This document shows positions 1-30,192 of a DNA stretch of 30,192 bases, piece by piece (position 1 is the stretch's first letter; each line of letters begins with the position of its first letter). The notes beneath the pieces were generated by a model, which did no database searches, had not been told where the DNA came from, and saw only the letters and a list, made by a program, of their open reading frames with translations. The stretch is from a virus. Made by a program: the position numbers and the translations under genes. The stretch is from positions 1 to 30,192 of IMG/VR virus record IMGVR_UViG_3300001827_000016; one strand, given 5' to 3'.

Positions 1-157
1 CCTCAGCCTTATTGATTTCAAGCTGACCCATGATTTGCTCTTGCATATGTCGTTCTGACATAGTGGCAATTTCGTGGGCGAGTTTGTTTTTTGTATCTTT
101 GTCTTCAATAAACTTATCAAGAAGACCCGTTACTGGTCCTATTAGAGCTTGTATCAT
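1..157 (-). CDS. 3-TM holin of gene-transfer-agent type, N-terminal part (cut by window edge)
   Basis: Only the first 52 residues are inside the window; the gene runs off the left edge. The start reads MIQALIGPVTGLLDKFIEDK and continues with a charged helix containing HEIATMSERHMQEQ. This matches the N-terminal part of the GTA_holin_3TM family, whose three membrane helices follow the charged segment and so would lie outside the window. Members are thought to permeabilise the inner membrane for lysis. The ATG lies inside the 3' end of the preceding two-helix membrane gene, a 41-base overlap, suggesting translational coupling. The family call rests on the N-terminus only; membrane helices are not seen. 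Confidence 0.65.
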   Translation of the reverse strand, partial: MIQALIGPVTGLLDKFIEDKDTKNKLAHEIATMSERHMQEQIMGQLEINKAE

Positions 158-356
158 GTGGTTTCCCTTCGTGGTTCATCCATATTGCGAAGGCGCCAGT
201 CATAGCGCCAGTAACAACAGAAACCAAACCCGCTTGAGATGGAGTCGGGTCGGGCAAGGACATAAACCACTCCACAACACGCCAAGACATAATAGTCATT
301 GCTATCATCATGGCGCGTGGCAGTAGCTTTAGCTTAAAAAATGCTTCTGCTGTCAT
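117..356 (-). CDS. Small two-helix membrane protein, possible holin or lysis partner
   Basis: A 79-residue protein starting MTAEAFFKLK. Two hydrophobic segments are visible: about residues 14-34 (rich in A, M, I, W) and about 43-61 (GLVSVVTGAMTGAFAIWM), separated by a proline-containing turn (LPDPTPS). The tail is polar. An upstream in-frame ATG at 398 exists, but it would overlap the preceding gene, and the start at 356 gives the more usual N-terminus. No Shine-Dalgarno is visible; instead a GTAC palindrome lies directly before the ATG. It sits between the tail genes and a 3-TM holin, so a lysis role is plausible but inferred from size, topology and place only. Confidence 0.6.
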   Translation of the reverse strand: MTAEAFFKLKLLPRAMMIAMTIMSWRVVEWFMSLPDPTPSQAGLVSVVTGAMTGAFAIWMNHEGKPHDTSSNRTSNGSS

Positions 357-370
357 TTGTACTACGGTAC
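357..370. promoter_or_regulatory. GTAC palindrome-type element, copy 1
   Basis: Plus strand reads TTGTACTACGGTAC; on the coding strand this is GTACCGTAGTACAA followed directly by the ATG of the two-helix membrane gene. It also holds the last codons and stop of the preceding gene. The same TTGTAC-N4-GTAC pattern occurs at 14504 and 21911. Function unknown: a protein operator or an RNA hairpin at the start codon are both possible. Confidence 0.4.
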
Positions 371-592
371 TATTTTTACCGTCCCTGAGTCGTTCCATAA
401 TGCCCCCGATTCAAGTCCACTTGCCGATGTTGGCAATTCAGTTAAAGTTATCTTTGTCCCTCTGAGTTCGCCCGGCGTTCTTTCTTGCTCAATAAATATC
501 TCAAGCGCACGAAGCAAATCCTGCATATATGTTACAGAATAATCCCTTGTTGGCTCTGGCAATCTTGGCGCTGGCGTGGTTCTTAGTGCCAT
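362..592 (-). CDS. Small conserved phage protein of unknown function
   Basis: A 76-residue protein with no membrane segment or signal peptide. The C-terminal half (PGELRGTKITLTELPTSASG, then LESGALWNDSGTVKIV) looks like a short beta-rich domain, and I recall similar small proteins next to tail genes in marine phages. Its start overlaps the stop of the large tail protein by one base (TAATG), so it is probably co-translated with it. A minor virion or tail-tip component is a guess. I do not recognise a function. Confidence 0.65.
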   Translation of the reverse strand: MALRTTPAPRLPEPTRDYSVTYMQDLLRALEIFIEQERTPGELRGTKITLTELPTSASGLESGALWNDSGTVKIVP

Positions 593-2481
593 TAGCGTCT
601 ACCATCTGGTCTAATATCAACGCGAGGAGAGCCAAGTTTCCATTTTGTGCCGAGCGCAGAGGAATCAACCCTTATCGCAAATGAGCGGCCTCTAACACGA
701 AGATTAAGAATCTCTGTGAAAGTCTCTACTGGGGAAGACGCTGTTCTCACGGCAGTGCCGCTTGATGTGCTTGAGTATGCCGCGCCGGGTTCTGTTCTTG
801 CTTTTAGGGTAAATGTAGCTTGCGGGCTGGCAAGGCTTGTTGAGCCAACAAAAGTAAGGTCAGGAACTACAGTGGTAGCTAGGCTAAATTTGTCTCCGTC
901 ACCAATGTCCATTGGAGCTGACTCAACGAAAGAGTCCATTGCCGCGCCGTCATCGTCATATTCAAACTCATGATTATACAGATAGCCGCCTTCAGCCGCT
1001 ATTGGATATGACCTTGTTCCCCTATCAAGCCAAGCAGACCTTTCAATTGTGCCATAGTACCAAATGTTGTCCTTGTAATTGTATATTACATAGCGGTCAT
1101 TTTCACCTGTGCCGCCATTGGCAAGGGAGTTTGAATCGGATGAATAAACCCATATAACCTCAGAAAACTCAGAGTTAACGCCACCAAAAACTTTGTCTGT
1201 CTGGGACAAGTTAAAGTTATTAAACACATGGTCTTTTACTGTGCATTCAAGTTGTTGAGTTTGACCAGAGTATGTGTAAAAATTATCAATACCCATCCAG
1301 TAAACAACGTCTTCGGTTGCCACAGCGGCGTTTGGCCCCATAATAGTTATGTTAGATGCAAGCTGTTGTATGCCAAAGGTAAACGGCGGGCCAATAAAGC
1401 GCATTGAATGCAGAGATGTGTCTGTCCAAACAAGAATTTCTCTTTTGGTTTCTACGGCCTGAACAAACTGAGAGCCTGAGCCAAGAATTAAGTCTCCAGC
1501 CGTGTTTGTTCCTGTAGGCCACCAATCAACAGCGTTTTCTTGAGAAGAAAACCTTACAAGAAGCGGGTCTTGAACGCCATTGCCTTGAGGGTCAGAAGAG
1601 TTTGAGCCAAGAGCATCACATCCAAAAGCAATAACGTGCCTGTCTTGGTCAGAGACAAGAACTTGCTTGGCAATTTGTGGAGCAGATGTCGCGCCAGACA
1701 ATGTGGAAAGCTCCACTGCTCTTGCAGAAAGTCCGCCACTTTTGTCCCAGTAATACACATTTGAATTTCTAGGGTTGATTATAAGGTCTTCGCCAAAGTT
1801 GTCATGCGACCATATACGAATGTTCGTTGTAGTGGTAAGGGATGAGCCTGAACCCCAGCCGCCTCGCCCCCATGTTCCGGCGCCCCAACCCGTGCCGCCA
1901 ACTTGAGAGTTTAGGCCAACATTGATTTGATATGCGCCGACAACAGTAGGGCCACCATTGCCTGTGTCTGATGCGTTTGCGGCAACAGAAGCAACAATCT
2001 CATACTGACTTGAGCTAATGACATTTGTTACTTGGTATTCAGTATCAAGTATTGCGGCTGTTATATTGCCGCCCAAACTAGCAGAGCCACTAAATGTAAC
2101 GAAGTCGTTCTGGATGGCCCCGTGATTAGTATGGGTAACAGTGAGCGTGGCAGAGCCTGCTGTTGCGGCAAATGCAACCGCGCCTGCCGCAGATGTAGAC
2201 CTAAGAGGCGTGATGTCGTTGAACGCACCGCCTTCCTCAATATAGTATTTTAGATGAGTGCCGACACCAAGATAATTTGAGCCGTCAAGCGTAATCCAGT
2301 TGTGTAGCGCACGGCAAATACCAAGAAATTGATTGGAAGAATACTTTAACCACCCACCAATTTTTTCGGGATACCCAAGACGGAAACGCACCTTGTCGCC
2401 ATCCACCCATCCTCCCTCGTTTGAGTAAGATGTAACATCCTTGTTTATGCCGGGCTTAAATTGTAATTTTGTTAACGGCAT
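592..2481 (-). CDS. Large tail protein, P22 gp10 / tail-nozzle-like
   Basis: A 629-residue protein starting with the recognisable segment KLQFKPGINKDVTSYSNEGG and then VRFRLGYPEKIGGW, the N-terminal signature of packaged-DNA stabilisation or tail-hub proteins (P22 gp10-like) common in marine short-tailed phages. Residues about 109-177 form an inserted beta module (…THTNHG…TEYQVTNV…) also present in the protein at 16267-16782. Residues about 195-215 are a Gly/Trp-rich loop (GWGAGTWGRGGWGSG). The remainder is repetitive and beta-rich, consistent with a propeller-like tail hub. An AGGTGAAAT Shine-Dalgarno region precedes the ATG. It closes the fibre region and probably forms the tail tube or hub. 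Fold assignment is by sequence resemblance only. Confidence 0.75.
   Translation of the reverse strand: MPLTKLQFKPGINKDVTSYSNEGGWVDGDKVRFRLGYPEKIGGWLKYSSNQFLGICRALHNWITLDGSNYLGVGTHLKYYIEEGGAFNDITPLRSTSAAGAVAFAATAGSATLTVTHTNHGAIQNDFVTFSGSASLGGNITAAILDTEYQVTNVISSSQYEIVASVAANASDTGNGGPTVVGAYQINVGLNSQVGGTGWGAGTWGRGGWGSGSSLTTTTNIRIWSHDNFGEDLIINPRNSNVYYWDKSGGLSARAVELSTLSGATSAPQIAKQVLVSDQDRHVIAFGCDALGSNSSDPQGNGVQDPLLVRFSSQENAVDWWPTGTNTAGDLILGSGSQFVQAVETKREILVWTDTSLHSMRFIGPPFTFGIQQLASNITIMGPNAAVATEDVVYWMGIDNFYTYSGQTQQLECTVKDHVFNNFNLSQTDKVFGGVNSEFSEVIWVYSSDSNSLANGGTGENDRYVIYNYKDNIWYYGTIERSAWLDRGTRSYPIAAEGGYLYNHEFEYDDDGAAMDSFVESAPMDIGDGDKFSLATTVVPDLTFVGSTSLASPQATFTLKARTEPGAAYSSTSSGTAVRTASSPVETFTEILNLRVRGRSFAIRVDSSALGTKWKLGSPRVDIRPDGRR
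1951..2157 (-). repeat. Inserted beta module, copy in the gp10-like protein
   Basis: Encodes residues about 109-177 of the large tail protein. The pattern T-h-T-x-x-NHG, then D-x-V-x-F, then L-x-x-x-Y-x-V-x-x-V, then Y-x-h and a closing Gly pair also occurs at 16306-16512 in a different gene. It is a protein-level similarity, not a close DNA repeat. Confidence 0.5.
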
Positions 2482-2488
2482 ATTTCAC

Positions 2489-3217
2489 CTATGAAGGCTG
2501 TGTGTAGTTTGATGAGTAGTAGAATGTCCCCAACAAGATTTCAGAACCTTTAGACCAACTAGATGGGTTTTTTATTCTAAGCCCCCACCAAGTGTAACCA
2601 GCGGTTCTTGCGCCAGAAGCATCGTTTGTAACTAAAGAAATGATGCCTTCGTTGTAAACTCCAGACTGGTAGACGGCTCCGCCAGTTCCTATTTTCCCGT
2701 CAGCGTCCCAACTAATTGCATATGTTCTGTTGCCGCCTTGTGAGCCGCTAGAGCCAGCGTCCCATCTGCAAACAATGTTTGTTACATTAGAACTAGTTGT
2801 ACCACCGTAAAGAAGAACGTGCTGAGAGTTGGACGCTACATCTTCATTTTGTTGTATGGTTAAACTGGCGCTTGTTATAAATCCAGTTCCAGCATGGAAA
2901 ACTGGTTGATAAACAATGGAGTTTGTGCCAACGCTAAATGTAGATGGAGAGGCCGTGCTACTTTGGGCTGTTAGCCCTGTGGCGCTGTTATAATACCCGT
3001 AGTCCATTTTGACTTGCAGGCTTCTTGTTTGAGTGCCTGCGCTACCGTAAAAATCACTTAAGTCGAGTACGCCAGAGGTCGGTATATTTGTGTTTATAGC
3101 ATTGTTGGCAACGTTACTTCCGCTTCTATAATACTCACTCATAGAAACTGGGTTTGAGCCTCCAAACTGAGTCTGCAAGTCAGAAAGGTTAATAGTGCCG
3201 GAGGTTGGTAGCGCCAT
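2489..3217 (-). CDS. Marine-phage fibre-type structural protein
   Basis: A 242-residue protein. It opens with the motif PTSGTINLSDLQTQFGGSNP, followed by SMSEYYRSGSNV, and a second degenerate copy IPTSGVLDLSDFYGSAG near residues 46-62. I recall the 'SG-x-I-x-LSDLQTQFGG-x-NP-x-SMSEYYR' opening from tail-fibre proteins of marine phages and cyanophages. The rest is Ser/Thr/Gly-rich and beta-like, as expected for a fibre or receptor-contact domain. It lies between the fibre gene at 3220-4143 and the tail hub gene and is closely packed with both. Confidence 0.7.
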   Translation of the reverse strand: MALPTSGTINLSDLQTQFGGSNPVSMSEYYRSGSNVANNAINTNIPTSGVLDLSDFYGSAGTQTRSLQVKMDYGYYNSATGLTAQSSTASPSTFSVGTNSIVYQPVFHAGTGFITSASLTIQQNEDVASNSQHVLLYGGTTSSNVTNIVCRWDAGSSGSQGGNRTYAISWDADGKIGTGGAVYQSGVYNEGIISLVTNDASGARTAGYTWWGLRIKNPSSWSKGSEILLGTFYYSSNYTQPS

Positions 3218-3219
3218 GT

Positions 3220-4143
3220 TTATACAGTCCCATAGGCTGTAACATCATCCGCAGAGGTAATTTGACCATTAGTTCCAATTTTAGCAACGCCAGTGCCGTT
3301 ATAACTAAACACTAGTTCGTTACTGACTACACTTATGGTCCAACTACCTAGTGTAAAGGTACTGCCGCTAATTGGCACTGTGGAAAAACTCAAAGTTCCA
3401 GAACCGTCTGTCTGTAAATATTGACCATTCGTGCCATCAGTCGATGGGTATGAAAGATTACTAATAAGCACCTTACCAGTGCCATTACCATCTAAAGACA
3501 AGTTGGCATTGGTGTTTGTTACTGTTATAGCATTCCCGTTAATGTTGACATTATCTACGTCTAGGTCGCCAGTAATGTTTGTAGTGCCTGTGATGTTAAC
3601 CGCGCCAGTCCCATCTGGAATGATGTCAATGTCGCCGTTAGAAACTGACACAATATCGTGTCCATTAACATCCAAATTGCCGCCAAGCTGAGGGGTCGTG
3701 TCGTTTACTAGGTCTGTGTTTGGGGTCAAAGATTTGAACACACCAGACGCGCCGCCACCGTCACCAGTAACTGCTTGTGTAGCACCAGAAGCAATCTCTA
3801 CGCCATTTGATGTTGAGTATGTGACGCCTTTATAGATAACTCTGCAAGCGGCATCTGTCTCGTTCTTAATGGTGTAGTTTTTCTCTTGGTCAGTAGGTGT
3901 AACTCGAAGCTCAAAAGTGACGCCCGGAGAGCCAGTAAGAACAAGAACTGTGTGAGCGCCGTCAGAAACAGAGCCGTCATTTGTCACTAAATCTTGACTG
4001 CCAGATATAGCAATTTGAGCCTGCCCATGTAAGGCGCGGTCAATAATGTCAAAATTGGTGTTGGTGGTTACGCCCCATGTTCCTGACTGGTCGCCAGTAC
4101 CCGGTTTTTCTATACCAACATTTTGAGTGTATGTGCTAGGCAT
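3220..4143 (-). CDS. Tail fibre protein with repetitive beta-helix-like shaft
   Basis: A 307-residue protein. Residues 1-40 (TYTQNVGIEKPGTGDQSGTW, then NFDIIDRALHG) resemble the N-terminal attachment region of many marine-phage tail fibres. The centre holds a shaft-like part with short repeats (GGNLDVNGHDI, GAVNITGTTNITGDLDVDN, NINGNAITVTNTNANLSLDG) alternating N, G, D and hydrophobic residues, as in triple beta-helices. The C-terminus has a small globular segment. A Shine-Dalgarno-like AAAAGGTGG precedes the start. Likely role: receptor recognition or fibre shaft. The class is well supported; receptor and exact position in the virion are unknown. Confidence 0.75.
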   Translation of the reverse strand: MPSTYTQNVGIEKPGTGDQSGTWGVTTNTNFDIIDRALHGQAQIAISGSQDLVTNDGSVSDGAHTVLVLTGSPGVTFELRVTPTDQEKNYTIKNETDAACRVIYKGVTYSTSNGVEIASGATQAVTGDGGGASGVFKSLTPNTDLVNDTTPQLGGNLDVNGHDIVSVSNGDIDIIPDGTGAVNITGTTNITGDLDVDNVNINGNAITVTNTNANLSLDGNGTGKVLISNLSYPSTDGTNGQYLQTDGSGTLSFSTVPISGSTFTLGSWTISVVSNELVFSYNGTGVAKIGTNGQITSADDVTAYGTV

Positions 4144-4863
4144 TTATACCACCTTTTGAATCCATGTTTCTATTGTACCATTTGCATTTACAGGTGTCCA
4201 TGTGCCGCCAGAAACACTTATCTGCGTCCATGTTTCTGCTGGCGTGTTGGCATTTATCTTTTCCCACAATAGGGCGCCGTCTGCCGTTTGAATGAATGCA
4301 TATTCAACATTGAAGTCGTTTCTGTAAATCAATATCCCGGCAGTTTCATCAAAATCAAATGTAAAGCTGTTATCTATAACGCCATTTGTAACAACGCCGC
4401 CGGACGCCTCTTTTGTAAATGCAGACTCGCTTTCAGACCTTCCTACAAAAACAGTGTTTGCGTTGTTAGATTTTGTAAAGCTATACACATTTTCTGAAGA
4501 AGCAGAACGAACAGCAACGCCATCAGATTCTTGTGTAAAGTTAGAGCTTTGTTCTGCCGCGCCGACAGCTATAGTCTGTGCATTAGATGACTGGTCAAAA
4601 CTAATTACATCTGCGGAAACGCCAGTTGCGAATCTTGTAAGGTCTGAACTTAACTCAAAGTTTGTTGTGGACTCTACCTCACCAGTTAAAATGCCAACGC
4701 CTATAGATGTTTTTGTGGCAATTGCAGAAAGTTCCATAGAACCTTTTCCAACAATATTCCCAGCATCAGATACAGTGAAATTTGCATCAGCGGTTGCAGA
4801 CCCAAAGGTTAAAATACCATGCGCCGCGATAGCTCTTTCAGATAATGCAAATTCACCAAACAT
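4144..4863 (-). CDS. Repetitive fibre-like structural protein
   Basis: A 239-residue protein, strongly enriched in S, A, T, N, G and V. Degenerate repeats of about 35-45 residues run through residues 28-180; recognisable copies include NAQTIAVGAAEQSSNFTQES and NANTVFVGRSESESAFTKEA, which share the frame N-A-x-T-h-x-V-G-x-x-E-x-x-S-x-F-T-x-E. The C-terminal 60 residues contain spaced tryptophans (LWEKINANTPAETWTQISVS). The repeats suggest an elongated shaft. It starts on the stop codon of the preceding gene and is followed directly by the tail fibre gene. No enzymatic motif is seen. Confidence 0.65.
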   Translation of the reverse strand: MFGEFALSERAIAAHGILTFGSATADANFTVSDAGNIVGKGSMELSAIATKTSIGVGILTGEVESTTNFELSSDLTRFATGVSADVISFDQSSNAQTIAVGAAEQSSNFTQESDGVAVRSASSENVYSFTKSNNANTVFVGRSESESAFTKEASGGVVTNGVIDNSFTFDFDETAGILIYRNDFNVEYAFIQTADGALLWEKINANTPAETWTQISVSGGTWTPVNANGTIETWIQKVV

Positions 4864-5420
4864 TAACCTGCGATTTCCATAAGTGTTAATACTGAAATTG
4901 GCCTTACGCCATAATCGGCGTCATCATCTTGATTGCTTCTGTTTATGTACAAGTTTCTGCTTCCGACTTCGCTTGCAACTTGAATCTTATAAGTTGTTGC
5001 AGAAGTTGTAGCAGGGCTGTCTAAATAATGATGCATCAAAGTTCTTACTTTATAAACTTCTGAACCAGCATTTGCGTGCATCATAGAAAAAGCGCAATCT
5101 GTTCGGTTACTTGAGGCCGCACCATTACCAATCTCAGTGCTTCCTCTTAAAATATATCCAGTTGCATAAAGATTTATATCGCCCCCATAAGCAATAGAAA
5201 CTGAAACCAAGATTTTATTTGATGTACTAGATGGCGTAATTGAAGCAGAAAGACCAGTTACATCCACAGGGGAAGTGCTTTGGGTAAAAAAGGTGTCATC
5301 TTTAGTAGCCTGCACCACCTGCAACACACTCCCAGAAGGCAAACTTGCCGACACAACTTTACCAGACGGAATTGTGGTGCTTGTTCCCATCAAGTCAGCA
5401 AGTATTCGAGCGTTACTCAT
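4863..5420 (-). CDS. Small fibre protein, 'SITPSSTSNKILV' family
   Basis: A 185-residue protein. The diagnostic core is VLQVVQ near residue 32, then TGLSASITPSSTSNKILVSV, then a segment with HHYLDSPATTSATTYKIQV, ending LTLMEIAG. The same core, spacing and C-terminal E-I-(A/G)-G occur in the genes at 6349-6825 and 12817-13377, so these are paralogues. The N-terminal leader differs from the usual one of the array. A CCGGAGTAAGCT context places a good Shine-Dalgarno before the ATG. I infer a tail-tip or fibre knob domain; no enzymatic signature is visible. Confidence 0.65.
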   Translation of the reverse strand: MSNARILADLMGTSTTIPSGKVVSASLPSGSVLQVVQATKDDTFFTQSTSPVDVTGLSASITPSSTSNKILVSVSIAYGGDINLYATGYILRGSTEIGNGAASSNRTDCAFSMMHANAGSEVYKVRTLMHHYLDSPATTSATTYKIQVASEVGSRNLYINRSNQDDDADYGVRPISVLTLMEIAG

Positions 5421-5423
5421 AGC

Positions 5424-5816
5424 TTACTCCGGCTTATCAGGCCACACCACATCGTCAAGTGATGCATAAGAATCGGTTATGTCGCGCAGTGCCTGACGAT
5501 AGGCGGTACGTTCTGCGGTCATAGTAAGGTCGGACGATGCCCACCAGTCTGTTTCAGCGATACGGCGGTTACGCTCTTCGCGCAGACGCTTCAAAGGCTC
5601 TGCCGCGTTAAGCTCGGCTAGTTTATCTTCGACCGCGTTCCATGTAATGCCCTGCCAGTCATCATCTTCGTTTGACTCGATTGCCGTGCCGTTCTCATCT
5701 GAGCCTGTGACCACAGAGAACATGGTGTTAAACTCATAGGCATCGGTTGGCTCTCCGCGTAGAACCCACTGTAGGTCTGGATTTAATGCTGATATTGCGT
5801 CTGATACTGTTGCCAT
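5424..5816 (-). CDS. Tail fibre assembly chaperone-like protein (Phage_tail_APC type)
   Basis: A 130-residue protein with an acidic N-terminal half and a C-terminal segment REERNRRIAETDWWASSDLT followed by YRQALRDITDSYASLDDVVW and a final proline-rich WPDKPE. The R-x-x-R-x-x-x-L/I-x-x-(T/S)DW and YRQALRDI motifs are hallmarks of the Phage_tail_APC family, linked to tail fibre assembly. Its place within fibre genes fits this. It starts at the stop codon of the preceding C1q-type gene (TAATG). The role is inferred from the family; a chaperone-substrate pair cannot be assigned from sequence. Confidence 0.7.
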   Translation of the reverse strand: MATVSDAISALNPDLQWVLRGEPTDAYEFNTMFSVVTGSDENGTAIESNEDDDWQGITWNAVEDKLAELNAAEPLKRLREERNRRIAETDWWASSDLTMTAERTAYRQALRDITDSYASLDDVVWPDKPE

Positions 5817-6352
5817 TATTTAAGCCTTCTTCCCCAGCAATTGAAATTACTGTCGTTTGTATCCCATGAATCATAACTGTTATGATATCCCCAAAGAATT
5901 TTATCTCCTTGAGATAACGAAACAATTCTATGACATGAGGTGGTATAGCCATAATAGTTATTTCCTGCAAAGGCAGTATCAATCTGATTTGTACCGCTAC
6001 TTGATTTATGGTAGACGTACAAACCTCTGTATTGGTTTGTTGTTCCAAATTGAGTAACAACACAAAACTCATAAATTCCATCTGCCGGAGCTACCATAGC
6101 TCCATCTGACCCCATAAGACCAGCTTGATTGATAATAGTTGTCCTATAGCCTGAAGGACAAACAATGTTTGGACCTACGCCTTCATATCCAGCAGATTGA
6201 AAACCACTAACACCAGAGAATGAAAAAATCGGGTGGTTATTATCTAATAAAAAAGTTCCAGTTCCTGAAACATTGCCACTGTTGTCAATCGTCAGCGCGG
6301 TGTTCGAGTTTGTCGGGTCTTGAATCTCGGAGACTTTCAATATGCTGGTCAT
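5816..6352 (-). CDS. Small fibre protein, C1q-like candidate
   Basis: A 178-residue protein opening with the array leader (MTSILKVSEIQDPTNSNTAL, then TIDNSGNVSGTG). The body has aromatic and glycine positions of a C1q/TNF-like jelly roll: APADGIYEFCVVTQFG near the centre and LSQGDKILWGYHNSYDSW near the end. It pairs with the gene at 6830-7345, which has the same leader subtype (TALTID-S/N-SG) and a clearer C1q pattern. The start overlaps the preceding stop by four bases (ATGA). Likely a trimeric receptor-binding knob; the fold is a resemblance, not demonstrated. Confidence 0.6.
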   Translation of the reverse strand: MTSILKVSEIQDPTNSNTALTIDNSGNVSGTGTFLLDNNHPIFSFSGVSGFQSAGYEGVGPNIVCPSGYRTTIINQAGLMGSDGAMVAPADGIYEFCVVTQFGTTNQYRGLYVYHKSSSGTNQIDTAFAGNNYYGYTTSCHRIVSLSQGDKILWGYHNSYDSWDTNDSNFNCWGRRLK

Positions 6353-6825
6353 CCGCCTATCTCCATGGCTGTTAAATGTGCAGTCGGCGAAGCGTAACCA
6401 CTATAACTTGCGTTAAAATACACCGTAGTAGCGGAGCCTTGCGTTAGATACTGGACTTTATATGTTAAGGCAGATGTTGTTGCAGGTGAATCTAAATGAG
6501 CAAAACTTCCAGCACCGTATGTGCCGCCAGAGTTTGTATAAGAGTCCCCTCTATAAAAAAGAGATGTAGACCCCCTAACCAGTTGAGTTACCATCCCGTT
6601 TGAAGAGTTAGAACTACCTGTTCCATAATCAGCCATTATTAAGATTTTTGAAGAGGAGCTAGTAGGTGTTATTGTAACTGAAAGCCCTGTATCTACAAAA
6701 GATGTTGAAGTGGTTGATGGTGTTGAAGTTATTGTTGATTGAACAACCTGCAACACATGACCCGGAATATATATCCCGTTGCCGCTGGTCTTTTCATTTA
6801 TTGTATCTACATATAATGTTGACAT
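6349..6825 (-). CDS. Small fibre protein, 'SITPSSTSNKILV' family
   Basis: A 158-residue protein. The leader STLYVDTINEKTSGNGI is the array leader; the body has HVLQVVQSTITS, then TGLSVTITPTSSSSKILIMA, then FAHLDSPATTSALTYKVQYL, ending LTAMEIGG. It aligns over nearly its whole length with 4863-5420, and the middle and C-terminus match 12817-13377. It sits between two C1q-like genes. Ser/Thr-rich beta sequence suggests a virion surface domain. Only a weak AGG-type ribosome site is visible before the ATG. Confidence 0.65.
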   Translation of the reverse strand: MSTLYVDTINEKTSGNGIYIPGHVLQVVQSTITSTPSTTSTSFVDTGLSVTITPTSSSSKILIMADYGTGSSNSSNGMVTQLVRGSTSLFYRGDSYTNSGGTYGAGSFAHLDSPATTSALTYKVQYLTQGSATTVYFNASYSGYASPTAHLTAMEIGG

Positions 6826-6829
6826 CTTA

Positions 6830-7345
6830 TTAACCTATTAAGTAGCCTTGAAAGTGCGGCGTACCTTCGTCTGCGGTTGAATATTGGTACAAATACAAAT
6901 TAGCTACATTTACTCTAATATAATCGTTAGCTGTCATTTGTAATATAAATGATGTGTTAGCAGATAAATACGCAGAAGCATTAGTGTAAGCGTAAAATTC
7001 TCTAGCTATATCCCAAGTTGAAGCATCTGAACTGGTTTCAAAATTTACTACTATTGTTCCTGATGTTACATTACCATTAGATGCACAAGCAAAAGCATTT
7101 AGCATAAAACAATAAACTCCAGTTACAGGTGCTTGAAAATAATGATTGGTTGTATCGTAATGGTTTCCAGTATTAAATATTGTACTGTTAAATTGTAGTA
7201 CACCATTAATCCCGCCTTGCGTACCTATTTTTCTCACACAAAAAGCTGGCTTTGCTGGTGTAAGAATACGCCCACTGCTGTCAATCGTCAGCGCGGTTGT
7301 CCCTGCGGCGTTGTTAATCTGGTCTACATTTAATATCGAAGCCAT
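6830..7345 (-). CDS. Small fibre protein with C1q-like domain
   Basis: A 171-residue protein. Residues 1-30 are the array leader (MASILNVDQINNAAGTTAL plus TIDSSGRIL). From about residue 33 the pattern is that of C1q/TNF-like jelly rolls: AFCVRK, then LQFNSTIFNTGNHYDTTNHY, then FQAPVTGVYCFMLNAFA, then a late segment FILQMTANDYIRVNVANLYL, ending FQGYLIG. The N-x-G-x-x-Y-(D)…F-x-A-P-(V)-x-G-(V)Y-x-F signature is the part I rely on. C1q-like domains form trimers and bind surface ligands, which fits a receptor-binding tip. It follows a gene with a GPLT-type C-terminal domain. Confidence 0.65.
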   Translation of the reverse strand: MASILNVDQINNAAGTTALTIDSSGRILTPAKPAFCVRKIGTQGGINGVLQFNSTIFNTGNHYDTTNHYFQAPVTGVYCFMLNAFACASNGNVTSGTIVVNFETSSDASTWDIAREFYAYTNASAYLSANTSFILQMTANDYIRVNVANLYLYQYSTADEGTPHFQGYLIG

Positions 7346-7352
7346 GCCTGCC

Positions 7353-8081
7353 TCACAATATAGTCAAGTTACCGTTGACGGTAATCGAAGTTGATGTGCC
7401 AATGGTCAGTGGCCCAATAGCCAATGCGTTCTTGGTCGAGCCAATGGTTGTGTTCTGTGTTACGCTTTGGTCGTTGGTTCTAAACACCGCCGTATCCACC
7501 GTTGTATTAGTGGTCTGGAATGACGGCGCGGTTATCTCGCCTGCAAACGTGCCGCCAGTAGATGCCCCCACCGTATCGGTTACGGTAAATGCACGGTAAG
7601 CCCTGATAACAAGCTCGTCACTTGCCGCCGCACCAGACGCTAAAGTAATTGTATCGCCGTTGCTAGGTGTGTAATCCGTGCTGTCCAGATGCACACCATT
7701 CAAATATACATCCACATCATTGCCAGAGAAAGCTAAAACAGCACCGTTATAATCCGCACCTGTAAAAGCTGTCTGGCTGGCAGTTGCTACATACTTAAAC
7801 AACGCCATTGCATAGCTGGTAGGCTGGTCTACGGCGCGACCAAAAAAGCGCACGGTAATTACATCTAAGTTAGCTGGTGGGGCTGAGAAGGTCAGAGTGT
7901 TGCCGTATGCTGTGTACGCGGCAGAGGCTCCCGGTTCTTGGACCACGTTACCAATAGTCACGATAAGAGCTTCGCCACTCACAACCGACTGGGCAAGTGT
8001 GAACGCGGTAGTCGTTCCATCACCTGTAAAGGTCTGGTAGCTAATGTCGCCTACATTTGGGTCTATGCCTATATACGCCAT
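7353..8081 (-). CDS. Fibre protein with tandem beta domains and GPIT-type C-terminal domain
   Basis: A 242-residue protein starting MAYIGIDPNVGDISYQTFTG. Two related domains of about 70 residues follow: the first has FTGDGTTTAFTLAQSVVSGE and QEPGASAAYTAYGNTLTFSA; the second (about 90-165) has VDVYLNGVHLDSTDYTPSNG and a closing DELVIRAYRAF. The C-terminal 45 residues (FRTNDQSVTQNTTIGSTKNA, then GPLTIGTSTSITVNGNLTIL) match the C-terminus of the genes at 9260, 11491 and 13370. An in-frame ATG at 8117 exists, but the start at 8081 overlaps the previous stop (TAATG) and matches the paralogue MAYVG start at 12009. Likely a fibre or fibre-base subunit. Confidence 0.7.
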   Translation of the reverse strand: MAYIGIDPNVGDISYQTFTGDGTTTAFTLAQSVVSGEALIVTIGNVVQEPGASAAYTAYGNTLTFSAPPANLDVITVRFFGRAVDQPTSYAMALFKYVATASQTAFTGADYNGAVLAFSGNDVDVYLNGVHLDSTDYTPSNGDTITLASGAAASDELVIRAYRAFTVTDTVGASTGGTFAGEITAPSFQTTNTTVDTAVFRTNDQSVTQNTTIGSTKNALAIGPLTIGTSTSITVNGNLTIL

Positions 8082-8461
8082 TACGCTAGGTCTCCCATAA
8101 TTATAGCTCCGCCCCAACCATCAACCCATCCTGACCCATTACCGTAGACCAAGAAATCACACTTCCCTGTTCCAAAGTTTGCAGATAAATATTTTGATTT
8201 AGCCCAATCATCTGCGGAATTACCACATTGACTAGCCACTGCCCAATCATCATTAACCATACTTGCCGTGAAATCTACTTGACTTTGACCTACCGCTAAG
8301 TCTGTCAAAGAGGAACAGTTAAAGCTGTCTGGAATGCTCTGCGTTCCTTGCTGGTTTATGTCAAACCAAACCTTCGCACTACCGTTAATTACATAGGTAG
8401 TATCTACAGACTCGGTGCCTGCGTTGTTAGCCAGCGTTGTTAGTCTCAGTTCGCTTGCCAT
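8081..8461 (-). CDS. Small fibre protein, SLTD/HGDLA family, leader subtype x
   Basis: A 126-residue protein. Leader SELRLTTLANNAGTESVDTT, then YVINGSAKVWFDINQQGTQS, then the family core IPDSFNCSSLTDLAVGQSQV, a variable Gly/Asp/Trp-rich C-terminal part, and the ending IIMGDLA (others end HGDLA). The VxNGxAKxW leader form is shared with 10303-10677 and 12407-12814. It is the third gene of a y-z-x triplet (9260, 8868, 8461). Start and stop codons both overlap neighbours by one base (TAATG). I infer a fibre tip or decoration domain; biochemical role unknown. Confidence 0.65.
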   Translation of the reverse strand: MASELRLTTLANNAGTESVDTTYVINGSAKVWFDINQQGTQSIPDSFNCSSLTDLAVGQSQVDFTASMVNDDWAVASQCGNSADDWAKSKYLSANFGTGKCDFLVYGNGSGWVDGWGGAIIMGDLA

Positions 8462-8478
8462 TATGCTAGGTCTCCGTG
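8457..8478. repeat. Gene-junction repeat, 22 bp
   Basis: Plus strand GCCATTATGCTAGG followed by TCTCCGTG. It carries the last HGDLA codons and stop of the upstream gene and the ATG of the next gene. It is identical at 12403-12424; one base differs at 8864 and 12005. Confidence 0.8.
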
Positions 8479-8868
8479 ATTTGTAACGGACACACGGTCC
8501 ATGTCATAAGCGGTGTTAGAAAGATGACGAGTGTGGGGGTGCATTGCACTAGAAGTTGAGACAACCGTATCCGATGTTAATACTCCATAATATGTATTAT
8601 TCCCAACAACAGAGCCAGCTATACTATAATGTGCGCTAGACATATTGTTTGTGTATGTTACGGTCTGTCTGCCTGTCGTTACATCAGTTAGGCTAGATGC
8701 GTTTAGGCTATCATCTATAGCTGGTGTTCCTGTACCATCGTAACACGCCCAAGCCTTCGCCACCCCCTGCTGAAGTGACTGTGTCGCAGAGCCACCCTCG
8801 CTGGTAATCGTAATATCACCAGCCGATACAATACCCCGCAGTTCATCTACCTTTAAGATACTTGCCAT
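8461..8868 (-). CDS. Small fibre protein, SLTD/HGDLA family, leader subtype z
   Basis: A 135-residue protein. Leader SILKVDELRGIVSAGDITIT, then a linker with QSLQQGVAKAWACYDGTGTP, the core AIDDSLNASSLTDVTTGRQT, then TNNMSSAHYSIAG, a variable region with HPHTRHLSN, and the ending VTNHGDLA. The AGD(I/V)TIT leader form is shared only with 10677-11117. It is the middle gene of the y-z-x triplet. Both ends overlap neighbours by one base and carry the conserved junction repeat. Probably a virion surface domain; no catalytic motif is seen. Confidence 0.65.
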   Translation of the reverse strand: MASILKVDELRGIVSAGDITITSEGGSATQSLQQGVAKAWACYDGTGTPAIDDSLNASSLTDVTTGRQTVTYTNNMSSAHYSIAGSVVGNNTYYGVLTSDTVVSTSSAMHPHTRHLSNTAYDMDRVSVTNHGDLA

Positions 8869-8885
8869 TATGCGAGGTCTCCGTG
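8864..8885. repeat. Gene-junction repeat, 22 bp (one mismatch)
   Basis: Plus strand GCCATTATGCGAGG followed by TCTCCGTG; differs from the 8457 copy by one base (GCGAGG for GCTAGG). It spans the stop of the gene at 8868-9260 and the start of the next gene. Confidence 0.8.
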
Positions 8886-9260
8886 TGCTACTGCCGCAAT
8901 ATATGCGTCATCATTTTGGCCGTTTGCACCTACGTCTCTTGAATTTTCAGCGTATCTACCTGTAGTATCTGAACTAGCAATAACATATCTATTGTAGTTA
9001 TTAGTTCCCATAGTCCCTTCTTGTACTGGACTACTACTGCCTGTTACAGTATGTGATGCACTGCTCATACTATTTGTATAATTTCCATATAAACAGCCTG
9101 TTGCTCTGTCTGTGAAACTAGCAATATTGAAAGAGTCGGGAATACTGTTATCGCTCATATCAAACACTCCATGTGCTTTAACAGTTGTTTGCTTAGTCAA
9201 TGTAACCGGGTCGGTGCCGTTAGCGGCTACTAAGGTATCTACGTTCAACTGACTAGGCAT
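8868..9260 (-). CDS. Small fibre protein, SLTD/HGDLA family, leader subtype y
   Basis: A 130-residue protein. Leader SQLNVDTLVAANGTDPVTLT followed by KQTTVKAHGVFDMSDNSIPD, the core SFNIASFTDRATG, then YTNSMSSASHTVTGSSSP, a variable region and the ending AAVAHGDLA. The 'GT-x-P-(V/A)TLTKQ' leader is shared with 11114-11494 and 12009-12407. First gene of the second y-z-x triplet, just after the short GPIT-type gene at 9260-9451. It starts on that gene's stop (TAATG-type overlap). I infer a fibre domain with a variable, possibly receptor-facing C-terminal part. Confidence 0.65.
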   Translation of the reverse strand: MPSQLNVDTLVAANGTDPVTLTKQTTVKAHGVFDMSDNSIPDSFNIASFTDRATGCLYGNYTNSMSSASHTVTGSSSPVQEGTMGTNNYNRYVIASSDTTGRYAENSRDVGANGQNDDAYIAAVAHGDLA

Positions 9261-9451
9261 TAAACAATACTCCAGTAACCGTTAACAGTCACAGTTGCGT
9301 TCTGCGTAATCGGCCCTGCCGATACGCCATTCTGGTCAGCATCAATGGTAAAGTCCGTGGATATCGTATTGCCGTTACGGCGCACGATATTCTCGTCCTT
9401 CGACTCTTCTTGATTATTGACTAAGTCAGGATGTAGCTTGCTTAGAGCCAT
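9260..9451 (-). CDS. Short GPIT-type fibre protein
   Basis: A 63-residue protein starting MALSKLHPDLVNNQEESKDE. The second half (FTIDADQNGVSAGPITQNAT, then VTVNGYWSIV) matches the C-terminal domains of 7353-8081, 11491-12009 and 13370-13582. The MALS opening is shared with 13370-13582. An AGAAGGG ribosome site precedes the ATG. It heads a set of three SLTD-family genes, so it may be the shared base on which those proteins assemble; that link is inference from gene order. Confidence 0.65.
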   Translation of the reverse strand: MALSKLHPDLVNNQEESKDENIVRRNGNTISTDFTIDADQNGVSAGPITQNATVTVNGYWSIV

Positions 9452-9463
9452 AACCCTTCTCCA

Positions 9464-9835
9464 TTAGCTGGAGTAAGGGCTAGCACCCAATGTGTCTGAA
9501 TCCCAAGCGGCTTTCAGTTCAGCAATGGTTGAGGCATCGGCAATAGCAGAAGCGTCTGTCGCATCACGAAGCGCATTCTTAGCAGAAGCAATAGCAGTTG
9601 TGCTGTTGCCTTCTTCCAATGCCTTCATCAACTCAACGTCCTTTGCTTCTAACAAAGGCTTACGCACTTCACGGATTTTATCCTTGAAGATTTCCTTTGC
9701 CTTGTCCATGTCCTCAGAAATTACCGAGCCGTTCAGTGTCCACGCGCCGCGAAAATCACGGTTTGCTGGCACAGTTGCTGACGCGGCATCAATCTGATTG
9801 CCTTCTTTGTCAACAATATATGTAGTTACAGCCAT
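9464..9835 (-). CDS. Tail-chaperone-like alpha-helical protein
   Basis: A 123-residue protein. The N-terminal part TTYIVDKEGNQIDAASATVP is followed by NRDFRGAWTLNGSVISEDMD and a long charged helix (KAKEIFKDKIREVRKPLLEA, KDVELMKALEEGN), then an Ala-rich tail. I recall the FRGAW…DM-x-KA-x-x-I-x-x-x-x-IR-x-x-R-x-PLL arrangement from small proteins next to phage tail fibre genes, often annotated as tail assembly chaperone-like. The helical, charged make-up contrasts with the beta-rich neighbours, fitting an assembly factor. An AGGAGT ribosome site precedes the start. Function is inferred. Confidence 0.6.
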   Translation of the reverse strand: MAVTTYIVDKEGNQIDAASATVPANRDFRGAWTLNGSVISEDMDKAKEIFKDKIREVRKPLLEAKDVELMKALEEGNSTTAIASAKNALRDATDASAIADASTIAELKAAWDSDTLGASPYSS

Positions 9836-9844
9836 TCTTTACTC

Positions 9845-10303
9845 CTATGCTGATATTTCATTTGAAATGCGCCATGCATTTCGCCATTCCCGCGTCTGCG
9901 GTAATTGCTCTTTACGACATATTACCATCTTTGGACGGTTGCCGCTATTCCAATCCTGCCAAACGCTTTGTGGGCAGTCCTTGAGAATTAAGTATTCGAT
10001 GGCTTCCTCTTCGGTCATAGCTGGCACAGGCTCAGTCTCATGCAATAGATAGCCACGAGTATGCTTCTTAAAGTCTGGCCGGGCTTCATCCTTTGCCAGT
10101 TCGTGATACACCCACACAGGCGGTAAGATGCCGCCCTGTAAAGCACAGGCCATCCAATTTGGGTCAGGCACAAGTATCTTGGCGCACTCATCAATGCTGT
10201 CCTCATACACCACACGGTAGTCTGACTGATGGGCTTCTAGGTTTTCCTTTGCCCAGCACAGTCTATCCCAGAGATGTGTGCCTTGAAATTCAGGTGTTTG
10301 CAT
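9845..10303 (-). CDS. Conserved protein of unknown function within the fibre array
   Basis: A 152-residue protein, soluble, rich in W, E, H and R and unlike its beta-rich neighbours. Notable segments are CWAKENLEAHQSDYRVVYED, KILVPDPNWMACALQG, YHELAKDEARPDFKKHTRGY, EEEAIEYLILKDCPQSVW and a C-terminal RKEQLPQTREWRNAWRIS. I have an impression of similar proteins next to marine phage fibre genes but do not recognise a family. Placed next to a chaperone-like gene, it could be an assembly factor. Its ATG overlaps the stop of the SLTD gene upstream, within a copy of the junction repeat. Confidence 0.6.
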   Translation of the reverse strand: MQTPEFQGTHLWDRLCWAKENLEAHQSDYRVVYEDSIDECAKILVPDPNWMACALQGGILPPVWVYHELAKDEARPDFKKHTRGYLLHETEPVPAMTEEEAIEYLILKDCPQSVWQDWNSGNRPKMVICRKEQLPQTREWRNAWRISNEISA

Positions 10304-10320
10304 TATGCTAGGTCTCCGTG
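10300..10320. repeat. Gene-junction repeat
   Basis: Plus strand GCATTATGCTAGG followed by TCTCCGTG, identical to the 8457 copy from CATTATG onward. Here the downstream gene is not a fibre paralogue but the unknown protein at 9845-10303, so the repeat belongs to the 3' end of the SLTD gene rather than to the start of the next one. Confidence 0.75.
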
Positions 10321-10677
10321 TATTCCTGTAGAAGTAACTTCCGCATCCAAAGCAGTAGCATTACTTGGGTATCTGCTTAATATGTCGTAATCAGATGTGG
10401 TTAAAGCTCCGCTACCAGACGGCCCAATACAACGCCAATCGCTCTCACCTATAAGCAACCCATAATTTACATTATTCATACTGTTGGTAATTGCTATAGT
10501 ATAATCACCCGTACCATTATCCGTTAAACTTGACGCAGATAAGCTGTCAAGAATTGCGGCTGTTCCACTGCCTATAAATCTAACCCAGTGTTTTGCTACA
10601 CCCTCCACAACATAGCTGGTGGATATATCAGCACCAGCACCTGTCTCGATTGTATCTGCTATAATCTTGCCAGCCAT
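10303..10677 (-). CDS. Small fibre protein, SLTD/HGDLA family, leader subtype x
   Basis: A 124-residue protein. Leader GKIIADTIETGAGADISTSY, then VVEGVAKHWVRFIGSGTAAI, the core LDSLSASSLTDNGTGDYTIA, then TNSMNNVNYGLLIG, a variable region, and the ending STGIHGDLA. The V-(V/I)-x-G-x-AK-x-W leader form matches 8081-8461 and 12407-12814. It is the third gene of the first y-z-x triplet (11494, 11117, 10677). Likely a tail fibre tip subunit; only the family resemblance within this window supports this. Confidence 0.65.
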   Translation of the reverse strand: MAGKIIADTIETGAGADISTSYVVEGVAKHWVRFIGSGTAAILDSLSASSLTDNGTGDYTIAITNSMNNVNYGLLIGESDWRCIGPSGSGALTTSDYDILSRYPSNATALDAEVTSTGIHGDLA

Positions 10678-11117
10678 TATGCTAACTCCGATATTTTGCC
10701 AAAGTAATTTCCATCAAGGTCATGAGCCGCACCATCTTGCGACCCATGAGAACCATAAAAATATCGCATACGAATTGTACTTGTGGCGTTGTTTAAGTGA
10801 TGTTGACTTGTATCATTTCCAGCCCTTTGATATCCAGACGCTTCACCACCGCCTCGACTATTCCACGGCAGGCTGATAACCATTCTGTCTGTTGCAGAAG
10901 CAGAGTTATTGGTAAAGGTCATAGTAAAATCACCAGTGCCATTATCTGTTAATGATGATTGGTTAAAACTTCCGTTTTGACTTGAGTTATACGCATCATA
11001 GTTAGTCCATCCTGTGCATATACCTTCTTGCAGTTTCATAGTAGAAGTACCAGACGTAATCGTCACATCGCCAGCAGAAGCCTTGCCAGTAAGTTTGTTT
11101 GTAATAATCTCACTCAT
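10677..11117 (-). CDS. Small fibre protein, SLTD family, leader subtype z
   Basis: A 146-residue protein starting MSEIITNKLTGKASAGDVTI. Then a linker with MKLQEGICTGWTNYDAYNSS, the core GSFNQSSLTDNGTGDFTMTF, a variable region containing WNSRGGGEASGYQ, and the ending NYFGKISELA instead of HGDLA. An in-frame start at 11189 is possible, but the ATG at 11117 gives a four-base ATGA overlap with the preceding gene and the standard leader. It shares the AGDVTIT leader with 8461-8868, each being the middle gene of a triplet. The loss of HGDLA matches a degenerate junction at its 3' end. Confidence 0.65.
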   Translation of the reverse strand: MSEIITNKLTGKASAGDVTITSGTSTMKLQEGICTGWTNYDAYNSSQNGSFNQSSLTDNGTGDFTMTFTNNSASATDRMVISLPWNSRGGGEASGYQRAGNDTSQHHLNNATSTIRMRYFYGSHGSQDGAAHDLDGNYFGKISELA

Positions 11118-11494
11118 GCTAGGTCTCCGTGAATTTGACTTATTGCATATGCAAAATCTTCTGCCGCAAGAGTGTCCGTCCGAAAACATTTCATATCAAC
11201 CTCTGAGGTTGTTATTGTGGAACCGGGACAAGAAACAGTCCGTCCAGAGTTTGCAGTTGAAATGTTGCCACTTGCTACGGGGGAATAATTAGCGGTACTC
11301 ATAGTTGATGAAAATGTTAATTTGTAGTTAGACAACCCAACATCCGTCAAAGTGCTAATATTAAAACTATCCCGTAAATTTGCTGTGCTTGTGCCGTCAA
11401 TATTTGCCCACGCCTTTGCCGCACTCTGCTTAGTCAGCGTGACAGGGCTACTGCCATTTGCCGCTACGATTGTATCTGCTTTTAATGTACTCAT
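11114..11494 (-). CDS. Small fibre protein, SLTD/HGDLA family, leader subtype y
   Basis: A 126-residue protein. Leader STLKADTIVAANGSSPVTLT and KQSAAKAWANIDGTSTANLR, the core DSFNISTLTDVGLSNYKLTF, then SSTMSTANYSPVASG, a variable region and the ending AISQIHGDLA. The leader closely matches 12009-12407 (TLTKQSAAK) and 8868-9260. It is the first gene of the first y-z-x triplet. Both ends overlap neighbours by four bases (ATGA). Role inferred as a fibre domain with a variable distal half. Confidence 0.65.
   Translation of the reverse strand: MSTLKADTIVAANGSSPVTLTKQSAAKAWANIDGTSTANLRDSFNISTLTDVGLSNYKLTFSSTMSTANYSPVASGNISTANSGRTVSCPGSTITTSEVDMKCFRTDTLAAEDFAYAISQIHGDLA
11115..11131. repeat. Gene-junction repeat, shortened
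   Basis: Plus strand CATGCTAGGTCTCCGTG. Here the stop is TGA within ATGA rather than TAA within TAATG, but GCTAGGTCTCCGTG is unchanged, so the HGDLA codons are kept base for base. Confidence 0.7.
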
Positions 11495-12009
11495 AGCGTC
11501 ACCAATGTCCCGCCTGTGTTAACCGTTACTGTAACACCTGTTGCCACTGTTATAGGGCCTGTGACAGAAGCATTTTCTGTCGCCGCAATAGTGACATTGT
11601 TAGATACAGTTTGCTCATTGATTTGAAACATTTCGGTCTTTGTCTTGTCAGTTGAAGTTGTGAACTTCGTGCCTGTCACCGTACTACTAAATGTACCTGT
11701 GGTTGCCGCTAACGCCTGATTGGCATCATGCTCTAACCTTGTTGTGACTTCTGCCAAGCCACGGTAAATCACATATATGTTACCCGTACCTGTCTGCGGA
11801 GCTTCAGTAAAGGTCAGCGTAGTACCCGTAGCGGTATATGATTTACCAGAACCCGGCTCCTGTTGCAGGTTGTCAACAAACACTTCCAACTCTTCGCCTG
11901 TGTTCACGGCACGGTTAAGTGTGAACACGGTTGTCGAACCATCGCCGTTGAAACTCTGGCTAGTGACCTTCGTTAACTGCTTCTGTGGTTGTGCGCCTAC
12001 ATATGCCAT
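11491..12009 (-). CDS. Fibre protein with one beta domain and GPIT-type C-terminal domain
   Basis: A 172-residue protein starting MAYVGAQPQKQLTKVTSQSF. The first domain has NGDGSTTVFTLNRAVNTGEE and QEPGSGKSYTATGTTLTFTE, the same pattern as domain 1 of 7353-8081. A linker with an Ala/Thr-rich segment follows, and the C-terminus (FQINEQTVSNNVTIAATENA, then GPITVATGVTVTVNTGGTL) is the GPIT-type domain. Compared with 7353-8081 it lacks the second 70-residue domain. It heads the first y-z-x triplet. Likely a fibre base or adaptor; confident as a paralogue, uncertain in role. Confidence 0.7.
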   Translation of the reverse strand: MAYVGAQPQKQLTKVTSQSFNGDGSTTVFTLNRAVNTGEELEVFVDNLQQEPGSGKSYTATGTTLTFTEAPQTGTGNIYVIYRGLAEVTTRLEHDANQALAATTGTFSSTVTGTKFTTSTDKTKTEMFQINEQTVSNNVTIAATENASVTGPITVATGVTVTVNTGGTLVTL

Positions 12010-12026
12010 TATGCGAGGTCTCCGTG
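12005..12026. repeat. Gene-junction repeat, 22 bp (one mismatch)
   Basis: Plus strand GCCATTATGCGAGG followed by TCTCCGTG, identical to the 8864 copy. It joins an SLTD-family gene to a gene of another family (MAYVG type), so the repeat tracks the 3' end of SLTD genes plus a shared start context. Confidence 0.8.
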
Positions 12027-12407
12027 CAACAATGTAAAGTTAAACTTTTGGTCATAATTTGTGCTACCGTTGCCCATATCAACCACATCAACAGGATATT
12101 GGCCTGTGTTAAAAGTACCACCTGCATCCCTTTTGAAAGCAATTCCCCTTCTATTGGAATCTCCGCTATCGTGATTTGATAATCCTGTAACAGCAACATC
12201 ACTTGTAGAACTTACGCTGTTAGTCAGTGACGTAGTGAAATTTCCTGTAGAATCGTCACTTACACTGCTTACATTGAAGCTACCAGTAATGGCAGGGGTT
12301 TCTTGATTATATTGAAGCCATTGTTTAGCCGCACTCTGCTTGGTAAGAGTAGCAGGGCTGGTGCCATCGCTGGCGGCAATTGTATCTACATACATTTCTG
12401 ATGCCAT
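12009..12407 (-). CDS. Small fibre protein, SLTD/HGDLA family, leader subtype y
   Basis: A 132-residue protein. Leader SEMYVDTIAASDGTSPATLT and KQSAAKQWLQYNQETPAITG, the core SFNVSSVSDDSTGNFTTSLT, then NSVSSTSDVAVTG, a variable region with RRGIAFKRDAGG, and the ending FTLLHGDLA. TLTKQSAAK is shared with 11114-11494. It precedes the MAYVG-type gene and follows a subtype x gene, so it is outside the ordered y-z-x triplets. Both ends overlap neighbours by one base. Confidence 0.65.
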   Translation of the reverse strand: MASEMYVDTIAASDGTSPATLTKQSAAKQWLQYNQETPAITGSFNVSSVSDDSTGNFTTSLTNSVSSTSDVAVTGLSNHDSGDSNRRGIAFKRDAGGTFNTGQYPVDVVDMGNGSTNYDQKFNFTLLHGDLA

Positions 12408-12424
12408 TATGCTAGGTCTCCGTG
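12403..12424. repeat. Gene-junction repeat, 22 bp
   Basis: Plus strand GCCATTATGCTAGG followed by TCTCCGTG, identical to the copy at 8457-8478 although the two lie about 4 kb apart and join different gene pairs. Confidence 0.8.
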
Positions 12425-12814
12425 TACTACTAATTTCTGATTGGGATAATCATACAGCGACCATGATGTTCCAGCACCTGCCCCTGAATAACCATACGCC
12501 ATTTTTGTTAGTGCTGTTGTTTGACCAAAGATAGAACAAATATTCGCACCAAAATTTGAATTCGGGGTGCTACCATTAGAATTATCCATAGTTCCAGCGT
12601 GATATGCGTTATTAAAACTGTTTGTAAAATTAACGGTACACAAACCTGTTCCGTCATCCGTGCGAGAACTCTGGTTCAAGCTGTCATATTCAGTGTTTGT
12701 AGATGGGTCAAACCGTGTCCACATTTTCGCAGTACCATTGACCACATAATCCATGTCCACGGAACTCGTGCCAGCATTGTTCTGTAATGTATCTACTTTT
12801 ACAATACCAACCAT
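12407..12814 (-). CDS. Small fibre protein, SLTD/HGDLA family, leader subtype x
   Basis: A 135-residue protein starting MVGIVKVDTLQNNAGTSSVD. Then YVVNGTAKMWTRFDPSTNTE, the core YDSLNQSSRTDDGTGLCTVN, then FTNSFNNAYHAGTMDNSNG, a variable region with GAGAGTSWSLYDYPN, and the ending KLVVHGDLA. A start at 12865 is possible but would run through the preceding gene; the ATG at 12814 lies two bases after that gene's stop. Leader form matches 8081-8461 and 10303-10677. Likely a fibre tip subunit. Confidence 0.65.
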   Translation of the reverse strand: MVGIVKVDTLQNNAGTSSVDMDYVVNGTAKMWTRFDPSTNTEYDSLNQSSRTDDGTGLCTVNFTNSFNNAYHAGTMDNSNGSTPNSNFGANICSIFGQTTALTKMAYGYSGAGAGTSWSLYDYPNQKLVVHGDLA

Positions 12815-12816
12815 AA

Positions 12817-13377
12817 CTACCCCGCTATTTCTGTAACGCAAATGTGAGAAACGCCTCGTTCCCATTGATTGGTGTCTGTGCTACCAACAGTTTGATTCAA
12901 GTACCAGTTTACAGCACTGCCAAGTGCTTGATTTACACCAACCTTATATGTTACTTGCGAAGTTGTGCTTGGCGTATCAAAATAACTATAGACTGCTGTT
13001 TCTGGTGTAGAGCCAGCGTCTGCCGTATGATAGCTACGACTACTAGCCATAAGAATACCTACGTTTCTATTGCCAGCGGCAGGTGCAGATAACTTTGTGG
13101 AGTCTCTATAAAAAAACCAAACAGAGTTATAAATAGACGAATCGTCCGCCCATTCTCCGTTTACCATAGCTTCTATTTTAATAATGCTATTAGTAGATAC
13201 AGGGGTTATGTTAACAGCTAAAACGCTAATCTCTGTGTCAGTATTTGCCCCACAGCTAATCACTGATGTTGCATCAATCTGTGTGTACTGCGTTTGAATA
13301 ATACCGCCCTGCGGCATTAAAACCTTACTACCGCTAGTCTTAGGTGCAATCTCATCTACAAGTATCTTACTAGACAA
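12817..13377 (-). CDS. Small fibre protein, 'ITP…SKI' family, TTG start
   Basis: A 186-residue protein. Leader SSKILVDEIAPKTSGSKVLM is the array leader. The core (VNITPVSTNSIIKIEAMVNG, then YSYFDTPSTTSQVTYKVGVN) and the ending HICVTEIAG match 4863-5420 and 6349-6825. The start is TTG at 13377, eight bases before the end of the upstream gene, with GGAG about nine bases ahead; the next in-frame ATG would remove the conserved leader. Role inferred as a fibre surface domain. Confidence 0.65.
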   Translation of the reverse strand: MSSKILVDEIAPKTSGSKVLMPQGGIIQTQYTQIDATSVISCGANTDTEISVLAVNITPVSTNSIIKIEAMVNGEWADDSSIYNSVWFFYRDSTKLSAPAAGNRNVGILMASSRSYHTADAGSTPETAVYSYFDTPSTTSQVTYKVGVNQALGSAVNWYLNQTVGSTDTNQWERGVSHICVTEIAG

Positions 13378-13582
13378 CGGTTAGCACTCCATTAACAGTA
13401 ATCGTTGCAGAAATAGTTATAGGCCCAAACGCACCAGCGTTCTCCGTTGACGCAACAGTCAGCGCGGTATCAATGCTTGTAGCGTTGGTACGAAAAGGAT
13501 TGGTAGTTGTGCTAGCCAACATATCCTCGTTCTTAATACCGCCGTTCTTGAACTGGTTTGTGTCAATGGTGCTAAGAGCCAT
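13370..13582 (-). CDS. Short GPIT-type fibre protein
   Basis: A 70-residue protein starting MALSTIDTNQFKNGGIKNED. After a short linker (NPFRTNATSIDTALTVASTE) comes the GPIT-type domain NAGAFGPITISATITVNGVL. Same layout as 9260-9451 (MALS opening plus GPIT end). It is the first gene of the array in transcription order and starts on the stop codon of 13582-13911. The MALS-T-I-D-x-NQF opening is one I associate with N-terminal parts of marine phage fibre proteins, so this may be a split-off fibre N-terminus. Confidence 0.65.
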   Translation of the reverse strand: MALSTIDTNQFKNGGIKNEDMLASTTTNPFRTNATSIDTALTVASTENAGAFGPITISATITVNGVLTVV

Positions 13583-13911
13583 TAGCTAATCTCCAGAATA
13601 CTCATTGTCACATCAGCGGCAGATGCCTGTGATGCTGTAACCTTCAATACATCTGATGCGTTCATAACAATCTTCTGGTCGCCGCCAACAGCCACCAAAG
13701 CAGAACCAACAGGAACAATGGCATCCTTTACAAGATACACATTGTCGCCATCATTGTTCTCTAGCTGAACGTCCACGGTAATAGAAACGGACAGAATGTT
13801 TGCCACATTCAGGCCGATGATTGTTGTTTCTGTAGCGGCAGGGCAGGTGTATATGGTAGCGGCACTCGTCCCTACTGCTGTGTCTGTAACTGTCTTAAAC
13901 GAGTTCGCCAT
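13582..13911 (-). CDS. Small beta-rich structural protein
   Basis: A 109-residue protein, FKTVTDTAVGTSAATIYTCP at the start, then ETTIIGLNVANILSVSITVD and a late segment VPVGSALVAVGGDQKIVMNA, ending MSILEIS. Alternating hydrophobic residues suggest a compact beta sandwich. I recall proteins with this 'A-T-x-I-Y-x-C-P-(A)…I-x-G-L-x-V-A-N' pattern as small virion proteins in marine phages and cyanophages. AGGATAG precedes the ATG at suitable spacing. Exact virion position unknown. Confidence 0.65.
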   Translation of the reverse strand: MANSFKTVTDTAVGTSAATIYTCPAATETTIIGLNVANILSVSITVDVQLENNDGDNVYLVKDAIVPVGSALVAVGGDQKIVMNASDVLKVTASQASAADVTMSILEIS

Positions 13912-13915
13912 GTCA

Positions 13916-14503
13916 CTATCCTAATGCTATCGCAAATGCTAAAGCCTGCGGGTCTTGCTCTGTAAAGTTTACAGCCGTACCGCTGGCATCATTATAAATC
14001 ATTTTTTCAGCAGGCATTGTACAGAATATTGTACGAGTTCCCGCCGTCCAGTTTATCTTTTCATCACCTATTGTAAGCGCAGTGTCATCTGCTAACGTAA
14101 CGGCAGTGTCCAACACAATACTTGTCTGGCTGTTCACTGTAGCAATAGTTACAACGCCGGAGATTCCAGAGCCTCTGACGCGCTGTCCCACTGTTAGAGT
14201 GCCTCCTTGCACGTTATCAACTGTAACGGCTGTAGAGGCGCTCACAGCGCCGTTAACGTCTGCTGTAATCTTTGTGCTACTGCTTTCTAGAACAGTGTCC
14301 CTAGATAGGGTTGTGCCAGACAATGTATATGTGCCTATACCGACCTCAAAGTCCGTGCCGTCAGAGCATCCATAATAGGTGGTGTTTCCATCACCTATTG
14401 TTGAAAACGCATCAAAGCCACTAACCGCACCGCCCAGAGTAAATGTTCCAGTTCCTGTGGTTGTTGTGGTTTCTTTTACACGGTCTTTGATTGTCAGTGC
14501 CAT
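13916..14503 (-). CDS. Virion structural protein with one inserted 65-residue module
   Basis: A 195-residue protein. Residues 1-79 (ALTIKDRVKETTTTTGTGTF, YYGCSDGTDFEVGIGTYT, LSRDTVLESSS) and 148-195 (INWTAGTRTIFCTMPAEKMI, ending FAIALG) resemble a small structural protein that I recall as common in marine phages. Between them, residues 80-145 are a module (ADVNGAVSASTAVTVDNVQG … LDTAVTLADDTALTI) that occurs twice in the upstream gene. The module appears to interrupt the normal run from ESSS to KINW. No Shine-Dalgarno is obvious; a GTAC palindrome lies directly before the ATG. Confidence 0.7.
   Translation of the reverse strand: MALTIKDRVKETTTTTGTGTFTLGGAVSGFDAFSTIGDGNTTYYGCSDGTDFEVGIGTYTLSGTTLSRDTVLESSSTKITADVNGAVSASTAVTVDNVQGGTLTVGQRVRGSGISGVVTIATVNSQTSIVLDTAVTLADDTALTIGDEKINWTAGTRTIFCTMPAEKMIYNDASGTAVNFTEQDPQALAFAIALG
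14069..14266 (-). repeat. 65-residue beta module, copy 3
   Basis: Encodes residues 80-145 of the structural protein: TADVNGAVSAST, then V-x-G-(S/T)GISG-x-VT, then TVNSQTSIVLDTAVTLADD. It matches copies 1 and 2 at 15017 and 14630 at protein level and partly at DNA level. Confidence 0.75.
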
Positions 14504-14517
14504 TTGTACTACCGTAC
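14504..14517. promoter_or_regulatory. GTAC palindrome-type element, copy 2
   Basis: Plus strand TTGTACTACCGTAC. On the coding strand GTACGGTAGTACAA ends directly at the ATG of the gene at 13916-14503, in the short gap between two genes. Only one base differs from copy 1. Confidence 0.4.
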
Positions 14518-14521
14518 CTTT

Positions 14522-15571
14522 TTACTTCAGCTCAACGCTTAGATTTCCACCATTAATACGGAAGATATCCCCGGATGCAATTGTTTTTGACACATCCAAT
14601 GCGCCAATAAACAAGGTATTGCTTCCGTCAAACTTGAGCCTGTCGTTATCAGAAAGGGTGACTGCGGTGTCGAGTACAATTGCGTTCTGAGATGTAACAG
14701 TGGCAACGGTAACAAGGCCGCTAATACCAGTTCCTGTAACAACATCCCCAACAGCTATTGTCCCAACATTGTTGTCAACAGCAACATTTGTTGAGGCTGA
14801 AACCGCGCCGTTTACATCTGCTGTTGCAAAGTTTGCATCAGAAATAAATGCATGGGTAACTGTGTAACTAGCAATACCGCTTGATGGAGAAAACTCAATA
14901 TTGTCATCGTTGATGACTTTTTGAGCATCAGAAATAACTGTATCTGAAACAGAGTGTGATGCGGCGGTTGTGCTTGATGTGCCACGAGTACAGCCTGTTA
15001 AGATGCTTGTTCCTGTAAATGTCAAAGCTGTGTCATCTGCAATTGTAATGGCAGTGTCGAGAACTAAAGCATTCTGACTTGTAACTGTGGCAACACGAAC
15101 TGTACCAGTAATACCAGTGCCAGTAACAACCATGCCAACAGAAATGGTTCCTGAGTTTCCATCAACAGCTAAAGATGTTGAAGATGTAACTGCACCATTT
15201 GCGTCTGCTGTAGCCGTTCCGTCTTTGCCAGCATAAGTAATAATCTCTTGGTTGATTACTACAGTGCCTGTTGCAGGAAATGCTTCCGCATCTGATAACA
15301 CCAGCTCTGTGTCTGAAGCGCCAGCCGCGACAGCCAAAGTTGTCACGGACTGCTTCCAGTCTGCGGCGGTAACTTGCTGACGAGTATAATCAGCGTCCTC
15401 TGTAAGGATACTAACTTCAGTTAGGTTGCCGTTTTCAGCATTAGATACTGCGGTAGCCAATCCTACATATATGCTATTGCCCGGCGTGGCAAAGGAAAGA
15501 GAATCGTTCTTGAACAAGTAATCAAGAACTCGTCTTTCCAGATATGTGGTTGCCGCATTTGATGTTGCCAT
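14522..15571 (-). CDS. Tail or neck structural protein with two inserted modules
   Basis: A 349-residue protein. The opening TTYLERRVLDYLFKNDSLSF and then IYVGLATAVSNAENGNLTEV is typical of a phage structural family whose N-terminus reads 'LL-x-x-F…x-YVGL-x-T'. Residues 121-185 and 250-314 are two copies of the 65-residue module (ADANGAVTSSTSLAVDGNSG…; ADVNGAVSASTNVAVDNNVG…) also present once in the next gene. Removing both leaves about 220 residues, ending TLFIGALDVSKTIASGDIFR. A strong AAGGAG precedes the ATG. Structural role is likely; position in the virion uncertain. Confidence 0.7.
   Translation of the reverse strand: MATSNAATTYLERRVLDYLFKNDSLSFATPGNSIYVGLATAVSNAENGNLTEVSILTEDADYTRQQVTAADWKQSVTTLAVAAGASDTELVLSDAEAFPATGTVVINQEIITYAGKDGTATADANGAVTSSTSLAVDGNSGTISVGMVVTGTGITGTVRVATVTSQNALVLDTAITIADDTALTFTGTSILTGCTRGTSSTTAASHSVSDTVISDAQKVINDDNIEFSPSSGIASYTVTHAFISDANFATADVNGAVSASTNVAVDNNVGTIAVGDVVTGTGISGLVTVATVTSQNAIVLDTAVTLSDNDRLKFDGSNTLFIGALDVSKTIASGDIFRINGGNLSVELK
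14630..14824 (-). repeat. 65-residue beta module, copy 2
   Basis: Encodes residues 250-314 of the structural protein, with VVTGTGISGLVTVATVTSQN and AIVLDTAVTLSDND. The DNA shares long stretches with copy 1, for example around the VTSQNA-(L/I)-VLDTA codons. Confidence 0.75.
15017..15211 (-). repeat. 65-residue beta module, copy 1
   Basis: Encodes residues 121-185 of the structural protein, with VVTGTGITGTVRVATVTSQN and ALVLDTAITIADDTALTF. First in transcription order of the three copies. Confidence 0.75.
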
Positions 15572-15581
15572 CTTTTACTCC

Positions 15582-16259
15582 TTATGAGCGGGGTCTTGTG
15601 GGTAGACCCTGCCTATATGCGTCATCATTTTCTCTTGCTTCTGCAAGGTCTTTCAGGCGTGAAAGAGCCTCTTGGAAGCGCCCTTCATACATAGCTATAA
15701 CATCCTGTTCGCCTTTCATATAAATATACGCTTCTATTAGCGAACCGTATAGTAGGGCGTTAGACGCATATTGACTTAGCCATGTATATTCGTTGTTAGT
15801 CCCGGCTGTCAGACTTGCGGGTCTATAATAATAGTGAAGCTCAACTCCGTAGTTCTGGTCTGGTGTCGGGCCTAAAATAAAGTTTGCCTGCACATTACCA
15901 GCCCCAGCAGTGGCTGTGGCGTCAAAGAAACCATAATACTTAGGAAGAGCTTGCGTGGTTTGCGCTGGGTATGCCTCACGGATGAAGTTCACATCCTTCT
16001 CAATCAGGAACCCCTCATTGCCTGAATCAGTAATAAACATTGAGAACGGGGCTAGAAAGTCGCTTGGCGTGGAAAGATATTCATTACCAGCGGTAAGAGT
16101 GGATGTCGCGTTCTTGCGGAAGTTTTCTAAGTCAACATTGACCAGAATGCGGTCTTCGGCTGAACGAATAAAAACAGGCAGATTCGTTACGAAGCCTGTT
16201 TCGTCATTCTCTGTGAAGTCTTGTATCGCTTGTTTAAGCTCTCCAAATGTAAAAGACAT
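15582..16259 (-). CDS. Neck adaptor protein (SU10-adaptor-like)
   Basis: A 225-residue protein. It starts SFTFGELKQAIQDFTENDET and contains FIRSAEDRILVNVDLENFRK, then LSTPSDFLAPFSMFITDSGN, an aromatic segment VELHYYYRPASLT, and a helical end (YGSLIEAYIYMKGEQDVIAM, FQEALSRLKDLAEARENDD). The two-part layout (N-terminal helix plus beta, C-terminal helix with …YEGRFQEAL) resembles adaptor proteins at the portal-tail joint, such as the phage SU10 adaptor family. GAGGATTAG precedes the ATG. Its place beside gp4-like and tail genes agrees. Confidence 0.65.
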   Translation of the reverse strand: MSFTFGELKQAIQDFTENDETGFVTNLPVFIRSAEDRILVNVDLENFRKNATSTLTAGNEYLSTPSDFLAPFSMFITDSGNEGFLIEKDVNFIREAYPAQTTQALPKYYGFFDATATAGAGNVQANFILGPTPDQNYGVELHYYYRPASLTAGTNNEYTWLSQYASNALLYGSLIEAYIYMKGEQDVIAMYEGRFQEALSRLKDLAEARENDDAYRQGLPTRPRS

Positions 16260-16266
16260 CTAATCC

Positions 16267-16782
16267 TCACGCCAAAGGTGTTACAGGGCCTGCACTAGCA
16301 AGCGAACCGCCACCGCTTAAATTACCCACAGAGGCAGTGCCGGATACGGTCACTGTATATGAGTCATTGTTAACCTTTGTAATGCTATACCCCGTAGAAA
16401 GTTCCATATCACTTTTTGTGATGCCGTCAAACGGGTCAACATTACGAAACCTCACAGTGTCGCCTGTATCACGACCATGATTGATTTCTTTTATAGTTAT
16501 AACACTTGAACCTGATGCTCCGGTAGTGAATGGGTTATTACCCAATAACGCTACAGCATCAGGCTCTGTTCTGTCTGGCCTTGCGTCCCTCACAGACTGA
16601 GGGTCGTTTATGCGAAGCCTGCCAAGAAAGTTCTGAGGGTGGTCTGTGTCGGCAACATCTCTGCCAACACGAAGACCAGTCTTAACGCCATTACGCACCT
16701 CTGCAACGAGTTCAGTTAACTTGTATCTAAACCCTGTCTTGTCGCAGATGCCGTAGGCATATTTCCCTCTAGCAATAGTCAT
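16267..16782 (-). CDS. Structural protein with NHG-type beta module
   Basis: A 171-residue protein. Residues 1-80 (ARGKYAYGICDKTGFRYKLT, then VGRDVADTDHPQNFLGRLRI) are a conserved marine-phage opening; single C-D and H-P pairs hint at, but do not prove, metal binding. Residues 91-159 are a beta module with EINHGRDTGDTVRFRNV and LSTGYSITKVNNDSYTVTVS, related to the insert in the gp10-like protein at 592-2481. The end is Gly/Ala-rich. It lies between the LysM-containing basic gene and the adaptor gene. Virion protein likely; exact role unknown. Confidence 0.65.
   Translation of the reverse strand: MTIARGKYAYGICDKTGFRYKLTELVAEVRNGVKTGLRVGRDVADTDHPQNFLGRLRINDPQSVRDARPDRTEPDAVALLGNNPFTTGASGSSVITIKEINHGRDTGDTVRFRNVDPFDGITKSDMELSTGYSITKVNNDSYTVTVSGTASVGNLSGGGSLASAGPVTPLA
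16306..16512 (-). repeat. Inserted beta module, copy in the 171-residue protein
   Basis: Encodes residues 91-159. The NHG, D-x-V-x-F, Y-x-(I/V)-T-(K/N)-V and Y-x-(V/I) positions align with the copy at 1951-2157. Similarity is at protein level only. Confidence 0.5.
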
Positions 16783-16785
16783 CTA

Positions 16786-17979
16786 TTAACCACAGCGACC
16801 AAAGCGCTTCCCTTTTGTTGCCGCGCCAGCGCCGCGAACCATGCCGCCACCAGCGTATCTTTTCATTTGACCACCTTTCTTTGCGGCAATGTCATTTGAA
16901 GGAATTGCTGGGCGTGGCTTTTTGGCTCTTGAGTCAATTTTCTTTGCGGCGCTTTTTGCCACTTTATTAGCAGATGTTCCGAGCCTGACTGCTGGCGAAG
17001 AACTCAACGCCATGTTTTTTGTTGCGTCAATTGCTTTACTGCCTGCATTTTTAATTTTTGCTGTTGTGGCGTTATTTTGTTTTTTTTGAGACGCTGTCAT
17101 GCGGCTTCTTGCTCTGTTTTTGGCCGCCTCAAACCCAGACTGCTTTTCTTTTAGAGCATTTGCTTTTTTAGTATTGGGAGAAGTGCGACCAGCCATGTCC
17201 TTTTGTTGCATTTGAGCAGTTCTTGTGAAAGCTCTATTAGCCCGCTTATCCTTAGAGCGAAGCATATTCATTTCAGTCTGGGTCATGCCTTCATAAGGAT
17301 TTTTAGATTTAGAGCCAGCTTGCAAGGAAACTGTTTTGCCCTTTTTAGTAACTGGTGGAACTTTAATCTTTTGGCCAATACGAATTTGGTTGGCGTTCTT
17401 AATGCTTGGATTGGCCGCCAATAAAGACTTTAGAGTAATGCCCTTGTCTTTTGCAATTTGAGATAAGGTCATCCCCTTTTCTACTGTTACAGGACCACCT
17501 TTTTTCATTTCCTTTGCTTTTTTAGCCATTTTATTCAACCTCTTTGTGGCTTGTGGATTCTCTTTTAGAGTCTTATTAAATGCCCTTCTCTTGAGAGTAA
17601 CGCTGTTTTTAGCTGGGTCATTTAGAGTGCCTTTGCCGCTTTCAGGGGCGAGAAAGTTTGCATCTCTTACATTTTCCTCAAACTTTTCCTTCATTGCCTT
17701 TCTTAGCGGCTTGGGTGTTGGCACTTTCTTTTTTGCTTCTCCGCCACTATTTTTCCTCGCAACGCCTTTGCCCTCTGCGTTCATTGGGTGCTTGGGGTCA
17801 GCCTTGTGGCTATACCCATGCTTCTTTCTATAATCTGCGAATGCTTTAGATTTGCTAATTGGCGTTGGCACTTTCCCGCCAGACTTCTTTTTAACTGGCT
17901 TCATGCCAAGCAACTTCTGTGTAACCTTTGGGATTGGCTTGGACTTAATAGTCCCCTTTTTGGTTTCGTATTTTGGCAT
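16786..17979 (-). CDS. Large basic virion-type protein with central LysM domain
   Basis: A 397-residue protein dominated by Lys, with Ala, Arg, Ser and Gly. Residues 164-208 form a LysM domain (VTVEKGMTLSQIAKDKGITL, SLLAANPSIKNANQIRIGQK, ending IKVP), a peptidoglycan-binding fold. The flanks are low-complexity basic segments with repeated K-x-GG patches (KKKSGGK, RKNSGGE, MKKGGP, AKKGGQ). The end RYAGGGMVRGAGAATKGKRF is followed by GRCG. A strong AGGAGG precedes the ATG. LysM suggests contact with the cell wall during entry or exit; the basic flanks suggest binding to DNA or membrane. No lytic catalytic domain is visible, so this is not a complete lysin. Confidence 0.75.
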   Translation of the reverse strand: MPKYETKKGTIKSKPIPKVTQKLLGMKPVKKKSGGKVPTPISKSKAFADYRKKHGYSHKADPKHPMNAEGKGVARKNSGGEAKKKVPTPKPLRKAMKEKFEENVRDANFLAPESGKGTLNDPAKNSVTLKRRAFNKTLKENPQATKRLNKMAKKAKEMKKGGPVTVEKGMTLSQIAKDKGITLKSLLAANPSIKNANQIRIGQKIKVPPVTKKGKTVSLQAGSKSKNPYEGMTQTEMNMLRSKDKRANRAFTRTAQMQQKDMAGRTSPNTKKANALKEKQSGFEAAKNRARSRMTASQKKQNNATTAKIKNAGSKAIDATKNMALSSSPAVRLGTSANKVAKSAAKKIDSRAKKPRPAIPSNDIAAKKGGQMKRYAGGGMVRGAGAATKGKRFGRCG

Positions 17980-17980
17980 A

Positions 17981-18658
17981 TTAGCCTCCTAAGTAAAACG
18001 TGTCGTATGGCACGAACTTGATTGACGATGAGTCTGAGTCTTCCCCGGCCGCTAATTCAAACTGGAACTCATACTCTTGTTTAAGCGGAGCCACACGAGC
18101 CGCCACTTCAGGTTTTTTCATGGCGATATAATACGCCAACCCAGCCACCAAACACGGAACAAATCTTGGCGGCACATCAGCACTTGACCCTATCCCAGAC
18201 GAGACGCCAGAGATTCCGCGAAGGCGGAAATACGATAGAGTATATGTGCTAACATCTGGCACAGGCCAGAGCGTAACATTGACAGCCGTTGCTTGACGGT
18301 CAACATAAATTTGAGAGGGGCGTCCTTCAGTGTTTTTAGCCGCTTGTTGAGCATAGGTAGAAACACTGATACGCTCGACATTCGTATCAATCTGATTCGT
18401 GCCTGAACCCGTCCTAATTTGGTGTTCAATGAGGTCAATAGTGTCCGCAGGCATACTGTAAGTTGCCGTGCCTGCTGTAAGAGATATAGTGCCACTGTCA
18501 ATGGTCCAGAGATTAAGGCCACGGTTCTGCCACTCCAAAGTCAATAGGTTGAGACTACGCCTCGCTGTCTTGAGGTCATAGCCAGTTGTCATTTGAAGCC
18601 CAGCACGTTCAAACGCTTCTTCAAAAATTTCTGGTAAGTCTGGTGTTACTACAGCCAT
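17981..18658 (-). CDS. P22 gp4-like head-completion / tail adaptor protein
   Basis: A 225-residue protein. It opens PDLPEIFEEAFERAGLQMTT, then YDLKTARRSLNLLTLEWQNR and GLNLWTIDSGTISLTAGTAT, followed by YSMPADTIDLIEHQIRTGSG. The helical start with LNLL-x-x-(E)WQN-R-G-x-N-LWTI, then a beta region and a C-terminal helix (LVAGLAYYIAMKKPEVAARV) is typical of the gp4-like tail adaptor family of short-tailed phages. These proteins sit at the portal-tail junction. Start and stop overlap or abut neighbours. No murein hydrolase motif is seen here. Confidence 0.7.
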   Translation of the reverse strand: MAVVTPDLPEIFEEAFERAGLQMTTGYDLKTARRSLNLLTLEWQNRGLNLWTIDSGTISLTAGTATYSMPADTIDLIEHQIRTGSGTNQIDTNVERISVSTYAQQAAKNTEGRPSQIYVDRQATAVNVTLWPVPDVSTYTLSYFRLRGISGVSSGIGSSADVPPRFVPCLVAGLAYYIAMKKPEVAARVAPLKQEYEFQFELAAGEDSDSSSIKFVPYDTFYLGG

Positions 18659-18918
18659 TACTTAACCTTTCTGTGCCGCTTCACTTTAGCTCGTATCTTT
18701 TTAGGCTGTTTGGCGAATTGCTTACCAGCCTTAGTTGCTTTTCGTTTAGCACGGGTTGTCGCCGCGTACTCTTTCGCTGATAGGGCTTTGATGGCCTTCT
18801 CAGGTAAATATCTTTCCCCGGTAGCTTTTGGACCCTGTGTCGATGGCTTACCACTCTTGGTCCTCCATTTTTGCTTTGTCCAAGCCTTCAGGCTTTTTTG
18901 AGACTTTTTAAGTGCCAC
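18658..18918 (-). CDS. Very basic small protein, conserved in marine phages
   Basis: An 86-residue protein, almost half Lys, Arg and Ala. Recognisable parts are KKSQKSLKAWTKQKWRTKSG, GERYLPEKAIKALSAKEYAA and TTRAKRKATKAGKQFAKQPK. I recall close relatives in marine phages and cyanophages, usually without an assigned function. The start is GTG at 18918, 11 bases inside the preceding coiled-coil gene. High positive charge suggests DNA or RNA binding, possibly packaging or ejection; this is inference. Confidence 0.7.
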   Translation of the reverse strand: MALKKSQKSLKAWTKQKWRTKSGKPSTQGPKATGERYLPEKAIKALSAKEYAATTRAKRKATKAGKQFAKQPKKIRAKVKRHRKVK

Positions 18919-19363
18919 TAGATACCGCCCATACTATAAAAATCATTATAGCACCGAAAATACCAACACCCAAGGTTGCTAGTACCATCGTTATAAATTC
19001 TTCTATTTGTTGTTTTCTTTTCTCTAATTGCTCTTGTCTTTCTTTTCTTATCTGGCCCTGCAACTTTATAAGTTCCTGCCAAGCACTGACACCATAATTC
19101 CACTGTATAAAGTTACGCAATTCCTCTTCCATCTTTTTGGCTTTTTTGAGTGCCGCAAATGTTTCTAGCGCCTCTTCCTCAACAGAACCAAACATCCTTC
19201 TTCTTGACTTTGCCTTGTCGTGTCCCTCTTTTACCGCATTAATCGCGTTCATCCAGCGGCCAACATCTTTCGACATTGACTCCACTTCTCTGCCCATCTG
19301 AAAGCCTTTCACAATAGCTGAATAAGCAGTTGAGGCGATGCTGATTGCTGAAATCGGGTCCAT
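18908..19363 (-). CDS. Coiled-coil protein with C-terminal membrane anchor
   Basis: A 151-residue protein. The N-terminal 60 residues (PISAISIASTAYSAIVKGFQ, then SKDVGRWMNAINAVKEGHDK) are helical; residues about 65-122 are a charged helix (LKKAKKMEEELRNFIQWNYG, LQGQIRKERQEQLEKRKQQI), likely coiled coil. Residues about 126-147 are a clear transmembrane helix (ITMVLATLGVGIFGAIMIFI followed by VWAV). The tail-anchored form suggests an inner-membrane function such as lysis control or a DNA-entry component. Neighbours are virion-type basic proteins. Family not recognised with confidence. Confidence 0.65.
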   Translation of the reverse strand: MDPISAISIASTAYSAIVKGFQMGREVESMSKDVGRWMNAINAVKEGHDKAKSRRRMFGSVEEEALETFAALKKAKKMEEELRNFIQWNYGVSAWQELIKLQGQIRKERQEQLEKRKQQIEEFITMVLATLGVGIFGAIMIFIVWAVSSGT

Positions 19364-19393
19364 TTATAATCATCCGTACTCTCCCTGTTGAGA

Positions 19394-19933
19394 CTAGTCT
19401 CTGTATCCGCCGCCAGCTTTTTTATAAGCAGACGCCAACATTTGCGCTTTTCTCGCACTCCACTGGTTTGGGGCGCCGCCTTTTCCGCCAGCTTTAATTT
19501 GGTTGAACAGTCTTTTACGCAAAGATGGGTTTGTATAATTTCCTGCTTGATTGACCTTTGACTTTGCTTTGCCACCGGACTTCATGTTTTTTGCTTTATT
19601 ACGCACTTTAAATCTTTCTAAGTGCATCTGAAGATTGCTTGACAGTCTTGTTTTTGGGTTTTTGAAGGCCTCTATTGCGGCCTGACGATTTGACGCCGCT
19701 GTTGCCCCCACGTTTGCAACTTGCTTGGGTGTTTTAGGGGCGGTGGTTGTTTTGCCGCCAGATGTAAAAGAAAGGGCCTTGCCCTTCCTTGTGTAAGACC
19801 CCTTCCCCTTTTTTGGCTTTACTACCTTAGACTTAAATTTTGGGTCAGACAGGCTCTTGGCCACAGGGTTGCCGCCCCTCTTTAAGGCTATTGGTTTTTT
19901 GCGCTTGGCGCACATTGTCTTTGCGGCTTTCAT
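19394..19933 (-). CDS. Basic virion-type protein with conserved C-terminal domain
   Basis: A 179-residue protein starting MKAAKTMCAKRKKPIALKRG. It is Lys/Arg/Gly-rich with K-x-GG patches (ALKRGGNP, SFTSGGKT, NMKSGGKA). The C-terminal 45 residues (NYTNPSLRKRLFNQIKAGGK, then GGAPNQWSARKAQMLASAYK) form the conserved part that I recall from marine phage and cyanophage proteins. Start chosen at ATG 19933: AAGGAG lies seven bases ahead and the ATG overlaps the previous stop as ATGA; the ATG at 19939 is too close to the ribosome site. Role unknown; DNA-associated virion protein is a guess. Confidence 0.7.
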   Translation of the reverse strand: MKAAKTMCAKRKKPIALKRGGNPVAKSLSDPKFKSKVVKPKKGKGSYTRKGKALSFTSGGKTTTAPKTPKQVANVGATAASNRQAAIEAFKNPKTRLSSNLQMHLERFKVRNKAKNMKSGGKAKSKVNQAGNYTNPSLRKRLFNQIKAGGKGGAPNQWSARKAQMLASAYKKAGGGYRD

Positions 19934-20124
19934 GCACATTCTCCTTGACAGCAATCATGTATAACTTGGTCGCATGTCACACATTGCTCATGCCCGTGAA
20001 CAAAAACAGTTTTTAAGTCTTCACCACATCTTGGGCATTTTTTACAATGAACCCTCATTTTTGTTTTTTTATCACTGGTTTTGCCAATAGGCATTGCGAA
20101 CCCGCTAGAACCTGAAACATACAT
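19930..20124 (-). CDS. Small zinc-ribbon protein
   Basis: A 64-residue protein. Residues about 26-60 carry cysteine pairs in HCKKCPRCGEDLKTVF and HGHEQCVTCDQVIHDCCQGE: C-x2-C-P-x-C-G, then C-x2-C and C-C. This is a zinc-ribbon type fold. The N-terminal 25 residues are polar and basic. It lies next to the HNH-like protein upstream and the basic protein downstream, with an ATGA overlap to the latter. Possible roles are DNA or RNA binding or a metal-stabilised structural part; nothing visible decides between them. Confidence 0.65.
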   Translation of the reverse strand: MYVSGSSGFAMPIGKTSDKKTKMRVHCKKCPRCGEDLKTVFVHGHEQCVTCDQVIHDCCQGECA

Positions 20125-20394
20125 TTAAGCTCTCCTATTTACTTTGCGGGCTGTTCGCGTCCTCTTGAATGACCTGTTAGCTGTTCTGCTTACGGCTTTA
20201 AGGTTACTACGGCGGTTATCTTTTGGATTGCCGTTCCTGTGCGCCACATCTTTTTTGTCACCCTTTTTTACTGCACCAGCTTTAACCATTCTTGCCCGTG
20301 CAGTGTTGCGGCTTGCCCTGTTTTTTTTCTGCTCTGTAGAGGAGTGATAATTTTTATACTCTCTCTTATAGTTTCTTTTAGCAGTATTTGCCAC
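20125..20394 (-). CDS. Basic HNH-like small protein
   Basis: An 89-residue protein. After a basic helix (TAKRNYKREYKNYHSSTEQK) comes KKDVAHRNGNPKDNRRSNLK, then AVSRTANRSFKRTRTARK. H-x-N-G-x-x-x-DNR-x-x-NL is the second half of the HNH nuclease core, but the first histidine-containing strand is missing or altered, so cleavage activity is doubtful. I recall similar short proteins in marine phages. Start is GTG at 20394 with AAGGGG ahead, overlapping the previous gene by 17 bases. A small HNH protein beside terminase-type functions might aid packaging; this is speculation. Confidence 0.65.
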   Translation of the reverse strand: MANTAKRNYKREYKNYHSSTEQKKNRASRNTARARMVKAGAVKKGDKKDVAHRNGNPKDNRRSNLKAVSRTANRSFKRTRTARKVNRRA

Positions 20395-20734
20395 GGGTCT
20401 TCCCCTTTGTGGCTATTCCGTCAATGGGGCGCTTGCGCTTTACCTTGCCCCCACCATACATCGGTGTAGCACCCTGCATACCAGTGGCCTTCATTCCGTC
20501 TTGAGGGGAGCGTTTGTTTTTTTGTTGGCTGGCAAGCATTCCAGCAATACCGCCCAATCCAGACTCGCCTAACTTGCTAAACGCATCTGCTATAGGACCC
20601 TTACCCTTCATAATAGAGTATGCTGGAGAAACAGTTTCAAGCAACTTTCCAATTTTTGCTTTTACTACGGGTTTTTTCTTTTTCATTTTATTGCCTTTCA
20701 TTTGGCTTTTCATGTTGGCTCTAGATATAGTCAT
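20378..20734 (-). CDS. Basic protein with conserved C-terminal tail
   Basis: A 118-residue protein. N-terminus ISRANMKSQMKGNKMKKKKP, a middle helix KIGKLLETVSPAYSIMKGKG and a Gly/Ala segment (GESGLGGIAGMLASQQ), then GGGKVKRKRPIDGIATKGKT and the end RGKYC. The tail ATKGK-x-x-G near a terminal Cys recalls the end of the LysM protein at 16786. The ATG overlaps the preceding stop (ATGA). Small, basic and next to other such proteins; virion-internal role is inferred. Confidence 0.65.
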   Translation of the reverse strand: MTISRANMKSQMKGNKMKKKKPVVKAKIGKLLETVSPAYSIMKGKGPIADAFSKLGESGLGGIAGMLASQQKNKRSPQDGMKATGMQGATPMYGGGKVKRKRPIDGIATKGKTRGKYC

Positions 20735-20931
20735 TTAATCCAGCCAATAAACATATGGGATACAGAGCCTAAAACGCCCCCAACCCCAAGCATAACCCAA
20801 AAAGCACCCTTCCAGCGGTTGGCCTGAGCTTTAAGTTCAGACACCTCTTTATGCACATGCCGGACTTCATCCTGCACTTGCGCCAGACGCTCTTCTAAGC
20901 GAGCAAGTGTTACTTCGACAGGCTCGCTCAT
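20731..20931 (-). CDS. Coiled-coil plus membrane-helix protein (XhlA-like)
   Basis: A 66-residue protein. Residues 5-40 form a heptad-rich charged helix (VTLARLEERLAQVQDEVRHV, HKEVSELKAQANRW); residues 43-62 are a membrane helix (AFWVMLGVGGVLGSVSHMFI). This layout matches the XhlA-type haemolysin family, which in Bacillus prophages accompanies holins. It overlaps both neighbours by four bases (ATGA). The position among head-linked genes rather than in the lysis cluster is odd; an anchored accessory function is also possible. Confidence 0.6.
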   Translation of the reverse strand: MSEPVEVTLARLEERLAQVQDEVRHVHKEVSELKAQANRWKGAFWVMLGVGGVLGSVSHMFIGWIK

Positions 20932-21278
20932 TTGCCATACTTCTTATGCTTTTGGGATTTAGGCGGGGACTTTTTAGAGCCACCCGGACCAGCCCAAAGT
21001 TTTTTGTCCGCCCAGTAGGCGGCGCTCATTTTGCCCTTAGCAATGTTTTTAGCATGGCGAGCTTTGAAGGATTTTCTTGCGGCTGGAGAATAGTTATGCC
21101 CCATTGATGAATCACCAAAGTGGATGAGCTTAACTTTTTCACCCTCTTTGGCAAGCACCATTCCCTTTTTGCCTGCGCGGTTCGATTTACGCGGTTTATT
21201 AAAACCAGCGAACTTCGTCCCTCTATACTCAATCCCGCCTCCGGGGAGTCGTTTCACACCGGGATATTTTGACGGCAT
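20928..21278 (-). CDS. Basic conserved protein with HFGD motif
   Basis: A 116-residue protein. N-terminus KYPGVKRLPGGGIEYRGTKF, then KVKLIHFGDSSMGHNYSPAA, RKSFKARHAKNIAKGKMSAA, YWADKKLWAGPGGSKKSPPK. The motif (K)-x-(I/V)-HFGD-x-x-M followed by ARKSF-x-ARH and YW-x-x-x-x-W is one I recall from many marine phages and cyanophages. The protein is strongly basic at both ends. A GGAGGGTG ribosome site precedes the ATG. Function unknown; HFGD/ARH histidines could bind metal, but no enzyme is established. Confidence 0.7.
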   Translation of the reverse strand: MPSKYPGVKRLPGGGIEYRGTKFAGFNKPRKSNRAGKKGMVLAKEGEKVKLIHFGDSSMGHNYSPAARKSFKARHAKNIAKGKMSAAYWADKKLWAGPGGSKKSPPKSQKHKKYGK

Positions 21279-21287
21279 TACACCCTC

Positions 21288-21563
21288 CTATTTATAAAAG
21301 AAGGTCGCGCTTGTTATGCTTGTGTATGTCGCATGAATATCTGTTTCAAACAAAACACCCTCATCAGGAATTGTAATATCGCCTGTTGAGTTTGCGTGAA
21401 AATCAAGCGTCATAATGGTTGTGCCTGAAGCGCCACCGTCCCGCAGAACAATGCTACCAGTGCTACCGCCTGAATGATAATGGATTGCACACAAACGGCG
21501 CCTGCCACTAACAACTGTCCCAGTGGCAGTCACATAGCTTACATTAACATCAGCTCCTGACAT
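21288..21563 (-). CDS. Small beta-rich structural protein
   Basis: A 91-residue protein starting SGADVNVSYVTATGTVVSGR. Then RLCAIHYHSGGSTGSIVLRD, TTIMTLDFHANSTGDITIPD and the end TYTSITSATFFYK. It has the look of a jelly-roll or Ig-like fold. I recall near relatives as virion proteins of marine phages close to the capsid gene. AGGAGG precedes the ATG. Head decoration or neck component are both possible. Confidence 0.65.
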   Translation of the reverse strand: MSGADVNVSYVTATGTVVSGRRRLCAIHYHSGGSTGSIVLRDGGASGTTIMTLDFHANSTGDITIPDEGVLFETDIHATYTSITSATFFYK

Positions 21564-21575
21564 ATCAGCCTCCTA

Positions 21576-21803
21576 TTAAGCGGTTGCTGTTGCGCCAGAA
21601 TCTACACGAATCCAGTTAGAGCCGTCAGAAAACACAAGGTTGCCTGTGCCGTTACCTGCTGTTTCAGAAGCCTTCAGGGCGTCAGAACAAAAGATAATGC
21701 GACCAGTATTGGAAGATGCTGTTGGAAGGTTGGCAAATGCGATGCCTGTAGAAGTGAAGCCATTGTTAGAAATAATTGGCCCCGAAAAGGTTGTATTAGC
21801 CAT
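21576..21803 (-). CDS. Small structural protein behind a hairpin leader
   Basis: A 75-residue protein (TTFSGPIISNNGFTSTGIAF, then LPTASSNTGRIIFCSDALKA, GTGNLVFSDGSNWIRVDSGA). The segment 'G-x-I-x-F-x-SD-x-x-K…G-x-G-x-L-V-F-SDG-x-(N/K)-W-I-R-V' is a short beta motif I associate with phage structural proteins. It is the first gene after the capsid terminator and has its own leader with a hairpin and AAGGAG before the ATG. Could be a head or tail surface protein. Confidence 0.65.
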   Translation of the reverse strand: MANTTFSGPIISNNGFTSTGIAFANLPTASSNTGRIIFCSDALKASETAGNGTGNLVFSDGSNWIRVDSGATATA

Positions 21804-21829
21804 GAGGAACTCCTTGTCTTGGCTAGTGT

Positions 21830-21848
21830 CAGCCGCCCCATGCGGCTG
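21830..21848 (-). other. Hairpin in the leader of the 75-residue structural gene
   Basis: Perfect 7-bp stem CAGCCGC / GCGGCTG with a 5-base loop. It lies between the capsid terminator and the AAGGAG ribosome site. No T tract follows, so it is not a terminator; it could stabilise the processed 5' end of the downstream transcript or tune translation. Confidence 0.6.
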
Positions 21849-21863
21849 TCAAGGTTCCTGTAC

Positions 21864-21869
21864 ATTATA
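21864..21869 (-). promoter_or_regulatory. Possible -10 box after the capsid terminator
   Basis: Minus strand TATAAT, an exact consensus -10, directly after the terminator T tract. The expected -35 position falls in the terminator stem and reads TTCCGG, a poor match. A weak promoter restarting transcription is possible; evidence is the -10 box alone. Confidence 0.25.
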
Positions 21870-21870
21870 C

Positions 21871-21899
21871 AAAAAGAAAGGGCGCCCCGGAAGACGCCC
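21871..21899 (-). terminator. Rho-independent terminator after the major capsid gene
   Basis: On the minus strand, stem GGGCGTC / GGCGCCC (seven pairs, one G-T) with loop TTCCGG, followed by TTTCTTTTT. It starts about 30 bases after the capsid stop codon. Such a terminator would let the capsid message be produced in excess over distal genes. Confidence 0.85.
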
Positions 21900-21910
21900 A
21901 ATCTAAAAGT

Positions 21911-21926
21911 TTGTACCACAGTACAA
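21911..21926. promoter_or_regulatory. GTAC palindrome-type element, copy 3 (perfect)
   Basis: TTGTAC-CACA-GTACAA on the plus strand: a perfect 6-bp inverted repeat with a 4-base spacer, ending right at the capsid stop codon and before the terminator. Same pattern as 357-370 and 14504-14517. Confidence 0.45.
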
Positions 21927-22832
21927 TTAGGCTCCGGGAGAGCCGTAGATGCCCAGTGGGTCTGAAACGCCGAAGCTGTAACGCTCACGAGCTTTGTAGC
22001 GAACATTGCCTGTGTCGAAGTCGCCATCCATAGATGTAGACATCGCTGTACGGACAAAGTGCTTCATGCCGTTTGGAACATCGGTGGTCAGGAAGAATGC
22101 ATCGTTGTCAGTCAAGTAGTGATTGACGCGATACCCCTGAGCGATTGAACCGTTTGAACGCAGAGCGTTGATGTCGTTGTCGGCTGTGCCAACACGCAAA
22201 TCTGTCTGAAGCAGACGAGTTGCAACGAACATCAGTGCTGGTGGAACGATTAGCTTCTGTGGGCGAGCCGCAATCAACAGGCCACGCTCGTCAACGAATG
22301 CGGCAATATTGATAACTGCATCTTCCAATGAAGTTTCGTTCAGGTCAGCGTTAACTGCTGGACGGTTGGCGTTATTACCACCCTGAACAGTTGGGTGTGC
22401 AGTGTTGAACAGAGTCACACCGTCACCTGACTGGAAAGTGGTGAAGCCATTGTTTAACAGAGAAGCGGCCTTAACTTGCTTGGTGTACGCCATAGCGCGA
22501 GCCAGAGCCTTGGTATAACGAGCAGACAGTGCGTCATACAGGTTATCTTCCATTGCTTCTTCAGTTACAGAGAAGCCCATTGCCACAGTTTCGTGGTTGT
22601 AACGGGCGGTGAAGGACTCCTGCGCGTTGTCGTAGGAAATCGCTGAACCTTCCGGCTTTACCGGAGCGGCTCCAAAACCACTCAATTTCACTTCTTCTTC
22701 AAAGCTACGTTCTGAGGTTTCGGTTTCGTAGATTTCTGAATGTTCGTTTTCGTACTTTTCGTACTCCATACCGAACAATGCATTAAGACCCGGTAACAGT
22801 TCCTTCAGGAGTTGTGCGCGTGAAATAGCCAT
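21927..22832 (-). CDS. Major capsid protein
   Basis: A 301-residue protein. N-terminus ISRAQLLKELLPGLNALFGM and then the acidic segment YEKYENEHSEIYETETSERS, followed by the core with YDNAQESFTARYNHETVAMG, NRPAVNADLNETSLEDAVIN, ERGLLIAARPQKLIVPPALM and the end YSFGVSDPLGIYGSPGA. The helical E-loop-like start and the 'LLIAARPQKLIVPP' P-domain strand agree with HK97-fold capsid proteins of the Mu gpT-like family. Size is usual for such shells. It follows scaffold and head genes, has AAGGAG before the ATG, and a terminator after the stop, consistent with high expression. Confidence 0.85.
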   Translation of the reverse strand: MAISRAQLLKELLPGLNALFGMEYEKYENEHSEIYETETSERSFEEEVKLSGFGAAPVKPEGSAISYDNAQESFTARYNHETVAMGFSVTEEAMEDNLYDALSARYTKALARAMAYTKQVKAASLLNNGFTTFQSGDGVTLFNTAHPTVQGGNNANRPAVNADLNETSLEDAVINIAAFVDERGLLIAARPQKLIVPPALMFVATRLLQTDLRVGTADNDINALRSNGSIAQGYRVNHYLTDNDAFFLTTDVPNGMKHFVRTAMSTSMDGDFDTGNVRYKARERYSFGVSDPLGIYGSPGA

Positions 22833-22845
22833 TATCTACACTCCT

Positions 22846-23448
22846 TTACGCAGAACCAGTGGTTGATGTGTGCTGGTGGTAGTTAAACTTACACACCAGA
22901 ATTGGGTAAGCAGTGCCTTTTTCATCACCTTCATGACCACCAAGATAGTCAATCACACGGATTGGGTTCTGTGGGTCAGTGTCAAGCTCAGAGATGTCCA
23001 AAGCAACACGGCTAATCTTCAGTGAAGTATTAGGCGCTGTTTGAACGAGCAAGCAGTTCTTACCGTAGATGTCGTCCACATTAGCGGGAGCATCATCTGC
23101 CTGAATGGTAAACAATACATTCGGGTCATCTACAACGAATGCCATTGCATCAGATGCAACGGTTGACGCAGGCCAAAGCTGTGAAAACACCTTTTGTCCT
23201 GAGTTAGGGTCAGTGTATGAACAACCCATAAAGATACCTACCATATCAATTTCGGTTGTGTCATCACCTGTGCCGGACTGCTTTTCAATCGTGGTCGCGG
23301 TGCCACCATCTACCAAATGCACAATATCGCCCATTGCGATGTTTGTGTTGTATGCAGATGCGATTGGATACTGGCGGAAAACTTCCAGAGAACCAGAGTC
23401 CAGACGACCGATTGGGCGCAGACCGAAAGGAGCGGCTGTTGAAGACAT
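22846..23448 (-). CDS. Head protein beside the capsid gene (decoration-like)
   Basis: A 200-residue protein. Opening APFGLRPIGRLDSGSLEVFR followed by QYPIASAYNTNIAMGDIVHL, then IFMGCSYTDPNSGQKVFSQL, a loop with SDAMAFVVDDPNVLFTIQAD and the end PILVCKFNYHQHTSTTGSA. It is beta-rich, without signal or membrane segment. Proteins of this opening type ('APFGLRPI-x-x-L-x-G') lie next to capsid genes in marine phages and I take them to be head decoration or minor capsid proteins. AAGGAAGG precedes the start. Confidence 0.65.
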   Translation of the reverse strand: MSSTAAPFGLRPIGRLDSGSLEVFRQYPIASAYNTNIAMGDIVHLVDGGTATTIEKQSGTGDDTTEIDMVGIFMGCSYTDPNSGQKVFSQLWPASTVASDAMAFVVDDPNVLFTIQADDAPANVDDIYGKNCLLVQTAPNTSLKISRVALDISELDTDPQNPIRVIDYLGGHEGDEKGTAYPILVCKFNYHQHTSTTGSA

Positions 23449-23486
23449 TTGCTAATTCCTTCCTTCTATCTAGCCATTAACATAAC

Positions 23487-23514
23487 GGTAAGCGCCTAGT
23501 TTAGGTCACTTACC
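23487..23514 (-). other. Interrupted hairpin over a stop codon
   Basis: Minus strand GGTAAG-TGA-CCTA-AAC-TAGG-CG-CTTACC: a 6-bp outer stem and 4-bp inner stem around a 3-base loop. It contains the TGA of the gene at 23506-23949. No T tract follows. May protect or separate the message for the two head genes downstream. Confidence 0.5.
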
Positions 23515-23949
23515 AAACGAAGTTTTCGTAGACCGTTCTGGTTGCAAAACAGGCATACGAGGGTCTGATTGACGTAGATAATTATTATCCACTGATTCAA
23601 TCTGTTGTGCGTTCATCTCATCGTGAGCATCACGGCGAGATTCCACATATTCGGTTGAGTTCTCGCAGAGTAGCAAGCCTCCAACCTCAACATTACCTTC
23701 AAATCGAGAGTCGATATCAGGCAACACTTGTAATTCAGGATGGTCTTCTGCCTTTACAGGGGTCCAACCCTCACGAAATTTAGACGACACATTGGTGTTA
23801 TCTGCGTTACCCAAAGTAGATGTGCGGACCCAGCGGTATTCAACACCATCGCGGGGTTCGGGGGTAGGCAACATGGTCGGTCTTGACCAGCTTTTCTTAC
23901 GAGCTGTGGTTTCACGAGACTCATTAGAGCGTGGGGTTCTGTTAGACAT
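23506..23949 (-). CDS. Conserved head-region protein of unknown function
   Basis: A 147-residue polar, charged protein. The centre EYRWVRTSTLGNADNTNVSS, KFREGWTPVKAEDHPELQVL is distinctive and I recall it from marine phage head gene clusters; the N-terminus is basic (SNESRETTARKKSWSRPTML) and the C-terminus reads SDPRMPVLQPERSTKTSFGK. It lies between scaffold and decoration-like genes; a very strong GAAGGAGG inside the scaffold's last codons serves its ATG (TAATG overlap). Possibly a minor head or scaffold-associated protein. Confidence 0.65.
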   Translation of the reverse strand: MSNRTPRSNESRETTARKKSWSRPTMLPTPEPRDGVEYRWVRTSTLGNADNTNVSSKFREGWTPVKAEDHPELQVLPDIDSRFEGNVEVGGLLLCENSTEYVESRRDAHDEMNAQQIESVDNNYLRQSDPRMPVLQPERSTKTSFGK

Positions 23950-24869
23950 TAAGATACCTCCTTCAAGAGTTGCGCCGCATATTGTTCTGCCGTAAGGCCA
24001 AGGCGCTTGGCGAGAGCGACTTGTGTTGAGGTTAATTGCACTCTGCGTGGTTTTTTTGCACTCCGACTTGCGGGGGCAACCACGGAACCAGCTTGGCGAA
24101 CAGGTGCATCCTCAATAGTCTGCCCACCAAACTTGTCTGGGAACCGTTGACGCATAGAAGCGTCTATACGGCTATAATACTCATCTGCCTCTGTTTGGGG
24201 GTTAAGTCCCTGTTTTACCAGATTCTCATGCACCCCAAAGGCGTAACCTGTCATTTCTGAGTCTTCGCCAAACCATGTGTTTTCTGAAGCCCATTGCTTT
24301 GTTCTTGCGTCAGGCTCTGCAACTTTTGGCGCGGCAGTCGGAACTTCAAATTTCTGTTCTTCCTGCTTTTTGGGCCTATAAGACTCAACCCTAAATCTTT
24401 CATTTTGAAGAGTGGACAGTTTTTCCTGTGCCTCTAAGAGTTTATCAGGGTCGCCAGTTTCGTAGGCCTCTTTATAATCTCTTTTAGCTTGCTCTAACTG
24501 CGCGTCAACGCGAGTCTTTGCTTGCTCTACCAGAACGCCTTCACCTTCTTCTAAAGTTTTGCGTAACTTCTGGTTCTCTTCATATATTTTTTGGGCATAT
24601 TTAACCGCTTCATCTTGAAGCCTTGAGGCCTCTTCTTTGCGGCGGCGTTCTTCATGATACTCAAACTTCAGTTGCTTAATGCGCTTTTGCACATTCTCAC
24701 TGTAATTTGCAATCTCATCATCCTCTGGAATCTGAGCTTCTGTATCTTCTGCACGGCGCGGCTTGTCGCGGTCTTCTTCCGGGGTATCATCTACGATATC
24801 AACTTCAAATTCGTTGGTATCAATTTCTACCTCGGCGCCCTCTTCTAATTTTTCAGCTGTATTATTCAT
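23949..24869 (-). CDS. Capsid scaffold protein
   Basis: A 306-residue, highly charged protein. The N-terminus is acidic (EVEIDTNEFEVDIVDDTPEE), the centre is a long helical region (QKRIKQLKFEYHEERRRKEE, KYAQKIYEENQKLRKTLEEG) likely coiled coil to about residue 160, and the C-terminus has a basic patch (SRSAKKPRRVQLTSTQVALA) followed by RLGLTAEQYAAQLLKEV. Acidic start, coiled-coil middle and basic capsid-binding end are usual for scaffolds. It lies between the GroES-like gene and the head proteins, as expected. Its ATG overlaps the GroES-like stop (ATGA). Confidence 0.8.
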   Translation of the reverse strand: MNNTAEKLEEGAEVEIDTNEFEVDIVDDTPEEDRDKPRRAEDTEAQIPEDDEIANYSENVQKRIKQLKFEYHEERRRKEEASRLQDEAVKYAQKIYEENQKLRKTLEEGEGVLVEQAKTRVDAQLEQAKRDYKEAYETGDPDKLLEAQEKLSTLQNERFRVESYRPKKQEEQKFEVPTAAPKVAEPDARTKQWASENTWFGEDSEMTGYAFGVHENLVKQGLNPQTEADEYYSRIDASMRQRFPDKFGGQTIEDAPVRQAGSVVAPASRSAKKPRRVQLTSTQVALAKRLGLTAEQYAAQLLKEVS

Positions 24870-25234
24870 GCTCTTGTATATCCCCTTGGGTCATCGACAA
24901 CTGCTTCCACAGTGTCATCGTTGATAAGACGAAACTCCTGTTTTTCAATCTTAAACCTTGTGCCGGAATAAGAACGAAAAATCACAAAGTCACCTTCTTT
25001 ACAATACGGCCCGCTCGGAAATTTATCGCCGTCTTTGTATGCATCAGGCCCAGCCTTAACAACAAATCCGATTACCGATGCGGTCTGTTCCGCTTGTTTC
25101 AAAGCATCTGGCATATAAATGCCGGAATCTGTCTTCTCTTTAACCTCAAGTGGTTTTATCAAGAGTTTATACCCAGAAGGCTCTGGGATTTTGTTTGCAA
25201 CCGATTGGTTGACTTCTTTTTCAGCAGAATACAT
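24866..25234 (-). CDS. GroES-like co-chaperonin
   Basis: A 122-residue protein starting MYSAEKEVNQSVANKIPEPS. It shows the Cpn10 pattern: YKLLIKPLEVKEKTDSGIYM with P-D-A (mobile-loop region T-D-SGIYMP), SVIGFVVKAGPDAYKDG, KEGDFVIFRSYSGTRFKIEK, then EFRLINDDTVEAVV. GroES acts with host GroEL in folding; phage versions such as T4 gp31 help capsid folding. It precedes scaffold and capsid genes, matching that use. Start chosen at 25234 because AAGGAAAACAG precedes it; an in-frame start at 25315 gives an unusual N-terminus. No groEL is in the window. Confidence 0.8.
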   Translation of the reverse strand: MYSAEKEVNQSVANKIPEPSGYKLLIKPLEVKEKTDSGIYMPDALKQAEQTASVIGFVVKAGPDAYKDGDKFPSGPYCKEGDFVIFRSYSGTRFKIEKQEFRLINDDTVEAVVDDPRGYTRA

Positions 25235-25335
25235 CTGTTTTCCTTGCAGTGATTTAGGTTCACAGTACCTTGCAGGGTTGCCCCTGAAAGTCTCCACAAA
25301 AACAATATATCGCATATAAGGCGACTACGGAAGCC

Positions 25336-25503
25336 CTACGCCTCTTCTAAACGTTTTTCCAAATCAAGTATGTCGCGCTCTACTAAAGCCAATGCCTCAA
25401 CTTTCCCAACAAGACGCACATATTCTTCATGATTTTGGCAACCCCCGCCAGCCATGTGGTCGGCGATATCATTCATATATGCTCGTATTTTATCCCTTAT
25501 CAC
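25336..25503 (-). CDS. Small 55-residue protein between portal and co-chaperonin
   Basis: A short gene missed by length cut-offs. From GTG at 25503, overlapping the portal end by 14 bases, it reads (V)IRDKIRAYMNDIADHMAGG, then GCQNHEEYVRLVGKVEALAL and VERDILDLEKRLEEA before TAG. It is a helical, charged protein with heptad-like hydrophobic spacing. I recall the ADH-(M/L)-AGGGC…EY-x-RLVG-x-(V/I)-E-(A/G)-LAL-x-ER motif from small proteins next to portal genes in marine phages. An internal ATG at 25476 is an alternative start. Function unknown. Confidence 0.65.
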   Translation of the reverse strand: MIRDKIRAYMNDIADHMAGGGCQNHEEYVRLVGKVEALALVERDILDLEKRLEEA

Positions 25504-27937
25504 TTCCAGCATTATCTATCTCCTCTGTGATTTTTTTGCCTAATTCTAGACCATACTTCAAGTCTTCTCGTTGGCCAGCGTAACGGGTTTTGGATAGGTC
25601 TGCACCAATCCTAGCCCCTTCTCGGCGCTCTTCAGACTCAATTCTTTCTTCTTGTACGGCCACATTAGCGGCGGCCTTTTCCATTTCAGCTTGCAATTTA
25701 GCCAAATCAAGCTGTTGTTTATGCTGGAACTCAGCCTCTTTGAGCGCAATCTCACGCTGTTGAATCTGAGTAAGTGGGTCTTGTTGTTGTTGCATTGCCT
25801 GTTGCTGTGCAACTTCAGCTTGGTCTTTACGAAGTAGCTTTTCAGCGGCTTGAGAAGCCAAGCGAGATATCTCCAACTCGACATCTTCTGGCAATGGCTT
25901 ATCCTCATTTGGCATCGCAACGCCAAGGTTTTTCTCAATTTCTTTACGATACTGAAATGCCACATGCTCAGTAATGTGCGCTGACATAGCGGCCTGTATC
26001 GCCCCTGCGAAAGGAGATTGACCAATAATTTCCTGTAGTTTGGGGTCTTGAGCGGCGGCCATATGCACCTGAATATGCGCCTCATGGTCCTGATACTTAA
26101 ACGCCTTTACAGGCTCCTGCTTCAAGATTGCCATGTTTTCTGTAACTGGGTCTGATGCCTTTACGTCATCTGGCAGTTTTACAATCTGGTCAGCGTCTTT
26201 TATTCCCAGCACCTCGAGCATCTGACGATGGAGCTTACCCATGTCATAGAGATTGGGAGCTTGTTGAGCCAATTGCATAGCCGCTTGGTATTGCACAACT
26301 CTTTGCGACATGGTTGCGGCGTTGGGGTCTGACACAGGGATAATATCAACCCTATCATCGAAATCCTCCTGTCTGTTGAAATCTCCCTCTAAATCGTAGG
26401 CGTAGTTTGGCCCCATATAGTCTTTAATAATTTTGCCGAGAATACGCAGTTCTTTTTTCAAAGCGGCGTGAAGGCGAGCCTGAACACCAGACATAACCTT
26501 CATGCTACGTTCCATCAACGCGAGCGTAGTCCCGACTGGAGCTTGCGGGTTGAGGTTTCCAACTTGTACATCAGCAACGGAGCCAATCCGTCTCCCCTCT
26601 TCCACGATATTTCCGAGAAGTTGGTATAATACCGATGATGGTTCCTTGTAAGGAAGGAATGCAATCGAATCCCTAATTGCACCACCCGGCACGTCAACGT
26701 CACGGAACTCGCCCGGCATGAGAGGCGAATCATCGCCTTTAATACGAAGTCCGCGAGCTTTGAGGCCAGCAGGTAGATTGGATAACGTGCCAGCGTCAAT
26801 AAGTTGACGAAGAATACTTGTGGCACTTTTAGCAAGACCACCAATAAGGTGAATAAGACCCGTCCCATAAAACCCGAGTCCCGGTAGGTAGCGGTAGTGA
26901 ACAAAGTGCTGTCTTTTACGCTTTTTAATATCGTCTTCATACCAATTTCTCCTAATTGATAAGATTGTTAGGCTAGACTTATCAATTGTTACAACGTATG
27001 GCCGCGCAATGCCGTCTGGGTCATCAAAAGGCTCTGGCATGTTTAGGTCAACGTGCATCTCAAGAATTGTGTGCCTGTCATCGTCCTCGATAACGGCAGT
27101 CTCGCCATCAATTTCGTCATATTTTTCTTGGATATCAGAGTAATCTGGCTCTGGGTCGGGCAGGTCTACATCAATATAAAAACCATTTACCTGAAGTTCA
27201 ACAATCTCGTTGGCCGTCTTCTTCATAATATGTGTGTAGCGTGGCGCTGTGGCTAGGTCAGAAGCGCCGTAGGAAACCACAAAGTCCTCAGCCGGAACAA
27301 ACATGGCACATGGGCGTTCCATGATTGGGTCATAATAAACTTTCTTGAAAGATGAGCCAGCAAGCGGAAGACGGAACAGCATTTGCTCTGTTTCATCTCG
27401 GTATTCTGTCATTTCCTCAGTTAAGAGGTAATTCATTTCAGTTTCTACGCGAGTTGCTTGCTCCATCTTTTCTGGGTCGCGCTTACCCATGACCTTTGTG
27501 CGTACAGGTCCGGAGGCTGGGAATATTTCTCCCATCGCTTGAGCTTGGAATCTAACAACCGCTTCTGTCAAAACTGGGTGAAAAACGCCAGCGGCGCCAG
27601 CCCAAGGCTGTGTCCGCTCTTCAATTTTCATGCCGAGAAGGTCTAGTCCTTTAACGTATGAACGCGCCCATTCTTTACGAGATTCACGGTCAGCGACAAA
27701 ATCATCAACTAATTCAGATGCTAAGGCCTGTAGCTCTGCGTCTTCCATATATTCGGCAAGGTTTGCGTCATGTTCTGGGCCGAAAATTTCTTCTTCCATT
27801 TCCCCAGTAAAATCAATGACCACAGATTCTCCATCGACCTCTACGCCCACCATTTCTGGATTTACAACCTCAACTTCTACTTCGGCTGTACCCTCAATAT
27901 CCATTTCACCGGGAATCATTTGTTTTTCTACGGCCAT
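25490..27937 (-). CDS. Portal protein
   Basis: An 815-residue protein. The acidic N-terminus (residues 1-60) is followed by EERTQPWAGAAGVFHPVLTE, ETEMNYLLTEEMTEYRDETE and, at 193-204, AGSSFKKVYYDP, a portal signature. Later comes RRNWYEDDIKKRKRQHFVHY and PGLGFYGTGLIHLIGG, then a Gln-rich helical C-terminus (QQQAMQQQQDPLTQIQQREI) with LKEAEFQHKQQLDLAKLQAE, likely the barrel and coiled coil. Length is close to the long portals of P22-type phages. It forms the 12-mer for DNA entry. AGGAATTTAAA precedes the ATG. The gene follows the terminase, the usual order. Confidence 0.9.
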   Translation of the reverse strand: MAVEKQMIPGEMDIEGTAEVEVEVVNPEMVGVEVDGESVVIDFTGEMEEEIFGPEHDANLAEYMEDAELQALASELVDDFVADRESRKEWARSYVKGLDLLGMKIEERTQPWAGAAGVFHPVLTEAVVRFQAQAMGEIFPASGPVRTKVMGKRDPEKMEQATRVETEMNYLLTEEMTEYRDETEQMLFRLPLAGSSFKKVYYDPIMERPCAMFVPAEDFVVSYGASDLATAPRYTHIMKKTANEIVELQVNGFYIDVDLPDPEPDYSDIQEKYDEIDGETAVIEDDDRHTILEMHVDLNMPEPFDDPDGIARPYVVTIDKSSLTILSIRRNWYEDDIKKRKRQHFVHYRYLPGLGFYGTGLIHLIGGLAKSATSILRQLIDAGTLSNLPAGLKARGLRIKGDDSPLMPGEFRDVDVPGGAIRDSIAFLPYKEPSSVLYQLLGNIVEEGRRIGSVADVQVGNLNPQAPVGTTLALMERSMKVMSGVQARLHAALKKELRILGKIIKDYMGPNYAYDLEGDFNRQEDFDDRVDIIPVSDPNAATMSQRVVQYQAAMQLAQQAPNLYDMGKLHRQMLEVLGIKDADQIVKLPDDVKASDPVTENMAILKQEPVKAFKYQDHEAHIQVHMAAAQDPKLQEIIGQSPFAGAIQAAMSAHITEHVAFQYRKEIEKNLGVAMPNEDKPLPEDVELEISRLASQAAEKLLRKDQAEVAQQQAMQQQQDPLTQIQQREIALKEAEFQHKQQLDLAKLQAEMEKAAANVAVQEERIESEERREGARIGADLSKTRYAGQREDLKYGLELGKKITEEIDNAGSDKG

Positions 27938-27946
27938 TTTAAATTC

Positions 27947-28117
27947 CTATTGTTTGTTAGGTTTTTCCATAATAACAGAATACCTAGCGTGATGGGAGCC
28001 GTACATGTAACTTGCCACACTCCACCCGTTTTTTTCATATTCCTCAACCAAATCATGAGGAACATATCTGTATGTTTTAGTAATATTCAACTGGTCTTTT
28101 GTATACTGGTTCATCAT
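27947..28117 (-). CDS. Small conserved protein between terminase and portal
   Basis: A 56-residue protein starting (M)MNQYTKDQLNITKTYRYVP, then HDLVEEYEKNGWSVASYMYG, SHHARYSVIMEKPNKQ. The pattern (V/I)PHDLVEE-x-x-x-x-GW…H-H-x-x-YSV-x-M-E is one I recall from short proteins beside phage terminase genes. An upstream in-frame start at 28198 would run deep into the terminase gene; the ATG pair at 28117/28114 still overlaps it by about 40 bases. Two adjacent histidines are conserved in the motif. Function unknown. Confidence 0.6.
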   Translation of the reverse strand: MMNQYTKDQLNITKTYRYVPHDLVEEYEKNGWSVASYMYGSHHARYSVIMEKPNKQ

Positions 28118-29603
28118 CCCAATCATCCATACTGCTTCTAATCCAACCACCTTGACGAAATCGGAGCAATGCTTGGGTGGTTGAGTCAACCAAGTCATCG
28201 TTCTCCCCCGCAGGGAATGCCGCGCACTCTTCTATTACTTCTTCCGCCCATCTTGTAGGCGGCGCCCATACAACGCCGGAGGCGAACAAATCAGTGACGG
28301 CATTCACCCTAGCTATCTTATCCTGTCCGCGTGACGGTGTAAACTCCGTAACAGGTATTCCCATAGCTCTTAACTCAAAAATAAGCGGAGAGCCAGCCGC
28401 TTTCGCTTCAACAATCATTTGGTCGGGTTCATATTCCCAATATTTATCGTAAGCGGCGCGTTTAAGTTCCGGAAATTCTAACTTTTCTTTATACGCATCT
28501 AGCAATATCAAATTAGGAACACTTTTACCTTCTTCGTTTGGGTGATAAAAAACACCCCAAGTCGTACAAGCGCTGTAGTCGGCTCTTTGGGTTTTTAGAA
28601 AGGCCGTATCCCAGCTTTGTATTATGGCCTCGCACGGTGGCGGGTTGCTATAATCCCACTCTTGCCACCATTCCCTTTTTATAAGCGCACCCTCTTCCGA
28701 TGTTGGGTCCTGTTGATACTGCGCTGACCATTTGGAAATCGGGAGTTCGGCCTTTAGTGCCTCAAGCTGGTCTACTGGCCAAAACTCTGGCCATAACGGT
28801 TCACCAGAAGGCATGATTGCTGGAAGCTCAATTATTTCCCAGTCATCGGCGCCCTCTCTCTGCGTTGCTGACTTAACAATCTGCCCGGTTAAATCACGGA
28901 CAGACCATCTTGTCATAACGATAATTATCGCTCCCCCCGGCTGGAGTCTCTGACGAGGTCCTGAAGTATACCATTCGTATACTTTGTCGTAGACCTCCGG
29001 GCTGTAAGCCCCCAATGCCGCTTCCTGTTCCGAATGCGGGTCGTCAATAATGAGAACATCAGCACCTTTACCAGTAACGGCACCACCAACACCAATCGCA
29101 AAATAATCACCTCGCTTATTTGTATTCCAACGGCCAGCGGCCTTTGAATCAGAAGATAAAGTTATGCCGGGAAATATTTCCTGAAAATCAGACTGATTTA
29201 TTAGGTTTCTTACCTTACGGCCAAAGCCAACAGCCAGCTCTGCTGTGTGAGCTGTTTGTATTACTTTTTTTTCTGGGTACTTCCCAAGGAACCAAGCCGG
29301 GAAAAGATATGAAGCAAACTCAGATTTGGTATGTCGAGGCGGCATATTGATAATAAGTCGCTTTAGGTCGCCATTTGCCACCCTCTCGAAGGCGTCTGCC
29401 ATGATTGCATGGTGTCTTCCACTGATAAATGCAGGCCATACCCTGTTAACAAACTGCATAAAGTCTGTTCTTGCCCCTTCCCGGGACCGGGCATCCTCAA
29501 GTTCCCCCAGTAAATCCAGTATTTCTTTCTTCTGGTCAGGAGGTAATTGAGAAATCTTTTGATTTATTGCCGATAGAGAACTCATATCTGGCCGAATCTC
29601 CAC
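28077..29603 (-). CDS. terL: Terminase large subunit
   Basis: A 508-residue protein that packages DNA: N-terminal ATPase and C-terminal nuclease. Walker A-like PPRHTKSE is at residues 88-95 (the deviant form usual in this family), Walker B DVLIIDD at 182-188, and a coupling TRW at 231-233. The nuclease domain has SWDTA at 330-334 (D332), VEAKAAG around 398-404 (E399) and DDLVDS at 469-474 (D473). Start is uncertain: GTG at 29603 or ATG at 29585; neither has a strong ribosome site. It overlaps the preceding gene by 68 bases (50 from the ATG). No small terminase is recognised in the window. Confidence 0.93.
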   Translation of the reverse strand: MEIRPDMSSLSAINQKISQLPPDQKKEILDLLGELEDARSREGARTDFMQFVNRVWPAFISGRHHAIMADAFERVANGDLKRLIINMPPRHTKSEFASYLFPAWFLGKYPEKKVIQTAHTAELAVGFGRKVRNLINQSDFQEIFPGITLSSDSKAAGRWNTNKRGDYFAIGVGGAVTGKGADVLIIDDPHSEQEAALGAYSPEVYDKVYEWYTSGPRQRLQPGGAIIIVMTRWSVRDLTGQIVKSATQREGADDWEIIELPAIMPSGEPLWPEFWPVDQLEALKAELPISKWSAQYQQDPTSEEGALIKREWWQEWDYSNPPPCEAIIQSWDTAFLKTQRADYSACTTWGVFYHPNEEGKSVPNLILLDAYKEKLEFPELKRAAYDKYWEYEPDQMIVEAKAAGSPLIFELRAMGIPVTEFTPSRGQDKIARVNAVTDLFASGVVWAPPTRWAEEVIEECAAFPAGENDDLVDSTTQALLRFRQGGWIRSSMDDWDDEPVYKRPVEYY

Positions 29604-29781
29604 TTTTCTTGCAACGCCAGTGCGTAGGTTCGTGAAAGGGAAGTTTCCTTACCTGAGAAACCATTTCTTCTGCGCGAGCTTTGCATTGTTTAAATGTAGG
29701 GTACGGGCCGTAGGCGTCTTCCGCAATAAGACAAGCCTGCATATTGGCAATTAAGCATATAATTACGGTTGCTGAATACAT
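29536..29781 (-). CDS. Small exported cysteine-containing protein
   Basis: An 81-residue protein. Residues 1-20 (YSATVIICLIANMQACLIAE) look like a signal peptide or single membrane helix. The mature part has YGPYPTFKQCKARAEEMVSQ and LPFHEPTHWRCKKSGDSA with two cysteines that could pair outside the cytoplasm. The GPY-x-T-x-x-x-C…WRC arrangement is one I recall from phage and alphaproteobacterial small proteins of unknown function. It starts on the previous stop (TAATG) and its end lies within the terminase gene. A periplasmic role is inferred from the N-terminus. Confidence 0.6.
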   Translation of the reverse strand: MYSATVIICLIANMQACLIAEDAYGPYPTFKQCKARAEEMVSQVRKLPFHEPTHWRCKKSGDSARYEFSIGNKSKDFSITS

Positions 29782-30023
29782 TAAGCATCACTTACACACC
29801 GATTTAACAAAACGGATTTTGCAAGCTCCAGCAAAAACACCATGTCTGGCGCTTTGCCATGTGACGTAGCCATAAATAAATTTCCATCTTCAGTCCAACC
29901 AACAACAATGGCTTCCGTCATGGTTACTTCCTCTTGCAGAACCCCAAGCATTTCCTTTGGGTCCAGTTCGGCGTCTTCATCAAGACCAGCTCCGCGAGGA
30001 AATTGTATGATATTGTCAGTCAA
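29781..30023 (-). CDS. Small conserved protein with NIIQFPRG start
   Basis: An 80-residue protein starting with TTG: (M)TDNIIQFPRGAGLDEDAEL, then LGVLQEEVTMTEAIVVGWTE, DGNLFMATSHGKAPDMVFLL and a helix to LAKSVLLNR. The TTG is supported by GGGAG about seven bases ahead, and no ATG nearby would keep the N-I-I-x-FP motif. Proteins with N-(I/V)-(I/V)-x-FP openings and a DG-x-L-(Y/F)-(M/F)-A/G-S centre are common in phages of Alphaproteobacteria. It is the first gene of the visible operon. Function unknown. Confidence 0.65.
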   Translation of the reverse strand: MTDNIIQFPRGAGLDEDAELDPKEMLGVLQEEVTMTEAIVVGWTEDGNLFMATSHGKAPDMVFLLELAKSVLLNRCVSDA

Positions 30024-30056
30024 TATTAGCTCCCAGTCAACTCCCTAAGAAAATGA

Positions 30057-30114
30057 CGGTGGGGGAGCCGAAAAAGCTCAACCCCACCGGAGGCGCCGGG
30101 AGACAATGCGCCTC
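30057..30114 (-). terminator. Double hairpin upstream of the first gene, probable terminator
   Basis: Minus strand: first a 7-bp stem GAGGCGC / GCGCCTC (30090-30114), then a longer hairpin with arms CGGTGGGG and CCCCACCG extended by GAGC/GCTC (30057-30089), followed by TCATTTTC. It would end transcripts arriving from the right. The T tract is short, so efficiency is uncertain. Confidence 0.55.
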
Positions 30115-30140
30115 TAGTCCAATATACCCCACAGTTCCCC

Positions 30141-30170
30141 TTGACACTAGGCCAAGAAAATGTGTATCCA
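30141..30170 (+). promoter_or_regulatory. Possible rightward promoter
   Basis: Plus strand has an exact -35 TTGACA at 30141-30146. At 16-17 bases spacing the -10 is only TGTATC or GTATCC, a weak match, followed by an AT-rich tract. No minus-strand promoter of comparable quality is seen upstream of the first gene. Low confidence. Confidence 0.2.
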
Positions 30171-30192
30171 TGTATATATATAATATATATAA
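30171..30192. repeat. AT-rich alternating tract at the right edge
   Basis: TGTATATATATAATATATAT-type alternating A/T sequence, reaching the window end. May mark a promoter or replication region beyond the edge, or simply a low-complexity intergenic end. Confidence 0.6.

Follow-up and report, generated by a model that had tools for sequence, protein, structure and literature searches.

Repeated one-stem, three-tip units in an aquatic phage gene array suggest position-coded docking of exchangeable adhesins

In an array of small fibre-like phage genes, each GPIT (stem-end) gene is followed by exactly three tip genes, the tip proteins carry N-terminal keys specific to their slot, tips are exchanged between keys and between genomes, and a ribosome-binding site is embedded in the end of one tip family. 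We consider it probable that such an array encodes position-coded docking of many different adhesins that are displayed together and whose tips are replaced by recombination.

The window, meaning the whole stretch of DNA analysed, comes from a marine virus; it is an entire IMG/VR virus record (30,192 bases) and probably a fragment of a genome. Its structural genes lie on the minus strand: the terminase (28077-29603) comes first, followed by portal, capsid and tail genes, and the last is 592-2481, which encodes a 629-aa protein with a match to phrog_3287 in a PHROG profile scan. By capsid and terminase, the nearest isolates are Planktothrix phages, DSL-LC04 and the pelagiphages HTVC027P and HTVC023P. 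Between 2489 and 13911 we found 24 consecutive minus-strand genes of 63-307 aa after correction of three starts (7353-8117 to 8081, 10677-11189 to 11117 and 12407-12865 to 12814), nearly all joined at junctions of -8 to +12 nt; a first-pass annotation had reported more than 20 consecutive small genes here, and its open reading frames lie where it placed them. It had also described nearly all of them as rich in Ser, Thr, Asn and Gly, and these residues indeed made up a fraction of 0.36-0.48 in 20 of the 24, compared with 0.16-0.30 in eight of nine other structural genes (0.40 in the ninth, 14522-15571). The outliers within the array were 9464-9835 and 9845-10303 (0.15-0.24, charged and unlike fibres), the chaperone at 5424-5816, and 13582-13911 (0.32). 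Profiles recovered every internal family that had been proposed, namely HGDLA/SLTD (eight, hereafter HGD), ITP-SKIL (three), C1q-like (two), MAY(I/V)G (two) and GPIT ends (four). In Pfam and PHROG scans the matches were to tail fibre families, mainly as segments of longer fibres: the ITP type aligned with the C-terminal portion of a fibre profile of 708 aa, GPIT with the very end of one of 3,319 aa and MAYIG with an N-terminus. With 13 tips in total, the array consists of four blocks (Z, A, B and C), a tip gene in the terminal slot and shared accessory genes, as follows.

13582..13911, minus strand: leader gene, conserved, 109 aa; 47% identical to HMO-2011 orf42 and placed before the first GPIT gene in many loci
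13370..13582, minus strand: block Z stem-end (GPIT), 70 aa; GPIT profile match, three tip genes next
12817..13377, minus strand: block Z tip 1, ITP-SKIL type; phrog_6942 tail fibre, E 6.8e-16
12407..12814, minus strand: block Z tip 2, HGD type, start corrected to MVGIV; sequence and profile
12009..12407, minus strand: block Z tip 3, HGD type; profile
11491..12009, minus strand: block A stem, MAYVG N-terminus and GPIT end, 172 aa; phrog_18673, phrog_5342, homologue of HMO-2011 orf41
11114..11494, minus strand: block A tip a1, HGD type, key type 1; slot profiles, homologue of HMO-2011 orf40
10677..11117, minus strand: block A tip a2, HGD type, key type 2, start corrected to MSEII; slot profiles, ends ISELA with GGAG kept
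10303..10677, minus strand: block A tip a3, HGD type, key type 3; homologue of HMO-2011 orf37, slot profiles
9845..10303, minus strand: accessory protein, strongly conserved, 152 aa; 84% identical to HMO-2011 orf36, at least 85% in ~80 marine contigs
9464..9835, minus strand: accessory protein, helical, charged, conserved; 77% identical to HMO-2011 orf35, phrog_20196
9260..9451, minus strand: block B stem-end (GPIT), 63 aa; C-terminus 77% identical to HMO-2011 orf33
8868..9260, minus strand: block B tip b1, HGD type, key type 1; HMO-2011 comparison, slot profiles
8461..8868, minus strand: block B tip b2, HGD type, key type 2; slot profiles, structure predicted
8081..8461, minus strand: block B tip b3, HGD type, key type 3; homologue of HMO-2011 orf29, slot profiles
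7353..8081, minus strand: block C stem, MAYIG and GPIT end, 242 aa, start corrected; profile, heads block C in loci L088, L105, L106, L123, L168 and L174
6830..7345, minus strand: block C tip c1, C1q type; Pfam C1q, E 1.2e-8
6349..6825, minus strand: block C tip c2, ITP-SKIL type; phrog_6942
5816..6352, minus strand: block C tip c3, C1q-like type; resembles the HMO-2011 orf31 N-terminus, profile
5424..5816, minus strand: tail-fibre assembly chaperone (Phage_tail_APC); Pfam PF16778, E 4.7e-11
4863..5420, minus strand: terminal-slot tip, ITP-SKIL type, key MSNARILAD; phrog_6942, E 6.8e-19
4144..4863, minus strand: downstream structural gene, conserved (MFGE...); follows the array in loci L003, L006 and L017
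3220..4143, minus strand: downstream structural gene, conserved; phrog_31104, E 6.6e-28, weak phrog_677 connector match
2489..3217, minus strand: downstream fibre-like gene, conserved; profile match, comparison with relatives
8461..8475, minus strand: example of an embedded ribosome-binding site, GGA GAC CTA GCA TAATG, at the end of 8461-8868 and overlapping the next start

The 9464-9835 product is likely a fibre chaperone, and we suspect that of 9845-10303 to be an assembly factor or docking part. The predicted fold of the latter was weak (pLDDT 76) and had no PDB match at Z of at least 2 among the chains offered by Foldseek, and a scan of bacterial genomes returned no homologues.

The same kind of array was present in the cultured phage HMO-2011 and in more than 100 marine contigs; the strongly conserved 9845-10303 used as a query retrieved ~80 further loci, and since loci were gathered by similarity to array genes, related genomes are over-counted among them. 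In HMO-2011, orf28-42 form a colinear homologous array with nine colinear homologues (orf36 at 84%, orf35 at 77%). An assembly or frameshift artefact was rejected, as the same arrangement recurs with different sequences in the contigs L003 and L169, many other contigs and this isolate. L003, which is 85% identical to the window in 592-2481, carries an array of the same style with different contents, and other relatives in that gene, at ~70% identity, have long fibres in place of the array. Among 39 relatives with enough upstream sequence (window included), four had the array; a gene of at least 450 aa stood upstream of the 592-2481 homologue in 28 of the 35 without it and in 0 of the 4 with it. 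The backbones that carry the array are unlike one another, with a gpT-like capsid in the window, a P22-like coat in HMO-2011, and freshwater cyanophages. Two of these, Nsp-JY18 and Mel-JY33, encode a 422-aa fibre ending in GPIT, three HGD genes and then homologues of 9845-10303 and 9464-9835.

We labelled genes by profiles in 238 sequences and counted the tip genes from each GPIT gene to the landmark that follows it. Exactly three tip genes followed in 146 of 153 bounded blocks, whatever the tip fold, one boundary landmark (the terminal key) having been defined after the data were seen. The count held for blocks bounded by a homologue of 9845-10303 (78/81) and by another GPIT gene (9/10), and runs of HGD genes in block A had a length of exactly three in 66 of 69 cases. 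The loci follow a fixed plan of leader, GPIT gene, three tips, homologues of 9845-10303 and 9464-9835, then an optional slot, GPIT gene, three tips and the terminal slot; block-B GPIT genes end in NGYWSIV (91/98). In the window, this plan comprises block Z (13370; 12817, 12407, 12009), block A (11491; 11114, 10677, 10303), block B (9260; 8868, 8461, 8081), block C (7353; 6830, 6349, 5816) and the terminal tip (4863), and no block Z was seen outside the window among related loci. Where the middle slot was not HGD it held a C1q gene, an ITP gene with a chaperone, or a gene of 200-350 aa, the outer two remaining HGD; triads mix unrelated folds (HGD-ITP-HGD, HGD-C1q-HGD, C1q-ITP-C1q). The first-pass annotation had not remarked on this one-GPIT-plus-three rule, and a literature search found no published description of it.

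Tip proteins consist of a slot-specific N-terminal key of ~30-38 residues, a junction around AK|AW and a tip of ~95 residues. N-50 models trained on a1/a2/a3 sorted b1/b2/b3 into the corresponding slot in 138 of 138 cases (46/46 per slot); the same classification with C-terminal halves succeeded in 56 of 138 (13, 23 and 20 of 46). Likewise, across six slots the nearest neighbour came from the same slot for 325/336 keys and 128/336 tips. The order of key types along a block was constant (1-2-3), also in Nsp-JY18 and Mel-JY33, the second key of Nsp-JY18 being marginal, and in related loci the tip fold changed with the slot key retained. Keys correlated with a conserved framework gene (r 0.36-0.49) and tips did not (0.03-0.14). 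A Mantel test for co-variation of keys with GPIT gave a weak signal (partial r 0.16-0.25), which gene adjacency confounds.

Near-identical tip pairs were seated on different keys in 34 of 89 cases. In eight such pairs that we examined, tip DNA was 87-99% identical and key DNA 51-59%; the gene after the tip was 52-63% identical in seven pairs and 100% identical in the remaining one. Exchange therefore has one limit close to AK|AW and, in most cases, the other at the end of the gene. Judging by these identities, a slot's tip is replaced by recombination between genomes and its key stays. Variation took the form of whole-tip replacement at 87-99% DNA identity, unlike the pattern of diversity-generating retroelements (DGR); part of the genome lies outside the window. 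A linear chain, with every tip serving as the anchor for the key of the following protein, is disfavoured, as tips swap and keys do not.

HGDLA had been put forward as a hallmark of one protein family, a role that largely falls away. HGD proteins end in G(D/E)LA in 532 of 551 cases, and the Gly codon of that ending is GGA in 523 of the 532 (background 20%) and never GGT or GGC. The HGD gene overlaps the next start by 1 or 4 nt in 516/529, with GGAG present in 501/516; the gene caller rewarded start/stop overlap, and a scan independent of the caller agreed (24/24). The ending is therefore best read as mainly an embedded ribosome-binding site that overlaps the next start and would couple translation. 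That the ending is chiefly a conserved functional peptide was rejected, since GGAG persists where the peptide differs (ISELA in 10677-11117) and Gly is almost always GGA.

We then predicted the structure of an HGD tip, which was all-beta (residues 35-135; pLDDT about 80-96). Residues 35-134 aligned to fibre feet of phiAB6 (Z 8.1), Pam1 (8.0) and AP22 gp53 (6.5), to the R1/R2 pyocin foot (5.0-5.1) and, also within Z 5-8, to LKA1; these matches are moderate, with Z at most 8.1 and Foldseek E above 0.02 in PDB. The R-pyocin and AP22 feet are trimeric lectin-like adhesin domains (PMC6363177), and the HGD tip is predicted to resemble such a trimeric lectin-like foot of R-pyocin and phage fibres. 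The key was modelled at low confidence (pLDDT 57-61). Fusion, which the first-pass annotation had suggested looking for in relatives, does occur: the HGD domain forms the C-terminus of long fibres in SI2 (residues 375-491) and P-SSP6 (1606-1704), and many relatives keep separate genes. Nsp-JY18 and Mel-JY33, whose recorded hosts are Nostoc and Microcystis, respectively, are 92-100% identical in their virion genes except for the triad (keys 71-79%, tips 34-39%) and the 9845-10303 homologue (84-87%), and some non-virion genes differ too. The tip difference fits a role in host specificity, the correlation coming from a single pair of phages whose hosts are known only as recorded; a literature search found no paper on either phage.

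We propose a multi-adhesin tail complex of repeated units, each with one GPIT (stem-end) protein and three different tip proteins whose predicted sugar-binding tip is usually a lectin-like foot (HGD) and sometimes C1q-like, ITP-SKIL or S74-chaperoned. The key would dock each tip protein at a separate position along the GPIT stem, and all slots would be filled together, so that a virion would show about 13 different tips. Fixed docking places and simultaneous display are suggested because the keys differ and remain with the framework, whereas the tips are mobile. A recombination event with one breakpoint in the AK|AW region and the other at the conserved gene end would swap one tip with assembly undisturbed, and replacing one tip could alter receptor range. 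With lower confidence, each tip may form its own homotrimer, the unit then being three short mini-fibres; the mixture of folds within a triad and the occurrence of Peptidase_S74 tips (slots a2 and m) would favour such separate homotrimers.

The constant number three would instead favour a heterotrimer, in which a block's three tips assemble 1:1:1 into one short fibre of three unlike chains on one GPIT stem, where phage fibres are usually homotrimers; we hold this possibility to be rather unlikely. As an obligate assembly of paralogous tips with three matching keys, it would tentatively yield asymmetric fibres, up to a dozen adhesins and exchangeable parts. A count of exactly three tips on every stem, with the three types of key in invariant order, would suit it, and since the SI2 and P-SSP6 domain ends a single fibre, presumably in three identical copies, a triad may substitute three paralogues. 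However, S74-chaperoned tips would be expected to homotrimerise, triads combine unrelated folds, and free swapping of tips between slots is hard to reconcile with a shared tip interface. A literature search for heterotrimeric fibres found nothing.

The first-pass annotation had offered two options, a multi-subunit fibre complex, which our results favour, and alternative receptor-binding tips, a description that applies between genomes. That one or a few tips are mounted per particle, a clone yielding a mixed population, is improbable. There are many tip genes for one tail, and most tip proteins share a start-proximal MxS-L-VD-like motif, but the tips of one genome carry different slot-specific keys, kept across distant phages, and are therefore unlikely to compete for one site; moreover, translation appears coupled through the whole gene series, with no switch seen. 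An ordinary hypervariable host-recognition cluster, with fibre genes gained and lost at random under no fixed assembly plan, is very unlikely given the fixed 1+3 counts, fixed slot order and keys conserved across unrelated backbones, although tips are indeed hypervariable and metaviromic islands with many tail fibre, C1q and lectin-like genes have been described in marine phages (PMC3909814).

Position-coded docking offers a simple, testable plan by which abundant aquatic phages may bear many receptor binders, with a fixed count of one stem and three tips, position tags that stay and tips that move. Many aquatic phages share this plan, which could reveal the way in which numerous receptor binders are mounted together. 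Because key and tip can be distinguished, changes in host recognition may be readable from sequence in uncultured viruses, and a widespread HGDLA peptide motif is accounted for as a ribosome-binding site. Cultured phages share the plan, so direct tests are possible.

HMO-2011 is alike in its colinear homologues, its blocks A and B with three tips each, and its accessory genes (77-84%), which its records annotate, with the rest of the array, as separate putative tail fibre proteins. It differs in having two blocks and about 8 tips, compared with four and 13 in the window, an ITP tip with a chaperone in the middle slot of block A, and its own capsid type. The capsid protein of the window is closest to those of Planktothrix phages, DSL-LC04 and HTVC027P/HTVC023P and is not a P22-like coat, so the array alone, not the phage, is of HMO-2011 type. 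Nsp-JY18 and Mel-JY33 differ from the window in their single block and freshwater cyanophage backbone. The R-pyocin and AP22 foot, with its discoidin-like lectin fold, resembles the predicted HGD tip (Z 5.0-6.5); the R-pyocin foot is distal, variable and receptor-binding (PMC6363177), yet these feet are C-terminal domains of a long fibre chain, whereas the HGD tip is in most cases encoded by a gene of its own that also supplies a key. In Ackermannviridae (CBA120, S117), adjacent adhesin genes have conserved N-terminal docking parts and variable C-terminal receptor domains and are exchanged by recombination with the function of the complex retained (PMC11414711). CBA120 and S117 dock four large tailspikes by T4 gp10-like XD domains, whereas the window has many short tips, keys of ~30 residues and a 1+3 repeat; Pfam and PHROG scans of the array proteins scanned gave no match to the gp10-like family, the keys being modelled with low confidence. 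With neighbouring receptor-binding genes whose products are conserved at the N-terminus and variable at the C-terminus, the array would functionally resemble the branched tailspike complex of CBA120.

The 152-residue protein encoded within the array of small, mostly fibre-like genes (9845-10303, minus strand) was conserved at at least 85% identity across about 80 marine contigs, in contrast to its hypervariable neighbours. We sought a fold and a function for this protein, and none was found with confidence. Upstream of the array, two genes (within 13916-15571) have in common a repeated segment of ~60 residues (ADVNGAVSAST...VATVTSQ..IVLDTA), which occurs about twice or more in the gene at 14522-15571.

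The region separating the capsid genes from the tail genes (16786-21278) encodes a number of small proteins rich in Lys/Arg, one of which bears a LysM-like stretch and some of which have Gly/Cys C-terminal ends. The virus itself could be followed downstream of the window by about 10 kb using the contig L002, which overlaps the window with 100% identity over the shared part. Near the scaffold gene lies a gene for a GroES-like co-chaperonin (24866-25315), and roseophage CRP-902 carries an annotated co-chaperonin GroES at the same place.

Follow-up and report, generated by a model that had tools for sequence, protein, structure and literature searches.

Place-bound leaders and exchangeable heads in a block of predicted phage tail adhesin genes

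In a genome fragment of a marine phage and in its relatives, small tail-fibre-like genes standing in rows of three consist of two parts that have not travelled together. As judged from the sequences, the order of these genes is fixed and the first part of each protein, the leader, is linked to the slot of its gene in the row, whereas the second part, the head, is nearly independent of the slot and has been replaced in single slots. The block probably encodes a multi-adhesin tail complex made of adaptors with a GPIT end, slot-specific leaders and exchangeable heads. Such a division could let phages remix what they stick to, and it touches the old question of how host range changes fast without breaking the tail.

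Organization of the block

The window is the whole 30,192-nt stretch of DNA analysed here, and all genes described below lie on its minus strand. The first set is led by a putative adaptor, GPIT-ending adaptor 1 (11491-12009; 172 aa), assigned by its AF2 model and the position of its open reading frame in relatives, with an N-terminal beta domain, a linker and a C-terminal GPIT end. It is followed by y1 (11114-11494), a leader MSTLKADTI..TLTKQ plus head assigned by motif, PHROG match and an AF2 model of pLDDT 81; z1 (10677-11117), with leader MSEIITNKLTGK..AGDVTIT and a head of the unusual end ..SELA; and x1 (10303-10677), with leader MAGKIIADTIE..YVVEGVAK and head. The start of z1 was taken at 11117, and a longer open reading frame reaching 11189 was regarded as mechanical. 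Next comes gene A (9845-10303; 152 aa), a conserved neighbour in the block, 84% identical to its counterpart in Puniceispirillum phage HMO-2011 and on average 80.8% identical among 94 blocks. Gene B (9464-9835; 123 aa; PHROG 20196) has a homologue that, by reading, adjoins A in Mel-JY33, Nsp-JY18 and HMO-2011. The second set consists of GPIT-ending adaptor 2 (9260-9451), a short form of 63 aa without the N-terminal domain, and then y2 (8868-9260; leader MPSQLNVDTL..TLTKQ), z2 (8461-8868; MASILKVDEL..AGDITIT) and x2 (8081-8461; MASELRLTTL..YVINGSAK), each again with a head. The y, z and x proteins are about 130 aa each. The initial annotation had described y-z-x twice behind two GPIT-type genes, with TLTKQ, AGDVTIT/AGDITIT and YVVEGVAKHW/YVINGSAKVW as subtype motifs; the order, the motifs and both GPIT genes were all recovered.

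Three further genes are absent from that annotation. Upstream of adaptor 1 are an extra y-type gene, y0 (12009-12407), whose leader type also occurs in four other loci, and an extra x-type gene, x0 (12407-12817), whose head is 74% identical to the x1 head of one relative (L176). The region there reads other fold (12817-13377)-x-y and does not follow the y-z-x order. A third GPIT-ending gene lies after set 2 (7353-8117; 254 aa; PHROG 18673, tail fibre, E 8e-10). All eight SLTD proteins of the window match PHROG 11355, tail fibre protein, in a profile search (E 0.0011 to 7e-18). A Pfam search of the SLTD heads gave nothing over its cut-offs, and a PDB sequence search of the family gave no match.

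Order and leaders in relatives

Relatives were taken as the best 80 of at least 541, the best 80 of 289 and the best 80 of at least 599 matches in three listings. Among them the order recurs widely. Of 115 non-redundant runs with exactly three genes, 99 read y-z-x and 10 others variant-z-x, which supports the earlier suggestion that y, z and x form an ordered set. When loci were retrieved through gene A alone and gene types were assigned from the linker, y-z-x stood directly upstream in 37 of 48 evaluable loci, with 7 more cut by contig ends. A GPIT-ending open reading frame lies immediately before y1 in 74 of 94 blocks; for y2 the figure is 90 of 91. The leaders of set 1 and set 2 are not mixed. 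Of the 10 phage records matched, the only isolate to carry both sets is HMO-2011. In the freshwater phage Mel-JY33 there is one GPIT-led row of three genes, the first of them y-like and the third x-like; this fits leader types older than the doubling. Nsp-JY18 has a single row of three as well. One y1 protein used as a query against genomes found 6 distant loci, five in metagenome-assembled genomes and one in Curvibacter delicatus.

For comparison of the two parts, the leader was defined as the first ~27-37 residues (a tip of about 10 residues plus the linker) and the head as the last ~100. Because the parts conflict, separate trees were built for them in place of a full-length tree. For 342 of 345 genes, the nearest neighbour of the leader occupies the same ordinal place in its row; for heads this is true of only 147 of 345. 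Linker identity is 0.54-0.56 between y1 and y2, 0.60-0.61 between z1 and z2 and 0.42 between x1 and x2, compared with 0.21-0.31 across types. The leader tree contains only 2 type changes, the minimum possible, although class names come from leader clustering and hand-written patterns, so that counts of leaders by class are partly circular. With position labels, which are independent of the leader, the tree still needs 6 changes against 150 after shuffling. The duplication of a four-gene block, proposed at first with y expected to group with y, z with z and x with x, is thus supported for the leaders but does not extend to the heads, whose distribution over the slots is scrambled. This duplication is old and common to dozens of contigs and HMO-2011, and is no event of this genome.

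Exchange of heads between slots

After same-slot relatives more than 70% identical were dropped, the remaining 264 heads gave 168 slot changes on their tree, against 168.9 +/- 4.5 in shuffled data. Unthinned heads keep a weak signal of slot (169 changes against 178 +/- 4.5 shuffled), of set (77 against 89.7 +/- 4.3) and of position (146 against 163.7 +/- 5.2). Mean head identity is 0.34-0.37, alike within and between slots. Near-identical heads (at least 80%) share a slot in 42 of 77 pairs, compared with 0.17 at random, and this excess is read as descent. The frequent sharing of a slot would also fit a plain swap of whole tail-fibre genes at the same locus among related phages, with none between slots. 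However, of 85 pairs of near-identical heads, 39 have leaders of different classes, and the DNA breaks where leader and head meet. Unless these cross-slot pairs are assembly artefacts they refute whole-gene swapping as the sole process, and we regard that explanation as very improbable. Least probable of all is that local mutation, such as that driven by a diversity-generating retroelement, diversifies the heads and that the apparent shuffling is saturation. Heads do average only about 31% identity against 81% for gene A, but full-length heads 93-100% identical are found on different leaders, and no reverse transcriptase match (PF00078) was found in the 30,192-base record, which is possibly a fragment.

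Heads are also replaced singly. Replacement in a single slot was seen in 18 contig pairs, near-duplicates included, and of 15 block pairs sharing a near-identical head, 9 share it in one slot only, 2 in two slots and 4 in all three. The z slot is taken by a non-SLTD protein in 16 distinct listed cases, told apart by reading the list; the plain counts of replaced genes (16 and 13) also cover SLTD genes whose leaders are odd. Ten such z-slot proteins or their neighbours were tested, and they included 3 S74-chaperone fibres and 1 C1q protein. C1q and S74-chaperone folds form homotrimers. These results bear on the y-z-x heterotrimer, which the initial annotation had raised as an example. In one form of this idea, y, z and x are three chains of one heterotrimeric fibre on the GPIT protein, with leaders fixing the place of each chain. 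Three main leader types, a constant order, one adaptor per set and the single rows of three in Mel-JY33 and Nsp-JY18 are all in its favour. Yet heads are replaced one at a time, the z slot may hold a C1q or S74-type fibre, and heads within one block are no more alike (30.9%) than heads of different blocks (30.1%). A heterotrimer is therefore unlikely.

Cassette borders and the gene joint

The borders of the moving unit are sharp. In 34 cross-class pairs with heads at least 88% identical in amino acids, of which one (L091 and L123) in fact shares a slot, a start having been mis-read, and not all are independent events, DNA identity is 0.85-0.93 from the K codon onward. Just upstream it is 0.49 and then 0.42, and past the head 0.50 and then 0.32, as in unrelated controls. 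In 32 of the 34, no more than 8 nt separate the upstream break from the K codon. Identity of swapped heads begins at the AK|AW codons and stops at GDLA-stop, the proposed limits of the cassette. The whole head moves: in none of 85 pairs do heads alike at the C-terminus differ at the N-terminus. A break inside the head at the conserved SLTD motif was considered as a candidate and rejected (0 of 85 pairs).

The codons of the joint are biased as well. Among 483 genes the terminal G is GGA in 98% (22% elsewhere) and D is GAC in 91% (34% elsewhere), and the stop is overlapped by the next start in 471. The resulting GGAGAC in the 3' joint may act as a Shine-Dalgarno-like element for the next, overlapping gene; since the element lies within the joint, a head would fit before any leader. 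Borders and bias are features of the DNA itself, and the exactness of the borders could stem from selection on viable products and not from recombination at the joints.

Predicted folds of heads and adaptors

Every structural claim here rests on AF2 monomer models, made of y1 and GPIT adaptor 1. The y1 head is modelled as an eight-stranded domain of ~100 aa whose first strand starts from residue 28, at the cassette border. It resembles the C-terminal domain of the phiAB6 tailspike (Z 7.7) and the Pam1 tailspike (6.9), and at lower scores the H-type lectin-like SLL-2 (5.7) and the R1 pyocin fibre (5.1). All of these values are below 8 and might reflect only a common sandwich. In adaptor 1 (pLDDT 69), residues 14-84 match CBA120 TSP4 (Z 8.7, rmsd 1.8, 64 aligned), T5/DT57C portal or neck proteins (8.6-8.7), the T7 gp17 N-terminus (7.5) and T4 gp10 (6.9), the model having only one domain of the adaptor type compared. 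This likeness suggests that GPIT proteins are tail adaptors. GPIT sequence matches to antibodies and BclA were taken as chance (E of at least 0.009). Modest Z values of the head would also suit proteins that decorate the virion surface, or are otherwise structural, and do not bind receptors. We hold this to be improbable in view of the PHROG tail-fibre matches, the fibre and chaperone neighbours, and an adaptor fold of the T7 gp17 / CBA120 TSP4 type.

A proposed multi-adhesin complex

In the multi-adhesin complex that we favour, GPIT proteins would attach to the tail and offer sites for binding, and the leader of each y, z and x protein, probably a homotrimer, would plug it into one fixed place. 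The analysis yielded no binding partner of the leader. The head, predicted to be a beta-sandwich adhesin, would meet the cell surface. Heads would be interchangeable plug-ins that pass as complete cassettes from slot to slot, set to set and phage to phage, and their exchange may affect host range. Place and specificity would be cleanly split, with about 30 residues stating where and about 100 stating what, so that the slot code becomes readable from sequence. Marine phages, whose hosts are mostly uncultured, could then be compared by their head repertoires, and full-length trees of such tail proteins need caution, as they blend two histories. A wider reading, whose chances we put slightly below even, is that marine phages with differing backbones share one pool of heads, from which at least six docking slots are filled. 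Each of their virions would show a selection of these heads, the joints (AK|AW codons, GGAGAC-stop-start) would be kept as exchange sites, and the population would reassort slot by slot.

Comparison with known systems

This arrangement is a variant on a known theme. In T-even phages, swapping of distal tail fibre adhesins at conserved motifs was reportedly described by Tetart in 1998. The T-even case concerns one fibre tip and is not known to involve a row of paralogous slots. HMO-2011, a phage of a SAR116 host, has the same layout as the window: GPIT, y1, z1 slot, x1, A, B, an extra SLTD gene, GPIT, y2, z2 slot and x2. Its z slots hold other folds, a C1q protein and a 161-aa protein without Pfam match, with a tail-assembly-chaperone gene after each, and its block genes are annotated as tail fibre, tail-related, C1q or hypothetical. 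In marine metaviromic islands and a cryoconite phage, the genes for host recognition change module by module and the remaining genome is constant (PMC3909814; PMC7468147). There, the variants swap at one locus, and the available parts of these accounts describe neither slot-coded leaders nor movement of heads between neighbouring genes. A text search of open-licence papers, as far as these were consulted, brought up no account of slot-bound leaders that carry exchanged heads in phages of this kind.

The closest system is the tailspike cluster of Ackermannviridae. According to the parts of the literature available, the receptor-binding proteins TSP1-4 of CBA120 and Kuttervirus are encoded in one cluster, their N-terminal parts are fixed by place, and C-terminal receptor-binding modules, bordered by a conserved motif, recur among different TSPs (PMC8432352); the adaptors have XD-type domains (PMC8825819). 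The block shares the occurrence of modules, here putatively receptor-binding, on different slots with a border at a conserved motif. The likeness of the GPIT model to the XD-type adaptor domain is matched by its scores with the T7 gp17 N-terminus and the portal or neck proteins. However, Ackermannviridae tailspikes are large beta-helix proteins, whereas the proteins of the window are single-domain and of ~130 aa, with a modelled head of ~100 aa. In the same partial accounts, only some exchanges from TSP1/TSP3 to TSP4 are reported, in one genus, whereas here the heads are almost without slot signal. Finally, the present block differs in having two sets of three slots, in a likely translation-coupling element in the 3' joint, and in its occurrence in marine and freshwater phages.

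Gene order in the window and in relatives

The 30,192-base virus contig, which is the entire record, has recognisable terminase, portal and capsid genes and, on its minus strand, a long array of small genes for tail appendages. SLTD genes encode tail-fibre-type proteins with a leader (tip and linker) and a C-terminal head. With leader types y, z and x numbered by set, the row reads x0, y0, GPIT, y1, z1, x1, gene A, gene B, short GPIT, y2, z2, x2, and all eight SLTD genes match PHROG 11355, tail fibre. The two y-z-x rows of the initial annotation, each behind a GPIT gene (a proposed tail adaptor), are borne out in the window; x0-y0 is an extra pair absent from that annotation, and its order differs. 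A third block, of different order, seems to be formed by x0 and y0 (12009-12817), 12817-13377 and a short GPIT ORF (13370-13582). SLTD-like tips (MTSILKVSEI, MSTLYVDTI, MASILNVDQI, MSSKILVDEI) also stand on other appendage proteins at 5816-6352, 6349-6825, 6830-7345 and 12817-13377, one with C1q, and judged from sequence they are perhaps one common docking tag. For 14522-15571, Pfam gives Gp80, fibre I of podophage GP4 (E 4.5e-12).

Searching with y1 and two x2 proteins, with the best 80 of 541 and the best 80 of 289 relatives kept in two of the scans, yielded 172 loci, window and Puniceispirillum phage HMO-2011 included. None of their 702 SLTD ORFs is two-domain, and label-free leader clustering yielded three main classes. 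Exactly three genes make up 115 of 230 non-redundant runs; 99 of these are y-z-x, and 10 others have a y-slot variant. Typing by tip gives 52 rows of y1-z1-x1 and 40 of y2-z2-x2, and within the y, z and x classes assigned no row listed combines the two sets. When gene A was used as an independent entry (best 80 of 599 relatives), y-z-x lay directly upstream in 37 of 48 evaluable rows, contig ends cutting 7 more; pooled with the earlier loci, y-z-x was found in 96 of 138, x alone in 22 and none in 9. A GPIT-ending ORF directly precedes y1 in 74 of 94 blocks and y2 in 90 of 91. One locus (L079) reads y-z-x-z-x, and its two z1 genes (1591-2010, 2387-2806) carry nearly the same head, likely a recent duplication.

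HMO-2011 has the layout of the window. In Mel-JY33 and Nsp-JY18, homologues of A and B come after a single row of three, for which a preceding GPIT-ending gene was read in Mel-JY33 only; in Vibrio 1.052 there are two SLTD genes besides a GPIT-like end. Gene A (9845-10303) is 84% identical to that of HMO-2011, but for the window terminase the closest of the 20 matches listed are 023Pt_psg01, DSL-LC04 and HTVC027P/023P (52-57%), with HMO-2011 absent; on this comparison the module seems to move between phage backbones. Across the best 80 of 599 relatives' loci, gene A is 85-94% identical beside hypervariable heads. A record titled Dunaliella viridis virus SI2 contains it as well.

Leaders and heads have different histories

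Linker identity follows type (y1-y2 0.54-0.56, z1-z2 0.60-0.61, x1-x2 0.42), linkers of different types being only 0.21-0.31 identical, and tips are mostly specific to slot. Head identity is 0.34-0.37 everywhere, within or between slots. On trees labelled by ordinal position alone, leaders needed 6 changes against 150.4 +/- 5.2 after shuffling, and heads 146 against 163.7 +/- 5.2. This small head signal vanished when same-slot heads more than 70% identical were thinned (168 against 168.9 +/- 4.5; n=264). For 342 of 345 genes the nearest leader on another contig occupied an identical position; for the nearest head this was so in 147. Thus leaders, but not heads, bear out the grouping of y with y predicted from block duplication. 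All eight window heads match best a head of another slot, at 38-48% identity in six and at 64% and 74% in the other two.

Different leaders bear heads 93-100% identical; the x1 head of one relative (L025) is 100% identical to the z1 head of another (L021). Leader class differs in 39 of 85 head pairs of at least 85% identity, and in the extended set 49 of 124 pairs differ in type. In shared heads the matching DNA runs from the K codon of AK|AW to the stop codon; flanks on both sides are at control level, and none of the 85 pairs has a break inside the head. One-slot replacement, defined as one slot's head at least 95% identical and another's below 60%, was found in 18 contig pairs, near-duplicates among them, where the replaced slot's leader remains 62-97% identical.

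At the 3' end, 623 of 660 full proteins terminate in GDLA, with G, D and A written as GGA (98%), GAC (91%) and GCA (89%); the figures for the rest of these genes are 22, 34 and 38%. In 471 of 483 cases the start of the following gene shares 1 or 4 bases with the stop. Judged by its sequence, this joint looks like a Shine-Dalgarno site with stop-start coupling. The first gene of the Nsp-JY18 row, which has no overlap to its neighbour, ends without GD.

The z slot and predicted structures

The initial annotation also suggested that y, z and x act together, for example as a heterotrimer or ordered set. In 68 rows of set 1 and 62 of set 2 the gene between y and x is z; among the cases listed, another protein occupies its slot in 16 distinct ones. 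These foreign proteins mostly begin MSE(V/I)KT(N/D)KI in set 1 and MAS(V/I)LKVEN in set 2, both close to the z tip. Ten such proteins or neighbours comprised three S74-chaperone fibres, one C1q protein, three tail-assembly chaperones and three without a match. Since the z slot can hold foreign proteins and 9 of 15 block pairs share a head at one slot only, the evidence speaks against an obligate y-z-x trimer. Genes similar to the window's phage tail assembly chaperone (PF16778; 5424-5816) come after foreign proteins in z slots.

In the y1 model (pLDDT 81), leader residues 1-27 lack regular structure and an eight-stranded head starts at 28. Its best matches are C-terminal parts of the phage tailspikes phiAB6 (Z 7.7) and Pam1 (6.9), followed by SLL-2 lectin (5.7) and R-pyocin fibres (5.0-5.1); BFVD gave many phage matches (E to 6e-9). 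In the GPIT model (pLDDT 69) the N-terminal beta domain resembles CBA120 TSP4 (Z 8.7, rmsd 1.8, 64 aligned), T5-type portal or neck proteins (8.6-8.7), the T7 gp17 N-terminus (7.5) and T4 gp10 (6.9). The TSP4 domains are described as the places where other trimeric spikes dock (PMC8825819).

Comparison with known systems

Variation of host-recognition modules is reported in marine and cryoconite studies (PMC3909814, PMC7468147), and the available text of papers on HMO-2011-type phages gives tail fibres brief or no mention (PMC6918029, PMC8528129, PMC9038755). In Kuttervirus tailspikes, as far as described in the text available, receptor-binding modules occur on different TSPs with a border motif in common, the same logic as here on a small scale (PMC8432352). 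Given these accounts, the slot-leader/head system appears to belong to a kind already known, of which it would be a new form.
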